Assembly (NCBI GenBank): GCA_012729315.1
Contig: JAAYDI010000194.1
Location: forward strand, 1 to 64,000
Direction of reading: 5' to 3'
DNA: 64,000 bases
Origin: Planctomycetaceae bacterium
Lineage (GTDB): Bacteria; Planctomycetota; Planctomycetia; Pirellulales; Pirellulaceae
Below, one piece after another: positions 1-64,000 of this stretch. The stretch's first letter is position 1; each line of letters opens with the position of its first letter. Below the pieces are notes generated by a model, which made no database searches, was not told where the DNA came from, and was given only the letters and a program-made list of their open reading frames with translations. The position numbers and the translations under genes were made by a program.

Positions 1-104
1 AGGGACCGCTTGCAGAGCGCAGCCAAACCGTCGATGCCGCAACGAAAGTCGGCAGGCTCGACGGCGACCAGGACCTTCATCTGGGGTGTGATCTGCAGCA
101 TCAT
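1..104 (-). CDS. IS66-family TnpB (Orf2), N-terminal part, cut by window edge
   Basis: The minus strand from position 104 opens with two adjacent ATG codons and stays open to the left edge (about 34 residues). The peptide contains V-x-V-A-V-E-P-A-D-F-R-x-G-I-D-G-L-A-A-L, the signature of the IS66 accessory protein TnpB, in which a 'D-x-R-x-x-x-D-G-L' stretch near residue 20 is typical. TnpB is required for transposition of many IS66 elements. A short open frame just upstream ends in a TGA overlapping this ATG, as IS66 genes often do, but it has an in-frame TAG about 35 codons earlier and I cannot assign it. No terminal inverted repeat was identified between here and 262. Whether the element is intact lies outside the window. 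Confidence 0.6.
   Translation of the reverse strand, partial: MMLQITPQMKVLVAVEPADFRCGIDGLAALCKRS
1..104 (-). mobile_element. Right-hand part of an IS66-like insertion sequence
   Basis: Inferred only from the TnpB-like reading frame at the window edge. The outer end of the element should lie between 105 and about 250, where no clear inverted repeat could be fixed without the other end. Confidence 0.4.
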
Positions 105-261
105 CAGGCGTCCCAAAAGCTGCGACTTAACGCCAGTACATCGGGAGCGATCTGCCCTTTCATCTGCAGTAACCGTTCACGGAATTTGAACTGATCTTGG
201 TGGTTTTGTCGCTACGGGTTATGTTATCCGGCACGATGGCGGAGTGCAAAAGGAAAACAGA

Positions 262-966
262 ATGGCTATGGCGAAGAAGCGAGAGTTACCTGGCCTGGTC
301 AAGTTTAGAGTCGGAGATCGGGTGCGAGTGAAACAGGGTATCCGGGATGCGGACTATCCGGATATGCCGCTGGGTGGCTGGGCTGGCACCATTACGGAAG
401 TTCACGATCACGGGATGTACACCGTGCGATGGAGTCAGGAGACATTGGCCGCCATTCACCCCGTGTTCGAGAAGCGGTGCAGACGGGACGGCATGGATCT
501 GGGCCAGTACCGGCTCAAGGAAGACGACTTGGAGACGGATGCAGGTGGGCCACTCGCCATCGAACACCCGGCGAAGATCCACACCAAAGCGCTTTCACCC
601 AAGAACGAAGATGATCGAGTGAGGATGGTGTTCGACCTGACCAGCGACGATCCACTGCCGGACGTGGACTATGAAACGGTGGAGACATATCGCGAGTATC
701 TGGCGAAGAATCTGGTTTTCCCGTTCGGGGCCAAGTACATAGCCGAGACCGGCCCGTTCTCCAGCAAGGCGATGAATGTGCAAGTCATCGGTCTGGGCGA
801 CGCCGACGACCAGTCCATGATCGACGATATGTACGGCATCATGTGCTACGCACAACACGAACGACGTAAGGTGATCTTGCCGCTGGGAGAGTTGGAGGTG
901 CCGGAAAGGAAGCCGAATCGGCCGTTGATCGAGGACTACGCGTACTGGTTCTGGAACAACAGGTGA
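262..966 (+). CDS. CcbP-like calcium-binding protein with N-terminal SH3-like barrel
   Basis: 234 residues starting at ATG 262, preceded by an AGGA stretch at about 251-254. A GTG start at 244 is also possible but adds only six residues. Residues about 15-60 (V-G-D-R-V-R-V...G-W-A-G-T-I-T-E-V...Y-T-V-R-W) look like an SH3/KOW-type beta-barrel. The C-terminal half has Y-R-E-Y-L-x-x-N-L-x-F-P-F-x-A followed by V-I-G-L and a late P-L-x-x-L-E, which matches the CcbP family first described from Anabaena as a calcium-binding protein. The many Asp/Glu residues are consistent with that. Likely cytoplasmic since no signal peptide is visible. The calcium role is inferred from family resemblance only. 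Confidence 0.6.
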   Translation: MAMAKKRELPGLVKFRVGDRVRVKQGIRDADYPDMPLGGWAGTITEVHDHGMYTVRWSQETLAAIHPVFEKRCRRDGMDLGQYRLKEDDLETDAGGPLAIEHPAKIHTKALSPKNEDDRVRMVFDLTSDDPLPDVDYETVETYREYLAKNLVFPFGAKYIAETGPFSSKAMNVQVIGLGDADDQSMIDDMYGIMCYAQHERRKVILPLGELEVPERKPNRPLIEDYAYWFWNNR

Positions 967-1378
967 GCCGGCGTTGCATACGATTTCAGGCGGCGCTGTC
1001 CGAGCCCGCCACGATCCGCACATTGCCGGTCGGGCCCCGGCAGCCCAGCCGCGGCTGCTTTCGATCTCGGTCCCGGAGACCGCCGGTTCGACGCGGGGTC
1101 TTCGGCTCGACCGACACGTTCTCGGGCACGCGTACCCACGGGTGGCGCGGCTTACCCCGGGCTGTGTAAACGATCGCCGCGTTGCGGCTCAAGACGAAAG
1201 AGGTCACTTGTGCGAGGTCACTTTGTGTGAAGTGGCAGTTGTGTACCATTCGGCTCTTATCGCTGCCATCCGAAGGGAATGGCTGTGCCCCACAAGAAGC
1301 TCCCCGCTGCCTGGCGGATGACGATGGCACGATCCTCAAGTCCATGCCAATGCCGGAAGGACTGGCCGAGGTGACGAT
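967..1378. other. Intergenic region, no gene supported
   Basis: About 410 bases between a plus-strand gene and the 3' end of a minus-strand SDR gene. Open frames on both strands have unnatural composition (Arg/Pro/Ser-rich) and no recognisable motif. A small imperfect direct repeat, GAGGTCACTTGTGC then GAGGTCACTTTGTG, lies at about 1199-1230. No tRNA or clear terminator hairpin was seen. Confidence 0.5.
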
Positions 1379-2113
1379 TCAGTTCATGAACCAGCCGCCG
1401 TTCACGTTGATGGTCTGCCCCGTGATGTAGCCGTTCCGGGCGAGCAGCACCGCTGCGGCAGCCACCTCATCGACGGTGCCGAACCTGCCCACTGGGATCA
1501 AGCCAGGTCGGGCGTTGGGGTTGCCCGTGACCATCTCCGTCTCGATCAGGGCTGGGGCGATGGCGTTGACGGTAATCCCTCCTGTGGCGAGCAGGCTGGC
1601 GTAAGAGTGCGTCAGGCCCAGGGCGCCCGCCTTCGAGGCGGCATAATGCGGGCCGACGACACCACCGGTCTGAGCTGCCACCGAGGAGAGATTGACGATC
1701 CGTCCCCAGCGGGCGGAACGCATCTTCGGCAGCACCGCTTGGGTCACGAGGAACATGGATTTCAGATTGACGGCAATCATCTCGTCCCAATCCTGTTCGG
1801 TTATTTCTGAAACAGGCTGAGGGCGGGTGATCCCCGCATTGTTGACCAGGATGGCCACGGGACCAAGCTCGGCCTCCACGGTCGTCACCATGCGGCCGAC
1901 ATCGGCGGCAACGGATACGTCGGCTTGTGTGGCGACACTGCGCCGGCCGAACTTCCTGATAGCAGCGCACGTTTCGCCAGCCTCGCTGTGGCGGGACCGA
2001 TAGTTGACTGCCACGTCGGCACCGGCTTCAGCCAAGGCCAGGGCAATTGCCTTGCCGATCCCACGGCCGGCGCCGGTGACGAGGGCAACCTTGTCAGTCA
2101 GGTCGTCAAGCAT
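1379..2113 (-). CDS. SDR-family oxidoreductase, 3-oxoacyl-ACP reductase (FabG)-like
   Basis: 244 residues, the usual length for a classical short-chain dehydrogenase. Residues 13-19 give the dinucleotide-binding motif T-G-A-G-R-G-I-G, followed by the N-N-A-G motif near residue 90, a catalytic Ser (N-L-S-S-V) and the Y-A-A-S-K active site near residue 158. The C-terminus ends with the G-Q-x-I-N-V-N-G-G motif typical of FabG-like proteins. It probably reduces a keto group with NADPH in the cytoplasm. Substrate cannot be fixed, because no acyl carrier protein or fatty-acid genes are adjacent. A GGGAG stretch precedes the ATG. Upstream lies a tandem 14-bp operator-like repeat at 2208-2235. Confidence 0.85.
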   Translation of the reverse strand: MLDDLTDKVALVTGAGRGIGKAIALALAEAGADVAVNYRSRHSEAGETCAAIRKFGRRSVATQADVSVAADVGRMVTTVEAELGPVAILVNNAGITRPQPVSEITEQDWDEMIAVNLKSMFLVTQAVLPKMRSARWGRIVNLSSVAAQTGGVVGPHYAASKAGALGLTHSYASLLATGGITVNAIAPALIETEMVTGNPNARPGLIPVGRFGTVDEVAAAAVLLARNGYITGQTINVNGGWFMN

Positions 2114-2207
2114 CTGTGGAGCTCCCTGATGGCTCGAACGCTCCCGATGCCCGATGGGGCATCGTGTTGAAAACTGGTTCCACCGTCGCTACGCGGCGGT
2201 TGGCGAT

Positions 2208-2235
2208 CCGATACACATGTACCGATACACACGTA
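2208..2235. promoter_or_regulatory. Tandem 14-bp repeat upstream of the SDR gene, possible operator
   Basis: Two directly adjacent copies, CCGATACACATGTA and CCGATACACACGTA, differ at one base. They sit about 95-122 bases upstream of the SDR start codon and about 250 upstream of the divergent thioredoxin-like gene. Arrangement and composition resemble a regulator-binding site, but no regulator gene is nearby. Confidence 0.3.
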
Positions 2236-2373
2236 CTTGGTGGAAGCGAGCGACATGTTATCGTGAATATCTTACAGGTACAGGCAGCCGCATGGCTACC
2301 GACAGGAGCGGAGCGAATGTCCATGTGCCGGGGCTTGTCCGGCATCGCCGCGCCGCGAATCAAGGCCGTTGGA

Positions 2374-2467
2374 GAATGACGAATGACGAATGACGAACGA
2401 CGAAGGAATGACAAATGACGAATGACGAATGACGTAATGACGAATGACGTAATGACGAATGACGAAG
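2374..2467. repeat. Degenerate AATGACG heptamer array
   Basis: About ten copies of the 7-bp unit AATGACG occur, some interrupted (TAATGACG, CAAATGACG), directly in front of the thioredoxin-like gene. Because each unit contains ATG and is read in a rolling frame, it opens artificial coding frames on both strands. On the minus strand it reads as repeated S-F-V-I-R/T. This is treated as a tandem repeat, not coding DNA. Confidence 0.85.
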
Positions 2468-2481
2468 ATTTGAGGTGCGCG

Positions 2482-3042
2482 ATGATGGTTCGATTGATGG
2501 GGTATCGTGTGGCGGCTGTATGGGCAGCTGCGGTCGTCCTGGGTGTCTGGGGGGCGGGCGGATGCCGCGAAGCGGCGGCGCCGCCGGATGCGCAGCCAGT
2601 CGTGCCTGTGCAGGAACCGGTCAGCGTGACGCTCGAGCCGATCGATGTCGAGCAGTATGCGGCCGTGTTGGCCGGGCATCGAGGCCAGGTCGTGCTGGTG
2701 GACTTCTGGGCCACCTGGTGCGCGCCGTGCGTCGCCGCCTTTCCGCACACGGTCGAACTGCACCGGCGTCTGGCTGATCGCGGGCTGGTCGTCATCTCGG
2801 TGAGCCTGGACGACCCGGAGGATGCGGATGCGGTGCGTGCCTTTCTGGCCGGTCAGCAGGCGACGTTCGAGAACTACCACAGCCGTTACGGTGTGGGGTC
2901 GAAGGCGTTCGAGTTGTTCGACCTCGATGCCGTACCGTGCGTGAAGTTGTACGACCGCGAGGGGCACCTGCAGCACGTCTTCTCGGGTGGTGAAGCGACG
3001 ACGGCGGAGGAGATCGACCGTGCGCTCGAGGCGCTGCTGTAA
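2482..3042 (+). CDS. TlpA/ResA-like thioredoxin-fold protein, membrane-anchored
   Basis: 186 residues from ATG 2482, chosen because GAGG at 2472-2475 is well placed and the longer in-frame start lies in the heptamer repeat. A hydrophobic leader (residues 9-27) ends in A-G-G-C, an imperfect lipobox, so it may be a lipoprotein or N-terminally anchored. Residues 75-85 (D-F-W-A-T-W-C-A-P-C) carry the WCxxC redox centre at Cys80 and Cys83. A later V-P-C-V-K replaces the usual cis-Pro loop (V-P-x). The family reduces disulfides or supports cytochrome c maturation on the outer face of the membrane. No cytochrome genes are adjacent, so the partner is unknown. Confidence 0.85.
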   Translation: MMVRLMGYRVAAVWAAAVVLGVWGAGGCREAAAPPDAQPVVPVQEPVSVTLEPIDVEQYAAVLAGHRGQVVLVDFWATWCAPCVAAFPHTVELHRRLADRGLVVISVSLDDPEDADAVRAFLAGQQATFENYHSRYGVGSKAFELFDLDAVPCVKLYDREGHLQHVFSGGEATTAEEIDRALEALL

Positions 3043-3058
3043 GGCGTCTCTACAGCAG
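3034..3058. terminator. Bidirectional terminator hairpin
   Basis: CTGCTGTA (3034-3041) and TACAGCAG (3051-3058) form a perfect 8-bp stem with a 9-base loop. The stem contains the stop codons of both convergent flanking genes. There is no long T-run. Confidence 0.55.
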
Positions 3059-3937
3059 GGCGGTGCTGAAGTACCGCTCGGCGCGGTCCGGCAGGATCGT
3101 GGCGATGTTGCCGTCGATCCGGGCAGCCAGGCGTCTGGCCGCCCAGACGTTGGCGCCGGCGGAAATCCCCACCAGCAGCCCCTGGTCACGGCTGAGTTGC
3201 CGGGTCTCCTGGATCGCGTCGTCGTCGCTCACCTCGATCACTTCGTCCACAATGGCTGTGTCGAGCACGGCCGGCACAAAGCCGTCTCCAATGCCCTGGA
3301 TCTGGTGCAATCCCGGTTCATGGCCGAGCAGAGCGGAGACGTTCTTCGGCTCGACGGCCACGATTCTCACGCCCGGCTTGTGCTCCTTCAGGAACGTGCC
3401 GACCCCCTGGAGCGTGCCGCCGCTGCCCACGCCGGCCACGAAGCAGTCGACTTCCCCGCGGATCTGCTGCCACAATTCGCGTGCGGTCTCTTCGTAGTGA
3501 CAGCGCGGGTTGTCGGGGTTTTCAAACTGTTGCGGCATAAACACGTGGGAATCGCTGCCGGCGATCTCCTGCGCGCGGCGGACCGCGCCTTCCACGCCTT
3601 CCGCGTCCGGGGTGAGGATCAGCTCCGCTCCGAACGCGCGAATGATCGCTTTCCGCTCGTCGCTCATGCCTTCCGGCATGACGATACGGACGCGATAGCC
3701 CTTGAGACGCCCGACCAGGGCGATGCCGATCCCCGTGTTCCCGCTCGTCGGTTCACAGATGATGGAATCGGGTGTCAGACGCCCGTCCCGCTCGGCCGCC
3801 TCCAACATGGCGACTGCGACACGGTCTTTGATGCTGCCGCCCGGATTGAGGAACTCGGCCTTGGCGAAGATCCGTTCGCCTTTGAGCTGGATGAGCGGGG
3901 TATTGCCAATCAGATTCAGAATATTGTCAGTCAGCAT
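3050..3937 (-). CDS. cysK: Cysteine synthase A (O-acetylserine sulfhydrylase)
   Basis: 295 residues with start at ATG 3937, because homology begins within a few residues (N-I-L-N-L-I-G-N-T-P-L-I). An upstream extension to 4150 is open but has no family resemblance. The PLP lysine lies in G-G-S-I-K-D-R (about residues 30-36), the substrate loop in P-T-S-G-N-T-G, and the phosphate-binding loop in G-V-G-S-G-G-T-L-Q-G. The enzyme makes L-cysteine from O-acetylserine and sulfide in the cytoplasm. It is slightly shorter than the usual 305-320 residues. It ends convergently with the thioredoxin-like gene, sharing a hairpin. Confidence 0.93.
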   Translation of the reverse strand: MLTDNILNLIGNTPLIQLKGERIFAKAEFLNPGGSIKDRVAVAMLEAAERDGRLTPDSIICEPTSGNTGIGIALVGRLKGYRVRIVMPEGMSDERKAIIRAFGAELILTPDAEGVEGAVRRAQEIAGSDSHVFMPQQFENPDNPRCHYEETARELWQQIRGEVDCFVAGVGSGGTLQGVGTFLKEHKPGVRIVAVEPKNVSALLGHEPGLHQIQGIGDGFVPAVLDTAIVDEVIEVSDDDAIQETRQLSRDQGLLVGISAGANVWAARRLAARIDGNIATILPDRAERYFSTALL

Positions 3938-4168
3938 GGCTGGAGTGTGCGGATGCAGAGGCGGTGTGCCGTGAAGGAAGGGGGTGAACGTCTGACGTTC
4001 AATCATATTCGCCGACCAGCTGCGTTGGCAGGGGGCATCGGGACGCTCGGGCTGCCGGTCGCCTGCCCGCCCCGGTGCTGATCCGGGGCGACCCGTGGCC
4101 ACGGCAACGTCCCGCGGCACACGCCCGACTACAATTGCATACAATTGCACGCTGCAGACCGCGTCAGA

Positions 4169-4930
4169 TTAGTGCGCGGAAACCTGCCAACTCCTCCCGT
4201 CAATGAACGTCTTGTCGGCCGACGACAGCTCTTCGAGCGGGACGCTCACCCGGGTGCCATCGAGCCTCTCGATCGTCACCGTGGTCAGGTCGGACTTCAC
4301 GTACCGCCCTTGAGTGATGAATTCCCCATCTGCCGCAGTCCACATGTGCATGCGCGCCTGCTCTGACGCATCAAAGCCGGTCTTCTGAGACGCGTTTGTG
4401 GGGGGGGCATAGAACCAGCATTCTCGCATGATCACATGTTCGTTCTTCCCGAGGCACTTGCCGGCAAGCAAGACCATCTGACCGGGGCTCAGGCGTGACG
4501 CCTGCCTGCGATCCGCCTCCGTGAACGTACACTCGATGACGGCCGTGTCGTCGTCACCTGCAACGAGCACAATCGATGGAGCCTGCGGCGGATCGTAGCT
4601 GATACTGTGAATCACTCCAGTGACGGCAAACCACTTGTTCGTCAGTTCCGCCGTTGCCCAGTCGGCGTCCTGCACGTAGGCCGCGAACACCGCGTCGGCA
4701 TTGTTGACGTCCAGCCGGGCCCGCCGGATGTGATTGGCTGGCAGCTGCTCGCCGTCCCGCGCCGCGCCGGCCAGGAACGCCGGTACATTATCCCCTGTAC
4801 AGCCACCAGCCAGCACGAGGCAAACGGCTGGGACCGCCCACAGAACACAGGCCACACGGTGGCAAACACTGAACCCACGGCCGTGTCGCACATGGGATGC
4901 CATCGCAGCAGTCTCCTGAGTGACCAACAA
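4169..4930 (-). CDS. Lipoprotein with OB-fold (tRNA_anti-like) and SHD1 domains
   Basis: 253 residues; Met10 is an alternative start. A hydrophobic stretch (residues 26-42) runs into L-A-G-G-C-T, a near-lipobox with Cys44. Residues about 75-170 (V-F-A-A-Y-V...K-W-F-A-V-T-G-V-I...V-I-E-C-T-F-T...L-S-P-G-Q-M-V-L-L-A-G-K-C-L-G) match the OB-fold tRNA_anti-like domain that occurs in bacterial lipoproteins. Residues about 195-245 (M-W-T-A-A-D-G-E-F...V-T-I-E-R-L-D-G-T-R-V-S-V-P-L-E-E-L-S-S-A-D) are an SHD1 (SLA1 homology 1) domain, common in planctomycete exported proteins. Function is unknown, possibly protein or ligand binding at the envelope. Confidence 0.7.
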   Translation of the reverse strand: MLVTQETAAMASHVRHGRGFSVCHRVACVLWAVPAVCLVLAGGCTGDNVPAFLAGAARDGEQLPANHIRRARLDVNNADAVFAAYVQDADWATAELTNKWFAVTGVIHSISYDPPQAPSIVLVAGDDDTAVIECTFTEADRRQASRLSPGQMVLLAGKCLGKNEHVIMRECWFYAPPTNASQKTGFDASEQARMHMWTAADGEFITQGRYVKSDLTTVTIERLDGTRVSVPLEELSSADKTFIDGRSWQVSAH

Positions 4931-5076
4931 CTAATCACACATGCACTGCCACCTCTCCGTTCTGCTGTCGGGCTGCTTGGCCCGCAGCGCTGCCCCATCA
5001 GTCTACTAGTCTATCCACTTCCAGGTTCCCGGGCGAGAGACGTTGTCTGCTTCAGAAACGGGCCGGCCGCACCTCA

Positions 5077-7944
5077 TCACTGCCGCGCGCCGAGCGATGG
5101 ATACCGGTCCGTCGGGCTGGCGTCGCCAGCGCGGCGGGCGTCCGCCAACGGTGCACCCCGCACGCTCAAGGTCACTTCGGCACGCGTTGTGCATTCACCT
5201 TCGGTGCCGCAAGTCAATCGGATGGGATTTGAGCCGGTCAGCAGCGCGAGGCTCCCCTGCGGAGTCAACTCCGCCAGCACCTTGCCGTTGGGATCGAAGT
5301 GGCGGCAGCGTCCGGCAAAATCCAGTTCCACGTAGTGGTCGGGGAGCAGGTCTACAGGGAAGGCGAGGGTGGTCTCGTGCACGCGGAGGCTGGGCTGACA
5401 CAGGGGGCCTGGCAGTTCGCGCAGCGCTTCGATGCGTCCGATCAGGCATTCGGCCTCGGCATGCGCCGGGAGACCGTTGAAGTACAGATCTACCTCGTGC
5501 GTGGCGTTGTAGACCCACCAGTCCGTATAGAACAGGTCAGTCCACGAGAGCGGCCAGGAATAGTCCCAGAAGCGCGTGTCTTCAGGCGTGTCCAGCTCGA
5601 CGTACCGCCAGCCTGTGAAGGTGAGCGGAATATAGTGGTCCCGCCGCGCATCGGTGCGGGTGAGTTGGACATTGAGGATGCCCCCGCTGCCGTTGGACTT
5701 GATCCAGAGTCCCAGCCGCCGGTGGCCGGAGATGTCTACCGCGGCCGGCAGTTGGGCGGCGATCTTGGTCCAACTGGACGGTGTTTCGCTGTTGTTCGCG
5801 GCACGGTAGCACACGGCGGCGCCGCCGTCAGGTGTCGTTTCGGACGCGAGTTGCACCTCCTGAGTCACGCTGTCGCTGGCCGTGCCTGCCGTCTGGAATG
5901 GATTGCCCTGGGCCGGATCGACGAGCACCACGTTGCCGGGATCGCCGTAGGGAGCCAGCCGGTTGCGGGCGCGGATGCGGACGAATGGCGTCTGGGCTTC
6001 GTAGGGATTGGCATAGTCCCAGTTGGCGCGTTCGGGGGCGGCCGCGTTGACGGTTGCCGCGGGGCCGAACTGCAGTGGTCTCAGGTCCCATTGCCCATCG
6101 GCCTGCTGCTCCAGGTCGAACTCGGCCCGCGGCCGGGCCAGTTCCGCCAGGGCCGCGGGGCTGAAGTACTCCCGCTGCTTCAACTCATCGCACGCGCGGA
6201 TGATATCCAGCATCTCGGGCAGGCGTTCGTTCTTCCACAGGTTCCCGGCGCTGACGCTGAACGAAATCGGTGCTTTTCCGCCGAGCGCCTTGAGGCACAG
6301 CAGCAGCACTTCATCGGGAGTGACTGCATCGGCGGTCAGCGAGTGCGGATGCGGTGCGAACCAGCCCACGTCGCCGACCAGCAGGTTCTTGGCATGGCCC
6401 GCCGGGTTGACCCCTTTGAACCGCAGCGTGTACTCGCGCCGTCCGAAATGGATGGGGTCGTAATGCGGGCTGCCCCGTGTGATCACGTGCCACGACATGT
6501 GCGTGTAGCAGGCGTTGCCGCCGAGAAACGCCGGCTTCTGGAGTCGTTTCTGCAGGCCGAGCGCGAATGTCCCCACGCTGCGCCAATGGGGCTGCTGCGC
6601 GACCAGTTCTTCGCCACCGTCGAGGTACGACATGTCGGCGCCCACCGCGTTGAACACCTCGGCCAGCCGCGTACAGATCTCATCCGGCAGATCGGTGTGG
6701 ATGTCGGGGCAGTACACGGTATGGCCCCAGATCGGGAAGCAGTTGACCAGGTGCCCGACCGGTGTCCCGGCCGGATGGGCTGTGGCCGTGGTGCCATGCA
6801 GCCCCCTCTGGCACTCGGTGAATCCCGCATCGCCGCGTTTCGCGTAGCCGATGATCTCACCGTCGACGTACAGATCGCCCTGATCCGGCCAGTCCGTGGG
6901 TGGCTCGCTGAGGGCGAGGGTTGTCGTCTGCGCGTCGATGTCTGCCGCCAACGTGCCCTGCCGGTCCTGCAGCAGCCGGGCATCGGCGCGGGGGGCGATA
7001 TACGGATCGTCTTTGGCGCCCCAGCCAACCATACCCTGCATCACGTGCAGGCCGACCTGCATCCCCGCGGCGTGGATCTTGTCACACACCGCCTGCAGCC
7101 CGGCCAGTCCGTGGGGGAACAGCGCCGGGTTGATCTCGTACGAAGGTGTCGCACGCCACGGATAGAACTCGATGCAGCCGAAACCGCTGCGGGCCACGCG
7201 GATGATCTCGTCCACATTGTCTTCTCCCAGGTCGTGCACCATCAGGTACGAGCGAAAACGTCCCGGGGATTCCTTGATCCATGTGCCGTCCAGCAGGGGA
7301 TGGGGCAGCCCTTCGGCCAGCTCGACGCGCCCGATGGCGGCCAGGAGCGTGCGGTCCGGCTCCGGCACACCTGTGGGCAGACCGATCAGCGCCGCGCGCG
7401 CTCCCACGCAGCCGAACTCGGGATAGCAGCGGACGCACAGATAACCTTTCGCGCTATCCGCCCCGAACGATTCGGTCTGGTCGTTGCAGGCCAGCGCGCA
7501 CGCGGCATACTGGTCGTCCCAGGCGGCGTTGATCAGTGTCCCCACATGGCGCGTGATGGTCAGACGCAGATTGACGAACTGCAGCCACTGGAATTCCGAA
7601 CCCTGTACGTCCGTGACCGTCAGCGCCAGGTAGTCCGCCTTCGCTTCGGCCTTCACCCACGCCGTCACGCCCGACGCGCCGAACTCGACTCGGTACGACG
7701 ACTGGTCCGGCCGCACCGTCGACGCTCCGTGAACCTGGCCGTCCACCAGCACCTGCATGCAGGTCTGACCTGGCTCGCACACGTTGTGCTGGCCATCCGG
7801 TGTTCCGAAATACTGGACGGTGCCATCGGCCGCGACCGCCCAGCGGCAGGTATCGTTCTCGAGCACGAATGCCGGCTCCTCGGCCTCTGTGGGCCGCGCG
7901 ACGAGCGTTACCAGGAGCAGGGCAGTGTATCGCAGCATGGACAT
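5077..7944 (-). CDS. Secreted glycoside-hydrolase-like protein, TIM-barrel core
   Basis: 955 residues with a clear signal peptide (L-R-Y-T-A-L-L-L-V-T-L-V-A...A-E-E). An N-terminal beta-rich region (about 25-215) is followed by a barrel-like segment: G-F-G-C-I-E-F-Y-P-W, D-K-I-H-A-A-G-M-Q-V-G-L-H-V, V-Y-C-P-D-I-H-T-D-L and V-G-A-D-M-S-Y-L-D-G-G-E-E. The last resembles the barrel strand that carries catalytic Asp/Glu in alpha-galactosidase-like families. The C-terminal third (about 690-930) is beta-sandwich-like. Long inserts with Cys and Trp suggest an extracellular polysaccharide substrate. I cannot assign a GH family number. A long open frame lies antisense to it and is rejected. Confidence 0.75.
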   Translation of the reverse strand: MSMLRYTALLLVTLVARPTEAEEPAFVLENDTCRWAVAADGTVQYFGTPDGQHNVCEPGQTCMQVLVDGQVHGASTVRPDQSSYRVEFGASGVTAWVKAEAKADYLALTVTDVQGSEFQWLQFVNLRLTITRHVGTLINAAWDDQYAACALACNDQTESFGADSAKGYLCVRCYPEFGCVGARAALIGLPTGVPEPDRTLLAAIGRVELAEGLPHPLLDGTWIKESPGRFRSYLMVHDLGEDNVDEIIRVARSGFGCIEFYPWRATPSYEINPALFPHGLAGLQAVCDKIHAAGMQVGLHVMQGMVGWGAKDDPYIAPRADARLLQDRQGTLAADIDAQTTTLALSEPPTDWPDQGDLYVDGEIIGYAKRGDAGFTECQRGLHGTTATAHPAGTPVGHLVNCFPIWGHTVYCPDIHTDLPDEICTRLAEVFNAVGADMSYLDGGEELVAQQPHWRSVGTFALGLQKRLQKPAFLGGNACYTHMSWHVITRGSPHYDPIHFGRREYTLRFKGVNPAGHAKNLLVGDVGWFAPHPHSLTADAVTPDEVLLLCLKALGGKAPISFSVSAGNLWKNERLPEMLDIIRACDELKQREYFSPAALAELARPRAEFDLEQQADGQWDLRPLQFGPAATVNAAAPERANWDYANPYEAQTPFVRIRARNRLAPYGDPGNVVLVDPAQGNPFQTAGTASDSVTQEVQLASETTPDGGAAVCYRAANNSETPSSWTKIAAQLPAAVDISGHRRLGLWIKSNGSGGILNVQLTRTDARRDHYIPLTFTGWRYVELDTPEDTRFWDYSWPLSWTDLFYTDWWVYNATHEVDLYFNGLPAHAEAECLIGRIEALRELPGPLCQPSLRVHETTLAFPVDLLPDHYVELDFAGRCRHFDPNGKVLAELTPQGSLALLTGSNPIRLTCGTEGECTTRAEVTLSVRGAPLADARRAGDASPTDRYPSLGARQ

Positions 7945-8096
7945 GTGTAGAGACCTCTCTGTTGGCGGTCGTCAGCATACGGTATCGTGGAGTCATGATT
8001 ATGGTATCATGTTCGGGACTCGTTGGGTGAGCTGTTTGCGGGAGTTGGGCCGCAGAGGCACCGGCTGCCGCAGCGCCTGCCTGGCCGTGTGCATCG
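7945..8096. promoter_or_regulatory. Divergent promoter region with short direct repeats
   Basis: About 150 bases separate the divergent secreted hydrolase and exonuclease genes. GGTATCGTG (about 7981) and GGTATCATG (about 8003) form a near-identical direct repeat and could mark a shared operator. No confident -35/-10 pair was found. Confidence 0.25.
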
Positions 8097-8930
8097 ATGC
8101 TTGAAAACACCTTTGTTCATCTACCGGGTATTGGTCCACGCCGCGAACGCTGGCTGTGGGAACATGGCTGCCTGGACTGGCACCGATTCCTGGCGGCACT
8201 CGAAGCGGGCGAGATCGGGCGGGGCACGTTCACTACCCTGTCGCCGATCGTGAGCCAGTCGATCGCAGCGCTGGCTGCCGGGGACGCGGGTTTCTTCAGT
8301 GCCCGGCTGCCGGGGCGGGAGTTGTGGCGACTTTACCCCAACTTCGCCCGGCACGCTCTGTTCCTGGACATCGAGACGACCGGGCTGTCGGCCTATGGCG
8401 ATGAGGTGACAGTCATCGGGGCGTTGGGTGGCGGCCGTCTGACGCTGTTCGTCAATGGCATCAACCTGGACGAGTTTCCGGCCTATGTGGCGCAGTTTCC
8501 GTTGCTGGTCACGTTCAACGGCAGTCTGTTCGACGTGCCCTTTCTGCGTGCGCGTTTTCCCACGGCCCGGCTGGATCAGGCGCATCTTGACCTGCGATTC
8601 GCCCTGGCGTCGCTGGGGTACAAGGGCGGCCTGAAGGCTGTGGAACGCCAGTTGGGCCTGGCCCGCGCGGCAGAGATCCAGGGCGTCGACGGCTTCGAAG
8701 CGGTGCGGCTCTGGCACCGCTATCGGCGCGGCAATCGCGCGGCTCTGCGGAAGCTGGCACTCTACAATCTCACGGACGTCGTGAATCTTGTCGATCTGGC
8801 GCAGATCGCAGTCGACCGGCTCGTGCGCCGCGCCTGTTTTCCGGGCACCAGTATCGAGTTGGAACCGTATCGTACCAGGCCGCTCGCCGCCGAGTATCTC
8901 GATACCTGGCTGGCCGACCACTTGGCGTAA
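8097..8930 (+). CDS. RNase H-like exonuclease, YprB family
   Basis: 277 residues. The core L-F-L-D-I-E-T-T-G (Asp91, Glu93) is the first acidic motif of DEDD-type 3'-5' exonucleases. F-N-G-S-L-F-D-V-P-F-L supplies the second Asp, and Y-N-L-T-D-V-V-N-L near residue 228 the third. This order matches the YprB ribonuclease H-like domain. The N-terminal 80 residues (L-P-G-I-G-P-R-R-E-R-W-L-W-E) look like a small helix-hairpin-helix region that could bind DNA. Likely cytoplasmic nuclease in nucleic-acid repair or processing. It is followed 31 bases later by an unrelated secreted oxidoreductase. Confidence 0.8.
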   Translation: MLENTFVHLPGIGPRRERWLWEHGCLDWHRFLAALEAGEIGRGTFTTLSPIVSQSIAALAAGDAGFFSARLPGRELWRLYPNFARHALFLDIETTGLSAYGDEVTVIGALGGGRLTLFVNGINLDEFPAYVAQFPLLVTFNGSLFDVPFLRARFPTARLDQAHLDLRFALASLGYKGGLKAVERQLGLARAAEIQGVDGFEAVRLWHRYRRGNRAALRKLALYNLTDVVNLVDLAQIAVDRLVRRACFPGTSIELEPYRTRPLAAEYLDTWLADHLA

Positions 8931-8961
8931 GGCGTCCCATTTCTTGTGAAGGATCTTCATC

Positions 8962-10269
8962 ATGCTCAATCGCACTACGAACCGTCGCGGGTTTCTCAAG
9001 AGTTCTGCACTGGCCGGCGCTGGCTACTGGATGGCCACGTCGTCCCTGGCGGCGCCCACCCGGTCACTTCAGGAGAAGCTGAACATCGGCGTGATCGGGG
9101 TCCACAGCCGCGGGGCTGCCAATGCAGAGGCGGTGGCCAGCGAGAACATCGTGGCCCTCTGTGACGTGGACGAACGCTACCTGGGGGAAGCGGCCGAGAA
9201 GTATCCGCGGGCGCAGACGTACATCGACTGGCGCAGGATGCTGGATCAGCCGGACCTCGATGCCGTGATTGTGAGCACCACGGAGCACACGCACGCGCCG
9301 GCCAGTCTCCAGGCGATGCAGCGCGGCAAGCACGTCTATTGCGAGAAACCGTTGGCGCACACGGTGGAGGAGGCCCGCCGGATGCGGGAGGTTTCGAAAC
9401 AGATGCAGGTGGCCACGCAGATGGGCACACAGATCCATGCCACCGAGAACTATCGCCGTGTGGTGGAGCTGATCCGATCCGGCGCCATCGGCCCGGTGCG
9501 CGAGGTCCACTGCTGGGTCGAGCAGGGCATCGAAGGTCCCCGCAGCCGTCCGCAGGATAGTGTGCCGGTTCCCGAGAAGTTCCACTGGGACCTCTGGCTG
9601 GGTCCGGCTCCGTCGCGACCCTATCATCCCTGCTACTTCGAAAAACGCTCGCTGTCCTGGCAGAACTGGTGGGACTTCGGCAATGGCGCAGTGGGAGATA
9701 TGGGCTGCCACATCATAGACCTGCCCTTCTGGGCGCTCGAACTGCAGGCGCCGACGACCGTCGAGGCCGAGGGGCCGTTGCCCGTCCGGCCGGAAACCTA
9801 CCCCGACGAATTGAAAGTGCGTTGGGAGCACCCGGCGCGCGGCAACCGTCCTCCTCTGACGCTCACCTGGTACGATGGCAAGCAGTGGCCTGAGTCACCG
9901 GCGGGGGTCGATCTGACGTCGTGGCATCTGGGAACCATGTTCGTGGGAGACAAGGGGATCCTGGTCGCCGACTACGGCCGTTATCTGTTGCTGCCGGAAG
10001 CGCAATTCAAGGACTTCCAGGCCCCGGATCCCTGGATCGCTCCCTCGTTGGGGCATCACGAAGAATGGGTCCACGCCTGCAAGACCGGTGCACCAACGCT
10101 CTGCAATTTCGACTACTCCGGAGCGCTGGTCGAGCATAATCTGCTGGGGACTGTCGCGTTTCGTACCGGCCAGAAGCTCCAGTGGGATGCGGAGCAGCTC
10201 ACGGCCACGAACTGTCCCGCAGCCGAGCAGTATCTGCGTAAGACCTATCGCGACGGCTGGGCGATTTGA
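8962..10269 (+). CDS. Tat-exported Gfo/Idh/MocA oxidoreductase
   Basis: 435 residues; a GAAGGA stretch precedes ATG 8962. The leader N-R-R-G-F-L-K-S-S is a twin-arginine signal ending near A-A-P. The Rossmann part begins L-N-I-G-V-I-G-V-H-S-R-G, followed by A-L-C-D-V-D and the hallmark C-E-K-P-L (NAD(P)-nicotinamide region). The C-terminal substrate domain has the planctomycete-type D-L-W-L-G-P-A and W-W-D-F-G-N-G-A-V-G-D-M-G-C-H blocks. Such periplasmic enzymes are thought to oxidise or isomerise sugars with tightly bound cofactor, as glucose-fructose oxidoreductase does. Substrate unknown. It closely resembles the copy at 17147-18514 in motif order, suggesting paralogy. Confidence 0.88.
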   Translation: MLNRTTNRRGFLKSSALAGAGYWMATSSLAAPTRSLQEKLNIGVIGVHSRGAANAEAVASENIVALCDVDERYLGEAAEKYPRAQTYIDWRRMLDQPDLDAVIVSTTEHTHAPASLQAMQRGKHVYCEKPLAHTVEEARRMREVSKQMQVATQMGTQIHATENYRRVVELIRSGAIGPVREVHCWVEQGIEGPRSRPQDSVPVPEKFHWDLWLGPAPSRPYHPCYFEKRSLSWQNWWDFGNGAVGDMGCHIIDLPFWALELQAPTTVEAEGPLPVRPETYPDELKVRWEHPARGNRPPLTLTWYDGKQWPESPAGVDLTSWHLGTMFVGDKGILVADYGRYLLLPEAQFKDFQAPDPWIAPSLGHHEEWVHACKTGAPTLCNFDYSGALVEHNLLGTVAFRTGQKLQWDAEQLTATNCPAAEQYLRKTYRDGWAI

Positions 10270-10281
10270 ACCACCGGCCGC

Positions 10282-10461
10282 TCAGGCGACCGGCGTCAGG
10301 TGCGGTGCGATGGCCATCGCGGTGAGCCCCAGGGCCGCACCGGCGGCGATCAGGAAAGCGCGCTGGATGCTCGTCCGGCGCGCGTAGGCTCCGATCAGCA
10401 TCGGGATCACGGACCAGCCGGCGCCGCCGACCATGAAGAACAGACCGAGATTATGCACCAT
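10282..10461 (-). CDS. Small two-span membrane protein, hypothetical
   Basis: 59 residues from ATG 10461. Two hydrophobic segments (about residues 4-24 and 36-52) are separated by A-Y-A-R-R-T-S-I-Q-R, with a short C-terminal tail. Codon use looks coding, and the charge pattern suggests a hairpin in the inner membrane. It may be an intact small protein or the end of a decayed transporter, because the same frame stays open upstream through a low-complexity repeat. It is convergent with the Gfo/Idh/MocA gene, ending 12 bases after that stop. Confidence 0.4.
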   Translation of the reverse strand: MVHNLGLFFMVGGAGWSVIPMLIGAYARRTSIQRAFLIAAGAALGLTAMAIAPHLTPVA

Positions 10462-10588
10462 TACGACTGCCACCGTGAAGATAGCGGTTGGACCAGGCCT
10501 GCCTGCGGCCGCTTCCTGCCGGTTCCCTGGCGGAATACCATAGTCCGCAGGCCTGGACCGGAACCTCCGAGGAGCCCCGGGCATCCCA

Positions 10589-10624
10589 GAGTGGAGAGTG
10601 GAGGGGAGAGTGGAGGGGAGAGTG
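10589..10624. repeat. Three 12-bp tandem units, GAGGGGAGAGTG type
   Basis: Units at 10589-10600 (GAGTGGAGAGTG), 10601-10612 and 10613-10624 (both GAGGGGAGAGTG) lie immediately before the coding start of the next gene. Confidence 0.85.
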
Positions 10625-10636
10625 GAGCACAGTGCG

Positions 10637-10960
10637 GTGAATGAGCCAGCACCGGGCAACTCTGACACGGTGGCACGCATCTCCCGGTGGCTTGTGCGAT
10701 GCGGGTGGTGCATCTGTGGCGTCGGGCTGCCGGTGACCGTCCTGGGCAACCACCTCATCGCGGCAGGTGGCAAGTCGCCCAGCGCGTTTTCGCAGAGTGT
10801 CCACCTGGTGGGCCTGGTGATCATGCTCCTCGGGCTGCTGGCGGTGCTGGCCGGCTACCGCACTCCCTGGTTTGTGAACCAGCTGGCCATACAGGAGCAG
10901 CGGAAGCAGCGGGAGCTGCAGAAGCAGTGGGAGCAGTGGGAGCTGCGCGACGGCCAGTGA
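10637..10960 (+). CDS. Hypothetical two-span membrane protein with basic coiled C-terminus
   Basis: 107 residues if started at GTG 10637. An ATG at 10598 is in frame but lies inside the 12-bp repeat. Two hydrophobic segments, W-C-I-C-G-V-G-L-P-V-T-V-L-G (about 22-38) and V-H-L-V-G-L-V-I-M-L-L-G-L-L-A-V-L-A-G (about 52-72), are followed by a highly charged tail rich in Gln, Glu, Lys and Trp (Q-E-Q-R-K-Q-R-E-L-Q-K-Q-W-E-Q-W). The tail is likely helical and cytoplasmic. No family was recognised. The gene is divergent from the 59-residue membrane protein. Confidence 0.5.
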   Translation: MNEPAPGNSDTVARISRWLVRCGWCICGVGLPVTVLGNHLIAAGGKSPSAFSQSVHLVGLVIMLLGLLAVLAGYRTPWFVNQLAIQEQRKQRELQKQWEQWELRDGQ

Positions 10961-10968
10961 CGTGGCGG

Positions 10969-12198
10969 CTAAGGCGCACTCGACTGGGCGGCCACGCGCG
11001 TTATGCCGTCGAGCCACGCCTCTGCGTCCAGCCGGCGCCAGGCGCGCGCACCGGCATGCTGCAACCGTGGGTCGCTGCTCGTGATCCGCATGGTCGGCTG
11101 GCCCAGGTCCGCGATCTGAGGGTCGACCTGATAGACGCTGCCAGATTCGGTGCCTGGCAGCTGGGGCTTGCGGTCCATCTCGGTATCGAACCAGGCGTTG
11201 TCGATGAACTTCCAGGTCTCGGGGGCGGTACCAGGTCCGACGTTGATGAACTCCGGCCTGCCCACGCGGCGGTCAAAGACGACCATGTTCTTCTCGAACA
11301 CACCGTCGTGGGAGGGCTGGAACTGCGGATCCTTCGTCTCCTGCAGGATGCGGCCGATCCACTTGTCTGGCAGCACGATGGTGTTCTGCACCACGCGGGT
11401 CTGGCTGGAGGTCGGCCATGCCACGGGCGCCTGGCAGCCGAAGAACCGGTTGCCGGCCACCAGCAGCCGCGTTGCCTCATAGTCACCGACGCTCGGCCGG
11501 AAGTACGGCAGGCCCGTGGAGCCGCCCAGATTCAAGCCGCGGCTCCCGGCACGATCGAAGAAGCAGCCCTGCACGAGATTGTCGGCGCAACCTCCCTTCA
11601 TCTGGATGGACTCCGAGTTGTCATACCCGTCAAGGCCGTGGAAGTAGCAGTCCTCCACAACGCCCTGATGGCATCCCACCATGTCAATGCCGCTGCCACC
11701 CCAGCCGATGAAGCGGCAGTTGCGGATGATGAACTGGTCCACGCCGCTCATTTTGAGCCCGTCACGGTTCCCTCGCGGGCCGATGTGCGTGATTGTGACG
11801 TTCTCGACCACCAGATGGTGCATCGGCGTTGCGAAACTGCCGCCGTCGTCGCAGTTGAGCCCGTTCGCGGTGCATCCGTCCACGATGAAGTCGGCCAGCG
11901 TGATGTAGTTGCAGTCGGCCAGGTGCAGGGCCTGCGCCGATCCTTTGAACACCGGAGGATGCTCGGGATCCATCCCTCTGATCACGATCCGTGCCTCGGC
12001 GGTACCCGAGACGTCTTGGAAGTGCATGCCGCCGGCATACTCGCCCGCGGCGATCCAGATCGTTGTGCCGGGCTCGGCCCCGGCGATGGCCAACCGCAGC
12101 TCGCTGCTGTTGTGGACGGTGACGTCAGTTGCCGCGGCACACGCCGTCGCCGCGACAGCCAGTACCACCGCGGCCGGAATGCTCGAGAGTTGGTTCAT
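10969..12198 (-). CDS. Secreted right-handed parallel beta-helix protein
   Basis: 409 residues from ATG 12198, which has AGGAG seven bases upstream. Signal peptide I-P-A-A-V-V-L-A-V-A-A-T-A-C-A-A-A. The N-terminus (V-H-N-S-S-E-L-R-L-A-I-A-G-A-E-P-G-T-T-I-W-I-A-A-G-E-Y) is the usual opening coil of pectate-lyase and chondroitinase-B-type beta-helix proteins. It is followed by repeating rungs such as H-L-V-V-E-N-V-T-I, F-I-I-R-N-C-R-F-I and G-V-V-E-D-C-Y-F-H. The fold suits a polysaccharide lyase or hydrolase acting outside the cytoplasm. Catalytic residues cannot be named from sequence alone. Confidence 0.8.
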   Translation of the reverse strand: MNQLSSIPAAVVLAVAATACAAATDVTVHNSSELRLAIAGAEPGTTIWIAAGEYAGGMHFQDVSGTAEARIVIRGMDPEHPPVFKGSAQALHLADCNYITLADFIVDGCTANGLNCDDGGSFATPMHHLVVENVTITHIGPRGNRDGLKMSGVDQFIIRNCRFIGWGGSGIDMVGCHQGVVEDCYFHGLDGYDNSESIQMKGGCADNLVQGCFFDRAGSRGLNLGGSTGLPYFRPSVGDYEATRLLVAGNRFFGCQAPVAWPTSSQTRVVQNTIVLPDKWIGRILQETKDPQFQPSHDGVFEKNMVVFDRRVGRPEFINVGPGTAPETWKFIDNAWFDTEMDRKPQLPGTESGSVYQVDPQIADLGQPTMRITSSDPRLQHAGARAWRRLDAEAWLDGITRVAAQSSAP

Positions 12199-12219
12199 CG
12201 CTCGACTCCTGTTACTCAT

Positions 12220-12251
12220 CCTGTGCCTGTGCCGACCTGTGCCTGTGCCGA
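12220..12251. repeat. Two 16-bp tandem units upstream of the beta-helix gene
   Basis: CCTGTGCCTGTGCCGA is present twice in direct succession (12220-12235, 12236-12251), about 20 bases upstream of the beta-helix start codon, within its likely leader. Confidence 0.85.
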
Positions 12252-12399
12252 CCATTGTAGCCGCATCTCGCTTGTGCCGGATGGCTCGGCAGCTTAGAAA
12301 GGAAGGCAGGCCCGGCTGCCATGGTACCCAGCTTCTGCCATGGTGCCCATCTTTTGGGGCGGCTGGGGCTTGCGAGCAATTGTTTCCTGGAGGTTTCCG

Positions 12400-13746
12400 A
12401 TGGCGGGCGAAATCACACGACGACGGTTTATCGAACGGACAGCGCTGGCGGGCGGCATGGCCACGCTCGGAAGCATTTGGTCTGGCAGACCGGCGGCTGC
12501 CCAATGCGCGCCGCTCCAACCTCTGGGGCAGGGCAAGGGCATTCATCCGGGACGCGTCGTCTGGGTCCACGATCCGCACGTGACTGATTGGCAGGGACCG
12601 TCGCACGGACACTGGTATCAGGACGACCACACCAGCCAGGAACGGGTCGACGGTATGCTGGCGCGGGCCGTGTGCGATCTGACGGGCCAACAGACGGTAG
12701 GCGGCGCGTGGGAGAAGTTGTTCCAACACTTCAATCGTCTGCAGGGGAAACCGGCGGCGGCCTACCAGCCCGGTGAGAAGATCGCCATCAAACCGAACTG
12801 GGTGGGAATGATCTGGCATGAAGGAGCGGTCGATCCTGACACGTACAGGCTGGTAAAGCGTCAGGACTACATGAACACGGCGCCGCAGATGATCGTGGCA
12901 CTTCTGCGGCAGCTCGTCGGCGTTGTCGGGGTTGCCGAGTCGGACGTGACCGTGTGTGACACCTTGGCGTACCTGGTCGCCGAGTACTACGACATCCTGC
13001 ACGGGGAGTTTCCGAACGTGCGGTACGTGGATTTCGCAGGCAAGTTCGGACGCACCCAGGTCCAGGCTTCGACGGAGCCGTTGTACTGGAGCTGCCGGCC
13101 GGAGAATGTCGCCCTCGATTATGTGCCGACCTGTTTTGCGGAGGCCAGCTACCTGATCAACTTCGCCAATCTCAAGGGGCACGCTGGCAGTGGCGTCACG
13201 CTCTGTGGCAAGAATCATTTTGGCTCGCTTGTCCGCTGGCCGGCACAGAAGGGCTATTACGACATGCACCCACACTCGTTCTCCAAAGAGACGGGGGTCT
13301 ATCGCGAGCAGGTCGATCTGACGGGGCACGCGCACCTGGGGGGCAAGACGGTGTTGTACTTGATCGACGGACTGTTTTCGGGAATCCACTCGGTCGACAG
13401 CGAGCCCCGCCGATGGAAGTCCGCTCCGTTCGCCGGTAGCTGGACTGCCAGCTTGCTGGCCTCTCAGGACCCGGTAGCCATCGACTCTGTAGGCCTGGAT
13501 TTCCTCCGGGCCGAGTACGATGACTTTCCGCATCACCCGGGTGCCAACGATTACCTGCACGAAGCGGCCCTGGCGGACGACCCGCCATCGGGGACGTTCT
13601 ACGATCCGAATCATGCGCGTCCCGAGCAGCGCCTGGGGAGCCTGGGCGTTCACGAACACTGGAACAATCCGCAAGACAAGCAGTATTCCCGCAATCTGGG
13701 GACCGGCGCAGGGATCGAGCTTGTGCAGGCGGACATGACGGTATGA
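12400..13746 (+). CDS. Tat-exported DUF362-domain protein
   Basis: 448 residues from ATG 12400, which has GGAGG six bases upstream. The leader T-R-R-R-F-I-E-R-T is a twin-arginine signal, cleaved near A-A-A-Q. The body has I-A-I-K-P-N-W-V-G, V-C-D-T-L-A-Y, L-I-N-F-A-N-L-K-G-H and G-V-T-L-C-G-K-N-H-F-G-S-L, the conserved blocks of DUF362, and later D-P-V-A-I-D-S-V-G-L-D-F. DUF362 proteins are linked to iron-sulfur or unknown redox roles, but no ferredoxin-type CxxCxxC is present here. The last codons lie inside a 13-bp tandem repeat. Confidence 0.8.
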   Translation: MAGEITRRRFIERTALAGGMATLGSIWSGRPAAAQCAPLQPLGQGKGIHPGRVVWVHDPHVTDWQGPSHGHWYQDDHTSQERVDGMLARAVCDLTGQQTVGGAWEKLFQHFNRLQGKPAAAYQPGEKIAIKPNWVGMIWHEGAVDPDTYRLVKRQDYMNTAPQMIVALLRQLVGVVGVAESDVTVCDTLAYLVAEYYDILHGEFPNVRYVDFAGKFGRTQVQASTEPLYWSCRPENVALDYVPTCFAEASYLINFANLKGHAGSGVTLCGKNHFGSLVRWPAQKGYYDMHPHSFSKETGVYREQVDLTGHAHLGGKTVLYLIDGLFSGIHSVDSEPRRWKSAPFAGSWTASLLASQDPVAIDSVGLDFLRAEYDDFPHHPGANDYLHEAALADDPPSGTFYDPNHARPEQRLGSLGVHEHWNNPQDKQYSRNLGTGAGIELVQADMTV

Positions 13747-13770
13747 CATGACGGTATGACATGACGGTAT
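13734..13770. repeat. 13-bp tandem repeat ATGACATGACGGT spanning a stop codon
   Basis: Nearly three copies of ATGACATGACGGT. The DUF362 reading frame ends in the first copy (ATG-ACG-GTA-TGA). Confidence 0.85.
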
Positions 13771-13834
13771 GATGTAGTGTTTGGTTGACGCTTCCTGCAA
13801 TCATCTGACTGCCTGCGACTCAGGAACTGCTGTG

Positions 13835-15544
13835 ATGACCGATTTGATGAGAACTGTACTGCCGCGTTGTCTCATGATGGGAGTGGTGTTGTGGACGTTC
13901 GCTGCGCACGCTGAAGACGTCCAGCCGGTCAAGAATGTGATCGTGCTGATCGCGGACGGCTGTGGGAGCGAGCAGTACACGCTGGCCCGCTGGTACAAGG
14001 GAGCGCCCCTGGCGCTGGACGGGATCCTGGTAGGGGGCGTGCAGACTTACATCGCCGATTCCGTGGTGGCTGATTCCGCGCCCACGGCATCCGCGTACGC
14101 CACCGGCTGCCGCACGAGCGACAAGTTCATCAGTGTGGGGCCCAAACCGGGCACGTTGCTGCCCGCGCTGGAACCCCCCGCGGCGCTGCGGTATCGTCCA
14201 TTGGCCACCGTGCTGGAAGGCGCGCGCCTGCTGGGTAAGGCCACGGGGATCGTGGCCACCTCGCGTCTCTGTCACGCCACCCCGGCCGCATACACGGCGC
14301 ACGTGGCGCATCGCGAGCGGCAGGAAGACATCATGGAACAGATCGTGTACCAGCACGTCGACGTCGTGCTCGGCGGCGGCAAGGACTATCTGCTACCCGC
14401 CGGTCAGGCCGAATCGGGTCGGCGGACTGATGCAGAGGACCTCATCTCCGTGCTGACGACGCGGGGCTATGCCGTCGTGGAAGATCGCGAGGCGCTGGCG
14501 GCCGTTGCGGAAGGCCGGGTGTTCGGCGTGTTTGCACTGGGGCCCCTGGCGGCCGAAGTCGATCGGCCGCAGACTCGGCCGCAGGAACCGACCCTGGCTG
14601 ACATGACGCGCAAGGCGCTGGAGCTGTTATCGGCGGATCCCGATGGCTTTTTTCTCATGGTCGAAGGGAGTCAGATTGACTGGGCGGCCCACGCCAACGA
14701 CCCGGCGCATCTGCTGAACGACCTGCTGATGTTCGACGACACGGTCCGGGTGGCCCTGGAATTCGCCGAGCGCGATGGCCACACGCTCGTGCTCGCCCTC
14801 TCCGATCATAACACGGGCGGCATGTCGATCGGCAATCAGTCGACGAACAGCAGCTATTCGCAGACGGGGATCGAGAAGCTGGTCGGGCCACTTAAGAAGA
14901 TGAAAGCCTCGGCACCCGAGATGTGGCGCAGGCTCTGCGCGCTACACGATCCCGCGAAAGTCGAAGCCGCGGAGATCCCGCCACAGGACGTGCAGGCGAT
15001 CGTGCAGGAATGCTGGGGCGTGTCGCTGTCGCTCGACGACGCTCAGCAACTGCTGCGCGTGGCCAGCCAGTATCCCGATAGCCCGCACAACGCCTTCGGG
15101 GTCACGATCTGCCCCAAGTTCACCTGCCTGGGCTTTACCAGCCACGGACACACCGGCGGGGACGTGCCCCTGTTCGCGTTCGGACCGGGCCGGCCGGCCG
15201 GACTGCTGGACGGACCGGAGATCGGTAACGTCACGGCCCGGGCGCTGGGGTTGGACCTGGATCGGCTCAACACGCGTCTCTTCGTCGATCTGCAGGAGGC
15301 GATCAGTGATGGCCAGGTGAGCGTGGACAGCGATGACGCGGGCAACCTCGTCGTGAATGTGACGCGTGCCGATCAGATGGCGGTCCTGCCAGTCAACAAG
15401 AACCTGCTGGTTCTCGCGGGGCAATCGATCGAGTTGGAAGGTCTGGTCGTCTACATTCCGGAAACCAAGAAAGTGTACGCGCCGCTGCAGGCCGTTCAGC
15501 TCGTCATGGGGCAGCCGGTCTCCTTGCCGCCCGTCACTCGATGA
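13835..15544 (+). CDS. Alkaline phosphatase, exported
   Basis: 569 residues from ATG 13835; AGGAA eight bases upstream supports it. Signal peptide ends near A-A-H-A-E-D. Asp41 in L-I-A-D-G-C-G-S binds metal. Ser81 in V-A-D-S-A-P-T-A-S-A is the catalytic nucleophile. M-V-E-G-S-Q-I-D-W-A-A-H supplies Glu/Asp/His metal ligands. L-S-D-H-N-T-G-G replaces the common D-H-E-T-G-G, and S-H-G-H-T-G-G-D-V-P is the final histidine motif. It hydrolyses phosphomonoesters in the periplasm or outside. The C-terminal about 100 residues form an extra beta-rich extension. No pho regulator is nearby. Confidence 0.9.
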   Translation: MTDLMRTVLPRCLMMGVVLWTFAAHAEDVQPVKNVIVLIADGCGSEQYTLARWYKGAPLALDGILVGGVQTYIADSVVADSAPTASAYATGCRTSDKFISVGPKPGTLLPALEPPAALRYRPLATVLEGARLLGKATGIVATSRLCHATPAAYTAHVAHRERQEDIMEQIVYQHVDVVLGGGKDYLLPAGQAESGRRTDAEDLISVLTTRGYAVVEDREALAAVAEGRVFGVFALGPLAAEVDRPQTRPQEPTLADMTRKALELLSADPDGFFLMVEGSQIDWAAHANDPAHLLNDLLMFDDTVRVALEFAERDGHTLVLALSDHNTGGMSIGNQSTNSSYSQTGIEKLVGPLKKMKASAPEMWRRLCALHDPAKVEAAEIPPQDVQAIVQECWGVSLSLDDAQQLLRVASQYPDSPHNAFGVTICPKFTCLGFTSHGHTGGDVPLFAFGPGRPAGLLDGPEIGNVTARALGLDLDRLNTRLFVDLQEAISDGQVSVDSDDAGNLVVNVTRADQMAVLPVNKNLLVLAGQSIELEGLVVYIPETKKVYAPLQAVQLVMGQPVSLPPVTR

Positions 15545-15700
15545 CCCGCGCGGCGAAGCGCCCGGCTGAAACGGACCGGCCTGTGACCATACCTGTCTGG
15601 CAATCGTCTGCCGGGTGGCTGATAATCAACATTGCCAGTTGCGTCTGTTTGCTGCAGGCGCAACTCGGCAGCAGCCAACTATCCGAGACAGGTGATCGCG

Positions 15701-17008
15701 ATGAATACTCCACGGACACGCCGAGGGTTCTTGCGCCAGTCGGCGCTGGCCAGTACCCTCTTCACAATGCCGTCGATCATTCCCGCACACGTGTTGGGAA
15801 GGGATGGCGGCGCCGCGCCGAGCGACACGGTCGCGCTGGGGGTGATTGGCATCGGGCCGCGCTGTACATACGACCTGAAGTCGATTCTCGGCCTGAACGA
15901 TGTGCGGTGCATGGCCATTGCGGACGTGCAGGCCAGCCGGCGCGACGCGGGCAAGCAACTGGTTGACCAGCACTATGGCAACGACAACTGCGCGCTCTAC
16001 CGCGACTTCCGCGAACTGCTCGCCCGCCCGGACATCGATGCCGTGTTGATCGCGACGGGCGACCGTTGGCACGCACCTGCTTCCATGCTGGCGGCGGAGG
16101 CGGGTAAGGACGTGTACAGCGAGAAGCCGTGCGGGCTGACCATCGACCTCTGCCAGCGGCTGGATGAGACCATCAAGCGGACGGGGCGGGTGTTCCAGGC
16201 CGGCACGCAGCGCCGCAGTGTGCCCAACTTCAAGCTGGCGGTCGAGCTGGCTCAGAGCGGCAAGCTGGGGAAACTCCATACACTCTATGCGAGCATCTAC
16301 ACCCCGCAGATCCGGACGCAGTGGCTGCCCGGAGAACCGACACCCGCTCCCGACGTCTGCGACTGGAACCTGTGGCTGGGGGAAGCGCCCTGGCGGCAGT
16401 ACAACGCACAATATGTAGCCGGTGACTGGCGCGGCTACTGGGACTTCGACTCCGGCGCCCAGCTGCTGGACTGGGGCGCTCACACGCTGGACCTGTGCCA
16501 GTGGGCGAACCAGGCTGACAGCACACTGCCGATCGAGTACGAGTTGGGGGAGGCCACCATCACCTGCCGCTATGCCAACGGCGTCCAGGTGGTGTTCGAC
16601 TTCCTGAAGGAGCCGTTCGGCAATCGCGATCCCCACTACGTGACGCGGCTGGGCACCTGTCCCGTGCGGTTTGTGGGCGACGAGGGGTCCGTCGAAACCG
16701 GGGACAGCGGCCAGATGCTGGTTAAACCCGATTCGCTCGCCCGTTCGATCCCCGAGTCCGCGAAGCGTGTTGTGGGGCTCGACGTGACGGCGCATGCCCG
16801 CAACTTCTTCGACTGCGTGAAGAGCCGCCAGCTTCCGGTCTGCAATTCGACCGTGATGCGGCACACGCACATCGCCTGTCACGCCGCCGCGCTGTCGTGG
16901 GTTCTGCAGCGCAAGCTCACACTGGATCCCGAAACGGAGACGTTCGTCAACGATGCGGAGGCGAACAGTCTGAAGTCGCGGCCGGCGCGCGACCCCTGGA
17001 ACGTGTAG
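15701..17008 (+). CDS. Tat-exported Gfo/Idh/MocA oxidoreductase
   Basis: 435 residues from ATG 15701; AGGTGA precedes it at good spacing. Leader T-R-R-G-F-L-R-Q-S-A is a Tat signal. The Rossmann motif is L-G-V-I-G-I-G-P-R-C, with cofactor-loop residues A-I-A-D-V-Q. The hallmark motif is S-E-K-P-C rather than the usual C-E-K-P. The substrate domain has N-L-W-L-G-E-A-P-W and W-D-F-D-S-G-A-Q-L-L-D-W-G-A-H. Likely a periplasmic sugar oxidoreductase. It is less similar to its two neighbours than they are to each other. Confidence 0.88.
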   Translation: MNTPRTRRGFLRQSALASTLFTMPSIIPAHVLGRDGGAAPSDTVALGVIGIGPRCTYDLKSILGLNDVRCMAIADVQASRRDAGKQLVDQHYGNDNCALYRDFRELLARPDIDAVLIATGDRWHAPASMLAAEAGKDVYSEKPCGLTIDLCQRLDETIKRTGRVFQAGTQRRSVPNFKLAVELAQSGKLGKLHTLYASIYTPQIRTQWLPGEPTPAPDVCDWNLWLGEAPWRQYNAQYVAGDWRGYWDFDSGAQLLDWGAHTLDLCQWANQADSTLPIEYELGEATITCRYANGVQVVFDFLKEPFGNRDPHYVTRLGTCPVRFVGDEGSVETGDSGQMLVKPDSLARSIPESAKRVVGLDVTAHARNFFDCVKSRQLPVCNSTVMRHTHIACHAAALSWVLQRKLTLDPETETFVNDAEANSLKSRPARDPWNV

Positions 17009-17146
17009 TTGTTTGTGATTCGAGTGATATCTAGTGGTATCGAGCGGCATGAACGGGTTCGCGATCAATGACCTGGCAGCTTGGGGGCAGGAGGTGGCCG
17101 GTTGGCCCGCTGTCACGAACGCACCCGATGTAATGAGGAGCACAGT

Positions 17147-17182
17147 ATGATGCAGAAGAACAATATGATGCAGAAGAACAAT
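17147..17182 (+). repeat. Exact 18-bp tandem duplication inside a coding start
   Basis: ATGATGCAGAAGAACAAT occurs at 17147-17164 and again at 17165-17182, giving a choice of in-frame start codons in front of the Tat leader. Confidence 0.9.
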
Positions 17183-18514
17183 CTGTCACGACGTGGATTT
17201 CTGGGCGCCGCGGCGGGAGTGGCCGCGTTCACGGTGGTGCCACGCCATGTGTTGGGTGGTCCCGGCCAGACGCCGCCGAGTGAGAAGCTGAACATCGCGG
17301 GGATCGGCGTGGGTGGGCAGGGGGCAGGCGATCTGCGCGCCATGGAGAGCGAGAACATCGTGGCGCTGTGCGACGTGGACTGGGCCCACGCTGCCGGCAC
17401 CTTCGCACGCTACCCCGACGCCAGGAAGTACAAAGACTTCCGGGAGATGCTGGACAAGGAGGAGGCGAATATCGACGCCGTCGTCGTGGCGACGCCGGAC
17501 CATTGCCATGCTGTTGCCTCCATCGCGGCCATCAAACGCGGCAAGCACGTCTATTGTGAGAAACCGCTCACGCACACGGTGTACGAAGCACGCGCGCTGG
17601 CGGATGCCGCGCGCGAGTACAAAGTCGCCACGCAGATGGGCAACCAGGGGCAGGCCGGCGAACAGGTGCGGCAGCTGTGCGAGACGATCTGGGACGGAGC
17701 GATCGGGCAGGTGCGCGAAGTCCATGTCTGGACCGATCGCCCGCTCAACGGAATCAACAACGTGTACTGGCCGCAGGGGGTGAACCGGCCCGCCGACACG
17801 CCGCCCGTTCCCGACACGCTCGACTGGGACGTGTGGCTCGGCCCGTCTCCGGAACGTCCCTATCATCCCGCGTACCTGCCATTCAAGTGGCGTGGCTGGT
17901 GGGACTTCGGCACCGGCGCGCTGGGTGACATCGGCTGCCACAGTCTGGATCCCGTCTTCCGCGCGCTCAAGCTCGGGCACCCGACGAGTGTGGAAGCCTG
18001 CTGCTCGCTGGTGAACGACGAGACGTATCCGGTGGCGTCGCGCGTCACCTACGAATTCCCGGCGCGCGGGGATCTGGCCCCCGTCACGGTGCACTGGTAC
18101 GACGGCGGCATGAAGCCGGCCCGCCCCCCGGAACTGGATGACGGCCGGGCGTGGGACACCAACGGCGCGCTGTACGTCGGCGACAACGGCAAGATCTACA
18201 ACGGCCGCCTGCTCCCTGAAGCGCGCCAGAAAGAGTATGGCACGCCGCCACAGAAGCTGGAACGCTCGCCCGGCCATTACGTCGAGTGGATCCAGGCCTG
18301 CAAAGGGGGCAAACCGGCCGGCTCGAATTTCCCCGATCACGCCGGTGTGCTGGCCCAGGTCGTCCTGCTGGGCAACATCGCCCTGCGCCCCGCGATAAAG
18401 GAGAATCTTATCAGCACCAAGCTGTACTGGGATCCGGAAGCGTTCCAGATCACGAACATGCCGGAAGCCAACCAGTACCTGCACCAGGAGTACCGTGCCG
18501 GCTGGGCGCTGTAA
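17147..18514 (+). CDS. Tat-exported Gfo/Idh/MocA oxidoreductase with duplicated N-terminal hexapeptide
   Basis: 455 residues from ATG 17147, preceded by GAGGAG. The first twelve residues are M-M-Q-K-N-N twice, encoded by an exact 18-bp duplication. The Tat leader L-S-R-R-G-F-L-G-A-A-A-G follows. Core motifs: L-N-I-A-G-I-G-V-G-G-Q-G, A-L-C-D-V-D-W, Y-C-E-K-P-L-T-H-T, D-V-W-L-G-P-S and W-W-D-F-G-T-G-A-L-G-D-I-G-C-H. It probably acts on sugars in the periplasm. A second start at 17165 would remove the first repeat and keep the leader intact. Confidence 0.9.
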   Translation: MMQKNNMMQKNNLSRRGFLGAAAGVAAFTVVPRHVLGGPGQTPPSEKLNIAGIGVGGQGAGDLRAMESENIVALCDVDWAHAAGTFARYPDARKYKDFREMLDKEEANIDAVVVATPDHCHAVASIAAIKRGKHVYCEKPLTHTVYEARALADAAREYKVATQMGNQGQAGEQVRQLCETIWDGAIGQVREVHVWTDRPLNGINNVYWPQGVNRPADTPPVPDTLDWDVWLGPSPERPYHPAYLPFKWRGWWDFGTGALGDIGCHSLDPVFRALKLGHPTSVEACCSLVNDETYPVASRVTYEFPARGDLAPVTVHWYDGGMKPARPPELDDGRAWDTNGALYVGDNGKIYNGRLLPEARQKEYGTPPQKLERSPGHYVEWIQACKGGKPAGSNFPDHAGVLAQVVLLGNIALRPAIKENLISTKLYWDPEAFQITNMPEANQYLHQEYRAGWAL

Positions 18515-18540
18515 CAGGCCCGCGAACCTCCAAACCTCCA

Positions 18541-18574
18541 CCGGTGCACTGCCGTGCACACGACAGTGCACCGG
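18541..18574. terminator. Bidirectional terminator hairpin, 11-bp stem
   Basis: CCGGTGCACTG (18541-18551) pairs perfectly with CAGTGCACCGG (18564-18574) around a 12-base loop. It lies between two convergent genes, 27 bases after one stop and 3 bases before the other. Confidence 0.65.
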
Positions 18575-18576
18575 GT

Positions 18577-19419
18577 CTACATCAGACTCACGGCGCGGCA
18601 GATCCCCAGGCCGATCAAGACTGCGATCGGCAGTCCGATCGCCACGAGGTGCCACACGGTCAGTTTGGCCACCACCAGCTCGCGCAGCCGTTGCTGCCAG
18701 GCACCGTCGAGCCGGCGGTAGGCACGCCAGTAGTGCACGCCCGTGGCCGCGTTGCACGCCAGGACGATGGTGGCCGACAGGATGATGTAAGTCAGCCACT
18801 GCGCGCTGTAGTCGCCCAGCACGGCGGCCACGGCCAGCGAGACGGCCGCCGCGGTCGTCGTGCCCCAGAGACTGATGACGACGGCCACGACCGTCTGGTG
18901 GACACCGCGCGTGGCCGATGCGTCGATCCTGTTCATCACACTGTCGGTCTGCTGGTCGATCCACTCTTCCAGCCGCTGCTTGCCGCGCGAACCCACCGCT
19001 GACATCCCTCGCAGCACGGCTCCTACGACGGCCGACACGATCAGCACATCGTCGACGTAGCCGACCCCCGGCACCACGTCGGGTATCGCGTCGAGCGGAC
19101 TGATGAAATAGAGGAGCGCCGCGGCTATCCACAGGACATCGGTCTTGCGCAGCTCGCTGCGCCGCCCCCACAACTCCGCCGCCTGGTTCACGGCACGCTG
19201 CAGTTTGCCGCCGTGCGCCGCGGCCGGACCGAGCTGTTCCATTTTGTCGGCCAGTTGGCTCTCGATCTGCTGGCGGCACTCTGGCGACTGTGCGCGCCGC
19301 AGGAAGCGGGTGGTAAACAGCCGCCACGCCCGCTTCTCGAGATTGCGAGACTTCATCCAGCCGGTTCGCATGAGACGTCCATCTGCGTGTAGAATGGGGA
19401 CTGCGTTGCTTGGTGTCAT
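18577..19419 (-). CDS. DUF1232 (YkvA-like) membrane protein
   Basis: 280 residues; Met17 (19371) is an equally good start, as neither has a clear ribosome site. Residues about 95-135 (V-L-W-I-A-A-A-L-L-Y-F-I-S-P-L-D-A-I-P-D...G-Y-V-D-D-V-L-I-V) are the DUF1232 signature Y-F-I-x-P-x-D-x-I-P-D, a short membrane-associated motif of unknown function. The C-terminal half adds about three hydrophobic segments, including a final L-V-A-I-G-L-P-I-A-V-L-I-G-L-G-I. The N-terminus is basic and helical. Inner-membrane protein of unknown role. Confidence 0.75.
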   Translation of the reverse strand: MTPSNAVPILHADGRLMRTGWMKSRNLEKRAWRLFTTRFLRRAQSPECRQQIESQLADKMEQLGPAAAHGGKLQRAVNQAAELWGRRSELRKTDVLWIAAALLYFISPLDAIPDVVPGVGYVDDVLIVSAVVGAVLRGMSAVGSRGKQRLEEWIDQQTDSVMNRIDASATRGVHQTVVAVVISLWGTTTAAAVSLAVAAVLGDYSAQWLTYIILSATIVLACNAATGVHYWRAYRRLDGAWQQRLRELVVAKLTVWHLVAIGLPIAVLIGLGICRAVSLM

Positions 19420-19499
19420 TATAGCACCCGCGGAACTACGGGAAGATTCTCGAGGATCAGGGAGGATTCGACGCCGCGGAGCTGGGAACGAGCGCGCGC

Positions 19500-19610
19500 A
19501 TGATCCAGGTGCGGACGATCAGTGCGGTGCTGGCGGTGTGTCCCGCCGCCGGCGAGGAGGTGGAGGTGGTCTGCGCGTGGGACTTCACGTTGCTGCGGCG
19601 CTACAGCTGA
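19500..19610 (+). CDS. Possible 36-residue peptide, doubtful
   Basis: ATG 19500 opens a frame ending at TGA 19608-19610, with plausible residues (V-R-T-I-S-A-V-L-A-V-C-P-A-A-G-E-E-V-E-V-V). The frame is open for a further 24 codons upstream without a start codon, back to a TAG near 19430. It may therefore be the tail of a decayed gene. No family recognised. It ends 13 bases before the C_GCAxxG-type gene. Confidence 0.2.
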   Translation: MIQVRTISAVLAVCPAAGEEVEVVCAWDFTLLRRYS

Positions 19611-19623
19611 AAGAGCCAGATTG

Positions 19624-20316
19624 ATGACTGTCACACGACACATACCGGACCGGCGGACGCTGACGCGGCGCTGTTTCATATCTACCGGAGGCACCGCGGC
19701 CGTGGTGCTGGCACTGGGTTCCTGCGCGAAGGAAGCTGCGCCGCCCGCGCCTGTGGCCCCGGACGACAAGGAGACCGCTGAGGTATCTCCCCAGCCGCCC
19801 GTGGAGACGCTGCCGCGCGAGGAGTTCCTGGCGTGGATCGAGACGCGCGCGGAATACAACATGCAGCGCTGCCACCACTGCGCTCAGGCAGCCTTCCTGA
19901 CGCTCCAGGAAGGATTCGGACTGCCGGGCGACAACATGTTCAAAGCCCTGACGCCCCTGCCGGGGATCGCCGAACGCGGCGAGACGTGTGGAGCCGTCAC
20001 CAGTTCGCTCCTGGCACTCGGGCTGATGTTCGGCAGCGACCTGGTCGGCGACGCGATCACGTGGCGGGCATCGCTGGTTCCGGCGCGGAGTTTCTGCCAG
20101 CGCTTCGTGGAGGAACTGGGCAGCACGCAATGCGGAGACCTGCTGGAACAGCACATGGGGAAACGTTACAACCTTGCCGACCCGTGGGAACGGGCCGAGT
20201 TCATGGCGGCACAGCCCGGACCGGAGACTGTGTGCGGGCGGGTCGTGAAGACCGCCGTGCGACACGCGGCAGCAGTGATCCTGGAGACGCGTGCGGCGAA
20301 GTCCAGCAAACCCTGA
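19624..20316 (+). CDS. Tat-lipoprotein of the C_GCAxxG_C_C redox family
   Basis: 230 residues from ATG 19624. L-T-R-R-C-F-I-S-T is a twin-arginine signal, and A-L-G-S-C is a good lipobox, so the protein is probably exported folded and lipid-anchored. The mature part has C-H-H-C-A-Q-A (about residue 83), G-E-T-C-G-A-V-T-S-S-L-L-A-L-G-L-M-F-G (about 122) and later single Cys in R-S-F-C-Q-R-F, S-T-Q-C-G-D and E-T-V-C-G-R. This spacing matches the C_GCAxxG_C_C family of putative redox-active or metal-binding proteins. A following R-V-V-K-T-A completes the pattern. No electron-transfer partner is adjacent. Confidence 0.7.
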   Translation: MTVTRHIPDRRTLTRRCFISTGGTAAVVLALGSCAKEAAPPAPVAPDDKETAEVSPQPPVETLPREEFLAWIETRAEYNMQRCHHCAQAAFLTLQEGFGLPGDNMFKALTPLPGIAERGETCGAVTSSLLALGLMFGSDLVGDAITWRASLVPARSFCQRFVEELGSTQCGDLLEQHMGKRYNLADPWERAEFMAAQPGPETVCGRVVKTAVRHAAAVILETRAAKSSKP

Positions 20317-20416
20317 CTCCTCCCGGCGCTCCCGCACGCCGCGGGAACCTCGCCGCGGAGTGCGGACTCGAATCGCGCGGGTTTCCGGCGAGCGCCGTCA
20401 CACCATGCACCTGCCA

Positions 20417-23400
20417 TCACCCCACCGCATCCTCTTGTTCCATGGCGGACTGCGGCAGGCCATGGCCGGGTTTATTGGCGTACAGGAGCCAATAGGCGAC
20501 TGGGATGACGAACAAGGTGAAGAGCGTGGAGGCGAACAGGCCGAAGATCAGCGACCAGGCCAGGCCGGAGAAGATCGGATCGATGATGATCGGGACGGCA
20601 CCCAGCATGGCCGCGCTGGCGGTCAGCAGGATCGGCCGCAGCCGGACCACCCGGCTCTCCATGATCGCATCGAACAGCGAGCGGCCACGGGCCAGCGAGA
20701 GGTGGATGAAGTCGACGAGGATAATCGAGTCGCGGGTCACGATCCCTGCCAGGGCGATCATGCCAATCATGCCGGTGGCGGTGAAGTAGACAGGATCGAG
20801 ATATCCGCCCACCTCCTGGCCGCTCCACAGGTTCAGCAGCCAGAAGCCGGGCATGACACCCAGGATGGTCAGTGGGATAGCCAGCATGACGACGATCGGG
20901 ACGGTGAACGAGCCCATCTGGGCGACCAGCAGAATGTAGATCGCGATCATCGCCGCGCCGAACGCGAGCCCCAGATCACGGAACACGTCCAACGTAATCT
21001 TCCACTCGCCTTCGCCGGCGAAGTCGACGGTGAACCCTGCCGGCACACTCCAGGCGATATGGCTGCCATTGGAAAAGAAGCTCCGCTCGGCCACGGGGCG
21101 CGGCTCGGACATTGACACCCAGCCGTTTCCCACCGGTACGGAATCGGCCGGCGCCGGATCTCCGTCCACCCGGTCGACCAGCATGTCCATCACGACGTCG
21201 GCCGGCGGCCGGCCAGCGGTTTCGGCAAACACGTAGGCCACCCGTTCCAGGTTCTTGTGGTAGATCATCTGGTCGACGCGAGTCGTCTCCCACCGTCCCA
21301 ATTCTGCCAGGGGAACCAGCTGACCGGCGTTGCCCTTGACGTACACCCGCGCCAGATCCGCAGCACTGGTCCGCTGATCGACCGGCAGCCGCAGTATGAT
21401 GCGCAGCGGGTTACGCTCGGTGTCGTTCCGCATCAGTCCCACCGAGTCGCTGGCCAGCAGCGACTGCAGCGTGCTCGCGATCTGGTCGGTCGTGATGCCA
21501 TTGAGCGCGGCTTTTTCTTTGTCGGTCACGAAGACCAGCTTGGGTTGGGCAGCTTCACGCACCGGATCGATGTCGACCACGCCCGGTTCCCTGGCCATGC
21601 GGGCCCGCACGGTATCGGCGGCCAGCAGCAGATCCTCGTACTGGTGGTCCGGCTGCCCGTACACTTCGGCCACCACGCTGGCGATCACGGGTGGGCCTGG
21701 AGGGGTCTCGACGAGTTTCAGACGCACGTGGTGCCGCGCCGCGATGGCCTGCAGATCCTGACGCATCCGCAAGCCGATGGCGTGACTCTGCTGCCGCCGG
21801 TTCTTCTTGCCGGCCAGGTTGACCTGCACCTGTGCCACCTCGTCCCCCTGGCGCAGATAGTAATGCCGCACCAGTCCGTTGAAGTCCATCGGCGAGGCGA
21901 GCCCGACGTAGCTGGTGAAATCAGAGACCTCGGGCACACCCGCCAGGTAGGCCTCGAAGTCGCGGACGGCGGCGTCCGTGCGTTCCAGCGTGGTGCCTTT
22001 GTCCAGGTCGAGCACCAGGAGCAGTTCGTTCTTGTTGTCGAAGGGCAGCATCTTCAGCGGTACGCTGCGCGCGGCCGCCATGCCCATCGCTCCGACCGTC
22101 AACAAGGTCACCACCAGCAGGAATGTCCAGGCCATCAGCCGCGAGTGCAGCAAGGGGGCCATCAGGGGGTAGAACAGCTTATAGAGCCGCGATTGCTTGA
22201 CCGCGTCCAGGTCATGCAGGTCGTGCTCTGTGGCGTGCCCCTCGGCCGCCCCGCTGCCGTACTGCCGCCGCAGAATGTGATAGGCCATCCACGGGGTGAT
22301 CGTGAACGCGACGACCATCGACATGAGCATGGTGACCGGCACGTTCAGCGCCATCGGCCCCATGTACGGGCCCATCATGCCGGTGATGAAGAACATCGGG
22401 AGGAAGCTGACGATCACGGCCAGCGTCGCCGTAATCAGCGGCGGGCGAATCTCGGCCACCGCCTCCAGCACGATCCGGCGCGTCGCTTTCTTGCGCAGCG
22501 CAAAATGGCGCACGATGTTCTCGACGTCCACAATCGGATCGTCCACCAGGAGCCCCAGGGAGAGGATCAAGGCGAAGAGCGTGACGCGGTTGATGGTGTA
22601 GCCCAGGAGCAGGTTCACGGCCAGGGTGAGCCCGAACACGACCGGCACAGACACCGCGACGATGAAGGCTTCGCGCCAGCCCAGCCCCAGCGTGAGCAGC
22701 GCCACGACGATGAGGACCGCGACCGCCAGCGCTTCGACCAGCTCGTTGACTTTCTCGTCCGCCGTCAGGCCGTAGTTGCGCGTGACGACCAGCTCCATGT
22801 CGTCGGGTACGAACTGTGCCTGCAGGGATTCCGCTTCCCGCAACACGGCATTGGCGACCCAGACGGCGTTGGATCCCTGCTTTTTCGCAATCGCAACCGT
22901 CACCGCGGACCGGATCGCCGGACTCGCCGGACCCGCCGCGTGCGCTACGGATGACTCCCCCAGCACGGTGCCGGGGAAGAACTCGTGGTGCGTGAAGCCT
23001 CGCGCCGGTCCCCAGCCGTGGCGGACGTAGTTGTTGATCTCATCCGGCCCGTCTTCGATCCGCGCGACATCTTTCAGGAACACCGGAGCATCGTCAAACA
23101 CGCTGACAACCAGATCGCCCAGCTGCCGCGCTTCGGCCAACGGCGCACCCGCTTCGACCTGGATCAGCTGATCGTTGGCGCGGAAGCTGCCGGCGGTCTG
23201 CTGGACGTTGGCGCCCTGGATGGCGCGCTGCACCTCCAGAGGTGAAACATGGTATGCTGCCATCCGGTCCGGGTTCAGCAGCACCTGCACGACGCGCGGC
23301 TGGCCGCCCACGACATAGGCGCGCGACACGTTCGACATGCCGGCCAGACGCTGTGCCAGTTCCTCCGCCACCCGCCGCAAAGTCATGCTGTCCGCCGTGG

Positions 23401-23884
23401 GGCTGGCGAGCGTCAGGGTGACGATCGGCACGTCGTCGATCTCCACCGGCTTGACCACCCAGCCGGTCACGCCCGGAGGGACCAGGTCGACGTTTTCGTC
23501 CAGCTTCTTCTGCAGCTTGACCAGGCTCCGCTCACGGTCCTCGCCGACATAGTAGCGGACCGTGATGATGCCCAGGTTCTCGCGGCTCATCGAATACACA
23601 TACTCGACCCCGTCGATCTGGTAGAGGATCTTCTCGAGCGGCGTCGTAACCAGTTGCTCGACTTCCGCCGCGGAATGGCCCGGGAAGTTGACGTAGACAT
23701 CGGCCAGCGGCACGATGATCTGCGGGTCTTCCTCGCGCGGGGTGATTCCCAGCGCGGCCAGGCCCAAGACGGTGGCCATCAAGATCAGGACCAGCGAGAG
23801 ATTGGACTCCAGAAAGATCTTGACGATGCGATTCGTCAGGCCATGATGTGCCATGCCTGCGGGAACGCCGGGATGTTCACTCAT
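20417..23884 (-). CDS. RND efflux transporter permease subunit
   Basis: 1155 residues starting at ATG 23884, which overlaps the stop of the upstream adaptor gene by four bases (ATGA), implying coupled translation. It has the RND plan: TM1 (L-V-L-I-L-M-A-T-V-L-G-L-A-A-L-G), first large periplasmic loop, TM2-6 with L-S-L-G-L-L-V-D-D-P-I-V-D-V-E-N-I (the paired Asp of the proton relay) and F-L-P-M-F-F-I-T-G-M-M-G, then the second loop and TM7-12 ending G-P-I-F-S-G-L-A-W-S-type sequence. At 1155 residues it is longer than the usual 1030-1050. Substrate (drug, metal or lipid) is not determinable; no outer-membrane TolC-like gene is present. Confidence 0.9.
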   Translation of the reverse strand: MSEHPGVPAGMAHHGLTNRIVKIFLESNLSLVLILMATVLGLAALGITPREEDPQIIVPLADVYVNFPGHSAAEVEQLVTTPLEKILYQIDGVEYVYSMSRENLGIITVRYYVGEDRERSLVKLQKKLDENVDLVPPGVTGWVVKPVEIDDVPIVTLTLASPTADSMTLRRVAEELAQRLAGMSNVSRAYVVGGQPRVVQVLLNPDRMAAYHVSPLEVQRAIQGANVQQTAGSFRANDQLIQVEAGAPLAEARQLGDLVVSVFDDAPVFLKDVARIEDGPDEINNYVRHGWGPARGFTHHEFFPGTVLGESSVAHAAGPASPAIRSAVTVAIAKKQGSNAVWVANAVLREAESLQAQFVPDDMELVVTRNYGLTADEKVNELVEALAVAVLIVVALLTLGLGWREAFIVAVSVPVVFGLTLAVNLLLGYTINRVTLFALILSLGLLVDDPIVDVENIVRHFALRKKATRRIVLEAVAEIRPPLITATLAVIVSFLPMFFITGMMGPYMGPMALNVPVTMLMSMVVAFTITPWMAYHILRRQYGSGAAEGHATEHDLHDLDAVKQSRLYKLFYPLMAPLLHSRLMAWTFLLVVTLLTVGAMGMAAARSVPLKMLPFDNKNELLLVLDLDKGTTLERTDAAVRDFEAYLAGVPEVSDFTSYVGLASPMDFNGLVRHYYLRQGDEVAQVQVNLAGKKNRRQQSHAIGLRMRQDLQAIAARHHVRLKLVETPPGPPVIASVVAEVYGQPDHQYEDLLLAADTVRARMAREPGVVDIDPVREAAQPKLVFVTDKEKAALNGITTDQIASTLQSLLASDSVGLMRNDTERNPLRIILRLPVDQRTSAADLARVYVKGNAGQLVPLAELGRWETTRVDQMIYHKNLERVAYVFAETAGRPPADVVMDMLVDRVDGDPAPADSVPVGNGWVSMSEPRPVAERSFFSNGSHIAWSVPAGFTVDFAGEGEWKITLDVFRDLGLAFGAAMIAIYILLVAQMGSFTVPIVVMLAIPLTILGVMPGFWLLNLWSGQEVGGYLDPVYFTATGMIGMIALAGIVTRDSIILVDFIHLSLARGRSLFDAIMESRVVRLRPILLTASAAMLGAVPIIIDPIFSGLAWSLIFGLFASTLFTLFVIPVAYWLLYANKPGHGLPQSAMEQEDAVG

Positions 23885-25086
23885 GAGAGGCCTCCTGCAG
23901 TGCGGTCGCCTCCCTCGGCCGGCTTGTCGGCCGGCGCGGGCTCCGTGGCGGGCGCCGGGGGGACGTGAGCCGGTGCGACGACCTGCTCGCCGCTGCGCAG
24001 GCCGGAGAGCACTTCGACCTGATCGGCCAGCGGCTGGCCGTCCGGGCCCTCCACATCGCCCAGATACCGCCCGGTGCGGATCGCACGCTGGGTCGCGCTG
24101 CTGCCCTCCACCACCTGCACGAGTTCCAGCTGGCCGACCAGCTGGACGGCCGACTGCGGGATGGCCAGGACCTGTTCCGCGCCGAGCGGGATGATGATGC
24201 GGCCAAACATGCCAGAGTAGACGCCGTCGGGGCAGGGGCCGGTCACCTTGACCTGGAACGCGCGGCTGGATGCCTGCGCCTCGGGAACAATCTCGCTGAC
24301 CGTGCCGCCACACTCCTTGTCGAGCCCTTCAATCCGCACGCCGATCGTCTGCCCGACACTCAGCTCGCGGGTCAACGATTCCCGCACGTTGGCCACCAGC
24401 TGCATCCGCGTGGGATCAAACAGCGTCGCCACCAACTGGCCAGGCGTGACCATGTCTCCCGCGTCCACCTTCTTGTCGATCAGGGTGCCGTCAATCGGGG
24501 ACCGGATCGTCGCCCAGTCCAGCGTGGCCTGTACTTCCTTGACCGTCTGCTGCGCCCGCTGCAACTCCGCCTCGGCAGTCCGCAACGCGGCCACTGCTCG
24601 GTCATACTCCTGGCGGCTGATGGCGTTGGATTGCAGCAGTGATGCGCCACGCTCCTCGTCCGCAGCCGCCTGGACCTGCACCGCTTCGGCCGAATTCACC
24701 GCGGCTTGGGCCTGGGCAAGCTTCGCCTGCAGGTCGGTGTCGTCCAGTCGCACCAGCACTTCACCAGCCTGCACCTGCTGCCCGGCCTTGATGTTGACCT
24801 CCACCACGCGCGCCAGCAGCTTCGAGCCGACGGAAATCTCGTGTACCGCTCGAATCGACCCCACCGCCGACTCCGTCAGCGGGAGCGTGACCGGCAGGAC
24901 GCGGGCCGGCTCCCCCTCGAGCCGGAACCCTGCCGCGGCATCGGTCAGTACGTCCTCCGGCACCTTCGGCGAGAACCGCCCGCTGAGCCAGAACATGATG
25001 ACGATGACACCCGCGACGAAACCGAACAGTACCGCTCCCCGACTAATCCAGGGAGCCAACCGACTTCGGGAAGCCTGCTGAACCAT
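23881..25086 (-). CDS. RND efflux periplasmic adaptor (membrane fusion protein)
   Basis: 401 residues. An N-terminal membrane anchor (V-L-F-G-F-V-A-G-V-I-V-I-M-F-W-L) is followed by the lipoyl-like half-motif S-K-L-L-A-R-V-V-E-V-N-I-K-A-G-Q-Q-V, a coiled-coil hairpin (L-A-Q-A-Q-A-A-V-N-S-A...A-L-R-T-A-E-A-E-L-Q-R-A-Q-Q), and the second half-motif I-R-S-P-I-D-G-T-L-I-D-K-K-V-D-A-G-D. Beta-barrel and membrane-proximal domains complete it. It would link the RND pump encoded by the overlapping next gene to an outer-membrane channel. The C-terminus is Pro/Ala-rich. Confidence 0.92.
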   Translation of the reverse strand: MVQQASRSRLAPWISRGAVLFGFVAGVIVIMFWLSGRFSPKVPEDVLTDAAAGFRLEGEPARVLPVTLPLTESAVGSIRAVHEISVGSKLLARVVEVNIKAGQQVQAGEVLVRLDDTDLQAKLAQAQAAVNSAEAVQVQAAADEERGASLLQSNAISRQEYDRAVAALRTAEAELQRAQQTVKEVQATLDWATIRSPIDGTLIDKKVDAGDMVTPGQLVATLFDPTRMQLVANVRESLTRELSVGQTIGVRIEGLDKECGGTVSEIVPEAQASSRAFQVKVTGPCPDGVYSGMFGRIIIPLGAEQVLAIPQSAVQLVGQLELVQVVEGSSATQRAIRTGRYLGDVEGPDGQPLADQVEVLSGLRSGEQVVAPAHVPPAPATEPAPADKPAEGGDRTAGGLS

Positions 25087-25290
25087 TATAGATCACCCAT
25101 CTTGAGGAGATCGGATCACCGCCTTGAACCCTCTGCCGCCGTGCTGGGCATCCTATTGCACGGGTGCGGGCGTCAACAACCACACGATTGGACGCGCCGC
25201 GACCGGGATCGGTTACAGTCCGCGGACGCGGTGGTCTGGCCAAAGAATCTGCGGGCCGTAGGAGAGACGGATCACCTGTCCCTGGCTATT

Positions 25291-25334
25291 GACGGACGCC
25301 TCTCCGAGGCGTGACCGCCCGGCTTCAAACCGGG
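25291..25334. repeat. Dispersed hairpin repeat (ACGCCTC..GAGGCGT) plus second hairpin
   Basis: ACGCCTC (25296-25302) and GAGGCGT (25306-25312) form a 7-bp stem with a 3-base loop. CCCGG (25318-25322) and CCGGG (25330-25334) form a second stem. The first hairpin with its flanks recurs at 50327-50348. It lies between the RND adaptor promoter side and the 3' end of the NPCBM gene. Confidence 0.6.
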
Positions 25335-25362
25335 AGATCGCTGAACATAGCTCACCAGCACA

Positions 25363-26949
25363 CTATCGCAACAACTGCGCGTTGGCCCAGTTGGCATGAT
25401 CGCCCGCGATGCCGTTACCGGAGTCGTCGACGACAAGCCGCAGCTCTTTGGCACCCGTGATGTCGACATCGATTTGTCTGGGCGCATCGCCGCGGACCAT
25501 CTTGCCGGACTCCCACCGTTTCTGGCCGTCCACGATCACGGTGAAACCGAGTGATCCGTATGTGGCCATGTCTGGACCGGCCCACGCCAGAAACCGGCGG
25601 TATGCTCCCTCGAGGTTGTAGACGATCTCGCCGTTTGCGTGTGTCCCCAGTCCGCGCCGAAAACATTGGCCACCGATAGTCAGCTCTTTCTCCCAGACGC
25701 TGCGATTCTTCTGGAGCGTGCCCCACTCCTGTTTGCTGTGCACCGGTTCGAGCGTGTCGAGGAACACGCCGTCGATCTTCTCTATCGGAGCGGCTTGGCG
25801 TGTTTCTGCGGACACGTCCGTCAGCGGTGTGGGCGGCAGGACGCAGACGCTGTCGAGCGAAACCCGTTCCGGCGCTGGCAGACACGCGGGCAGGGACGCG
25901 GTGTCCTGGCCCGGTTTGTCTGCCACGAGCCAGATCGACGCGGTGGCCTCGGGATCCTGGGCGGTCAGCTGCAGGGACACATCGGTTCCGGATTCCGGCA
26001 CCGCGGCCTCCAGGAAATGCCAGTATTCCGGGACCGGCGCGCCGGTGGCCACAAACCCGGCGTCCGAGCGGTTGGACTGCCAGGATACCTGCTGGCCGTC
26101 GACGGTCAGCGTACCGCAGGCGTCCGGCACCGATTTGCCTTCCAGCAGTGCCAGGACGCGCACGCGAGTATTGCCGGCAGGCGGGGTCAGTGTGAAGTCC
26201 GTGCGGATCTCAATTGCGGTGCCGGACGGCGGGGCCAGCGACGTGTAGTCCGCTCCCAACGGCTCCTCGATCGGTTCGAAGACCACACGTTGCATGGTGG
26301 TCTTCGCGGGAGTCACGGCAGCGATCAACGCTGTCCCGACCGCGTCTGTCGCGCGCGGCAATCCCGCGGGTGCGGCACCCGGCGCAAACGACAACACAAG
26401 CGTTTCGTAGGGAGCGAGCGCAATCGTCACGGAGTCGCCGCCACTGAGTCCGTCCCCGTACACGCGTGGTTCCGGATATACGCTCACGGCGTGGACGGGG
26501 CGCTGCCAGGCCGGGTCAACGGTCAGCGTGTACGACTGCTTCTCCACCCAGGGATTGCGCAACAGCACCAGCCCCTGGTCGGAACCCCAATGTGCATACC
26601 CGTAGGGCTCGCGCGGCATGGGCGCGGTGTGGGAGAGCCAGGGCGTGCCGTCGCGCAGCCACGTGGCCGGGCGCAGCGGAAGCGTATTGGGCGCGGTGAG
26701 CAGCGCCGCGTGGTGGCGGGACCAGCTTATCAGCTGGGCCAGCATCGCGTAGCGCCGGTCATTCATGTATCGCGGATTGATGTAGAGCGAAATGAATGCA
26801 TGGCCGCGCAGCACCGTTGTGACCGCGTCGTTCAGGAACGGATCGTCGGTCTGGTGGATGATGCCGAGAATCTCCTGCGCCGGAATGGGCGAAGGCAGCC
26901 GGTCCGCCGCCTGCAGGATAACTGCACAGCCAACTGCTCTCAGGGCCAT
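25363..26949 (-). pseudogene. C-terminal part of an NPCBM-domain glycosidase-like protein, N-terminus missing
   Basis: The frame gives 528 residues from the first plausible Met. The opening (A-Q-E-I-L-G-I-I-H-Q-T...R-G-H-A-F-I-S-L-Y-I-N-P-R-Y-M-N) reads like the last strands of a TIM-barrel hydrolase, not a natural N-terminus, and there is no signal peptide. A beta-sandwich region follows. Residues about 400-528 (W-G-T-L-Q-K-N-R-S...G-G-Q-C-F-R-R-G-L-G-T-H-A-N-G-E-I-V-Y...V-I-V-D-G-Q-K...A-G-D-H-A-N-W-A) are a complete NPCBM carbohydrate-binding module. The upstream 190 bases overlap, in another frame, the end of the CBM9-like gene. A frameshift or internal deletion is the simplest explanation. 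Confidence 0.6.
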
Positions 26950-28102
26950 CGCCACGCGTGACCTGCGTAGGCGCCTCGCCGCCACACATGCCTGCGCCGC
27001 CCGCCAACTGGACGAGTGGACAATGGAGCGACACTTCCATCCGCTCCGCGCCCGACGCGAGCACCAGGGTGCCGGCATCCGGGTGCAGTTCCGTGGACAG
27101 CACCTTGCGCTCGGGGCCCTCGGGCTCGCCGACCAGGCGTATCACCCCAAACGATTCGGCCACGTGAAAGTCCGGCTCGCGCCCGCGGGCATCGACCCAG
27201 CAGATCCAGGTGGGATCGTCAGGTCGAGCCGGGTGGAAGTCGGCGCGGAACAGACCGCAGTGGAACTGCACACCTGCGCGCAGCGCGAACCCGGCCGCCT
27301 CCAGTGCGGCGCGCGGCAGTTCCCCCTCGATGCAGTAGCCGGTGCCTGTGCGGGTCACCGCGACCTGCATGCCCGCGGGAGTCCAGCTGTCGTCAAACTC
27401 CCGGTAGAACCTGGCGCTATAGTCGTGCACGGCACCCAGCGCGCCGACCTCGATGCAGTAGTACGTGTCGTCCGGGCGGCCGGACCAGAGGAATATCTCA
27501 GCGCGATCCTGCGGGTCCACGTCACGCTCCTGCGTCGATGGCGGGGCCGCAACGATCTCCGCGTCCTGGACCGCGAACGCAAACACCAGCCGTTCCGGAT
27601 GCCAGAAGAGCCAGGCAGCGGTCGGCTGCGGACGTGTCTCCGGCGATCCAGCCACGACAAACTCGGAGACGATCGGCGGCGTCTGGTAACAGGGCTCGTC
27701 AAGCTTTCCGTCGATCTGCACCGCGCCGGGCAGGGGGGGGACATCCAGCACGGGGGCATCCTCGGCCGCGCGACCGATCACGGTCATGGCCGGCACACAG
27801 CAGACGCAGCAGACCAAGAGCAACGCTGCCAGCCGGCCGGCACATCCCGAGCGGCCCGGATGCAGACCTTGCCGCACCGCAAAGGCCTCGACCGCCCGCT
27901 TGGCTTCCGGCACTCCGACCCCCGTCTCTTCGCGGTTCAGGTTGACGGCGTCCAGCGTGCGGTGTTCTTTCATAAGCGATTCGACTTCGCTTTCGAGTTC
28001 CTCTGGGGAGAGCGTCCGCTGGGTTCCGACCGGCGCTCCACAATGCAGGCAGGTGTCGGCATCTGCCGGGAACGGCTTTTCACAGAAGCGGCATGTCGCC
28101 AT
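26759..28102 (-). CDS. Composite protein: zinc ribbon, L7/L12-like motif, hydrophobic segment, CBM9-like domain
   Basis: 447 residues. Cys4, Cys7, Cys18 and Cys21 form a zinc ribbon. Residues 34-74 (E-L-E-S-E-V-E-S-L-M-K-E...E-E-T-G-V-G-V-P-E-A-K-R-A-V-E-A-F) resemble the helical motif of ribosomal protein L7/L12 C-terminus, a pairing seen in short planctomycete proteins. Residues 88-108 are strongly hydrophobic (signal-like or a membrane span). Residues 125-325 (V-Q-I-D-G-K-L-D-E-P-C-Y...D-P-Q-D-R-A-E-I-F-L-W-S...W-I-C-W-V-D-A-R) are a CBM9-like module. From about residue 375 the sequence loses sense and overlaps the real frame of the NPCBM gene, so the true C-terminus is probably lost to a frameshift. 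Confidence 0.55.
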   Translation of the reverse strand: MATCRFCEKPFPADADTCLHCGAPVGTQRTLSPEELESEVESLMKEHRTLDAVNLNREETGVGVPEAKRAVEAFAVRQGLHPGRSGCAGRLAALLLVCCVCCVPAMTVIGRAAEDAPVLDVPPLPGAVQIDGKLDEPCYQTPPIVSEFVVAGSPETRPQPTAAWLFWHPERLVFAFAVQDAEIVAAPPSTQERDVDPQDRAEIFLWSGRPDDTYYCIEVGALGAVHDYSARFYREFDDSWTPAGMQVAVTRTGTGYCIEGELPRAALEAAGFALRAGVQFHCGLFRADFHPARPDDPTWICWVDARGREPDFHVAESFGVIRLVGEPEGPERKVLSTELHPDAGTLVLASGAERMEVSLHCPLVQLAGGAGMCGGEAPTQVTRGDGPESSWLCSYPAGGGPAAFAHSGAGDSRHHPPDRRSVPERRGHNGAARPCIHFALHQSAIHE

Positions 28103-28395
28103 CGCGCGGCCTCAATGGGTTGGCGTCGTGGGTAAATCCACTGGGGGGCAGCAGTCCGAAGTGTTACCAGTCTACTCGCCGCCGCGCAGCATCTCAACAA
28201 ATGTGCCCCGCGCCACTACAGCCACCTTGGGGAACGATGGTTGGGCAGCACGGTGGGCTCCCCGGTCCTCTCGCTTCCGGGCCACTCCCGAACTCCGCGC
28301 CGGCGGAGCAGTATCGCGGCAGGCCGGTCGACAAACTGTGTGGACCAGCACAGAATGGCGGGAGGTACGAAGATCAGTCAAGTGGAGTCAGACGC
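28103..28395. promoter_or_regulatory. Upstream region of the ten-gene catabolic operon
   Basis: 293 bases between divergent genes. No coding frame, tRNA or riboswitch-like structure was recognised. As the only sizeable gap before the operon, it should hold its promoter and any operator. Confidence 0.35.
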
Positions 28396-29448
28396 GTGTT
28401 GAGGGATGATGCCGCAGTGTTGGGGATAGCGGTGATTGGAGCGGGCCGGGCGGGCATGATCCATGCGCGCAATCTGGCGTCCGGGCGAGTACCCGGTGCG
28501 CGGCTGGCCCGGCTGGTCGAACCTCGGGCCGAAACGCGGCAGGCGGCCAGCGCTGAACTGCGTCTGGAACACAGCTCTGCCGACTACCGCGAGGCGCTCG
28601 CTGACCCGGCCGTGGACGCGATCGTGGTGGCCACGCCCAGCGCACTGCACTGTGAAATCGTCGAGGCTGCTGCGCAGGCACGGAAACACATCCTGTGTGA
28701 AAAGCCGATGGCCATGAACGCCGCGGAGTGCGACCGCATGCTCGACGCGGTCGACCGGGCGGAGGTCACGCTGCAGATCGGTTTCATGCGCCGCTACGAC
28801 GCCGGGTTCGTAGCGGCCAGGCGGCGCGTGGAGGCCGGGGAGATCGGCCAGGTGGTCTCCGTGAAGTCGCTCACGCACGGACCCAGCATCCCTCAGCCAT
28901 GGATGTACGACCTGCGGACGAGCAACGGACCGCTGTCGGAAGTGAACAGCCACGACATCGATACAGTGCGCTGGATGAGCGGCAGCGAGTTTGAAGAGGT
29001 GTATGCGATCGCCGGGAACTACCGATCCCCCGCGGCGCGGGAGCCGTTTCCTGACTTTTACGACAATGTGATTCTCACCGCGCGGCTGCGCAACGGGATG
29101 CAGGGCTGTATCTGCGGAGCTCAGGGAGTGATGTACGGCTACGACGCGCGCTGTGAAATCCTGGGGGAAAAAGGTTTGATTACCGTAGGGGGCCTGGCCG
29201 CGGACAGCGTCGTGGCGTACACGGCCGACGGGAGCGCCGGGGCGGTGGTGCGCAGCTGGCAGCAGCTGTTTCTCGACGCGTATCGGGCGGAGGACGAAGA
29301 TTTCGTGCGCTGCGTGCGCGAACAGCGCCCGCCGCGGGCCGGTGGCGAGGATGGCAAGGCCGCCGTGATGGTCGTCAACGCCGGCAACCGCTCGATCGCC
29401 CTGCGGCGTCCGGTGTCTGTGAGCGAGGGTGAGAGCGCGAACGCGTGA
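28396..29448 (+). CDS. Cytoplasmic Gfo/Idh/MocA dehydrogenase (inositol 2-dehydrogenase-like)
   Basis: 350 residues from GTG 28396, with GGAG eight bases upstream and the Rossmann strand starting ten residues later (G-I-A-V-I-G-A-G-R-A-G). No signal peptide, unlike most family members in this window. L-C-E-K-P-M-A is the hallmark motif. G-F-M-R-R-Y-D and E-V-N-S-H-D-I-D-T-V-R-W carry the Lys/Asp/His-region residues used by inositol and sugar dehydrogenases (H-D-x-D). The length matches myo-inositol 2-dehydrogenase IolG. It is the first gene of a ten-gene block, 14 bases before a zinc alcohol dehydrogenase. It probably oxidises a sugar or cyclitol hydroxyl with NAD(P)+. Confidence 0.85.
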   Translation: MLRDDAAVLGIAVIGAGRAGMIHARNLASGRVPGARLARLVEPRAETRQAASAELRLEHSSADYREALADPAVDAIVVATPSALHCEIVEAAAQARKHILCEKPMAMNAAECDRMLDAVDRAEVTLQIGFMRRYDAGFVAARRRVEAGEIGQVVSVKSLTHGPSIPQPWMYDLRTSNGPLSEVNSHDIDTVRWMSGSEFEEVYAIAGNYRSPAAREPFPDFYDNVILTARLRNGMQGCICGAQGVMYGYDARCEILGEKGLITVGGLAADSVVAYTADGSAGAVVRSWQQLFLDAYRAEDEDFVRCVREQRPPRAGGEDGKAAVMVVNAGNRSIALRRPVSVSEGESANA

Positions 29449-29462
29449 GGAGCTTGTGACCC

Positions 29463-30533
29463 ATGGCTGATGCCCAGATGATGCTGGCGGCAACCTACAC
29501 GCAAGGGGGCACGCTCGAGATCGAGGAGATCGCCCGGCCGGTGATCGAGCGCGATGAGATCCTGCTGAGGGTGCGCGCCGCCTCGATCTGCGGAACCGAT
29601 GTGAAGATCATCCGCAACGGCCACCGCAAGCTGCGTGACGGCCAGCGCATTGTGCTGGGCCACGAGTTCGTGGGGGTGATCGAACAGGTGGGGGAGAGCG
29701 TCGCCGGGTATCCCGTGGGGCAACGGGTGGGAGTCGCGCCCAACGCGGGGTGCGGGCGGTGTCCCGCCTGTGTGCGCGGCAAGACGAATTACTGCCCCGC
29801 CTACACCGCATTTGGCATCGACCAGAACGGCGGGCACACAGTGCTGGTGCGGATTGCCAGCCAGTTCGTGACGCAGGGAAATGTCATCCCCTTGCCACCC
29901 GAGGTTTCCGATGCCGAGGCTGCACTGCTGGAGCCTTTTTCGTGTGTCATCAATGGTGTGCGGTCGTCGAACATCGAACTGGGCGATACGGTCGTCATCT
30001 ATGGTGCCGGCCCGATCGGTCTGATGCACGTCCTGCTCTGCCGCCTCTCCGGCGCGGCGAAGCTGATTGCCGTCGACGTCCGGACAGATCGTCTGGAACA
30101 GGCGCGGAACCTGGGGTGCGACCTGGCCGTGGACGCGCGACAGGAGGACGTCGTCGAGCGCGTGCGGTACGAGACGGGGGGGCAGGGTGCCGATGTGGTG
30201 ATCACGGCGTGCCCGGCGGCGGAGGTACAGGCGGAGGCCGTCCGGCTGCTGGCGCCTTTTGGCCGCCTGTGCCTCTTCGGCGGATTGCCCAGAACGGCGG
30301 GCCCCGTGCCGCTCGATACCAACGCGATCCACTACGGCAATCTGCTAGTGACTGGCACGACCGGCGGCGCTGTGGAGGACTATCGCATTGCCATCCGGTT
30401 GGTGGCTGGCAAGCGGGTTGAGTTGACACGCGTTGTTTCACACGTATTCCCACTGGCGGACCTGCGCGGAGCCTACGACGCCGCGCTGGCCGGGACGGAC
30501 GGCAAGATCGTACTTGTGGCGGATGGCACATGA
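29463..30533 (+). CDS. Zinc-dependent alcohol dehydrogenase, polyol/threonine dehydrogenase type
   Basis: 356 residues. Catalytic zinc ligands Cys43 (I-C-G-T-D) and His67-Glu68 (G-H-E-F-V-G); structural zinc cysteines at 97, 100, 103 and 111. Rossmann motif V-I-Y-G-A-G-P-I-G-L-M. These features place it among medium-chain polyol dehydrogenases such as sorbitol, L-threonine or 5-keto-L-gluconate-type enzymes. It would oxidise or reduce a secondary hydroxyl on the pathway substrate with NAD(P). Its stop overlaps the start of the kinase gene by four bases (ATGA), a sign of translational coupling. Confidence 0.9.
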   Translation: MADAQMMLAATYTQGGTLEIEEIARPVIERDEILLRVRAASICGTDVKIIRNGHRKLRDGQRIVLGHEFVGVIEQVGESVAGYPVGQRVGVAPNAGCGRCPACVRGKTNYCPAYTAFGIDQNGGHTVLVRIASQFVTQGNVIPLPPEVSDAEAALLEPFSCVINGVRSSNIELGDTVVIYGAGPIGLMHVLLCRLSGAAKLIAVDVRTDRLEQARNLGCDLAVDARQEDVVERVRYETGGQGADVVITACPAAEVQAEAVRLLAPFGRLCLFGGLPRTAGPVPLDTNAIHYGNLLVTGTTGGAVEDYRIAIRLVAGKRVELTRVVSHVFPLADLRGAYDAALAGTDGKIVLVADGT

Positions 30534-32053
30534 CACCAACGCGACTGCTGGGTATCGACATCGGAACGCAGGGCACCAAGGCGGTGCTGTTCGATCGCCG
30601 TGGCCGTACACTGGCCACCGCCTTCTGCCGGTCGCGTCTGCATCGGCCGGCACCGGGCGTCGTCGAAGAAGACCCGGACGATCAGCTCAAGAGCGTCTGC
30701 CGGTGCATCAAGCTGTGCCTCGCGCAGAGCGGCACCAAGCCGGGCGACCTGGCCGCGCTGGGCATCGACGGACAGATGGCGGGGATCCTGGGAATCGACG
30801 CCGAGGGGCGCCATGTGACCCCCTACGATTCGTGGCTCGACACACGCTGTGCCGACTGTATTGCGCTGATGCAGCAGGGGGCGGGTGAGGAGATCATTCG
30901 CAAGACGGGGGGGCCGGCGAGCTTCAATCACGGACCGAAGATCCTGTGGTGGAAACAGGAGCGGAGTGACACGTTCGAGCGGATTGCCGCGTTCGTGCAA
31001 CCTGGCGGTTATGTAGCGCTGCGTCTGTGCGGTCTGGACGCGACGCACGCCTTCATCGACAAGAGCTACCTGCACTTCAGCGGTTTTGCGGACAATCAGC
31101 GCGGTGTGTGGGACGCCGAGCTCTGCCGCATGTTCGACGTCCCGCTGTCGAAGCTGCCGCGCATCGTGGACTCGCATGCCGTCATTGGCCAGGTGACCAG
31201 GGGCATGGCCAGACGCTGTGGGCTGCCGGCCGGGATCCCGGTGATCGCGGGGTGCGGCGACACGGCTGCTTCGTTTCTGGCCTGCGGAGCGACACGGCCT
31301 GGCGTATGCGTCGATGTGGCGGGCACCGCTTCCGTGTTCGCGGCCACCACGCGGCAGTTCAAGACGGACACCCGCTACGGCACGCTCAGCTGGGGGCGGT
31401 CGGCCACTCCCGGCCTCTGGCATCCGTACGCCTACATTAACGGCGGCGGCATGAACCTGGAATGGTTTGCCCGGGAGTTGCTCGGAGCGGGCGGCCGGAC
31501 GCTGCCCGAACTCGACCGCGCCGCTGCCCGCCTGGAGCCGCAGCTGTCGGATCCCATCTTCGTGCCGCATCTGGGCGGGCGTGTGAATCCCAGTCAGCCT
31601 CAGCTGCGCGGCAGCTGGGCGGGACTGAACTGGGCGCATACGGCGGTGCATCTGTACCGCGCGATGCTGGAGGCCGTGGCGCTCGAGTACTGCGTCTACC
31701 AGGAGGTCCTGCGGGCGGTCAATCCCGAGCTGGCGGTGCGTGAGATCCGCATCACGGGAGGGGGGGAGAAGAGTCGTGCCTGGAGCCAGATCAAAGCCGA
31801 CGCGCTGGGGGTGCCGCTGGTGAACATCAGCCGCCACGAGGGCGCTCCGCTCGGCGCAGCGCTCCTGGCGGGATATGGCGTCGGACTCTTCCCGGACCTC
31901 GCCGCCGCCGCCGCGGCCTGGGTCAAACCGGGCCGGAAAGTCCCGCCGGATCGCACGCGCCGCGCCTACTATGCGGCGCGGCTGGTACGCTACAAAGAAC
32001 TGCTGGAATCGCTCCATCAGTGGGGCGCACAACATACGGAAGCCACGCCATGA
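30530..32053 (+). CDS. FGGY-family carbohydrate kinase
   Basis: 507 residues, the usual xylulokinase length. L-L-G-I-D-I-G-T-Q-G-T-K-A-V is the ATP phosphate-1 motif. G-I-D-G-Q-M-A-G-I and T-P-Y-D-S-W-L-D-T-R contain substrate-contact residues of the xylulokinase branch, and V-I-A-G-C-G-D-T-A-A-S is the phosphate-2 motif. I-R-I-T-G-G-G-E-K-S-R-A-W is the C-terminal signature. It phosphorylates a ketose or oxidised sugar made by neighbouring enzymes. It is coupled by ATGA overlaps at both ends. Confidence 0.92.
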   Translation: MTPTRLLGIDIGTQGTKAVLFDRRGRTLATAFCRSRLHRPAPGVVEEDPDDQLKSVCRCIKLCLAQSGTKPGDLAALGIDGQMAGILGIDAEGRHVTPYDSWLDTRCADCIALMQQGAGEEIIRKTGGPASFNHGPKILWWKQERSDTFERIAAFVQPGGYVALRLCGLDATHAFIDKSYLHFSGFADNQRGVWDAELCRMFDVPLSKLPRIVDSHAVIGQVTRGMARRCGLPAGIPVIAGCGDTAASFLACGATRPGVCVDVAGTASVFAATTRQFKTDTRYGTLSWGRSATPGLWHPYAYINGGGMNLEWFARELLGAGGRTLPELDRAAARLEPQLSDPIFVPHLGGRVNPSQPQLRGSWAGLNWAHTAVHLYRAMLEAVALEYCVYQEVLRAVNPELAVREIRITGGGEKSRAWSQIKADALGVPLVNISRHEGAPLGAALLAGYGVGLFPDLAAAAAAWVKPGRKVPPDRTRRAYYAARLVRYKELLESLHQWGAQHTEATP

Positions 32054-33033
32054 GTGAACCTGTCGCCCACCGGGCACTGACCCCCGATGCTCCCTATCCG
32101 GCAGCCGTCCGGCGGACCATGTATTTCATTGGTGTGACGACGCATCAATCGTCGATTATGAAGGTCTTTCCCCGCTGGGCCGAGTACCTCGGGCTGGGCG
32201 ACGTGGCCATTCAGGGGATGAACTTCCAGTGGCACGACGCGCCGGAGCATTATCGCCGCGCTGTGGAGTTCATCAAACGCGACCCGCTCTCCTGTGGCGC
32301 GCTGGTCACCACACACAAGCTCGACCTGCTGAATGCCTGCCGGGACCAGTTCGACCGGCTCGATACGTTTGCCGAACTGATGGGTGAGGTGAGCAGCATC
32401 TCGAAGGATGGCGATCAGCTGGTGGGTCACGCGAAGGACCCGATTACGAGTGGCTTGGCGCTGGAAGCGTTCCTGCCGGAACGGCACTGGGAACGCACCG
32501 GGGCCGATGCGCTGGTGCTGGGCGCCGGCGGTTCGTCTATCGCCATCACCTGGTACCTGCTGCAAAAGACGCACGGCCGCAATCGGCCCGCGCGGATCGT
32601 GGTGACCAATCGCAGCACGCCGCGGCTCGACGAGCTACGCCGCTTTCACCAGCGGATCGGGGCTGACATCCCGTTGGAGTATCATCACACCCCCACGCCT
32701 GCCGATACCGATGCGATCCTGGCAACGCTCAAGCCGGGCTCGCTGGTGATCAACGCGACAGGACTGGGCAAGGACGCCCCGGGCGCACCGGTCACCGCGC
32801 AGGCACAGTGGCCGGCGCACGGCCTGGTATGGGATTTCAACTACCGCGGAGATCTGCTGTTCCTGGAACTGGCCCGCGCGCAGGCGGCAGAGAAGAACCT
32901 GCAGATCGAAGACGGCTGGATTTACTTCGTGCACGGCTGGACGCGCGTCATCGCGGAGGTGTTTCACATCGACATCCCCACGAGCGGTCCGGTATTCGAC
33001 GAACTGGCGCGGATCGCCGCCGCGGCGCGGTGA
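32050..33033 (+). CDS. Shikimate dehydrogenase (AroE)-family oxidoreductase
   Basis: 327 residues from ATG 32050, overlapping the kinase stop by four bases. F-I-G-V-T-T-H-Q-S-S-I and A-L-V-T-T-H-K (Lys90) followed by A-K-D-P-I-T-S (Asp130) mirror the substrate-binding Lys and Asp of AroE. Spacing is 40 residues versus about 37 in E. coli AroE. L-V-L-G-A-G-G-S-S is the NADP loop. The family usually acts on cyclic hydroxy acids or cyclitols. It is longer than true AroE (about 270), and no other aromatic-pathway gene is near. I infer it reduces or oxidises a ring or chain intermediate of this operon's pathway, not shikimate. Confidence 0.75.
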   Translation: MSEPVAHRALTPDAPYPAAVRRTMYFIGVTTHQSSIMKVFPRWAEYLGLGDVAIQGMNFQWHDAPEHYRRAVEFIKRDPLSCGALVTTHKLDLLNACRDQFDRLDTFAELMGEVSSISKDGDQLVGHAKDPITSGLALEAFLPERHWERTGADALVLGAGGSSIAITWYLLQKTHGRNRPARIVVTNRSTPRLDELRRFHQRIGADIPLEYHHTPTPADTDAILATLKPGSLVINATGLGKDAPGAPVTAQAQWPAHGLVWDFNYRGDLLFLELARAQAAEKNLQIEDGWIYFVHGWTRVIAEVFHIDIPTSGPVFDELARIAAAAR

Positions 33034-33060
33034 CGGCGCGGTGACACAGACTCCTGCGAG

Positions 33061-33085
33061 CCGGCCGATCGGCACATCCGGCCGG
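33061..33085 (+). other. Intra-operon hairpin between AroE-like and cupin genes
   Basis: CCGGCCGAT (33061-33069) pairs with ATCCGGCCGG (33076-33085) with one bulged base and a 6-base loop. It sits in a 91-base gap inside the operon. No T-run follows, so mRNA processing or stability is more likely than termination. Confidence 0.45.
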
Positions 33086-33124
33086 GTCGACTCGAACAAC
33101 TTGACCAGACGAGAAAGGCACAGC

Positions 33125-33694
33125 ATGTCGCCTCGAACTTCGTTGATTGAACCCTTCAGTGTTCAACTTGATCTCGCCGCTGGAGTGATGCTCGATCCCC
33201 ACGCACAGATCGTGCGCCGCGCCTCGGACATGCGCGGCTACTACGCTGACGAGCAGGCTCTGGAACAGCTCATCACGGCGCACGATGATCCGATCCACTA
33301 CGAGACGTTTGAATCGCCGGTGCCGGAAGAGTATGGCCAGGTCAAGTTCTGCATCAGCCGGCTGTACCCGGGCAAGGTGGGTGATGAATACTTCATGACG
33401 AAGGGGCATTACCACGCGGTGGTCGAGACGGGCGAAGCGTACCTGGGCCTGCGCGGGCAGGGACTCATGCTGATGAAAACTGCCGAGGGGGCCTGCCAGT
33501 GGGAAGCGTTCGCGCCGGGCAAACTGATCTACGTGCCTCCTTACTGGGCGCACCGCTCGGTCAACACTGGTGACGAGCCGCTCATTTCGCTCTGCCTGTA
33601 CCCGGGCGACGCCGGGCACAGCTACGGCGACATCAAGTCAGAGGGGTTTCCCCGACGCGTGTTCCAGCGCAACGGACAAGTGGTGGTGAGCTGA
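33125..33694 (+). CDS. Cupin-type glucose-6-phosphate isomerase
   Basis: 189 residues from ATG 33125, with GAAAGG upstream. The metal-binding cupin has His95, His97, Glu104 and His143 (T-K-G-H-Y-H...T-G-E-A-Y-L...W-A-H-R-S-V). The spacing is identical to the metal ligands of the Pyrococcus enzyme (88, 90, 97, 136). L-R-G-Q-G-L-M-L is the conserved strand. The enzyme interconverts aldose and ketose phosphates in the cytoplasm. In this operon it could act on the kinase product or connect the pathway to fructose 6-phosphate. This archaeal-type isomerase is unusual in bacteria. Confidence 0.85.
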   Translation: MSPRTSLIEPFSVQLDLAAGVMLDPHAQIVRRASDMRGYYADEQALEQLITAHDDPIHYETFESPVPEEYGQVKFCISRLYPGKVGDEYFMTKGHYHAVVETGEAYLGLRGQGLMLMKTAEGACQWEAFAPGKLIYVPPYWAHRSVNTGDEPLISLCLYPGDAGHSYGDIKSEGFPRRVFQRNGQVVVS

Positions 33695-33728
33695 AGGGTA
33701 CCGGCGGGGAACTCCGGGTAAAACTGGC

Positions 33729-34643
33729 ATGGACATTGTGCCTGACGAGCGCTGTGACCTGGAGACGCTGCTGCACGCGCCGGAGGATCCACCGCAGCCG
33801 GGGATCAGCTGGCTGGGGCAGGCGGGATTCCTGATCCGCTGGCGCGCGCTGCGGCTGGCCATCGATCCGTATCTGTCCGACTACCTGGCCACGAAGTATC
33901 GCGGCACGCAGTTCCCCCACACGCGGCTGGCACCGCCGCCGGTGGCCCCGGAGCGGTTGGCACCGCTGCAGGTGGTGCTCTGTACGCATGCGCACAGCGA
34001 CCACATGGATCCCGAGACGCTGCCGCGCATCGCGGCCGCCAATCCGCAGTGCCGGTTCGTCGTGCCGCGTGCGGAGCGGGCGACCGCGCTGGCGCGGGGC
34101 GTGCCCGCGCCGCGGCTGGTGCCCGTCAACGCGGGCGATCATGTGCCGCTGGCGCCCGATCTGACGCTGCAGGTGCTGCCCGCCGCGCACGAGCAGCTGC
34201 GGACGGACGCGGAGGGGAACCACCACTGCCTGGGCTACGTGTTGCATCTGGTGTTGGACCAAGGGACCGCAGCCCTGTACCACTCGGGCGACTGTGTGCC
34301 CTTTGCCGGGCTGGATACGGCACTGGCGGCCTGCGGGGCGCGCGTCGCGCTGTTGCCGGTCAACGGGCGCGACGAACACCGCAGGGCGCACGGGATTCCG
34401 GGGAACTTCACGTTCGATGAGGCGACGGCGCTCTGTCTGCGCTGTAGAATCTCAGCCATGATGGCGTGTCATTTCGGAATGTTCGACTTCAACACGGTGG
34501 ACGAATCGTGGCTGGATCGGCAGATAGCTCGAGTGCCAGCGCTGCTGCAGTGCCTGCGCCCGCAGTTGGGCCGCGTGTGTTGGCTGCGTTCGCGCCACAC
34601 GGTCGCTCCAGCCGCGACACCTGATCAGGGGACTCTGTCATGA
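33729..34643 (+). CDS. Metallo-beta-lactamase-fold hydrolase, UlaG-like
   Basis: 304 residues. S-W-L-G-Q-A-G-F-L-I-R is the opening of the UlaG branch, and T-H-A-H-S-D-H-M-D (His87, His89, Asp91, His92) is the binuclear metal motif. Y-H-S-G-D-C-V-P-F and C-H-F-G-M-F supply later metal ligands. UlaG opens the lactone ring of L-ascorbate 6-phosphate. Relatives hydrolyse other lactones or ring ketones. Placed between an isomerase and a dehydrogenase, it is a candidate ring-opening step. Its stop overlaps the next start (ATGA). Confidence 0.85.
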   Translation: MDIVPDERCDLETLLHAPEDPPQPGISWLGQAGFLIRWRALRLAIDPYLSDYLATKYRGTQFPHTRLAPPPVAPERLAPLQVVLCTHAHSDHMDPETLPRIAAANPQCRFVVPRAERATALARGVPAPRLVPVNAGDHVPLAPDLTLQVLPAAHEQLRTDAEGNHHCLGYVLHLVLDQGTAALYHSGDCVPFAGLDTALAACGARVALLPVNGRDEHRRAHGIPGNFTFDEATALCLRCRISAMMACHFGMFDFNTVDESWLDRQIARVPALLQCLRPQLGRVCWLRSRHTVAPAATPDQGTLS

Positions 34644-35959
34644 AAGCACGACTCGTACCACTTTATCTCGACCCGGGCCGGGACGACGAATTCGACCGGC
34701 AGTTGGCAGCGATTCATGAGTTGCTGGGTGAGTACGCGGAGTTCCTCGCGCCGGTTGCGCTGGGGCAACCGCTGCCGGAGGCGGAGGGGGTGATTTTCCC
34801 GCAGGTGCTGGGGGAGGCGTACCGGCAGGTGCCGGCGTTTCAGGCCATCCGCCTCCCGATCCTGCTGATCACGTCCGAGTTCGGCACGCTCTCGATGTGG
34901 GACTGGGAGATTGCCGAGTATCTGCGTGCGCATGGCGTGGCGACGATCGGGCCGTATACGCTGCCGCAGGCCCAGATCGTCTGCCGGGCGCTGGCGGTGC
35001 AGCGGGAACTCCGCGAGACGACCTTTCTGGTCTACCAGGACGATCCCGGGGAGGGGCACCAGGCGAGCATTTTCAAGCGTTTCTACTGGTGGGAAGACGA
35101 GTGCTCGCAGCGGCTGCACGACAAGTTCGGCGTGAAGGTGGTGAAGCGGAGTTTCCGCGAGTTGGGGGCTGCCGCGCAGGCGATCTCCGACGCGGACGCC
35201 GACCAGGCCTGGGCCGAGCGGCAGCTGCCGACCGATGGGCTGTCGCCCCGCGCGATCCGCAGCGCTGTGAAAATGTACCTGGCGTTGCGGCGCGACCTTG
35301 ATGCGGATCCGTCGATTCGTGCGGTTGGCATCAACTGTCTGAACGAATCCCGCTTCTCCGATACCACACCGTGCCTGGCCTGGAACCTGCTGTACCAGGA
35401 GCGGCAGCTGATCTGGGGCTGCGAAGCCGACACGATGTCGATGCTGACGAAGTACCTCCTGAACAAGTCCCTCGGGGCGCCGGTCATGATGACGAACCTG
35501 TACCCGTTCCTCCTGGGGCAGGCGGCGCTGAAACACGAGCGGATTGCGAGTTTCCCGGAGGTGGACGCGGATCCGGAACACCATGTGCTGGTCGCGCACT
35601 GCGGTTATATGGGGGTCATCCCGCACACTTTCTGCACCGACTGGACCCTGCGCAAGAAGGTGCTCGCGATTGTCGACGACAATGCGTCGGCGATCGACGC
35701 CCGGTTGCCCGTCGGCGACGTGACGCTGGCCAAACTCCACCCGGCGTTGGACAAGCTGACCGTTGCCCAGGGGCAGCTCACCGGTTACGCGCAGTTCACC
35801 GGCTCCGACTGCTTGAACGGCGGCATCATCAAGGTCCGTGACGGCCACGCCTTCTTGAACGCCCTGGCATCCCACCACTATCTGGTGCTGGTCGGGCACC
35901 ATCTCGTGGATATCCAGTTTCTGGGCCGCGTGTTCGGTCTGAGCATTGAGGAGATATAA
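34640..35959 (+). CDS. L-fucose/L-arabinose isomerase-like protein
   Basis: 439 residues, start overlapping the previous stop. The N-terminal half (V-P-L-Y-L-D-P-G...G-V-I-F-P-Q-V-L-G-E-A) and central L-I-T-S-E-F-G-T-L-S-M-W-D-W-E-I fit the alpha/beta substrate-binding domain of the fucose/arabinose isomerase fold. N-C-L-N-E-S-R...T-P-C-L-A-W-N-L-L-Y and the later G-C-E-A-D-T-M-S-M-L-T are also typical of this superfamily, in which an acidic residue of this kind binds metal. Isomerase activity on an oxidised or deoxy sugar is likely but unproven. It lies two bases before the epimerase gene. Confidence 0.75.
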   Translation: MKARLVPLYLDPGRDDEFDRQLAAIHELLGEYAEFLAPVALGQPLPEAEGVIFPQVLGEAYRQVPAFQAIRLPILLITSEFGTLSMWDWEIAEYLRAHGVATIGPYTLPQAQIVCRALAVQRELRETTFLVYQDDPGEGHQASIFKRFYWWEDECSQRLHDKFGVKVVKRSFRELGAAAQAISDADADQAWAERQLPTDGLSPRAIRSAVKMYLALRRDLDADPSIRAVGINCLNESRFSDTTPCLAWNLLYQERQLIWGCEADTMSMLTKYLLNKSLGAPVMMTNLYPFLLGQAALKHERIASFPEVDADPEHHVLVAHCGYMGVIPHTFCTDWTLRKKVLAIVDDNASAIDARLPVGDVTLAKLHPALDKLTVAQGQLTGYAQFTGSDCLNGGIIKVRDGHAFLNALASHHYLVLVGHHLVDIQFLGRVFGLSIEEI

Positions 35960-35961
35960 AC

Positions 35962-36819
35962 ATGAAGGTCGGCATCGACAGTTACTGCTACCACCGTTAC
36001 TTCGGCGAGATCTATCCTGAGCAGACCGATCCGGGCGTGCGTTGGACGTTCCAGGACTTCGTGCGGCGGGCGGTCGAGCTGGGCGTGGCGGGCGTGTCCC
36101 TGGAGTCGTGTTTCTTCGACAGTCTGGAGCCGGGTTACCTGTCCGAGATCAAGGCGGTGCTGGACGAGAACTCCCTGGAACGTGTGCTGGCCTGGGGGCA
36201 TCCCGACGGACTGGAGGCGGGACGCAGCGAGAAGGCCTGGCGGGAGATGAACTCGCTGATACCGAAGGCGCGGTTCATGGGTGCTGACATCATGCGGATC
36301 GTCGCCTCCTCGCTCATGTTTCGCAACGAGCCGCACGCACCGCAGATCGAAGCCATTGTGAAGATGCTCAAGACCAGCGTCCAGATCGCCGCCGACAACG
36401 GCGTCATCCTGGCACTGGAAAACCACATCGACTATACATCGGCCGAGATCCAGGAGATTCTCGAACGCGTCGGGTCCGATGCATTGAAGGTGAACTTCGA
36501 CACGGGCAACACGCTGCGTATGATGGAGGATCCGGTGGCGGCGGCGCGGCGGCTGGGTCCCTTCACCGTGGCCACGCACACGAAAGACCTGGATGCCTGC
36601 CGCCACGTGCGCCCTGAGGAGTGGTACTTCTTCTCGTCGGTCCCCGTCGGCACCGGCCTGATCGACATGCGCGGCGTCGTGCTGGCCCTGAAGGAATGCG
36701 GCTACCAGGGCGTGCTGGCGGTGGAGTCGGATCATCACAAGGACAACCAGGACGAGGACCAGCTTGTGGCCGCGAGTGTCGCGTACCTCAAACAACTGCT
36801 GGCTGAACTGGAAGGGTAA
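35962..36819 (+). CDS. Sugar phosphate isomerase/epimerase (TIM-barrel, AP-endonuclease-2 fold)
   Basis: 285 residues. Likely metal ligands are Glu153 (L-A-L-E-N-H), Asp180 (N-F-D-T-G-N), His206 (V-A-T-H-T-K-D) and Glu255 (L-A-V-E-S-D-H), the order found in xylose-isomerase-like epimerases and inosose dehydratases. The N-terminus K-V-G-I-D-S-Y-C-Y is typical. It would epimerise or dehydrate a keto-sugar. Only two bases follow the isomerase-like gene, so it is certainly co-transcribed. Confidence 0.88.
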   Translation: MKVGIDSYCYHRYFGEIYPEQTDPGVRWTFQDFVRRAVELGVAGVSLESCFFDSLEPGYLSEIKAVLDENSLERVLAWGHPDGLEAGRSEKAWREMNSLIPKARFMGADIMRIVASSLMFRNEPHAPQIEAIVKMLKTSVQIAADNGVILALENHIDYTSAEIQEILERVGSDALKVNFDTGNTLRMMEDPVAAARRLGPFTVATHTKDLDACRHVRPEEWYFFSSVPVGTGLIDMRGVVLALKECGYQGVLAVESDHHKDNQDEDQLVAASVAYLKQLLAELEG

Positions 36820-36845
36820 TGCGCACAGGGTCATACGCGCCAGCG

Positions 36846-36872
36846 GCCGGTGCCGGTGCAGCAGGCACCGGC
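36846..36872 (+). other. Intra-operon hairpin, perfect 9-bp stem
   Basis: GCCGGTGCC (36846-36854) pairs with GGCACCGGC (36864-36872) around a 9-base loop, in a 91-base gap before a Gfo/Idh/MocA gene. No T-run follows. Confidence 0.5.
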
Positions 36873-36910
36873 AGGGGGCGGCGCACAGGCATCTACCGGA
36901 GGAACAAGCC

Positions 36911-38074
36911 GTGAGGAAACTCAACGTCGCCCTGATCGGTTACAAGTTCATGGGAAAGGCCCACAGCTACGCGCTGATGGCCACGCCGTTCTTCTTCAAG
37001 ACGGGGATCGAGCCGGTCCGCAAGGTCCTGGTGGGACGCCACGCCGGGCCGCTCCAGCAGGCGGCGCAGGATTTCGGCTGGGAGGAATGGGCCACCGACT
37101 GGCGGGAAGTCGTGCAGCGTCCGGACATCGACGTCGTCGACATCGCCACGCCCCCCAGCACGCACGCGGAGATCGCGATGGCCGCGGCCGCGGCGGGCAA
37201 ACACATCTTCTGCGAGAAGCCATTCACCGTCACGGTGGAAGAAGCGGAGCGGACGCTGGAGGCTGTGCAGCGCGCCGGGGTCTTCCACATGCTCGGGTTC
37301 AACTACCGCCGCGTCCCGGCGATCGGACTGGCCAGGCAACTGATCGCCTCCGGACGCCTGGGCCAGATCTATCATTTCCGCGCGGCGTATCTCCAGGACT
37401 GGATCATGGACCCCCAGTTCCCACGCATCTGGAAACTGAATCGAGCGCTGGCCGGCTCCGGGCCGCATCATGAACTGAACAGCCACATCGTCGACCTGGC
37501 GCTGTACCTGGTGGGCAAGATCAGCCGCGTCATCGGCATGGAGGAGACGTTCATCAAACAGCGGCCGGCAGAGGCGGAACCCGATCAGCTGTCGACGATG
37601 TTGACGGCCCAGGCCAGCGCCTCGAAGATGGTGGACGTGGACGTGGACGACACGACCGCGTTCCTGGCTCGCTTCGCCGATGGTGCAGTGGGCACGTTCG
37701 AATCGACCCGTTTTGCGGCCGGACGCCGCAATCATAACCGGATCGAAGTGAACGGCTCCAAAGGCTCCGTGTACTTCGATCTGGAAAAGATGAATCTACT
37801 CGAGTACTACAATGTAGACGATCCGGCGGATGTGCCCGGGTTCCGGACCATCCAGGTCAATGAGAGCTGCCACCCGTATATTGACCATTGGTGGCCGCCC
37901 GGGCACGGGATCGGATACCAGAACACGTTCGTCAACCAGTTCGCGGACTTCTTCCAGGCCATTGTGCGGGGGACGCCGCCGGAACCGGGCTTCGAAGTGG
38001 GGTTGGAGAACCAGAAGGTGCTGGAGGCCGTCACCCGGTCGATAGCGGACGAGCGGTGGGTTTCCGTGTCGTAG
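36911..38074 (+). CDS. Cytoplasmic Gfo/Idh/MocA dehydrogenase, larger type
   Basis: 387 residues from GTG 36911, with GGAGGA seven bases upstream. L-N-V-A-L-I-G-Y-K-F-M-G-K-A-H is the Rossmann loop, F-C-E-K-P-F the hallmark motif, and L-G-F-N-Y-R-R-V-P with E-L-N-S-H-I-V-D-L-A the catalytic region. No export signal. It has 37 more residues than the first dehydrogenase of the operon and shares few exact motifs with it, so the two probably act on different intermediates. The C-terminal P-P-G-H-G-I-G-Y-Q-N-T-F is characteristic of a subgroup of these enzymes. Confidence 0.87.
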   Translation: MRKLNVALIGYKFMGKAHSYALMATPFFFKTGIEPVRKVLVGRHAGPLQQAAQDFGWEEWATDWREVVQRPDIDVVDIATPPSTHAEIAMAAAAAGKHIFCEKPFTVTVEEAERTLEAVQRAGVFHMLGFNYRRVPAIGLARQLIASGRLGQIYHFRAAYLQDWIMDPQFPRIWKLNRALAGSGPHHELNSHIVDLALYLVGKISRVIGMEETFIKQRPAEAEPDQLSTMLTAQASASKMVDVDVDDTTAFLARFADGAVGTFESTRFAAGRRNHNRIEVNGSKGSVYFDLEKMNLLEYYNVDDPADVPGFRTIQVNESCHPYIDHWWPPGHGIGYQNTFVNQFADFFQAIVRGTPPEPGFEVGLENQKVLEAVTRSIADERWVSVS

Positions 38075-38106
38075 AGGTTGGAATTGTACCAGGGAGAAAA
38101 CAGTAT

Positions 38107-39102
38107 ATGGCGCAGCGCTACCGCGTCGTGATTACTGATCTGCTCGACGACGATCTGGCACCGGAACGCGAGGTGCTGGGCAAGCTGGCGGATGTCGAGG
38201 CGCTGCAGGCGGGCAGCGAGGGGGACGTGCAGGGGCGCGTGGAACAGGCCGATTGCCTCATCGTGTATCACCTGATCCAGCTGACGAAGACGACGATCAG
38301 CCACCTGGAACGCTGCCGGGTCATCGTGCGAGGCGGTGTGGGGTATGACAACATCGATCACGCGCTGGCTCGCCAACGTGGGATTCCGGTCTGCAACGTG
38401 CCCGACTATGGCACGGAAGAGGTCGCCGATACGGCGCTCGGCATGCTGCTGGCACTCACGCGCGGCATCCACCGGGCGAACTCGCGGCTGCGGGACAACC
38501 CGGATGACTGGTCGTACGCGGTGTCGATGCCCCTGCTGCGACTGCGCGGACGCGTGCTCGGCATCGTCGGCCTGGGCCGTATCGGCACCGCCATGGCCCT
38601 GCGCGGCAAGGCGCTGGGTATGGATGTCGTGTTCTACGATCCCTACAAGCCCGATGGCTATGACAAGGCGCTCGGCATCCGCCGCGCGGATACACTCCCC
38701 GAACTGCTCGGTCAGGCGCACGCAGTCAGCCTGCACTGCCCGCTGACCGATGAGACCCGCTACATGATCAATGCCGAGGCCATGGCGCTCATGCCGGCCG
38801 GCGCGTATCTGATCAACACCGCGCGCGGAGGCGTGCTCGACTGTTCGGCGGTGCCCGAAGCTCTGGCGACCGGTCAGCTGGCGGGGGTCGGCATCGACGT
38901 GCTGGAAAACGAGCCGCCGCTGCCCGGCGATCCGCTGGTCGCCGCCTGGCGCGATCCGCAGCATGCGGCACATCACCGGCTGATCCTGAACCCGCACCTG
39001 GCCTGGTATTGCCAGGATGGCCGGGTGGAAATGCGCCGGAAGGCGGCCGATACCTGCCGCCGCGCGCTGCTCGGCATGCCGCTGCGCAACGTCATCAATT
39101 GA
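38107..39102 (+). CDS. D-isomer-specific 2-hydroxyacid dehydrogenase
   Basis: 331 residues from ATG 38107 with a GGGAG site upstream. V-R-G-G-V-G-Y-D-N-I-D carries the substrate Arg. L-G-I-V-G-L-G-R-I-G-T-A is the NAD loop. N-T-A-R-G-G-V-L-D and I-D-V-L-E-N-E-P hold the catalytic Arg/Glu, and N-P-H-L-A-W the catalytic His. The motif set resembles CtBP/phosphoglycerate-dehydrogenase relatives. It interconverts a 2-keto and 2-hydroxy acid and would be a late step after ring opening. Last gene of the operon. Confidence 0.9.
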   Translation: MAQRYRVVITDLLDDDLAPEREVLGKLADVEALQAGSEGDVQGRVEQADCLIVYHLIQLTKTTISHLERCRVIVRGGVGYDNIDHALARQRGIPVCNVPDYGTEEVADTALGMLLALTRGIHRANSRLRDNPDDWSYAVSMPLLRLRGRVLGIVGLGRIGTAMALRGKALGMDVVFYDPYKPDGYDKALGIRRADTLPELLGQAHAVSLHCPLTDETRYMINAEAMALMPAGAYLINTARGGVLDCSAVPEALATGQLAGVGIDVLENEPPLPGDPLVAAWRDPQHAAHHRLILNPHLAWYCQDGRVEMRRKAADTCRRALLGMPLRNVIN

Positions 39103-39565
39103 ACGGCGCCACCGTTCGTGGTCCCGATACCAATAGCGCCAGGCGCAGTCGTGGTGCCGCGCACGTGAGAACACGAAGCAGACGGCGGCACGCAGGACGG
39201 CGCCGAACATGGGCCCCACGACCCGTGTCCCTTCACCAGCCCGGTAGTACCGCTCAGATAGCACGGATGAGCTGTCACTGAGTCGACTCCAGCGTTGCAG
39301 CTCAAGACGTCAGTTCGCGTGACGCGAATAGGTCACGAAACGTGACTTCTATCGACACACGTTTGCCGGATCGGACCGGCACGCCGCCGCTCGGCGCGGC
39401 CCACACACGATTGTACCGTCGTGAATTCTGAATTCGTGAATTCTGGATTCGTGAATTCTGAACTCTGGGTCCTGGATCCCTCGGTCTGGACGGCGGGCCG
39501 AGCAGACCTGACAATGGGCAGCGAGTGTTTATTTGTCCAACTGTATCACCAGACATGAGAGTACG
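39103..39565. other. Intergenic region with 15-bp tandem repeats
   Basis: About 460 bases with no supported gene. GTGACGCGAATAGGTCACG (about 39318) and CACGAAACGTGAC follow each other and can pair partly. The 15-bp repeat is listed separately. Confidence 0.5.
39421..39465. repeat. Three 15-bp tandem units, GTGAATTCTGAATTC type
   Basis: Units: GTGAATTCTGAATTC (39421-39435), GTGAATTCTGGATTC (39436-39450), GTGAATTCTGAACTC (39451-39465). It lies about 100 bases before the GH89 gene. Confidence 0.9.
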
Positions 39566-42187
39566 ATGAAGACGCGCCGTTTACGAACGATCTTTTTGCT
39601 GTGTGTTGCCGGGCTGCTGTGCGGCTGGTCGCGGGTCCAGTCTGCTGAGGCGGTCGCACCGGAGCAGGCTGCCCGGGGTGTGCTGCAACGGGTCATTCCC
39701 GAGGTAGCCGACGCGTTTGACCTGGAGGTAATCCCGTCCGCCGCTGGCCGCGACGTATTTGAAATCGAGAGTGTCGACGGCCGGCTCGTCGTGCGGGGCT
39801 CGAGCGGTGTCGCCATTGCGTCCGGTGTGAACTGGTATTTGAAGTATGTGTGCCATTGCCATCTGTCGTTCAATGGCGACCAGCTCGATATTCCTCGGCC
39901 GTTGCCCGGCGTGGCGGAGAAGATCCGCTGCGTGAGTCCGTATCAGTACCGTTACTTTTTCAATTTCTGTGCCTTCAGCTACACACTGGCCTGGTGGGAT
40001 TGGGATCAGTGGCAGCGCATGATCGACTGGATGGCGCTGCACGGCATCAACATGCCGCTTTCAGTGACCGGTCAGGAGGCGGTCTGGCAGAACGTGTATC
40101 GAAGCATGGGACTGACCGACGCGCAACTGGCTGATTTTTTCGTCGGGCCGGGTTTTCTGCCATTCGGCTGGATGGGATGCCTGGACGGTTGGGGCGGGCC
40201 GCTGCCGCAGAGCTGGATAGACAGCCATGTGCGGCTCCAGCAGCAGATTGTGGCGCGCGAGCGCGAGCTGGGGATGACACCGGTACTGCAAGGTTTTACC
40301 GGGCACGTACCGGCTGCCCTGCGCGAGCGGTTTCCGGCGGCGAAGTTCCAGCAGCTGCCCAGTTGGTGCTACTTTCCTGGCACGCAATTCGTCGATCCCA
40401 GCGATCCGCTGTTCGAGCAGATCGGCAAGGCATTCATAGAGGAACAGACGCGCCTCTACGGCACCGACCATTTGTATGCCTCGGATACCTTCATCGAGAT
40501 GTCGCCGCCGAGCAATGATCCCGAGTTCCTGGCCGACATGAGTCGCGCCGTGCTGGGTGCCATGCAGGCGGGTGATCCACAAGCCATCTGGGTCATGCAA
40601 GGCTGGCTGTTTTTCCACAACCCGGACTTCTGGCAACCGCCGCAGGCCCAGGCGCTGTTTGACGCCGTCCCGAACGAGCGGATGGTTGTGCTCGATCTCT
40701 TCTGCGAGGCCAAATCGGTCTGGGATCAGACCGAAGCCTTTCACGGAAAACCTTGGGTGTGGTGCATCATCCACAGCTTCGGTGCCCGCGTGGGCATGTA
40801 TGGCGGCTTGCCCCAGATCCTCAACAATCTGAACACAGCGCTCACCAGTGACGAACGAGGTGACCTGCGGGGTATCGGGGTGATCATGGAAGGGTTCGGC
40901 TACAACCCGCCGGTCTACGATCTGATGACTGACATGATCTGGCGCGACGAAGTACCCGAGCTTGACGAGTGGCTGGCGGGTTTTGTGCTGCGCCGTTACG
41001 GACAACGCGTGGAGCGAGCCGATCAGGCCTGGGAGTTGTTGCGGCGCACTGTGTATCAACTGCCCGGCTACTCCGGCTCGGTCATCTTCGACCGCCCCTC
41101 CTTGCATATAGGCCAATCGATTGCATACGACACAATGCAGTTGGCGAAAGCAGGTGACCTGCTGCTGGCGAGCGCGGGAGAATTGGGATCGGTCGACACG
41201 TACCAATTCGACGCCGTGCACCTGACCCGGCAGGTCCTGGGCGATCTGGCCGGTAGCCTGTACCTGGATGTGGTCGACGCGTATACGGCCCGGGACCAGG
41301 CCGCGCTGCAAAAGGCAGGTCAGCGGTATCTGGAGCTGATGCGCGACATCGATCGGCTGCTTGGTACCCGCCGCGAATTCCTGCTGGGAGCGTGGCTGCA
41401 CGATGCCACACGCTGGGGAACCACCGACGAGGAACGCCGGTTGCTGGAATGGAACGCCCGCAATCTGATCACGCTGTGGGGGCCGCGCGACAGCGTCCTG
41501 CACGAGTACTCGTATCGCCAATGGTCCGGCTTGATCCACGGATTCTACCTCAGACGCTGGGAGCTGTTCCTCGAGAGGCTCGCGCAGTCGCTCGAGTCGG
41601 ACACGGCGTTCGATGCCGCCCAGTTCGAACAGGAGATCCGCGCGTGGGAAGAAGACTGGACGCACGGCACGGAGCCGTATCCCACCGAACCGGTTGGAGA
41701 CCCCGTGCTCGTCAGCCAGGAAATCTGGGCCAAGTACCGCGAGTCGATTTGCCAGTCGGTCGGGCCGAATCAGGTTAGCCTCTCGACCGGCAAGCCTGTT
41801 TCCTGCTCCAGCGCCCTGCCGCAATATCCCGCCACGTTTGCCAATGATGGCCGCACGCGCAACACCAACGTCTATTGGGCCACCGACGTGGAGATCGACA
41901 GCGAGCCATGGTGGCAAGTCGATCTGGAAACGCCGACCTCGATCAGCCGTGTGGTCGTGGTGCCGTACTATGACGGACAGCGCTACTACGGCTTCACGGT
42001 CCAGACGTCCCTGGATGGGGAGACCTGGAAGACGGTCGCCGATCGGAGGGACAACCAGCTGCCGTCCACGAGGGCGGGGTACGAGTGCCGATTTGAGCCG
42101 CACGCGGCCCGTTTTGTCCGCGTCACGATGCCTCACAACTCGGCCAATACCGGCCGCCATCTGGTGGAGGTCATGGTGTACGAATAA
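39566..42187 (+). CDS. Secreted alpha-N-acetylglucosaminidase (GH89) with C-terminal discoidin domain
   Basis: 873 residues from ATG 39566 with a signal peptide (T-I-F-L-L-C-V-A-G-L-L-C-G). The NAGLU-like body contains R-Y-F-F-N-F-C-A-F-S-Y-T-L-A-W-W-D-W and A-L-H-G-I-N-M-P-L. Predicted catalytic residues are Glu311 (S-D-T-F-I-E-M-S-P-P) and Glu442 (G-V-I-M-E-G-F-G-Y-N-P), close to human Glu316 and Glu446. The last about 130 residues (W-A-T-D-V-E-I-D...W-W-Q-V-D-L-E-T) are an F5/8 type C (discoidin) carbohydrate-binding domain. It releases terminal alpha-linked GlcNAc from glycans outside the cell and may feed the preceding catabolic genes, although it has its own promoter region. Confidence 0.92.
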   Translation: MKTRRLRTIFLLCVAGLLCGWSRVQSAEAVAPEQAARGVLQRVIPEVADAFDLEVIPSAAGRDVFEIESVDGRLVVRGSSGVAIASGVNWYLKYVCHCHLSFNGDQLDIPRPLPGVAEKIRCVSPYQYRYFFNFCAFSYTLAWWDWDQWQRMIDWMALHGINMPLSVTGQEAVWQNVYRSMGLTDAQLADFFVGPGFLPFGWMGCLDGWGGPLPQSWIDSHVRLQQQIVARERELGMTPVLQGFTGHVPAALRERFPAAKFQQLPSWCYFPGTQFVDPSDPLFEQIGKAFIEEQTRLYGTDHLYASDTFIEMSPPSNDPEFLADMSRAVLGAMQAGDPQAIWVMQGWLFFHNPDFWQPPQAQALFDAVPNERMVVLDLFCEAKSVWDQTEAFHGKPWVWCIIHSFGARVGMYGGLPQILNNLNTALTSDERGDLRGIGVIMEGFGYNPPVYDLMTDMIWRDEVPELDEWLAGFVLRRYGQRVERADQAWELLRRTVYQLPGYSGSVIFDRPSLHIGQSIAYDTMQLAKAGDLLLASAGELGSVDTYQFDAVHLTRQVLGDLAGSLYLDVVDAYTARDQAALQKAGQRYLELMRDIDRLLGTRREFLLGAWLHDATRWGTTDEERRLLEWNARNLITLWGPRDSVLHEYSYRQWSGLIHGFYLRRWELFLERLAQSLESDTAFDAAQFEQEIRAWEEDWTHGTEPYPTEPVGDPVLVSQEIWAKYRESICQSVGPNQVSLSTGKPVSCSSALPQYPATFANDGRTRNTNVYWATDVEIDSEPWWQVDLETPTSISRVVVVPYYDGQRYYGFTVQTSLDGETWKTVADRRDNQLPSTRAGYECRFEPHAARFVRVTMPHNSANTGRHLVEVMVYE

Positions 42188-42280
42188 CGCGCCGCCGGAC
42201 TCCTGTCCCGGCCGGCAGGATCGATCACTGGTACAATGTCGAGGAATGCTCGGCGCAGACTGTTATAGGAGAACCTGATC

Positions 42281-44683
42281 ATGATGCCTTGGCTGTTGAC
42301 CTGCCTGGTCGGAACCCACATCTTTCTGGAAGGCCAGCTCATCGACGCGTTTGACTACCCGACAGCTGCGGCCGCCCGGCAGGTGTGGCGGGACCATGCG
42401 GATCGTGGCACGTCCTCACCCGTTGACCTGGTGACCGACGACGGGCGGCCGGTGCTGGAGTTGTCGGTGCCGTTCGCCACGCAACCGCAGCTCGATCGTG
42501 TGTATATGGACCGCCATGTCCGACTCAATCTGGCGACGTCCGGTGAGGTGAGTCTGGAGTTGAAGTCGATGGTGCCGGAAGCTGCGGGTCGGATCTCACT
42601 GTATTTCCGCAGCGGTGATGGCTGGTACGCGAGTGGCCAAGGGCTGGCGGCCAAGGGCTGGCAGACGCTGCGGTTTTCGAAAGCGGCCTTTACCGTCGAA
42701 GGCCGCCCGGCCGGCTGGCACCAGATCGACGGGATTCGCATTGCCGTGTGGCGCGAGTCGCCGGTGGATTTCCAGGTGCGGTTCCGTGCGCTGCGCGCCG
42801 TGCAACATGATGTGGCGCTGATCATTCCGGCGGCGCGATCCCAGAGCGAGCTGCGAGGTGCCCTGCAGGCTGCCGAGGATGTCGGAGAGATACTGGCCGA
42901 ACTCGGTCTGGGCAGCGATGCCATCGAGGACGAGGCGCTGGCCACCGGCGCGCTGGGCGACCGGAAGATTGCCATCCTGGCACACAATCCGGACATCCCG
43001 GATACCGCCGTCGACGCGCTGGTCAAGTTCATCGAGCAGGGCGGCAAGGTCTTCGTATGCTACCAGCTGCCCGCGAAACTGGCCGCTGCACTGGGCTTCG
43101 CGGAATCGACGTACTTCCGCCCGTCCCGCTCCGGCGAACTGGCCGAGGTGCGTTATGACGCCCCGGACGTGACGGGACTTCCTGCGTCCATGCAGCAGGC
43201 GTCCTGGAACATCATCTCCGCCCAACCGGCCGCGTTCAACGCCCGCATCATCGGCCGCTGGTACGACGACGCCGGGAAGGATGCGGGCCATCCAGCTATG
43301 CTGTTGAGCGATCGTGGCGCGTTCTTCTCCCACATCATCCTGCGACAGGATGGCGACAGGAAGAAGCAGATGCTGGCCGCCGTCCTCGGCCACCTGGTGC
43401 CGTCGCTGTGGCAGGACATGGCGGACAACGCGCTGGCAGCCAGCCGGCGCATTGGGCATCTGGAGGACTACGCGAGCCTGATCGAGTTCCTGAAGGCCTC
43501 CCGGAATGCCGAGGTCGCCACGCACCTGAATGAAGTACTCCAGCTGCAGACGCGCGCCGACGAGAAACAGAAGGCCGGGCAGTTTGCAGACGTCGTGCAG
43601 CTGGCCGGCACGATCCATGACCAGCTCGCGAAGGCCTACGCCCTGGCCCAGCCGAGCCGGCCCGTGGAAGGACGCGCCTGCTGGAACCACTCCGGCACCG
43701 GCGCCTACCCCGGCGACTGGGACCGCACCGCCAGGGAACTGGCCGAAAACGGCTTTAACATGGTGCTCCCCAATATGCTGTGGGGCGGTGTAGCACATTA
43801 TGCAAGCGAAGTGCTGCCCCGCAGCCAGACGTTCGAAAAACACGGCGATCAGATCGCCCAGTGCGTCGCGGCCGCGAAGAAACACGGTCTGCAGGTCCAC
43901 GTCTGGAAAGTGAACTATAACCTGTCGACCGCACCACGTGAGTTCGTCGACAAGATCCAGCGCGAACACCGCAATCAGGTCGCTGTCGGTGGCCAGCCCG
44001 AAAAATGGCTGTGCCCCTCCCATCCGGAAAACTTCCAGCTGGAACTCGACAGCATGCTCGAGGTGGCACGCCTCTACGATGTCGATGGCCTCCACTTCGA
44101 CTACATCCGCTATCCCGATCACAACAAATGCTACTGCGACGGATGCCGGTCCCGGTTCGAACAGCAGACCGGCGTCACGGTCGCCAAATGGCCGGCCGAC
44201 TGCTTCTCCGGCGACCTGCAGGAGAAGTACATCCAGTGGCGTTGTGACCAGATCACACGCCTGGTGAAGGCCGTACACGACGAGGCCAAGAAGATCCGGC
44301 CGGATATCGCGATCTCCGCCGCCGTGTTCGGATCCTACCCCAATTGCCGGACATCGGTCGCTCAGGACTGGCCGGAATGGATCAAGGCCGGCTACCTGGA
44401 CTTCGTCTGCCCGATGGATTACACGCAGAGCGACCTGAGCTTCATCGGCCTGGTGACAAACCAGCTGAAACTGGTCGGCGGCCGTATCCCGGTCTATCCC
44501 GGCATCGGACAGTATCGGCTCGCCGACGATCGCACCGTCGGACAAATCTTCCTTGCCCGGGAACTGGGAGCCGCCGGATTTACCATGTTCGACCTGAGCC
44601 GCGAATCGATCGGTACGGCTGTGCCGGCCATCGGACTCGGCGCGGGCAGGCAAAAGGCAACTCCATCTCACCAGAGCAACTGA
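42281..44683 (+). CDS. GHL10-type (DUF187) glycoside hydrolase-like protein
   Basis: 800 residues. The N-terminus has a weak signal-like stretch (W-L-L-T-C-L-V-G-T-H-I-F-L). A beta-sandwich domain (about 25-180) precedes a Rossmann-like region (about 180-330). The C-terminal half (about 460-770) has the GHL10 barrel pattern: N-G-F-N-M-V-L-P-N-M-L-W-G-G, G-L-Q-V-H-V-W-K-V-N, D-V-D-G-L-H-F-D-Y-I-R-Y-P (likely catalytic Asp), D-I-A-I-S-A-A-V-F-G and D-F-V-C-P-M-D-Y-T. C-Y-C-D-G-C-R-S-R-F is typical of the family. It probably acts on an extracellular polysaccharide and sits 93 bases downstream of the GH89 enzyme. Confidence 0.82.
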   Translation: MMPWLLTCLVGTHIFLEGQLIDAFDYPTAAAARQVWRDHADRGTSSPVDLVTDDGRPVLELSVPFATQPQLDRVYMDRHVRLNLATSGEVSLELKSMVPEAAGRISLYFRSGDGWYASGQGLAAKGWQTLRFSKAAFTVEGRPAGWHQIDGIRIAVWRESPVDFQVRFRALRAVQHDVALIIPAARSQSELRGALQAAEDVGEILAELGLGSDAIEDEALATGALGDRKIAILAHNPDIPDTAVDALVKFIEQGGKVFVCYQLPAKLAAALGFAESTYFRPSRSGELAEVRYDAPDVTGLPASMQQASWNIISAQPAAFNARIIGRWYDDAGKDAGHPAMLLSDRGAFFSHIILRQDGDRKKQMLAAVLGHLVPSLWQDMADNALAASRRIGHLEDYASLIEFLKASRNAEVATHLNEVLQLQTRADEKQKAGQFADVVQLAGTIHDQLAKAYALAQPSRPVEGRACWNHSGTGAYPGDWDRTARELAENGFNMVLPNMLWGGVAHYASEVLPRSQTFEKHGDQIAQCVAAAKKHGLQVHVWKVNYNLSTAPREFVDKIQREHRNQVAVGGQPEKWLCPSHPENFQLELDSMLEVARLYDVDGLHFDYIRYPDHNKCYCDGCRSRFEQQTGVTVAKWPADCFSGDLQEKYIQWRCDQITRLVKAVHDEAKKIRPDIAISAAVFGSYPNCRTSVAQDWPEWIKAGYLDFVCPMDYTQSDLSFIGLVTNQLKLVGGRIPVYPGIGQYRLADDRTVGQIFLARELGAAGFTMFDLSRESIGTAVPAIGLGAGRQKATPSHQSN

Positions 44684-44889
44684 CTTGAGCACCCGTAGGG
44701 TGTGACACGCTCGCGTCACTCGCTGCGTCCACCGTCACGCGGCCGTGTCGCGAGCAACGTCACACCATGATGTGGCTTGCCGGCCGGCGCCGATTGTCGA
44801 TGCGTGGTGTGACTGCGCTCGCCGGCGCGTTTGTTGACTATGCGGGTGAATTTTTGGCGAGCTTCGTCACACCCTACGGGCTAACAAGT
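44683..44889. mobile_element. MITE-like element with imperfect terminal inverted repeats
   Basis: CCCGTAGGGTGTGAC at 44692-44706 is repeated exactly as its reverse complement at 44866-44880. Outside the core, ACTTG at 44683-44687 matches CAAGT at 44885-44889, giving imperfect inverted ends of about 24-30 bp, 207 bp apart. GGTGTGAC/GTCACACC pairs recur inside (about 44758 and 44806), so the element folds into two nested modules. It contains no gene and starts directly at the stop codon of the GHL10 gene. Confidence 0.6.
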
Positions 44890-45098
44890 AAGCCACACGG
44901 CCCAATTCCCCAATTCCCCAATTCCCCAGATCGCTCTCCCGAGAAAGCGTGCTCCCGCGCCTGCCCCCCCGTGGGGTGGGTTAACTTGGGGTTGACCGGT
45001 TTGGGGGAAATTGGGAGCATGCTTCGCCTGCGTGAACTGCCGGCTGGATGTGCGGCCGGTGGAACACACTTCCCGCCTATCCGTGTTGAGCACAGGCC
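44684..45098. other. Intergenic region holding the MITE-like element and a CCAATTCC array
   Basis: About 415 bases with no gene. The 207-bp inverted-repeat element is followed by three CCAATTCC units and then a G-rich stretch (about 44993-45015) partly complementary to that array, before the lipoprotein gene. Confidence 0.6.
44902..44925. repeat. Three exact 8-bp tandem units CCAATTCC
   Basis: Units at 44902-44909, 44910-44917 and 44918-44925, immediately right of the MITE-like element. Confidence 0.9.
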
Positions 45099-45731
45099 AT
45101 GAAGCCACTTGAGCATTTGCAGCATCTTCTGCTGTTCCTTCCGCTGTTGTCACTCACGGCCTGCCGGTCACCGTACTACGCGGACCATGGTGCCGCATTG
45201 GGCGGCGTGGCTGGTGGTCTGACTGGCGCGGCGCTGGGGGACCGGCAAGGCAACGCGCTGGGTGGCGCGGTGCTTGGGAGTGCGGTGGGCGCGTTGGCGG
45301 GTGCCGCCATTGGCGATTCCATGGACGCGGAAGTCGAGCGCCGGCAGGCGTTGATCGAAGCCAAGACAGGCCGGCGTATGGCGGGGCTGGTCACGACGGC
45401 AGATGTGACGACCATGGTCACCTCCGGACTGGGGGACGACGTGATCATCAATCACATTCGCGCCAACGGTGTTGCGGCGCCGCTGACCCCGAACGACATC
45501 ATCGGGATGCACGATCAGGGAGTGAGCGAGAAGGTGATCAACGTCATGCAGCAGACTGCGGCCCAGCAAACAGTGCCGCCGCCGGTCGCCTATGCCACGC
45601 CGGTGATTGTCGAAGAGCCCTATGTGGTGGCACCGTACTGGCATCCGGGCCCGTTCTGGTACGGGCCCGGTCCGTATCGCTACCGTCACCGCTCGCCGGG
45701 CGTGAGCTGGGGGTTCTCCTATTCCCATTGA
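45099..45731 (+). CDS. Glycine-zipper outer-membrane lipoprotein
   Basis: 210 residues. Signal peptide L-L-L-F-L-P-L-L-S-L-T-A-C with a good lipobox at Cys22. Residues 32-75 are a glycine zipper (G-A-A-L-G-G-V-A-G-G-L-T-G-A-A-L-G...G-A-A-I-G-D-S-M-D-A), as in SlyB/OmpA-associated lipoproteins that insert into membranes. A middle segment (T-T-A-D-V-T-T-M-V-T-S-G-L-G-D-D...I-I-N-H-I-R) resembles a short repeat often found with these proteins. The tail is Pro/Tyr-rich (P-Y-W-H-P-G-P-F-W-Y-G-P-G-P-Y). Likely envelope structure or stress-related. It ends convergently with the next gene. Confidence 0.8.
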   Translation: MKPLEHLQHLLLFLPLLSLTACRSPYYADHGAALGGVAGGLTGAALGDRQGNALGGAVLGSAVGALAGAAIGDSMDAEVERRQALIEAKTGRRMAGLVTTADVTTMVTSGLGDDVIINHIRANGVAAPLTPNDIIGMHDQGVSEKVINVMQQTAAQQTVPPPVAYATPVIVEEPYVVAPYWHPGPFWYGPGPYRYRHRSPGVSWGFSYSH

Positions 45732-45743
45732 CGCGCGTCAATG
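45726..45743. terminator. Perfect 18-bp palindrome over two convergent stop codons
   Basis: CATTGACGC (45726-45734) followed directly by GCGTCAATG (45735-45743). Both flanking genes end CAT-TGA inside it, one on each strand, only six bases apart. With no natural loop it would have to open at the centre to form a hairpin. Confidence 0.45.
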
Positions 45744-46517
45744 CTGGGAACGTTCGCGGTCTTCTTCGACCTTCTTGATCCAGCGCGAGACGGCCTCTTG
45801 CGAAGTCACCTTCTTGGTCGGGTGTTTCTTGGGCTTTTTCAGTGCGCGCTTCAGTTCGAAGTCGATCCAAGGACCCTTCCAGCGGCGTTCGCGGCGCCGG
45901 GCGACGTACTGCTCGTAGTCCTGCAGTTGGACCATCCCGGCGCCTTCCAGCCGGCCAAGGATGGCTCGCTGCTGTTGTTCGTCGCCATGCACCCAGACGC
46001 TCAGCAACGCCGTGTCGAACTTCTGGCTGATCACCAGCAGCTTGCGGAGTTCTTCGCGCGCGGCCTCGGCGACCTTGGGCGAACGAATGGCCAGATTCAC
46101 TTTCTCGCCCGATGCCATCCGCCGGCGAATCTGCCGAAGTTGCGCGGCGAGTTCGTGAGGATTATCATTGGGACCCAACACCTCGCGCACGAAGACCTGC
46201 CGGTTGTCCGACAGTCCTTCCTGCCAGCGTTTGCGCAGCGACTGCGTCATCTCGCTGTCTGCATGGAAAAGGTGCAGCGTCAGGGTCTCGTCACTCTGCA
46301 GACGACACAACTCATCGTCGACCAGCGAGCACAGGTGCTCTTCCCGAAAATGACCGGCTACAGTGACATCGCGCGACGAACCGTCGGGGCGGATGATCCG
46401 CACACGTACACGTTGGGAGCTGTCCAGGTCCGATCCAGAAGCGGGTTCGGACGAGGATGTCGCGGCCGCCTGCCGGTAACCTTTCTCCTGCGGGCTGTCA
46501 GAAGGTTCTTTCCACAT
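45738..46517 (-). CDS. Hypothetical soluble protein with basic C-terminus
   Basis: 259 residues from ATG 46517; an in-frame GTG nine codons upstream is an alternative. No family recognised. The N-terminal 50 residues are Ser/Pro-rich and look disordered. Residues about 50-175 alternate charged helices and strands (V-R-V-R-I-I-R-P-D-G-S-S-R-D-V-T-V, S-L-R-K-R-W-Q-E-G-L). The last 60 residues are strongly basic (R-R-R-E-R-R-W-K-G-P-W, A-L-K-K-P-K-K-H-P-T-K-K) and could bind nucleic acid or membrane. No signal peptide. Confidence 0.6.
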   Translation of the reverse strand: MWKEPSDSPQEKGYRQAAATSSSEPASGSDLDSSQRVRVRIIRPDGSSRDVTVAGHFREEHLCSLVDDELCRLQSDETLTLHLFHADSEMTQSLRKRWQEGLSDNRQVFVREVLGPNDNPHELAAQLRQIRRRMASGEKVNLAIRSPKVAEAAREELRKLLVISQKFDTALLSVWVHGDEQQQRAILGRLEGAGMVQLQDYEQYVARRRERRWKGPWIDFELKRALKKPKKHPTKKVTSQEAVSRWIKKVEEDRERSQH

Positions 46518-46778
46518 GAACAGAGTTCCGCTGCGGGTGTTCACAAGTACCACGTAACGTTCACGACCCCGTAGACCGCCAGTTGCTTCTGACGTTTCCC
46601 GCTGGCAGGGTTGCCACCAACTCTGAGAGTACCACAAAACCCTGTCGATTGGAATGAGAAAAGGGTTTGCTGGGTGGAGGGTCTTGAGGGCAGAATAGCA
46701 CCATGTCCCTGGAGCCAGGGGCACCGGAATGGGGTAAAACAAGGGCTGACGGTCATGCCTTCCATAAGGAGCCCCATC

Positions 46779-49100
46779 ATGCGCGTCTGGATACGGACCC
46801 TGGCTGCACTAATGTTCATGGCGGTCGCTGAGCAGATATCAATGGCGGACGATACCGGGGCGCCGGCCGCCGCGTTGCCAGGTACGGAGAGGCTGGAGTG
46901 GACCAACGATATCGCGTCACGCATGGTGGCCGATGCCGACCGGTTCCTGCTGCGAGAGATTAAGCTGTCGGTGCAGCGGCGGACGCAGTTCTGGCGCCGC
47001 GACCAGAGTTCGACCGCGGCGTACGACCGGTCGATCGAGCCGAACCGGCAGCGGCTGGCCCACATACTGGGCGTCCGGGACGCGCGGACGGCTTTTGATG
47101 GCCTGACGCTGGTCGGGACGACTGCGCGTCCCGCGCTGGTAGCGGAGACTGACCGGTACAAGATCTGGGCGGTGAGCTGGCCTGTGGTGGGGCCGATCCG
47201 CGGGGAAGGTCTGCTGCTGGTGCCCGGCAGCGGTCCGCCGGCCGCGGACGTCATCGCGCTGCCCGACGCGGACCAGACACCGGAGATGATCTGCGGCCTG
47301 GCGGAAGGCGTGGCCGAGGTTGCGCAGTATGCACGAACGCTGGCGGAAAGCGGCTGCCGCGTGCTGGTCCCCACGCTGATCGACCGGAAACTGGAGCCCC
47401 GCAACAATCGCGCGCAGGTGACCACGCGCGAGTTCCTGTACCGCAGCGCGTTCGAGTTGGGACGGCATCTGATCGGTTACGAAGTCCAGAAGACGCTAGC
47501 CGGCGTCGACTGGTTTGCGCGCGAGCAGCAGACGAGCGATCCGCGGGTGGCGGTGGTGGGCTGGGGAGAGGGTGGAATGCTGGCGCTCTATAGCGCAGCG
47601 CTGGACACCCGTATCGATGTCGCCTGCGTCAGCGGCTATTTCGAACCGCGCGAAGGAATCTGGCGTCAGCCGCTCGATCGCAACGTGTTCGGACTGCTCG
47701 AGCAATTCGGAGACGCCGAACTGGCCACCATGATCGCACCTCGCACGCTGATCATTGAGCCGGCGCCGTTCCCGCACGTCACGTTGCCGGCAGGTACCGG
47801 CGGCGCGCCGGCGGAGCTGGTCACGCCGGCGGTCGAACTGGTGCGGCAGGAGGTGCAGCGCGCCCGAGACCTGGTTCCGCAACTGGCCGATCCTGCCTGG
47901 CTGCAGCTGGTCAACGCGGATGGCAGCGCGGGACCGTACCTGACCCGATCGGTCCTGCAGACGGTCCTGCGCGCGCTCGGGTCGGACCGGGAACTCATGC
48001 CGGCCGGCTCCGCTCCGACCTATCTGCACAGTGCGACCGACGTAGCCGCACGCGCGCAGCGCCAGGCTCAGGAGATTGACGACTACAACCAGTGGCTGCT
48101 GCGCGAAAGCCCGTATGTGCGGGCGGAGTTCATGAGTAAGGTCGATCCCAGTACTCTCGAGACGTATCAGGCCACCATCGAGTCCTATCGCGACATCTTT
48201 CGCAGCCGGGTGATCGGTGCGTTTGACCAGCCGCGTCTGCCCTTCCATCCCCGCACGCGTCAGGCCTACGACACGCCGGCCTGGACGGGCTACGAGGTCG
48301 TGCTGGACGTCTTCCCCGACCTGTTCGCGTACGGCATTCTGCTGCTGCCGAAGGACTTGCAGCCGAATGAAAGACGCCCGGTGGTGGTGTGCCAGCACGG
48401 CCTGGAGGGACGCCCGCAGGATGTGGTGGCCGGCGAGCACCCCGCGTACCACGACTTCGCCGGCAAGCTGGCCGAACGCGGCTTCATCGTCTTTGCGCCC
48501 CAGAACCCCTACATCTTCGAGGACCGGTTTCGCACGCTGCAGCGCAAAGCGAATCCACTCCAGAAGACGCTCTTTTCCCTCATCGTGCCTCAGCACCAGC
48601 AACTGGTCGACTGGCTCTCGACGCTGCCTGCAGTCGACCCGCAACGCATCGCTTTCTATGGCCTGTCGTATGGTGGCAAGAGCGCCATGCGCATCCCCGC
48701 GCTGGTGAAAAACTATTGCCTGTCCATCTGCTCGGCCGACTTCAACGAATGGGTCTGGAAGAATGCCTCGACGCACGTGCGATCACCGTACAGCTACGTC
48801 TGGACGGGGGAATACGAGATCTACGAGTTCGACCTCGGCAGCACATTCAACTATGCGGAAATGGCCGCGCTGATCGCACCGCGCCCCTTCATGGTCGAAC
48901 GCGGACACCTCGACGGCGTCGCCCCCGACGAAATGGTGGCGTACGAGTTTGCCAAAGTCCGCCGCCGTTATGCGGCGGACTTGAAACTGCCAGACCGCTG
49001 CGAAATCGAGTGGTTTGTCGGCCCCCACATGATCAACGGGCAGGGAACGTTTGAGTTCCTGCACAGGCACCTGGGGTGGCCGGACCGCTCCGGGGAATAG
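46779..49100 (+). CDS. Secreted tandem alpha/beta-hydrolase
   Basis: 773 residues from ATG 46779, with AAGGAG seven bases upstream; ATG 46755 is in frame but less well placed. Signal peptide L-A-A-L-M-F-M-A-V-A. There are two hydrolase-like halves. The first has V-G-W-G-E-G-G-M-L-A-L, where the nucleophile position of the usual G-x-S-x-G elbow is Glu. The second, similar to dienelactone-hydrolase/acetyl-xylan-esterase relatives, has V-V-V-C-Q-H-G-L-E-G and Y-G-L-S-Y-G-G-K-S with an intact Ser. P-H-M-I-N-G near the end supplies the His. The first half may be structural or may bind substrate. Likely an exported esterase on glycans. Confidence 0.78.
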   Translation: MRVWIRTLAALMFMAVAEQISMADDTGAPAAALPGTERLEWTNDIASRMVADADRFLLREIKLSVQRRTQFWRRDQSSTAAYDRSIEPNRQRLAHILGVRDARTAFDGLTLVGTTARPALVAETDRYKIWAVSWPVVGPIRGEGLLLVPGSGPPAADVIALPDADQTPEMICGLAEGVAEVAQYARTLAESGCRVLVPTLIDRKLEPRNNRAQVTTREFLYRSAFELGRHLIGYEVQKTLAGVDWFAREQQTSDPRVAVVGWGEGGMLALYSAALDTRIDVACVSGYFEPREGIWRQPLDRNVFGLLEQFGDAELATMIAPRTLIIEPAPFPHVTLPAGTGGAPAELVTPAVELVRQEVQRARDLVPQLADPAWLQLVNADGSAGPYLTRSVLQTVLRALGSDRELMPAGSAPTYLHSATDVAARAQRQAQEIDDYNQWLLRESPYVRAEFMSKVDPSTLETYQATIESYRDIFRSRVIGAFDQPRLPFHPRTRQAYDTPAWTGYEVVLDVFPDLFAYGILLLPKDLQPNERRPVVVCQHGLEGRPQDVVAGEHPAYHDFAGKLAERGFIVFAPQNPYIFEDRFRTLQRKANPLQKTLFSLIVPQHQQLVDWLSTLPAVDPQRIAFYGLSYGGKSAMRIPALVKNYCLSICSADFNEWVWKNASTHVRSPYSYVWTGEYEIYEFDLGSTFNYAEMAALIAPRPFMVERGHLDGVAPDEMVAYEFAKVRRRYAADLKLPDRCEIEWFVGPHMINGQGTFEFLHRHLGWPDRSGE

Positions 49101-49186
49101 ACCGGCTGCCTGCCTTGCGGACGCCGCTGGCCAGTCCCGAGGCCTGGCTCGCGCAGTGAGCTCGCAGCGGGTGCGGGAGAGCGGGA

Positions 49187-50164
49187 CTACTTTTCCTCCA
49201 CCACCCAGATGTTGCGGAAGACGACCGGGTTGCCGTGACCCTGCAGGAACAGCGGGGCCGGGTCCGGGCCTTCCGCAAGTCGTCCCGGGGTGGCGTCGGG
49301 CAGCTCGATGTTGTCCAGCACCTTGACGCCGTTGTGCACGAGGGTGACGCGGGCGTTTTGCACCTTCTGGCCGTTCGCGTACCGCGCTGCCTGGAACTCG
49401 ATGTCGTACGTCTGCCAGGTCAACGGCGGATAGCACATGTTGACGCTGGGCTTGGCGATCGAGTAGATCCCGCCGCATTCGTTGTTCTCGCCTTCGAGCC
49501 CAAATGAGTCGAGCACCTGGATTTCATAGCGACTCTGGACGTACACGCCGCTGTTGCCGCGCGCCTGGCCGCGCGCAAGTGGTTTGAAGGGGGGCCGGAA
49601 CTCGATATGCAGCTTGTGGTCGCCAAAGACCGCCTTACTGCTGCACTCGTGCGCGAGCCACTTTTCGGGTGTCAACACAGCGCCGTCAAAGTGCTCGACC
49701 GAACTGCCGTCAAACAGGACGACGGCGCCTTGCGGGGGCTTGGCCCCCAGCGTCGGGCTCTTGCGCTCCACCTTCTTCAGCTTGCCCAGCGGCCTGGTGC
49801 CCGCCGCCGATACGGTGAGCACCCCGTCCCGGATCTCGGCCGACCATTGGTCTGCCTGGAATCGCGTGACGTCTCCAGTGGTACTGCCTTCGGCCATCTC
49901 GCGATGATCGTCGCGTTTCCAGCCGTCTCCGGGCAGGCCGCCTTTGTAGCCCACCAGGGCGAATTTCCCTTCGCCAAGGGCGATCACCTGCGCACCCCAG
50001 GGGCCGCGCTGAAAGTTGACGTCCAACTCGCCCAGATACTCCCCCTGGACAACATAGTCCGGACCGGCCTCCTCCGGTGTCAGGTAGGTTGGCCCTTCAT
50101 CGTCGGCCAGCAACGGCCACGTACAGACAGAGAGAGCAATCCAGGCTAATGTGCGCGTGAACAT
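49187..50164 (-). CDS. DUF1080 protein (3-keto-disaccharide hydrolase-like), exported
   Basis: 325 residues from ATG 50164, with CGGAGG upstream. Signal peptide L-A-W-I-A-L-S-V-C-T-W-P-L-L-A. A planctomycete-specific N-terminal domain (to about residue 140) precedes a concanavalin-like DUF1080 domain: V-V-L-F-D-G-S-S, L-H-I-E-F-R-P-P, R-G-N-S-G-V-Y-V-Q-S-R-Y-E-I-Q-V-L-D-S-F and the C-terminal P-L-F-L-Q-G-H-G-N-P-V-V-F-R-N-I-W-V. Members have been linked to 3-keto-glycoside hydrolysis, which pairs naturally with Gfo/Idh/MocA enzymes that make 3-keto sugars. It follows the deacetylase gene on the same strand. Confidence 0.88.
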   Translation of the reverse strand: MFTRTLAWIALSVCTWPLLADDEGPTYLTPEEAGPDYVVQGEYLGELDVNFQRGPWGAQVIALGEGKFALVGYKGGLPGDGWKRDDHREMAEGSTTGDVTRFQADQWSAEIRDGVLTVSAAGTRPLGKLKKVERKSPTLGAKPPQGAVVLFDGSSVEHFDGAVLTPEKWLAHECSSKAVFGDHKLHIEFRPPFKPLARGQARGNSGVYVQSRYEIQVLDSFGLEGENNECGGIYSIAKPSVNMCYPPLTWQTYDIEFQAARYANGQKVQNARVTLVHNGVKVLDNIELPDATPGRLAEGPDPAPLFLQGHGNPVVFRNIWVVEEK

Positions 50165-50326
50165 TGTGCGAACCTCCGGTTGTGAAACATCAACTGCAAC
50201 TGCGAAAACACGAGGTACAACCAAGCTCCTGCGAGCTCCTATTCTTGCACGGGACGACGCCGGGATGCAATCGGGCAGCACACTGCCAGCAGGAGCGGCG
50301 CGCGACGCCCGTGCTCCTGACTGCCG

Positions 50327-50348
50327 ACGGACGCCTCTTCGAGGCGTG
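50327..50348. repeat. Second copy of the ACGCCTC..GAGGCGT hairpin repeat
   Basis: ACGCCTC (50331-50337) and GAGGCGT (50341-50347) with a TTC loop. The core GACGGACGCCTCT and its flank match the copy at 25291-25313 except for one base in the loop. Confidence 0.65.
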
Positions 50349-50421
50349 GTTGCCAGCCGAATAAGTCGATCGCCACACAGCACTCACGCGTCCGGTGCGA
50401 CTCGTCTGGTGTGACGGGGGA

Positions 50422-51243
50422 TCAGAGGAACCAGAACAGGCGTTCGCGCGTAGCGTCGTCCAAGGGGGCAGCGTACTCGCTGATCTCGAATGCCTCCGCC
50501 CACGCGACCTGCCGTCCGTGCAGCTCGCCGTACTGGCGCACCAGGGCGTCGCGGAACCGGTCCGCTCGGGGCCGAATGATGTTGCCGTACCAGGTGCGCA
50601 GCCACTGCCGCCGCGCAGCCTCTTCCTGAGGCACCTGTTCGGCCACCCGCTGGTTGAATGGCAGAAACTCGAACACCTGCGACTGGTGACAGGCCAGCAT
50701 GTCGACAATCGTGTCCATCTGGTCGGCGATGTCGATCGCGACGTCGGGCACAAACGCGTACGGGCGGGTGAACAGGTCGGGCATGTAGGCGACAACCGGG
50801 TCCCTGGTCAATGCCGGAACGTCGGGAGCGACGAGGGGCACGGTGATCATGTAGGACGCATCCTGTACAGCCTGCCCCACGGCACGATGGTCCGGGTGGT
50901 AATCGTTGGGACGGTGTGTCAGCACCAGGTCCGGCTGGAACGAGCGAATGGCACGAATAATCTGTTCGCGCACCTCCAGCGTCGGCTGCAGAGCGCCGTC
51001 CGGGTATTCCCAGACCTCGTACGTCGCGCCGATGACGGCTGCCGCCGCCTGGCTCTCGCGGCGGCGCACACGCGCCAGCTCCGCCGGCTGGTACCGATGG
51101 TGGCCGGAGCGGCCGTCGGTGACCGAAATCATCTTGACGGTGTGCCCGCGCTGGCGATAGATCGTCGCCAGACCGCCAGCATGATACTCGGCATCGTCCG
51201 GATGAGCGCCCAGAATAAGCAGTCGTAACGGGGTGTTGAGCAT
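50422..51243 (-). CDS. PIG-L family (LmbE-like) deacetylase
   Basis: 273 residues. G-A-H-P-D-D-A-E-Y-H-A-G-G and N-D-Y-H-P-D-H-R-A-V are the zinc-binding His/Asp motifs of LmbE-like N-acetylglucosaminyl deacetylases. V-T-D-G-R-S-G-H-H is the conserved loop. Predicted cytoplasmic. It removes an acetyl group from an N-acetylated sugar or related conjugate. It is 9 bases downstream of pntB, so probably in the same transcript. Whether it connects to the GlcNAc-releasing GH89 enzyme is speculation. Confidence 0.88.
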   Translation of the reverse strand: MLNTPLRLLILGAHPDDAEYHAGGLATIYRQRGHTVKMISVTDGRSGHHRYQPAELARVRRRESQAAAAVIGATYEVWEYPDGALQPTLEVREQIIRAIRSFQPDLVLTHRPNDYHPDHRAVGQAVQDASYMITVPLVAPDVPALTRDPVVAYMPDLFTRPYAFVPDVAIDIADQMDTIVDMLACHQSQVFEFLPFNQRVAEQVPQEEAARRQWLRTWYGNIIRPRADRFRDALVRQYGELHGRQVAWAEAFEISEYAAPLDDATRERLFWFL

Positions 51244-51252
51244 GATCAGAAC

Positions 51253-52674
51253 TCAGTTCAATGCCTGCAGCAACTCGCTCACCGTCGCCTGAGCGTCACC
51301 GAGCAGGAGGATGGTTTTCGGGTTATCGTACAGTGGGTTGTGGACACCGGAATACCCGGGTTGATCGTCCAGGTTGCACACCACTACCTGGCCGGCCTCG
51401 TGGGCTGCCAGGATCGGCATGCCGGAGATGGGTGTGCCTTCGACCCGGATCGCCGCCGGGTTGACCACATCGCACGCCCCCACGATCAGCACCAGGTCGG
51501 TGGCCGGGAACTCCCCGTTGATCTCCGGCAGGTCGAACAACAGGTCCGGGTCGGCATCGGCTTCGGCCAGCAGCACGTGCATGTGCCCCGGCATGCGGCC
51601 AGCGATCGGGTGAATGGCGAATTTCACATCCTTGCCCAGCTGGCAGAGCCGGTTGGCCACGTTCACTACGGCAAACTGGGCGTGCGCGAGTGCCATCCCG
51701 TAGCCCGGGATGATGATGACGCGTTGAGCGTCCTGGACCGCCGCGACGGCCCGGGACAGCGGCGTGCCGGCGGGCGCTGCCGCCGGCTCGGACGCGGCGG
51801 CCGTCTGGGCCGCGTCCTGGGGAACGCTCTCGGCTGGAGGCGACGCGTCCTGAGCGTGACGCACGGTGCTCCCCGTCAGGATTGCCCCCAGGTGACGGTT
51901 CATGGCCCGGCACATGGCATGGGTGAGAATCAGCCCTGACGCCGCGACGGTGGCCCCGCACGCGATGACCATCCGGTTCTGGACCACGATACCGCAAAAC
52001 GATGCGGCGACGCCCGACAAGGCATTGAGCCAGGAGATCAGCACGGGCATGTCCGCTCCACCGACCCGGATTGCCGTGGCGACCCCGAACAAGCCGGCCA
52101 CGCCGAACAGGCCGGCCGTCAGGCCGGCCGCCCACGCGCTGTTGCCGGTCAGCAGCGCTGCGGTCAGCGCGACCATCACGGCGGCCGCCGCGGCCAGATA
52201 CCAGTTGTGTTTCGCCAGCTGTACGGGGGCCTGCCTGAGCAGCATGGCGAGCTTCCCTCCGGCCACCGCGCTGCCACCGAATGTGATGGCGCCCACAACC
52301 AGGCCGAGCACGGCGGAACCCTCGACCACGCACGAGGTGCCCGGGGTTTGACGCGCCAGCTCGACGGCCGACACGATGGCTGCCGCCAATCCCCCGGCGC
52401 CGTTCTGGAACGCCACCAGGGCGGGAATCTGGGTCATGTTCACTCCCCGCGAGATATACCACCCGGCGGCCGAACCGGCGGCCAGCGCCAGAGCCACGAT
52501 CACCAGCGAATGGAGCGGATTCTGGCTGACCGAAATCACGATGGCGGCCAGCACGGCCAATGCCACTCCGATGTTGCCTGAGCGGGCCGCGCGCGGGCTG
52601 CGAAACCGCGCGATCCCCACCAGGAAGATCGCCAGTACCAACAGGTCGACTAGCAGCAGCAGGTTCATCTTCAT
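51253..52674 (-). CDS. pntB: NAD(P) transhydrogenase subunit beta
   Basis: 473 residues, the usual size. Eight or nine hydrophobic segments occupy the N-terminal 270 residues, then a Pro/Ala linker (about 275-310), then the NADP-binding domain III: I-I-I-P-G-Y-G-M-A-L-A-H-A-Q, A-G-R-M-P-G-H-M-H-V-L-L-A-E-A, V-V-V-C-N-L-D-D-Q-P-G-Y-S-G-V and G-D-A-Q-A-T-V-S-E-L. It couples proton movement to hydride transfer between NADH and NADP+ in the inner membrane. It is three bases after pntAB. Confidence 0.96.
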   Translation of the reverse strand: MKMNLLLLVDLLVLAIFLVGIARFRSPRAARSGNIGVALAVLAAIVISVSQNPLHSLVIVALALAAGSAAGWYISRGVNMTQIPALVAFQNGAGGLAAAIVSAVELARQTPGTSCVVEGSAVLGLVVGAITFGGSAVAGGKLAMLLRQAPVQLAKHNWYLAAAAAVMVALTAALLTGNSAWAAGLTAGLFGVAGLFGVATAIRVGGADMPVLISWLNALSGVAASFCGIVVQNRMVIACGATVAASGLILTHAMCRAMNRHLGAILTGSTVRHAQDASPPAESVPQDAAQTAAASEPAAAPAGTPLSRAVAAVQDAQRVIIIPGYGMALAHAQFAVVNVANRLCQLGKDVKFAIHPIAGRMPGHMHVLLAEADADPDLLFDLPEINGEFPATDLVLIVGACDVVNPAAIRVEGTPISGMPILAAHEAGQVVVCNLDDQPGYSGVHNPLYDNPKTILLLGDAQATVSELLQALN

Positions 52675-52677
52675 CGG

Positions 52678-52965
52678 TTAGTCTCGCGTCTTGAACAGCT
52701 TCAGCATCCGGTCTGTCACGGCGAACCCGCCCAGCATGTTGAACGCGCCTGCCGCGATGGCGATCGCCCCCAGAGCCTGGATGCACCAGCTCGTCTCCAC
52801 CTCGCCCGAGAACAACAGCAGGCCACCCAGCACGGTGATTCCCGACACCGCGTTGGTCATCGACATTAACGGCGTGTGCAGACGCGGCGGAACCTTGAGG
52901 ATCAACACCACGCCCACCAGAAACGTGACCAGAAAGACCCCGACGAGTACGAGGATGTCAACCAT
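52678..52965 (-). CDS. pntAB: NAD(P) transhydrogenase subunit alpha part 2 (membrane part)
   Basis: 95 residues from ATG 52965. Three hydrophobic helices: V-G-V-F-L-V-T-F-L-V-G-V-V-L-I-L, L-M-S-M-T-N-A-V-S-G-I-T-V-L-G-G-L-L-L and A-L-G-A-I-A-I-A-A-G-A-F-N-M-L-G-G. This is the split form of the alpha subunit, where the membrane domain is a separate protein. The S-M-T-N-A-V-S-G motif is conserved. It lies between the two other subunit genes. Confidence 0.94.
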   Translation of the reverse strand: MVDILVLVGVFLVTFLVGVVLILKVPPRLHTPLMSMTNAVSGITVLGGLLLFSGEVETSWCIQALGAIAIAAGAFNMLGGFAVTDRMLKLFKTRD

Positions 52966-52984
52966 GATCGTAGTCTGCCTCCCG

Positions 52985-54166
52985 TCAGTTGTGCCCGGCC
53001 GCCTGGTCGGACTGTTGCATGGCATGCAGCGCGCCGCGGTGCAGAATCTGACCCTGACGCGTCACCAGCGTATGCTGCACGATGTCATCCTCCCAATCGG
53101 GCTTGTCGAGCCCCTTCTTGAAGAGGTTCTGCACGTAGTGCAGGATGTTGTTCGCATACAACCAGCTGGCGTGGACAGGCATGGAGCCCGGGATGTTCGA
53201 CTTCCCGCAGATGTGCACCTGGTGTTGCAGGCTGGTGTGGCCGGGCTCGGTGATCGCACAGTTGCCCCCCTGGTCGATCGACACGTCAACGATGACGGAG
53301 CCCGGCTTCATGTCTCGCACCATCTCCTGCGTGACCAGCACGGGGGCCACTTCGCCCGATACGAGTGCGCTGAGGATGACGATATCCGCTTCCAGAACAT
53401 GCGGCGCGATGGCGGCACGTTCCTGGGCGAGCCATTCCGGGGGCAGAGCCCGCGTGTAGCCATGGGCGTCAATGGCGATTTCGGGCGGCACGTCGAACCC
53501 GGCGATCTTGGCGCCCAGGCTGTCGGCCGCCTTGCGGGCGTCTTCCCGCACGTCCACCGCCTTGATCGATCCCCCCAGCCGCTTCGCCGTCGCGATGGCC
53601 TGCAGCCCCACCACGCCGATGCCGATCACGAGGAACTTGGACGCCTTGATCGTTCCGATCGCGGTCCCGAGCGTCGGGATGATCTTGGGGAACAGATTGG
53701 CCGCGATCAGCACGGACTTGTAGCCCGCAATCGTACTCATGGACGTCAACGCATCCATGGGCTGGGCCCGCGAGATGCGCGGGATGCCGTCCATCGTCAG
53801 CGCGGTGATGTTCCGCCGAGCCAGCGTGCGGACCATGTCATGATTGTCCGGCGCTGCAGGATGGAGAAACGTGATGAGCGTCGCGCCTTCGCGAAGCAGT
53901 TCGGCCTCATGGCGGCCTAACGCAGCGTTGTGCCACGGTTGCTTGACCTTGAGCACCAGGTCCGCCTGGCTGTACACGCTCAGCGCGTCGGGCACCAGCC
54001 GCGCGCCGGCCTCCTGGTACTCTTGATCCGATCGGAGTGCACCTTCACCCGCACCGGATTGCACGACAACTTCACATCCCATCTGCACGTATTCGCGCAC
54101 CGTCTCGGGAATCGCCGCCACGCGCGATTCCTGATCGAGAATCTCCGTCGGAACGCCGATGATCAT
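52985..54166 (-). CDS. pntAA: NAD(P) transhydrogenase subunit alpha part 1 (NAD-binding)
   Basis: 393 residues from ATG 54166, with AAGGAG well placed. M-I-I-G-V-P-T-E is the standard start shared with alanine dehydrogenase. G-Y-K-S-V-L-I-A-A and V-I-G-I-G-V-V-G-L-Q-A are NAD-site motifs, and V-S-I-D-Q-G-G-N-C is conserved. The soluble domain I hydride donor of the transhydrogenase. The adjacent pntAB and pntB exclude a stand-alone alanine dehydrogenase. First gene of the pnt operon. Confidence 0.95.
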   Translation of the reverse strand: MIIGVPTEILDQESRVAAIPETVREYVQMGCEVVVQSGAGEGALRSDQEYQEAGARLVPDALSVYSQADLVLKVKQPWHNAALGRHEAELLREGATLITFLHPAAPDNHDMVRTLARRNITALTMDGIPRISRAQPMDALTSMSTIAGYKSVLIAANLFPKIIPTLGTAIGTIKASKFLVIGIGVVGLQAIATAKRLGGSIKAVDVREDARKAADSLGAKIAGFDVPPEIAIDAHGYTRALPPEWLAQERAAIAPHVLEADIVILSALVSGEVAPVLVTQEMVRDMKPGSVIVDVSIDQGGNCAITEPGHTSLQHQVHICGKSNIPGSMPVHASWLYANNILHYVQNLFKKGLDKPDWEDDIVQHTLVTRQGQILHRGALHAMQQSDQAAGHN

Positions 54167-55118
54167 ATGCCATCTCCTTGGTCGCTCCGGCCAGCTGTGG
54201 GAGGTGAACAGCATGTGCGACGGGTTGGGCACCGTCCCAGACAGATCACTTCGCCTCGCCGCACAGCGGAAACTGGTATCATGCGCTGGCCGCCGCCCGT
54301 GATTATAAGAAGTGTGCACTGCCGTGGCGACTAGCCAAGCGCGCCAGTACTCGCGCTGGATAGCAGTGTGCCTGCAGTGTGCTTGCAGCGTAGCAGTGTG
54401 ATTGTATCGGGTGTGCGGCCAGAAGTAGAATGATGGGCTGTCTCTTACGGTGCAGCACCCCTGGTGCAGGGTCGCCAACCTGACACAGGGTTCGCAGCGA
54501 GAAGTAAACCGTTAATGCGAAGTGGCTCACCGGTGCAACAAATGTCAAAACCGGCGCCAGGGCCGTTTCTTCGGGCCTTTCACCACGCCAGTATGCAACA
54601 GACTCCTAAGGTTGTACGCATCGGAAGCAGGCACTCTGACTCCGGCCGGCCTGCGGCACATGCCACGCAGTACGCCACGCGCGGTTTGTTGCGGCCCCGG
54701 TGGCCGCCGGTTAGTTGGCTACCTTACGGCTCGGCCGCCCCCATCGTGTACGGTTCCCTGCCCAGGGTGCGCCGCGGAAGCGCGGCGACCCCTGGGCTTT
54801 GGAGTGTAACGCCTTCGGCGTATTCAGAAGCTCGGCATGACATTGGCGCGTTCCCACGGAAAGAGGCTGTACCCGGCTCACTTGGCGGTGGCGCTCGCCG
54901 GCCGCTGACGCTGGATTTGCCGAGAAATGCTGCGATACCAATTCGTCGCCGTTCCGCCACGCGACCAAAACAACCGCATATTCCGGACACTCTTCGAACA
55001 CCTGCTGGACGTCGCTACCTAATCCCCTAAAGTGCAGTTACGGTGGGGGCGGCGGATTCTGGCGCCAGTGCGGCATGTACTGCTGCCACCGCCCGGAGAT
55101 TCATGGGGGATGTGTTGC
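54167..55118. other. Long non-coding region with CACACTGC repeats and a hairpin
   Basis: About 950 bases. CACACTGC on the minus strand occurs about three times within roughly 54355-54400. A strong hairpin lies at 54761-54796 with a small one at 54809-54821. The open frames that cross it are Arg/Pro-rich and lack any motif, so I do not call genes. It must contain the pntAA promoter (left side) and the mogA promoter (right side). Confidence 0.55.
54761..54821. repeat. Strong hairpin plus small ACGCC..GGCGT hairpin, repeat-like
   Basis: CCCAGGGTGCGCCGCG (54761-54776) and CGCGGCGACCCCTGGG (54781-54796) pair over 16 positions with two central mismatches and a GAAG loop. ACGCC (54809-54813) and GGCGT (54817-54821) form a second stem with loop TTC, similar in core to the dispersed hairpins at 25296 and 50331. 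Confidence 0.6.
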
Positions 55119-55667
55119 ATGGCCGCTGGCATGGCTTGTCATATCGGCATTCTGACGGTTTCGGATCGGGTCAGTCGTGGTGAGTACGCCGATCGTGGTG
55201 GTCCCGCGATTGACGATTATCTCACGGACGTGCTCAGCTCGCCCTGGAAAGCTGTTGCGCGCGTGGTGCCCGACGAGTTGCCGCGGGTGTGTGACGCGTT
55301 GTGTGACATGGTCGATAACGCAGGCTGCTGTCTGGTGATTACGACGGGGGGCACTGGCCCGGCGCCGCGCGACATAACGCCGGAAGCCACGGAATCGGTC
55401 TGCCAGAAGATGATGCCCGGTTTCGGCGAGCTGATGCGGCAAGTCTCGCTGCAGAAGGTGCCGACCGCCATCCTGTCTCGCCAGACGGCCGGGATTCGCG
55501 GTACGTGCCTGATCGTCAACCTGCCGGGCCAGCCTCGCGCCATTGTCGAATGCCTGGACGCCGTGTTTCCGGCGATTCCCTACTGCCTGGATCTGATCGG
55601 TGGTCCGTACCTGACCACCAGAGAACCGCGTCTGGTGGCCTATCGGCCGAAGAAGCCGAAGAAGTAG
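55119..55667 (+). CDS. mogA: Molybdopterin adenylyltransferase MogA
   Basis: 182 residues from ATG 55119, the best placed of three nearby ATGs (55110, 55119, 55131). I-G-I-L-T-V-S-D-R-V-S-R-G opens the MogA/MoaB fold. V-I-T-T-G-G-T-G-P-A-P-R-D-I-T-P-E-A-T is the signature motif that binds the pterin phosphate. L-P-G-Q-P-R-A-I-V-E-C is the second conserved block. It adenylates molybdopterin before molybdenum insertion. No other moa/moe gene or molybdoenzyme is in the window. Confidence 0.9.
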   Translation: MAAGMACHIGILTVSDRVSRGEYADRGGPAIDDYLTDVLSSPWKAVARVVPDELPRVCDALCDMVDNAGCCLVITTGGTGPAPRDITPEATESVCQKMMPGFGELMRQVSLQKVPTAILSRQTAGIRGTCLIVNLPGQPRAIVECLDAVFPAIPYCLDLIGGPYLTTREPRLVAYRPKKPKK

Positions 55668-55736
55668 AGCAGCGCGTACCGGCCTGCGTTCTGCGTGAGC
55701 GCCTCGTGCGTTGGAGGAGAGGAGGCACGTCAGCCG

Positions 55737-56957
55737 TCACTTGGCCTGGCACCGCCGCAGCGACATCAGCGCGAAGGCGGTCCCGTACTGCTGGTGGTAG
55801 TTGTACAGCGGGTAGTCCCACCAGGACCCGTCCTTCTCCTGCAGGCTCAGCAATACAGTCGCCAGGTGTGCCTGGAACTCACCTTGCTCGTCGGCCGGCA
55901 GCTGTTCGATACAGAGGGCCGCATAGTAATGGCCGTAGTAGTAGAAGTAGCCGGCGACCTGGAACCAGGACTCGTGCGGGATGGGGCGTTTGCGGCCGAT
56001 GCTGAGCCACCCGTTGCGCGCAAACAGACGGTGGAGCCAGGTCTTGAGCACTTCGTCCGTGATGCGCTGGTCGCCCCAAATTCGGAGTGCCAGGTTGCAG
56101 GCCTGCGACCGCCCCAGGCTGCCAGCCGGGCGGTTGATCAGCTGCATCGGCTGGTATTTCATGTACTCGCCATACAGGTAGCTGAAGTCCGGTTTCTGCT
56201 GGCGGTAGAGCGATGCCAGCGCTCGCTGGGTGAGTTTCTCGGGGGGCGGGGCCCCGATCTGCTGTGCTTCATGGAACGCCACGAGCACGGTGGCGGACAG
56301 GAAACTGGTTGAATCGGTCGCCGGTTTCTGGCTCCCGACGCGGAAGTCATAGTAGCCCCAGCCGCCATCGACCGACTCGTACCGTTCCAGATAGTCATAC
56401 TGTGTCCGCAGCAGTTCGAGGATCTGCTGCTGCTTCTCCGGCTGGCCGGCGTGCCGCCGGAACATCTGTACCAGCGCGTGGATCGCGTAGCCGTGTCCCC
56501 ACACATTGTAGATCGCCACCTCGTCCGCCCGGCGCAGGACCGGCAGGTTGGCGAACAGCCATTGTTCACCGCGATCGATTGCGGCGGGCACCTCCGCGCG
56601 GTCTGAGCGAACTTCGATCAGCGCGCTGATGCACATCGCCGTCACGGCGGTGCGAAACGCATGGTGGGCGCCGGGGACAGGCGCGTAGACATTCAGCCCC
56701 TTGGTGCGTTCAGGGGTACCCCACGAACCGTCCGGGTTCTGGTCGGCCAGCAGGAACTGGACACCGCGCTCGATGGCCTCCTGGATCGCGGCCTCCTCCG
56801 GCATGGCCACCGGCGCCAGCGTGGGCACCTTCGTGCCAGGCGCCTCGGGTGCTGCAACCGGGTCCTGTCCCAACGCGCCGGACGCGACCGACAACAGGAG
56901 CATCAGCCCGCCGGTGACCCACAGGCCACCCCGGTATGTCGCCTGGCGAATGATCAT
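55737..56957 (-). CDS. Exported prenyltransferase/squalene-cyclase-repeat protein
   Basis: 406 residues with a signal peptide (G-L-M-L-L-L-S-V-A-S-G-A-L-G). Repeats of the alpha-alpha toroid type are visible: G-V-Q-F-L-L-A-D-Q-N-P-D-G-S-W-G (about 67-82), Y-E-S-V-D-G-G-W-G-Y-Y-D-F (about 195-207), and L-Q-E-K-D-G-S-W-W-D-Y-P (near the C-terminus). The QW-like motifs are those of squalene-hopene cyclase repeats, but the protein is half the size of a cyclase and lacks a D-x-D-D acid motif. A binding or scaffold role outside the cytoplasm is more likely than terpene cyclisation. Confidence 0.8.
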   Translation of the reverse strand: MIIRQATYRGGLWVTGGLMLLLSVASGALGQDPVAAPEAPGTKVPTLAPVAMPEEAAIQEAIERGVQFLLADQNPDGSWGTPERTKGLNVYAPVPGAHHAFRTAVTAMCISALIEVRSDRAEVPAAIDRGEQWLFANLPVLRRADEVAIYNVWGHGYAIHALVQMFRRHAGQPEKQQQILELLRTQYDYLERYESVDGGWGYYDFRVGSQKPATDSTSFLSATVLVAFHEAQQIGAPPPEKLTQRALASLYRQQKPDFSYLYGEYMKYQPMQLINRPAGSLGRSQACNLALRIWGDQRITDEVLKTWLHRLFARNGWLSIGRKRPIPHESWFQVAGYFYYYGHYYAALCIEQLPADEQGEFQAHLATVLLSLQEKDGSWWDYPLYNYHQQYGTAFALMSLRRCQAK

Positions 56958-57002
56958 GGGTGTACGATCTCCTTCGTGCTGCGTCCCACGGCGTGCTCTG
57001 CC

Positions 57003-58487
57003 TTACGGCGTCTCTGGTTTCTGGAGCAGGATCTCCTCACCCGCCTGAAGCCCCTGGAGAATCTCCCAGGTCTGATCCGACTTCTGGCCGACGACGACCT
57101 TGCGTTCTTCCGGCTTGTCGGCCGCCGTCTTGACATACACGAGGTTGCGTTCGCCGTCGGCCGGATTTTCGAACACGGCGGCGGCGGGCACCGTGAGCGC
57201 GTCCTGCTTCTCGTAGGCGATCAGTTTCAGAGTGCAGGCCATGCCGGGTACGACCGGCTTGGCCTGTTCGTCGAGCGTCACGCGCACATAGCCATCGAAG
57301 GTGCCTGGCCCGATGGGGAACGGCGACACGTGTTCGACCACGCTGGGCAGATTCATCTCCGGATAGCCGGCGGGGATGGCCGTCCCCGCGACCCCCTTGG
57401 TCAGGCGATGCAGGTCTTTTTCGGTGACGTCTGCCCGCACGCGTAGCGGTCGTGGAGCGACGATCGTGATGAACACGTTGTTGGCCTGCAGCTTGCCCCC
57501 TTCCTGAAGCTGGTTGGCCAGGGTGTCAACGCCGGGCCACTTGCCGCGTGTGCAGCGGCCGTAGTACACGTATCCATCCGCCGGCGACTCGACGGCCATG
57601 ATCTGGCGGTCGGCCATCAACTCCTCGATCTTCCGCTCGGCACGCTGGATGTCGACGACTTGCTTGGCGCGTTCCAGCTGTTGCTTCTCGAACTGCACGG
57701 GCAGCGTGGCACGCGTCTTGGCCAGCGCGATCTCGGCGCGTTTCGCCGCATCGGTCAACTGCTGCTCCTGCCGCGGAATCTCCTGCTCCAGCGTCCGTTT
57801 GGTGCGCAACTCCGTCGACTTGAGATAGAACTTGCTCTGTTCCACTTCGTTGCGCGCCCGCTTGAGTACGATCTCTTCCGTCTCTTCAGTCAGATCGTCG
57901 GCTTTGTACATCTGCTCGAGCTGTTTGAGTTCCTCCTCCGCATACTCCAGCGACTGCTGCGACCTCTTTAACGTGTATTTCGCCGTTTCCTCCAGGAACG
58001 AGCGGTTGATCTTCAAGAAGTAGTTCAGTTCCTCGTCGGCGATCTTCTTGGCCAGCGCGCTGGCCTCCAGGTCCAGGGGGAGGGTTGTCTTGGTGGTGTC
58101 GAGTTCCGTGTCGGTCATCTGGAGCGCCAGCTTGCTGAGCTGGAGCGCTTTCTCCTGGTCCTGCAGTTGCTCGTCGATCTCCTTCATGTCGAGCCATACC
58201 AGGGTCTCCCCCTTCTGGACGCGCTTCCCATGCGGGACCGCCTTGAGCACAGTGAAAGTGGACCAGGTCTTGGGGGCCAGCGCCACAGGCCAGGTCTCTT
58301 CCGCCTCGAAGGTTCCAGCCACCTCCACTACGATCTTGAACGGTTCCTGCTTGACCTTGTGTGTACCGCTGGTGGCGGCGGCCGGCTGCGCAGGCTCCGG
58401 CTTCGGCTGCTCCTGCCCGAAGCTCCCGGGGACGACGGTCAGCAGACACAAGACGATCGCGCAAAGGTACATACCAGAACGCGTCAT
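57003..58487 (-). CDS. Exported HlyD/MFP-like adaptor with long coiled coil
   Basis: 494 residues from ATG 58487, with AGGAG eight bases upstream. Signal peptide C-A-I-V-L-C-L-L-T-V-V-P-G. The barrel-sandwich halves (G-K-R-V-Q-K-G-E-T-L-V-W-L-D and V-E-S-P-A-D-G-Y-V-Y-Y-G) flank a long coiled coil (about 120-270, rich in Lys/Glu/Leu heptads). A C-terminal region (A-L-T-V-P-A-A-A-V-F) is typical of membrane-fusion proteins. No ABC or RND pump gene is adjacent. It is 45 bases upstream of the squalene-repeat gene on the same strand, so the two may work together. Confidence 0.82.
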   Translation of the reverse strand: MTRSGMYLCAIVLCLLTVVPGSFGQEQPKPEPAQPAAATSGTHKVKQEPFKIVVEVAGTFEAEETWPVALAPKTWSTFTVLKAVPHGKRVQKGETLVWLDMKEIDEQLQDQEKALQLSKLALQMTDTELDTTKTTLPLDLEASALAKKIADEELNYFLKINRSFLEETAKYTLKRSQQSLEYAEEELKQLEQMYKADDLTEETEEIVLKRARNEVEQSKFYLKSTELRTKRTLEQEIPRQEQQLTDAAKRAEIALAKTRATLPVQFEKQQLERAKQVVDIQRAERKIEELMADRQIMAVESPADGYVYYGRCTRGKWPGVDTLANQLQEGGKLQANNVFITIVAPRPLRVRADVTEKDLHRLTKGVAGTAIPAGYPEMNLPSVVEHVSPFPIGPGTFDGYVRVTLDEQAKPVVPGMACTLKLIAYEKQDALTVPAAAVFENPADGERNLVYVKTAADKPEERKVVVGQKSDQTWEILQGLQAGEEILLQKPETP

Positions 58488-58579
58488 GGAAGCATCTCCT
58501 CTTGAGGTGTACAGGGGGCAACCCGTGGTGCGCACATGTCCAACTGTACGCCATCGTAATCCAGGGGAGTACCGAATGC

Positions 58580-59509
58580 CTAGCGGGGCAGGGGGGCCGG
58601 AACCCGCTGCCCCTCCCCCAGCCGGATCTCAAACAGCTTCGGCCAGTCCTTGCCCGTCACAAACAGCCGCTGATGCTGCGCATCGTAGGCGATCCCGTTG
58701 AGAACCGCATCGCGGTGCGGGCGCTGACCGGCCGGCCAGAGACGGGTCAGGTCGATCCAGCCGAGCACCCGCCCGGTCGCCGGCGAAATCCGGACAATCT
58801 GGTCCTCGTACCAGACGTTGGCGTAGATCTCCCCCTCTACATACTCCAGTTCGTTCAGCCGGTTGATCCGGCGCGAGCCATCCCGTACCACAAGCTGACG
58901 CTGTACCGTGAATGTCGCCGGATCGAGGAACCGGAGCGTGGCCGTCCCATCGCTCATGATCAGCTGGCGGCCATCGCAGGTCAGCCCCCAGCCTTCACCC
59001 TGGTAGGAGCGGCGCTGTAGCTCGTGGAACGTCGCCGGATCGTAGTAAATGGCCGTGCGGTTCTTCCAGGTGAGCTGGATCAGCTGATTCTCCCAGAAAG
59101 TGATCCCCTCACCAAACAGATCGGCGCTGAGGTTGTGCTGCTGCAGCACTCGGCCCGTCTCCAATTCCACCTTGCGCAGCGACGACTCCCCATAGTTCCC
59201 TGTTCCTTCGTACAGCAGACCGTCACGGAAGACGAGACCCTGACAGAATGCCCGCGGGTCGTGGGGAAACGACTGCACCACCGTGACACCCTGCAGCGGG
59301 GCCCGCGACGGACGCTCCCCACTCCGCTGCCAGACGACCAGCCCGATGGCCAACAGCATAACTGCCATGGCGACGGCCAACGGTCGCTGCCAGCGCACGC
59401 CAGCTGGCCCCGCCACGTCGTCCGGTGCCGACGCCGCTGCGGGCCGCGGGCGTCTCGTCGCAGAGAGTTGCTGTTTCACAGGCGATACGTGTGTGGTCAC
59501 GGATACCAA
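58580..59509 (-). CDS. Glutaminyl-peptide cyclotransferase (glutamine cyclotransferase)
   Basis: 309 residues with one N-terminal membrane span (A-V-A-M-A-V-M-L-L-A-I-G-L-V-V-W). The body is the five-bladed propeller of plant/bacterial glutamine cyclotransferases: F-C-Q-G-L-V-F-R-D-G-L-L-Y-E-G-T-G, F-G-E-G-I-T-F-W-E-N-Q, S-Y-Q-G-E-G-W-G-L-T-C-D-G and L-N-E-L-E-Y-V-E-G-E-I-Y-A-N-V-W near residues 210-225, and V-L-N-G-I-A-Y-D...L-F-V-T-G-K-D-W-P. It forms pyroglutamate at N-terminal Gln, probably on exported peptides. It precedes the HlyD-like gene. Confidence 0.9.
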   Translation of the reverse strand: MVSVTTHVSPVKQQLSATRRPRPAAASAPDDVAGPAGVRWQRPLAVAMAVMLLAIGLVVWQRSGERPSRAPLQGVTVVQSFPHDPRAFCQGLVFRDGLLYEGTGNYGESSLRKVELETGRVLQQHNLSADLFGEGITFWENQLIQLTWKNRTAIYYDPATFHELQRRSYQGEGWGLTCDGRQLIMSDGTATLRFLDPATFTVQRQLVVRDGSRRINRLNELEYVEGEIYANVWYEDQIVRISPATGRVLGWIDLTRLWPAGQRPHRDAVLNGIAYDAQHQRLFVTGKDWPKLFEIRLGEGQRVPAPLPR

Positions 59510-59601
59510 GCCGTTGCCGGAATGCGATACCTACGGCATCCGGCACCCGGCAGCAGGATCGGCTAAAATCAAGCTGCTGGTTGCTGCGCGCTGCCGCGGA
59601 C

Positions 59602-59622
59602 TTATGAGTTATGAGTAATGAG
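59602..59622. repeat. Three 7-bp units TTATGAG/TAATGAG
   Basis: TTATGAG (59602-59608), TTATGAG (59609-59615), TAATGAG (59616-59622), in the leader of the EboE gene. Confidence 0.75.
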
Positions 59623-59676
59623 TTATTACGGATTCCCGCGCTGCGAGCAAGAGACAATCGGACAATCGCCGTTTCC

Positions 59677-60864
59677 ATGCGCTATCAGCTAGCATACTGC
59701 ACGAACGTCCATGCGGGCGCCGACCTGGCGCGGACCAGGGCCAATCTGCACCACTATGCGCGGGCTGTCAAAGAGCGATTCTCTCCGCAGGCACCGATGG
59801 GGATTGGGCTCTGGCTGGCTGCGCCGGCCGTGCGGCAGCTTCTGGCGACACGCCGGCTGGCCGAGCTGGCCGGCTGGCTGGCCGATTGCGGGTTAGTTCC
59901 TTTCACGCTCAATGGTTTCCCGCAAGGGGACTTTCACGAGCCGATTGTGAAGCACCGCGTATATCGTCCGACGTGGTGGGAACGGGACCGTGTCGAGTAC
60001 ACGCTGGACCTGATCGCGGTTCTCGACGCATTGTTGCCGGCGCGTCTGGAGGGCAGTATTTCCACGTTGCCCATTGCGTGGGGGCATCCGCCTCCGAGCT
60101 GTGCGCAGTTGCAGCTGGCGGCAAGGCATCTGGACGAGGTGATCTCGCGGCTCGCCCGCCTGGAGGCCGAGACGGGGCGTCTGATCTACATCTGTCTCGA
60201 GCCGGAACCCGGCTGCGTGCTGCAGCGCAGCAGCGACGTGGTGTGGTTGTTTGAGGAAGTGCTGTGGCCGGTGAGTCAGCGGCCGGATGCGGTGCGGTAC
60301 GTCCGCGTCTGCCACGACATCTGCCACGCGGCGGTGATGTTCGAAGATCAGCGGGAGGTGTTGGCCCGCTACGCGGCACATGGGATCCGCGTGGGCAAGG
60401 TCCAGGTATCTTCGGCGGTGCGGGTCGACTTTGATGCGCTCGAGCGCGGGGCACGACAGCAAGCGAAACAGGCGCTGGCGTCGTTCGCAGAGGATCGTTA
60501 TCTGCACCAGACGTGTGTGCGATCAGCGACTGGCGGCGAAATCCAGTTCTTTGAAGACCTGCCGCAGGCGCTCGAGGCTGTGCAGCCCAGCGGCCAGTGG
60601 CGCGTGCATTTCCACGTGCCGATCTACCTGGATCGGTTTGGTCACCTCCAGGGCACTCAGGACGACATCCGGAGCTGTTTGCAGGCGGCAGGCCAGCACG
60701 CCGACCTGCAGCACTTCGAAGTGGAAACGTATGCCTGGAGCGTGGTGCCGCAGGCTCTCCAGCAGGCGGACCTGGCCGCCGGCATTGCCAGGGAGATGCA
60801 GTGGTGTGCGGACCTGGGTGCCGGCGGGTGGTGTGAGACGCCGGGCGGCCAGTGCGGGGCATGA
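59677..60864 (+). CDS. eboE: EboE-like metabolite traffic protein
   Basis: 395 residues from ATG 59677. The opening L-A-Y-C-T-N-V-H-A-G-A-D-L, then G-L-W-L-A-A-P-A, L-V-P-F-T-L-N-G-F-P-Q-G-D-F-H, V-K-H-R-V-Y-R-P-T-W, S-I-S-T-L-P-I and I-C-L-E-P-E-P-G-C-V-L match the EboE family, a TIM-barrel relative of xylose isomerase. H-F-H-V-P-I-Y and F-E-V-E-T-Y-A-W lie near the end. EboE belongs to a conserved cluster (eboA-F) linked to transport of an unknown metabolite to the periplasm in cyanobacteria and other phyla. No other ebo gene is in the window, so its context here is atypical. Confidence 0.8.
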   Translation: MRYQLAYCTNVHAGADLARTRANLHHYARAVKERFSPQAPMGIGLWLAAPAVRQLLATRRLAELAGWLADCGLVPFTLNGFPQGDFHEPIVKHRVYRPTWWERDRVEYTLDLIAVLDALLPARLEGSISTLPIAWGHPPPSCAQLQLAARHLDEVISRLARLEAETGRLIYICLEPEPGCVLQRSSDVVWLFEEVLWPVSQRPDAVRYVRVCHDICHAAVMFEDQREVLARYAAHGIRVGKVQVSSAVRVDFDALERGARQQAKQALASFAEDRYLHQTCVRSATGGEIQFFEDLPQALEAVQPSGQWRVHFHVPIYLDRFGHLQGTQDDIRSCLQAAGQHADLQHFEVETYAWSVVPQALQQADLAAGIAREMQWCADLGAGGWCETPGGQCGA

Positions 60865-61020
60865 CGGGGGACTGAATGGCCAGCGGGCCTGGCACACCGG
60901 TTGCCTGCCTCATGGAAGGACAAGGCTCGGATAATCCGTGACACGGTGGGATTGTGACACACGGCAGGATTGAGACAGGCTGTTCGCGACCCGCGCCGCG
61001 GCGGATCGGAACGCGCGACT

Positions 61021-62343
61021 CTAGACGTCCGGAATCTCAAACCCTTGGCGTTGAGGTCGCCACACCAGCGCGTTCGCCTCGTCATCGCCGACGAACTGCT
61101 CCCGGCTGGGATCCCAGTGCAGCCGGCGGCCGATCCAGCGCGCGATGTTGCCCAGGTGACAGACGGTTGTCGAGCGGTGTCCGATCTCGACATCGGCCCG
61201 CGGCATGTCCCGCGACTGGATACAGGCGATCCAGTCGGCCAGGTGCGCGCCGGTGTCGTGCGGGGTGCGGAAGTCGCCAGACTTCAACGCTTCGGCGACG
61301 ATCTCGGGCGGATCACTCTGAAGGTAGTTGCGGTCGATCGTGATCGTGCCCTGATCGCCAATGAACTTGCCCCCGCCGCGTTTGCCGTCATCTTCGAGTT
61401 GGACCACGACACCGTTGGCGTAGCGAAAACGCACGTGTGGCCGACCGCACAGCTTGTTGCCGTCCGCAATCGAGCCGGTCTGCGTGTAGGTCGGCGGCTG
61501 GAACGGTGCGCCTTCCGTCCAGATTTCCACGGGCCCGGTGTCGTCTGTGCCCAGGGCCCACTGGATCTGATCGAACCCGTGCGATCCCCAACCTGTCATT
61601 TCGCCTCCCGACCACGGTCGGAAGGAGATCCAGCCCGGGTTGGCCCGCGGGATCTGGATATCCCGGTTGTAGGGCACCACCTCGGTCTGACCGCACCACG
61701 TGTCCCAATCCAGTCCGGCAGGGATGGGCTGGGCGGGGAGCGCGCATTGCCAGGGGCTTTCGTAGTTGGCCGCAATCACCAGTTGGATTCGGCCGATGGC
61801 ACCGTTGCGCACCAGTTCGCAGCCCAGCCGGTTCAGCGCAATCGATCGCTGTTGGCTGCCAGTCTGGAACACGCGCCGGTACTTGCGCACGGCGTTGACC
61901 AGCTGGCGTCCCTCCCGGATGGTCAGTGTCATGGGTTTCTCGAGATAGACATCCTTGCCAGCCTGGCAGGCAGCGATGGCGGGCAGCGTGTGCCAGTGGT
62001 CGGGCGTCGCGATGACGACCGCGTCGATCTCGTTGGATTCCAGGATCTGGCGGTAGTCCCGGTATGCGCGGCACTGGTGCTGGGCGGCGGCGGCCTCCGC
62101 GGCGGGCAGGTTGCAGTCCGCGATGGCGACGATCCGGGCGTTCTTGGGCAGCGCTTCCCGCAGATCCTTAGCGCGCCGGCCGGCACCAATACAGCCGATG
62201 TGCACGCGGTCGTTGGCGGCAGGCTGTCCGCCGGCTCGCAACCTTCCACTTGGCATGGTCACAGGAACAGCTGCGGCCGCGGCAAGCAGGGAGGCACGCG
62301 TGAGGAAACCACGGCGCGAAACAGTCTGGTGGGGTGTGGACAT
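61021..62343 (-). CDS. Tat-exported Gfo/Idh/MocA oxidoreductase
   Basis: 440 residues from ATG 62343. The Tat leader [13 protein letters not shown] is followed by [25 protein letters not shown] and W-D-T-W-C-G-Q-T. The substrate domain has [15 protein letters not shown], the form seen in a widespread planctomycete subgroup. L-E-K-P replaces C-E-K-P. Likely a periplasmic sugar oxidoreductase. It is divergent from the next gene. Confidence 0.88.
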
Positions 62344-62440
62344 GGTCGTACCTGCAGATTCGGGACCTATCGAGTGTTTCCGGTGCGATCTCCGGCCGGA
62401 GTCTACTGTACCACAGGCGGTGGGCCAATGCAGCATCGTC

Positions 62441-62456
62441 GGCTTACTTGTTAGCC
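62441..62456. repeat. Copy of the outer end of the MITE-like element
   Basis: GGCTTACTTGTTAGCC is the exact reverse complement of the 16 bases GGCTAACAAGTAAGCC at 44879-44894, the right outer end of the element at 44683-44889. It is itself imperfectly palindromic and lies between divergent genes, without the rest of the element. Confidence 0.6.
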
Positions 62457-62634
62457 GTGCTTACAGAGCGGACCGGTGAGCCCAACAGCTGCGCTGCGTG
62501 AGGTTGTCCGCTCGGAAACGGACGTTGCGATCGACGCTCTCTGGCAATGCTCACAGCTACTGAATAGGATGGCCGGTACTGTGACGGGTCACCGCCATTC
62601 CATTTCCTGCTCCCTGCGCTGTGAGGTTGGTGTC

Positions 62635-63993
62635 ATGAACACGCTGGACAAGTCAAGCGGATCGGGTCAGAGATCGCGTCGTGAGTTTCTGCGGCGGACC
62701 GGGCAGGCGGTCGCCGTCTCTGCCTTGGCCTCGCTCGCGGTGCCGCGGTGCCATGCCGCGGAGAATTCGACGATCCGGCTCGCACTGGTCGGTTGTGGAG
62801 GCCGCGGGACGGGAGCGGTGGAAAACGCGCTGGTGACCAAGGGGGGCCCGATCCAGCTTTATGCCATGGCCGATCTGTTCGAGGATCGACTGCGGGCCAG
62901 TCACAATGCCCTGCAGACCAGGTTTGCCGGTCAGGTGGATGTGCCGCCCGAGCGGCAGTTCATCGGGTTCGATGCCTACAAGAAGGCGATCGACTGTCTG
63001 GGGCCGGGCGATGTTGTGCTCCTGACCACCCACGCGGCGTTCCGCCCGATGCATCTGGAGTATGCCGTGGAGAAGGGAGTGAACGTCTTCGCCGAGAAAT
63101 CGTTCGCCACGGACGGACCGGCCGTGCGACGCTGGCTGAAGGCGGCCGAGCTGGCGGGGCAGAAGAACCTGAAAGTAAGTGTCGGATTCATGTGGCGGCA
63201 TTCCATGGCGCGTCAGGAAGTGATCAAGCGTATTCACGACGGCGCGATTGGCGATCTGCACACGCTGCGGATCTACCGCGTCCATGGGCCGGTTCAGTGT
63301 CCGCCGCGCGCCAAGGACCAGAACGAGGTGATGTTCCAGTTACGGACCCCCAATAGCTTCACGTGGGTGTCGGCGGGATTCTTCATCGACTGGCACTGCC
63401 ATAACATCGACATCGCCTGCTGGACCAAGGGAGCGTGGCCGGTCAAGGCGCAGGGAATGGGCGGCCGCTGCTACCCGGAGGCCGGCAACCAGTTCGATCA
63501 CTACACAGTCGAATACACCTTTGCCGACGGCGCCAAGCTGTTTGCATTCTCGCGCCACATGGCCAATTGCTGGTCGACCTACGCCGACTATGCGCACGGC
63601 TCCAAGGGATCGGCCGTGCTGATGGCCGACCTGAGCGAACCCAGGCCATGCATTTACAACAGTCAGCGGATTGGCGAAGACCGGCCGGTGTGGGAGTTCG
63701 GCCAGAACGATCCGAATCCATACGATGTGGAGTGGCAGGTGCTGGTCGACGCGATCCGGCAGGACACGAAGCACAACGAAGCCATCCGCGCGGGCGAAGC
63801 GGATGTCGCGGCTCTGATGGGCCGCGCGGCGACGCACACAGGACAGGAAGTCACCTGGGACGAGATCATGCAGTCCGAGTTCCAATTCGTGAAGGATATC
63901 GACCACCTGACCTTCGATACCCCGGCACCTGTCCAGGAAGGGCCCGATGGCGTCTATCCGGCGCCCCAGCCGGGGATTACCCAGGAGTACTGA
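62635..63993 (+). CDS. Tat-exported Gfo/Idh/MocA oxidoreductase, divergent subgroup
   Basis: 452 residues from ATG 62635. The leader R-S-R-R-E-F-L-R-R-T is a Tat signal. L-A-L-V-G-C-G-G-R-G-T-G is the Rossmann loop and A-M-A-D-L-F the cofactor strand. The hallmark motif is A-E-K-S-F in place of C-E-K-P, a clear departure from the other six copies. S-A-G-F-F-I-D-W-H-C-H-N-I-D holds the expected His/Asp. It may use a different substrate or bind cofactor differently. The gene is complete; only seven bases follow its stop. Confidence 0.85.
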   Translation: MNTLDKSSGSGQRSRREFLRRTGQAVAVSALASLAVPRCHAAENSTIRLALVGCGGRGTGAVENALVTKGGPIQLYAMADLFEDRLRASHNALQTRFAGQVDVPPERQFIGFDAYKKAIDCLGPGDVVLLTTHAAFRPMHLEYAVEKGVNVFAEKSFATDGPAVRRWLKAAELAGQKNLKVSVGFMWRHSMARQEVIKRIHDGAIGDLHTLRIYRVHGPVQCPPRAKDQNEVMFQLRTPNSFTWVSAGFFIDWHCHNIDIACWTKGAWPVKAQGMGGRCYPEAGNQFDHYTVEYTFADGAKLFAFSRHMANCWSTYADYAHGSKGSAVLMADLSEPRPCIYNSQRIGEDRPVWEFGQNDPNPYDVEWQVLVDAIRQDTKHNEAIRAGEADVAALMGRAATHTGQEVTWDEIMQSEFQFVKDIDHLTFDTPAPVQEGPDGVYPAPQPGITQEY

Positions 63994-64000
63994 GGCACAC

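Follow-up and report, generated by a model that had tools for sequence, protein, structure and literature searches.

Several described routes of sugar catabolism share parts with the gene block presented here. The Entner-Doudoroff pathway leads from a sugar 6-phosphate through 6-phosphogluconolactone and 6-phosphogluconate to KDPG aldolase, and the oxidative inositol pathway of Thermotoga maritima is formed by IolG, IolM, IolN and IolO. The last of these enzymes is treated in PMC12632266, and PMC11543891 describes ycjQRS of Escherichia coli as two dehydrogenases and a TIM-barrel epimerase. Open-access papers, searched with specific gene-combination and Thermotoga-enzyme wordings, yielded none describing the present cluster, a result that refers to this search and does not imply absence from print.

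The block consists of ten open reading frames (g1 to g10), none of them broken and all on the forward strand, between positions 28396 and 39102 of the window, i.e., the whole stretch of 64,000 nucleotides analysed. From g1 to g10, the intergenic gaps are 14, -4, -4, 91, 34, -4, 2, 91 and 32 bases, including three ATGA overlaps (g2/g3, g3/g4 and g6/g7) and one 2-base gap (g7/g8). A preliminary description had reported ten same-strand genes, with four junctions that either overlap by ATGA or span 0-2 bases; this was confirmed, as were its family names, by Pfam in most cases and by predicted fold for the AroE-like g4 and the fucose-isomerase-like g7. The starts of g1 (GTG at 28396) and g9 (GTG at 36911) were each picked from several in-frame starts. 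The terminator scan found no terminator between the block genes; otherwise the promoter and terminator scan gave nothing usable (four sigma-70 sites against 1.6 expected, two terminators against 4.6 expected), and the Rfam and tRNA searches of the window returned no matches and no tRNAs. The block had also been described as lacking a transporter and a regulator. This holds for the scanned part of the flanks, where Pfam matched no sugar transporter or transcription-regulator family in any of 20 flanking frames (six of them matchless), but the lack of a transporter is local, as ABC transporter genes lie within 9 kb in 19 of 52 loci with both AroE-like and cupin genes. A downstream GH89 gene was dropped as a member of the unit because neither it nor the next gene has a homologue in any of 71 loci.

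The ten-gene grouping exceeds chance, as the whole ten-family set recurs in other loci. All ten families are found in the order of the window in L016 (other copy L101), and in a different order in L050 and L051 when any 2-hydroxyacid dehydrogenase is counted. Missing synteny in related genomes had been named as grounds for abandoning the operon; it was checked, synteny is present, and the operon is retained. The proposal of a catabolic operon, probably for a cyclitol or unusual sugar, is supported, and its conservation extends to other planctomycetes and further.

The conserved core

Five genes form the core that recurs in relatives, encoding an FGGY kinase, a cupin phosphoglucose isomerase, a shikimate-dehydrogenase-fold (AroE-like) protein, a 2-hydroxyacid dehydrogenase and a hydrolase; genes of a KDPG aldolase and of a sugar ABC transporter often accompany them. 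Carriers of this core are Planctomycetes, Chloroflexi, Actinobacteria, Clostridia and others. The set of Vallitalea comprises AroE-like, cupin, phosphotriesterase-type and KDPG-type aldolase genes. Many loci stop at contig borders and the records are mostly metagenome bins, therefore absences and phylum labels are soft. The kinase g3 (30530..32053; PF00370/PF02782) bears an FGGY label which, like the Gfo/Idh labels used below, corresponds to 25-33% identity and applies at the superfamily level only. It does not reach the cut-off of the xylulokinase XylB model TIGR01312 (271.3 against 380.25 bits); the kinases of three other clusters pass it (382.9, 394.6 and 400.5 bits), and that of L176 fails (308.4 bits). 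The FGGY kinase named in the earlier account is thereby supported. The cupin-type isomerase g5 (33125..33694) passes PF06560 (110.6 bits, cut-off 20.7), matches the Pyrococcus-type enzyme 1j3p with 199.4 bits and keeps its metal ligands His95, His97, Glu104 and His143 in 42 of 42 homologues. The earlier idea of entry through fructose 6-phosphate is upheld as far as this hexose-6-phosphate isomerase.

No Pfam match at 1e-3 was obtained for g4 (32050..33033). Its predicted structure (pLDDT 94.6) has the shikimate dehydrogenase fold (best Z 27.4, rmsd 3.2, 274 aligned), and its score on the AroE model TIGR00507 is 44.6 bits, below the cut-off of 200.2. HK89-90 (Lys90) and Asp130 are kept in 71 of 71 homologues; the HK part aligns to 1nvt, matching the AroE site, and Lys90/Asp130 are presumably the AroE catalytic pair. 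The structural neighbours include 5-ketofructose reductase (7cok/7col, Z 25.5 and 24.7), which resembles g4 in fold and in the proposed sugar substrate and differs in cluster context and in sequence (19% identity to 7cok_B in the structural alignment). This proximity, the complete metal site of the cupin enzyme with its similarity to the Pyrococcus protein, and a putative shikimate dehydrogenase of Tatumella that is a 5-ketofructose reductase according to PMC7954740, all speak for a keto-sugar reduction by the AroE-fold enzyme, followed by FGGY phosphorylation and interconversion of fructose 6-phosphate and glucose 6-phosphate by the cupin enzyme, with the hydrolase as a side or salvage step. 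Such a scheme is unlikely, though not negligible, as it leaves unexplained the lactonase-type hydrolase and 2-hydroxyacid dehydrogenase of the core, the frequent KDPG aldolase, and the exchange of two unrelated hydrolases.

Among 26 loci found via the AroE-like gene alone and having at least 5 kb on each flank, the cupin isomerase is present in 21, a lactonase in 20, the FGGY kinase in 19, the 2-hydroxyacid dehydrogenase in 18 and the KDPG aldolase in nine. Of 18 genomes bearing the AroE-like gene, 17 have exactly one cupin gene, located no more than 8 kb from the AroE-like gene, and one has none. In Planctomycetota (n = 392), a full-length cupin gene occurs in 9/9 AroE-like-positive and 5/383 negative genomes (Fisher 3.6e-15), a count that leaves out 15 genomes with partial matches (19-27 bits) and one at 40.7 bits; the value is 2.6e-11 if every one of the 21 negatives that gave a match is included. 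Both genes share one contig in seven of the nine positives, and one of the five cupin-bearing negatives (G100) contains the same cluster severed by a contig end. The accessory gene set and the gene order differ among loci, as would suit unrelated sugar genes that are loosely grouped and have no common pathway, but the linkage of the two genes, both across the 18 genomes and in Planctomycetota, makes this explanation highly improbable. Loci that lack the cupin gene despite 5 kb flanks (L153, L154, L158, L160 and L161) have AroE-like proteins 35-49% identical to the query; across the first three of them runs a parallel set of unrelated ROK kinase, SIS isomerase and DeoC aldolase together with AroE-like and phosphotriesterase-like proteins.

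Residues R240 and H297 of the 2-hydroxyacid dehydrogenase are kept in 45/45 sequences and E269 in 43/45, and Lys133 of the KDPG-type aldolase in 21/21. The only dehydratase noticed in the clusters is a galactonate-dehydratase-type gene near L182. The window copy has its own peculiarities. Its g10 (38107..39102; PF02826/PF00389) is 69% identical to the protein of L018, 58% to that of L093 and 29-39% to 42 others, and is of a different subfamily from the core enzyme of other loci. The window operon has no aldolase; the only PF01081 gene of the genome is on contig C40, with no core neighbours there. An ordinary glucose-6-phosphate dehydrogenase is also present in the host and four relatives. The earlier impression that the AroE-like and 2-hydroxyacid dehydrogenases form an unrecognised branch is supported.

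Two types of hydrolase

The UlaG-like g6 (33729..34643; PF12706) belongs to the metallo-beta-lactamase fold family and has HxHxDH at 87-92 in 5/5 homologues, and it does not reach the cut-off of the ascorbate 6-phosphate lactonase UlaG model NF008688 (31.1 against 306 bits). In the 52 loci with AroE-like and cupin genes, counted without repeats and near-identical congeners (L046, L066, L092, L101, L102, L157 and L184), a UlaG-type hydrolase occurs in nine and a phosphotriesterase-type one in 27, never both together. No hydrolase is visible in 16, some of which end at contig borders; L018, L060, L064, L170 and L182 lack one despite at least 5 kb on either side. The nearest NCBIfam model of the phosphotriesterase-family protein is phospho-furanose lactonase, for which the one hydrolase scored gave 158.5 bits, far under the cut-off of 630. 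Its residues H21, H23, K146, H179, H207 and D265 are kept in 33/33.

Moreover, 12 of 12 well-flanked loci without inositol-dehydrogenase-like and zinc dehydrogenases still carry a hydrolase. Therefore, the hydrolase is part of the core, probably as a phospho-sugar lactonase, and its persistence is evidence against inositol ring opening. Elimination of the other dehydrogenases leaves the AroE-like enzyme as the likely source of the lactone.

The preliminary description had the UlaG-like protein open a ring oxidised by the two front dehydrogenases. As in the Thermotoga pathway, the families of g1, g2, g6 and possibly g8 are present. The inositol-dehydrogenase-like Gfo/Idh/MocA protein g1 (28396..29448, start uncertain) has as its top PDB sequence match 3ezy (183.5 bits), which we take to be T. 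maritima TM0414; the zinc-dependent alcohol dehydrogenase g2 (29463..30533; PF08240, PF00107) obtains 189.5 bits on the IolM model NF041097; the block also has a TIM barrel and a UlaG-like gene, and the KDPG aldolase of relatives would fit a hexuronate ending. Oxidation of inositol with ring opening by g6 is nevertheless improbable. The curated cut-offs of IolG (TIGR04380, 275.4 against 355 bits) and IolM (450 bits) are not reached, the L-threonine dehydrogenase model scores g2 equally high (197.6 bits, cut-off 458), and the hydrolase keeps other partners here and is replaced elsewhere by the phosphotriesterase-family protein. To our knowledge, the AroE-like protein, the cupin isomerase, the FGGY kinase and g7 have no place in the oxidative inositol route. 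Ring opening of inositol by g6 was thus set back by the co-occurrence test, in which the hydrolase is independent of g1 and g2.

Front-end dehydrogenases and isomerases

The g7 protein (34640..35959) has no Pfam or NCBIfam match at 1e-3, and its profile found no relative among PDB sequences. Fold comparison alone found one: the predicted structure (pLDDT 92.8) has the L-arabinose/L-fucose isomerase fold (2ajt, Z 26.5, rmsd 3.9, 401 aligned). Homologues occur in 56 loci. Of the cultured carriers, Bythopirellula polymerisocia has homologues of g7, g8 and g9, with no AroE-like gene seen at that locus (L021), and Cryobacterium glaciale has a cluster of the core plus g7 (L060). The TIM-barrel isomerase/epimerase g8 (35962..36819; PF01261, 108.8 bits) is below the cut-off of IolE, an enzyme of the classical inositol pathway (TIGR04379, 38.9 against 290 bits). 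It is paired with g9 (36911..38074), a levoglucosan-dehydrogenase-like Gfo/Idh/MocA enzyme that scores 402.7 bits with NF052479, the model of levoglucosan dehydrogenase (cut-off 650), and has PDB sequence matches to 4h3v (388.3 bits) and 6a3f (330.1 bits). As this cut-off is not reached, g9 was rejected as an enzyme of the levoglucosan pathway. The pairing of a Gfo/Idh dehydrogenase with a TIM barrel is shared with LgdA/LgdB1/LgdB2/LgdC of that pathway, whereas the third member here is the arabinose/fucose-isomerase-fold protein. In gene composition, Gfo/Idh and zinc dehydrogenases with a TIM barrel also resemble ycjQRS; unlike that system, the block has no phosphorylases.

The three genes g7, g8 and g9 might themselves perform the main task, namely levoglucosan-like C3 oxidation of a glycoside or anhydrosugar, TIM-barrel processing and isomerisation, the other genes feeding the sugar onward. 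The levoglucosan-type scores of g9 and the chemistry described in PMC7676230 and PMC10066097 agree with this, and no AroE-like gene is visible beside the trio in L031, L043, L058 and L053, the last a 4-kb contig; three of the four have an ABC transporter. This possibility is nonetheless quite unlikely, because g9 is under the cut-off, the levoglucosan route has no counterpart of g7, and g7-g9 are missing from 11 of the 12 core-only loci, the exception being L176 with a 29% g9-like frame.

A proposed phosphorylative route

The best reading, held tentatively and with somewhat less than even weight, is a phosphorylative, Entner-Doudoroff-like oxidation core with a substrate-specific front end. 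From the observed gene content, conservation, intact catalytic residues and folds we infer an order of reactions in which every substrate is a candidate. In the window, g9 (3-dehydrogenase-like) and g8 would act on a glycoside or anhydrosugar, g7 would convert an aldose to a ketose, and g1 and g2 may exchange stereochemistry via a keto intermediate. The FGGY kinase would then form a ketose phosphate, and the cupin isomerase would convert ketose 6-phosphate to aldose 6-phosphate and back. Oxidation of the sugar phosphate would fall to the AroE-fold dehydrogenase, the putative lactone maker, and would most likely give a phospho-lactone, which the UlaG-type hydrolase (elsewhere the phosphotriesterase-type one) may hydrolyse to a phospho-aldonate. 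The 2-hydroxyacid dehydrogenase could oxidise C2, or else act after cleavage by reducing the keto acid set free. Many relatives have a KDPG-type aldolase, which would split the product into a keto acid of three carbons and glyceraldehyde 3-phosphate.

The kinase, phosphoglucose isomerase, dehydrogenase, phospho-lactonase and, in relatives, KDPG-type aldolase would follow the Entner-Doudoroff logic. However, an AroE-fold protein stands here in place of glucose-6-phosphate dehydrogenase and a UlaG- or phosphotriesterase-type hydrolase in place of Pgl, and the cluster has an extra 2-hydroxyacid dehydrogenase. Against this reading counts that the cluster has no conserved dehydratase, which leaves the formation of a KDPG-type substrate without explanation; it would be unusual for a non-deoxy 2-keto acid to undergo aldol cleavage. 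The best AroE-fold sugar precedent, 5-ketofructose reductase, acts on a secondary ketone, which it reduces, and not at C1. The missing aldolase and non-core g10 of the window, the loci with no visible hydrolase, the ordinary glucose-6-phosphate dehydrogenase of the host and four relatives, the superfamily-level Gfo/Idh and FGGY labels and the low score on the phospho-furanose lactonase model also count against it.

In its full form, the proposal is an undescribed multi-phylum phosphorylative sugar oxidation, with an AroE-fold sugar-phosphate dehydrogenase, interchangeable UlaG- and phosphotriesterase-type phospho-lactonases, C2 oxidation, a KDPG-type aldolase and rare-sugar front ends, among them a new arabinose/fucose-isomerase-fold family; this is possible, but quite tentative. 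Mechanism aside, in the genomes examined the bacterial cupin phosphoglucose isomerase is strictly linked to the AroE-like gene, and this can serve as an annotation rule. Should the core be a route through phospho-lactones, central sugar oxidation would gain an AroE-fold enzyme and a pair of exchangeable lactonases, an arabinose/fucose-isomerase-fold family missed by Pfam and NCBIfam would gain a function, and poorly cultured planctomycetes and Chloroflexi would be given a testable catabolic module.

Gene layout and protein identities

The ten genes g1-g10 (28396-39102, plus strand) were borne out as ten frames sharing one strand with tight junctions, the gaps between successive genes being 14, -4, -4, 91, 34, -4, 2, 91 and 32 bases, and the domain assignments of the preliminary description matched the domain searches performed here. 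A Pfam match was obtained for neither g4 nor g7. The predicted fold of g7 (pLDDT 92.8) is that of an L-arabinose/L-fucose isomerase (Foldseek 2.4e-19; Z 26.5, rmsd 3.9, 401 aligned). The predicted fold of the AroE-like g4 (pLDDT 94.6) is that of shikimate dehydrogenase (Z 27.4, rmsd 3.2, 274 aligned), and its structural neighbours include a sugar enzyme, 5-ketofructose reductase (Z 25.5), whose biochemistry is described in PMC7954740. The cupin isomerase g5 scored 199.4 bits against the Pyrococcus-type phosphoglucose isomerase. The catalytic residues inspected were conserved.

A conserved core and its distribution

Core genes were counted at loci recovered by means of the AroE-like gene only, which leaves the counts free of a bias to g7; the sample comprised 26 loci, without repeats, each with 5 kb or more of sequence on either side. 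The cupin isomerase was present in 21 of them, a hydrolase of either of two kinds in 20, the FGGY kinase in 19, the 2-hydroxyacid dehydrogenase in 18, ABC transporter genes in 17, the IolG-like label in 12, a KDPG-type aldolase in nine, the zinc dehydrogenase in seven and g7 in four. Twelve loci with the AroE-like and cupin genes (5 kb on both sides) had neither an IolG-like gene nor a zinc dehydrogenase; all 12 carried a hydrolase, which was UlaG-type in two and phosphotriesterase-type in ten. The kinase and the 2-hydroxyacid dehydrogenase were each present in 11 of the 12, the aldolase in six and g7 in none. Therefore, the window operon is a core joined to a front end (g1, g2, g7, g8 and g9). 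The g7-g9 genes were also found as a separate unit (L031, L043, L053 and L058). Other L-fucose-isomerase-family genes replace g7 beside the FGGY kinase or the core in loci L186 (11167-12582) and L152 (11570-12397), and a weakly supported replacement lies near the kinase or core in L176 (4011-5645).

The cupin isomerase was single-copy in 17 of 18 genomes bearing the AroE-like gene, always within 8 kb of it, and was missing from the remaining one, which is incomplete. Among 392 Planctomycetota, all nine AroE-like positives had a full-length cupin gene (same contig in seven), and a cupin gene above 60 bits occurred in 5 of 383 negatives (Fisher 3.6e-15), or in 21 when every partial match was counted (Fisher 2.6e-11). 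One of the five cupin-bearing negatives, G100, has the UlaG-type hydrolase, aldolase, 2-hydroxyacid dehydrogenase and cupin genes consecutively, and is evidently the same cluster truncated by a contig end. Of 14 well-known genomes used as controls, only two, both archaeal, contained the cupin family.

A full-length g7 homologue was present in 5 of 60 relatives, own genome counted. The g7 search of genome contigs returned 56 loci, with record titles naming Planctomycetes, Chloroflexi, Verrucomicrobia, Acidobacteria, Actinobacteria, Clostridia and Vallitalea, Bacteroidales, spirochaetes and Trueperaceae; 32 of these loci also contained an AroE-like gene, many contigs being short. The whole ten-gene order of the window is repeated in L016, and all ten families are present in a different order in L050 and L051. 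Nine families occur in L018, L064 and L103, with no recognised hydrolase, and in L183 and L184, with a phosphotriesterase-family gene in place of the tenth. The AroE-like gene is uncommon in every group sampled (9/392 Planctomycetota, 17/400 Chloroflexota-type genomes, 14/297 genomes of one actinobacterial order and 9/291 of one Clostridia-type class), and its scattered occurrence across many phyla suggests that it may have spread horizontally.

A putative phospho-lactone route

Among 52 loci with the AroE-like and cupin genes, the hydrolase was UlaG-type in nine and phosphotriesterase-type in 27; none had both, and 16 had neither. UlaG is an ascorbate-6-phosphate lactonase, and the curated model nearest to the phosphotriesterase-type protein is a phospho-furanose lactonase, although the score of 158.5 bits falls well short of the 630-bit cut-off. 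Since two unrelated folds swap at one position beside the kinase, and both have phospho-lactone hydrolases among their relatives, the hydrolase step is a putative phospho-lactone opening. The core-only clusters retain two dehydrogenases, the AroE-like and the 2-hydroxyacid enzyme, and the lactone would be made by the former, assigned by elimination because it is the sole plausible lactone maker of the two. However, its known sugar precedent, 5-ketofructose reductase, acts on a secondary ketone, unlike the proposed lactone formation. The 2-hydroxyacid dehydrogenase usually adjoins the aldolase, which suggests consecutive steps. No conserved dehydratase was noticed in the clusters; either the dehydration would be performed by an enzyme encoded elsewhere, or the aldolase would accept a non-deoxy 2-keto acid.

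A second cluster type (L153, L154 and L158) follows the same logic, but its kinase (ROK), isomerase (SIS) and aldolase (DeoC) are unrelated to those of the core; AroE-like, phosphotriesterase-like and Gfo/Idh genes accompany them. In L179, the core cluster is bordered by a split transketolase and by a transaldolase/FSA gene (6826-8625 and 13579-14253), and transaldolase-type genes also lie near L176 and L178. In the planctomycete locus L095 (10660-12498), a PEP-hydrolase-like domain fused to a sigma-54 activator adjoins the core cluster and is a possible regulator.

The Pirellulaceae form and its surroundings

The window operon has no aldolase, and the single PF01081 gene of the genome is found on a different contig, where no core genes adjoin it. 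The g10 protein shares 69% identity with that of L018, 58% with one in L093, which carries both kinds of 2-hydroxyacid dehydrogenase, and 29-39% with the other 42 compared. Because the operon is without an aldolase and g10 is of a different kind, the end of the pathway seems to be replaced in the Pirellulaceae form. An ordinary glucose-6-phosphate dehydrogenase is also present in the host genome and four relatives; therefore, the product is presumably not 6-phosphogluconate from plain glucose.

Directly downstream lie a GH89-type alpha-N-acetylglucosaminidase carrying an F5/8 type C domain (39566-42187), which was not conserved with the operon in the compared loci, and then a GHL10/DUF4015 glycosyl-hydrolase-like protein (42281-44683). 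Upstream of the GH89 gene are the perfect palindrome GTCACGAAACGTGAC (39332-39346), which may be a chance occurrence (the only match in the window at up to one mismatch; 0.54 expected), and, between operon and gene, a short tandem repeat of TCGTGAATTCTGAAT units (39419-39467). A 3-keto-disaccharide hydrolase domain protein (49187-50383, minus strand) and three further Gfo/Idh genes (8962, 15632 and 17081) hint at 3-keto-sugar chemistry near the operon.

Summarizing, the catabolic operon proposed in the preliminary description is a real, conserved unit, and its interpretation as an inositol-type ring-opening pathway is weakened. Its overall type, a sugar catabolic operon, is known, and there is a fair chance that the core constitutes an undescribed oxidation route.
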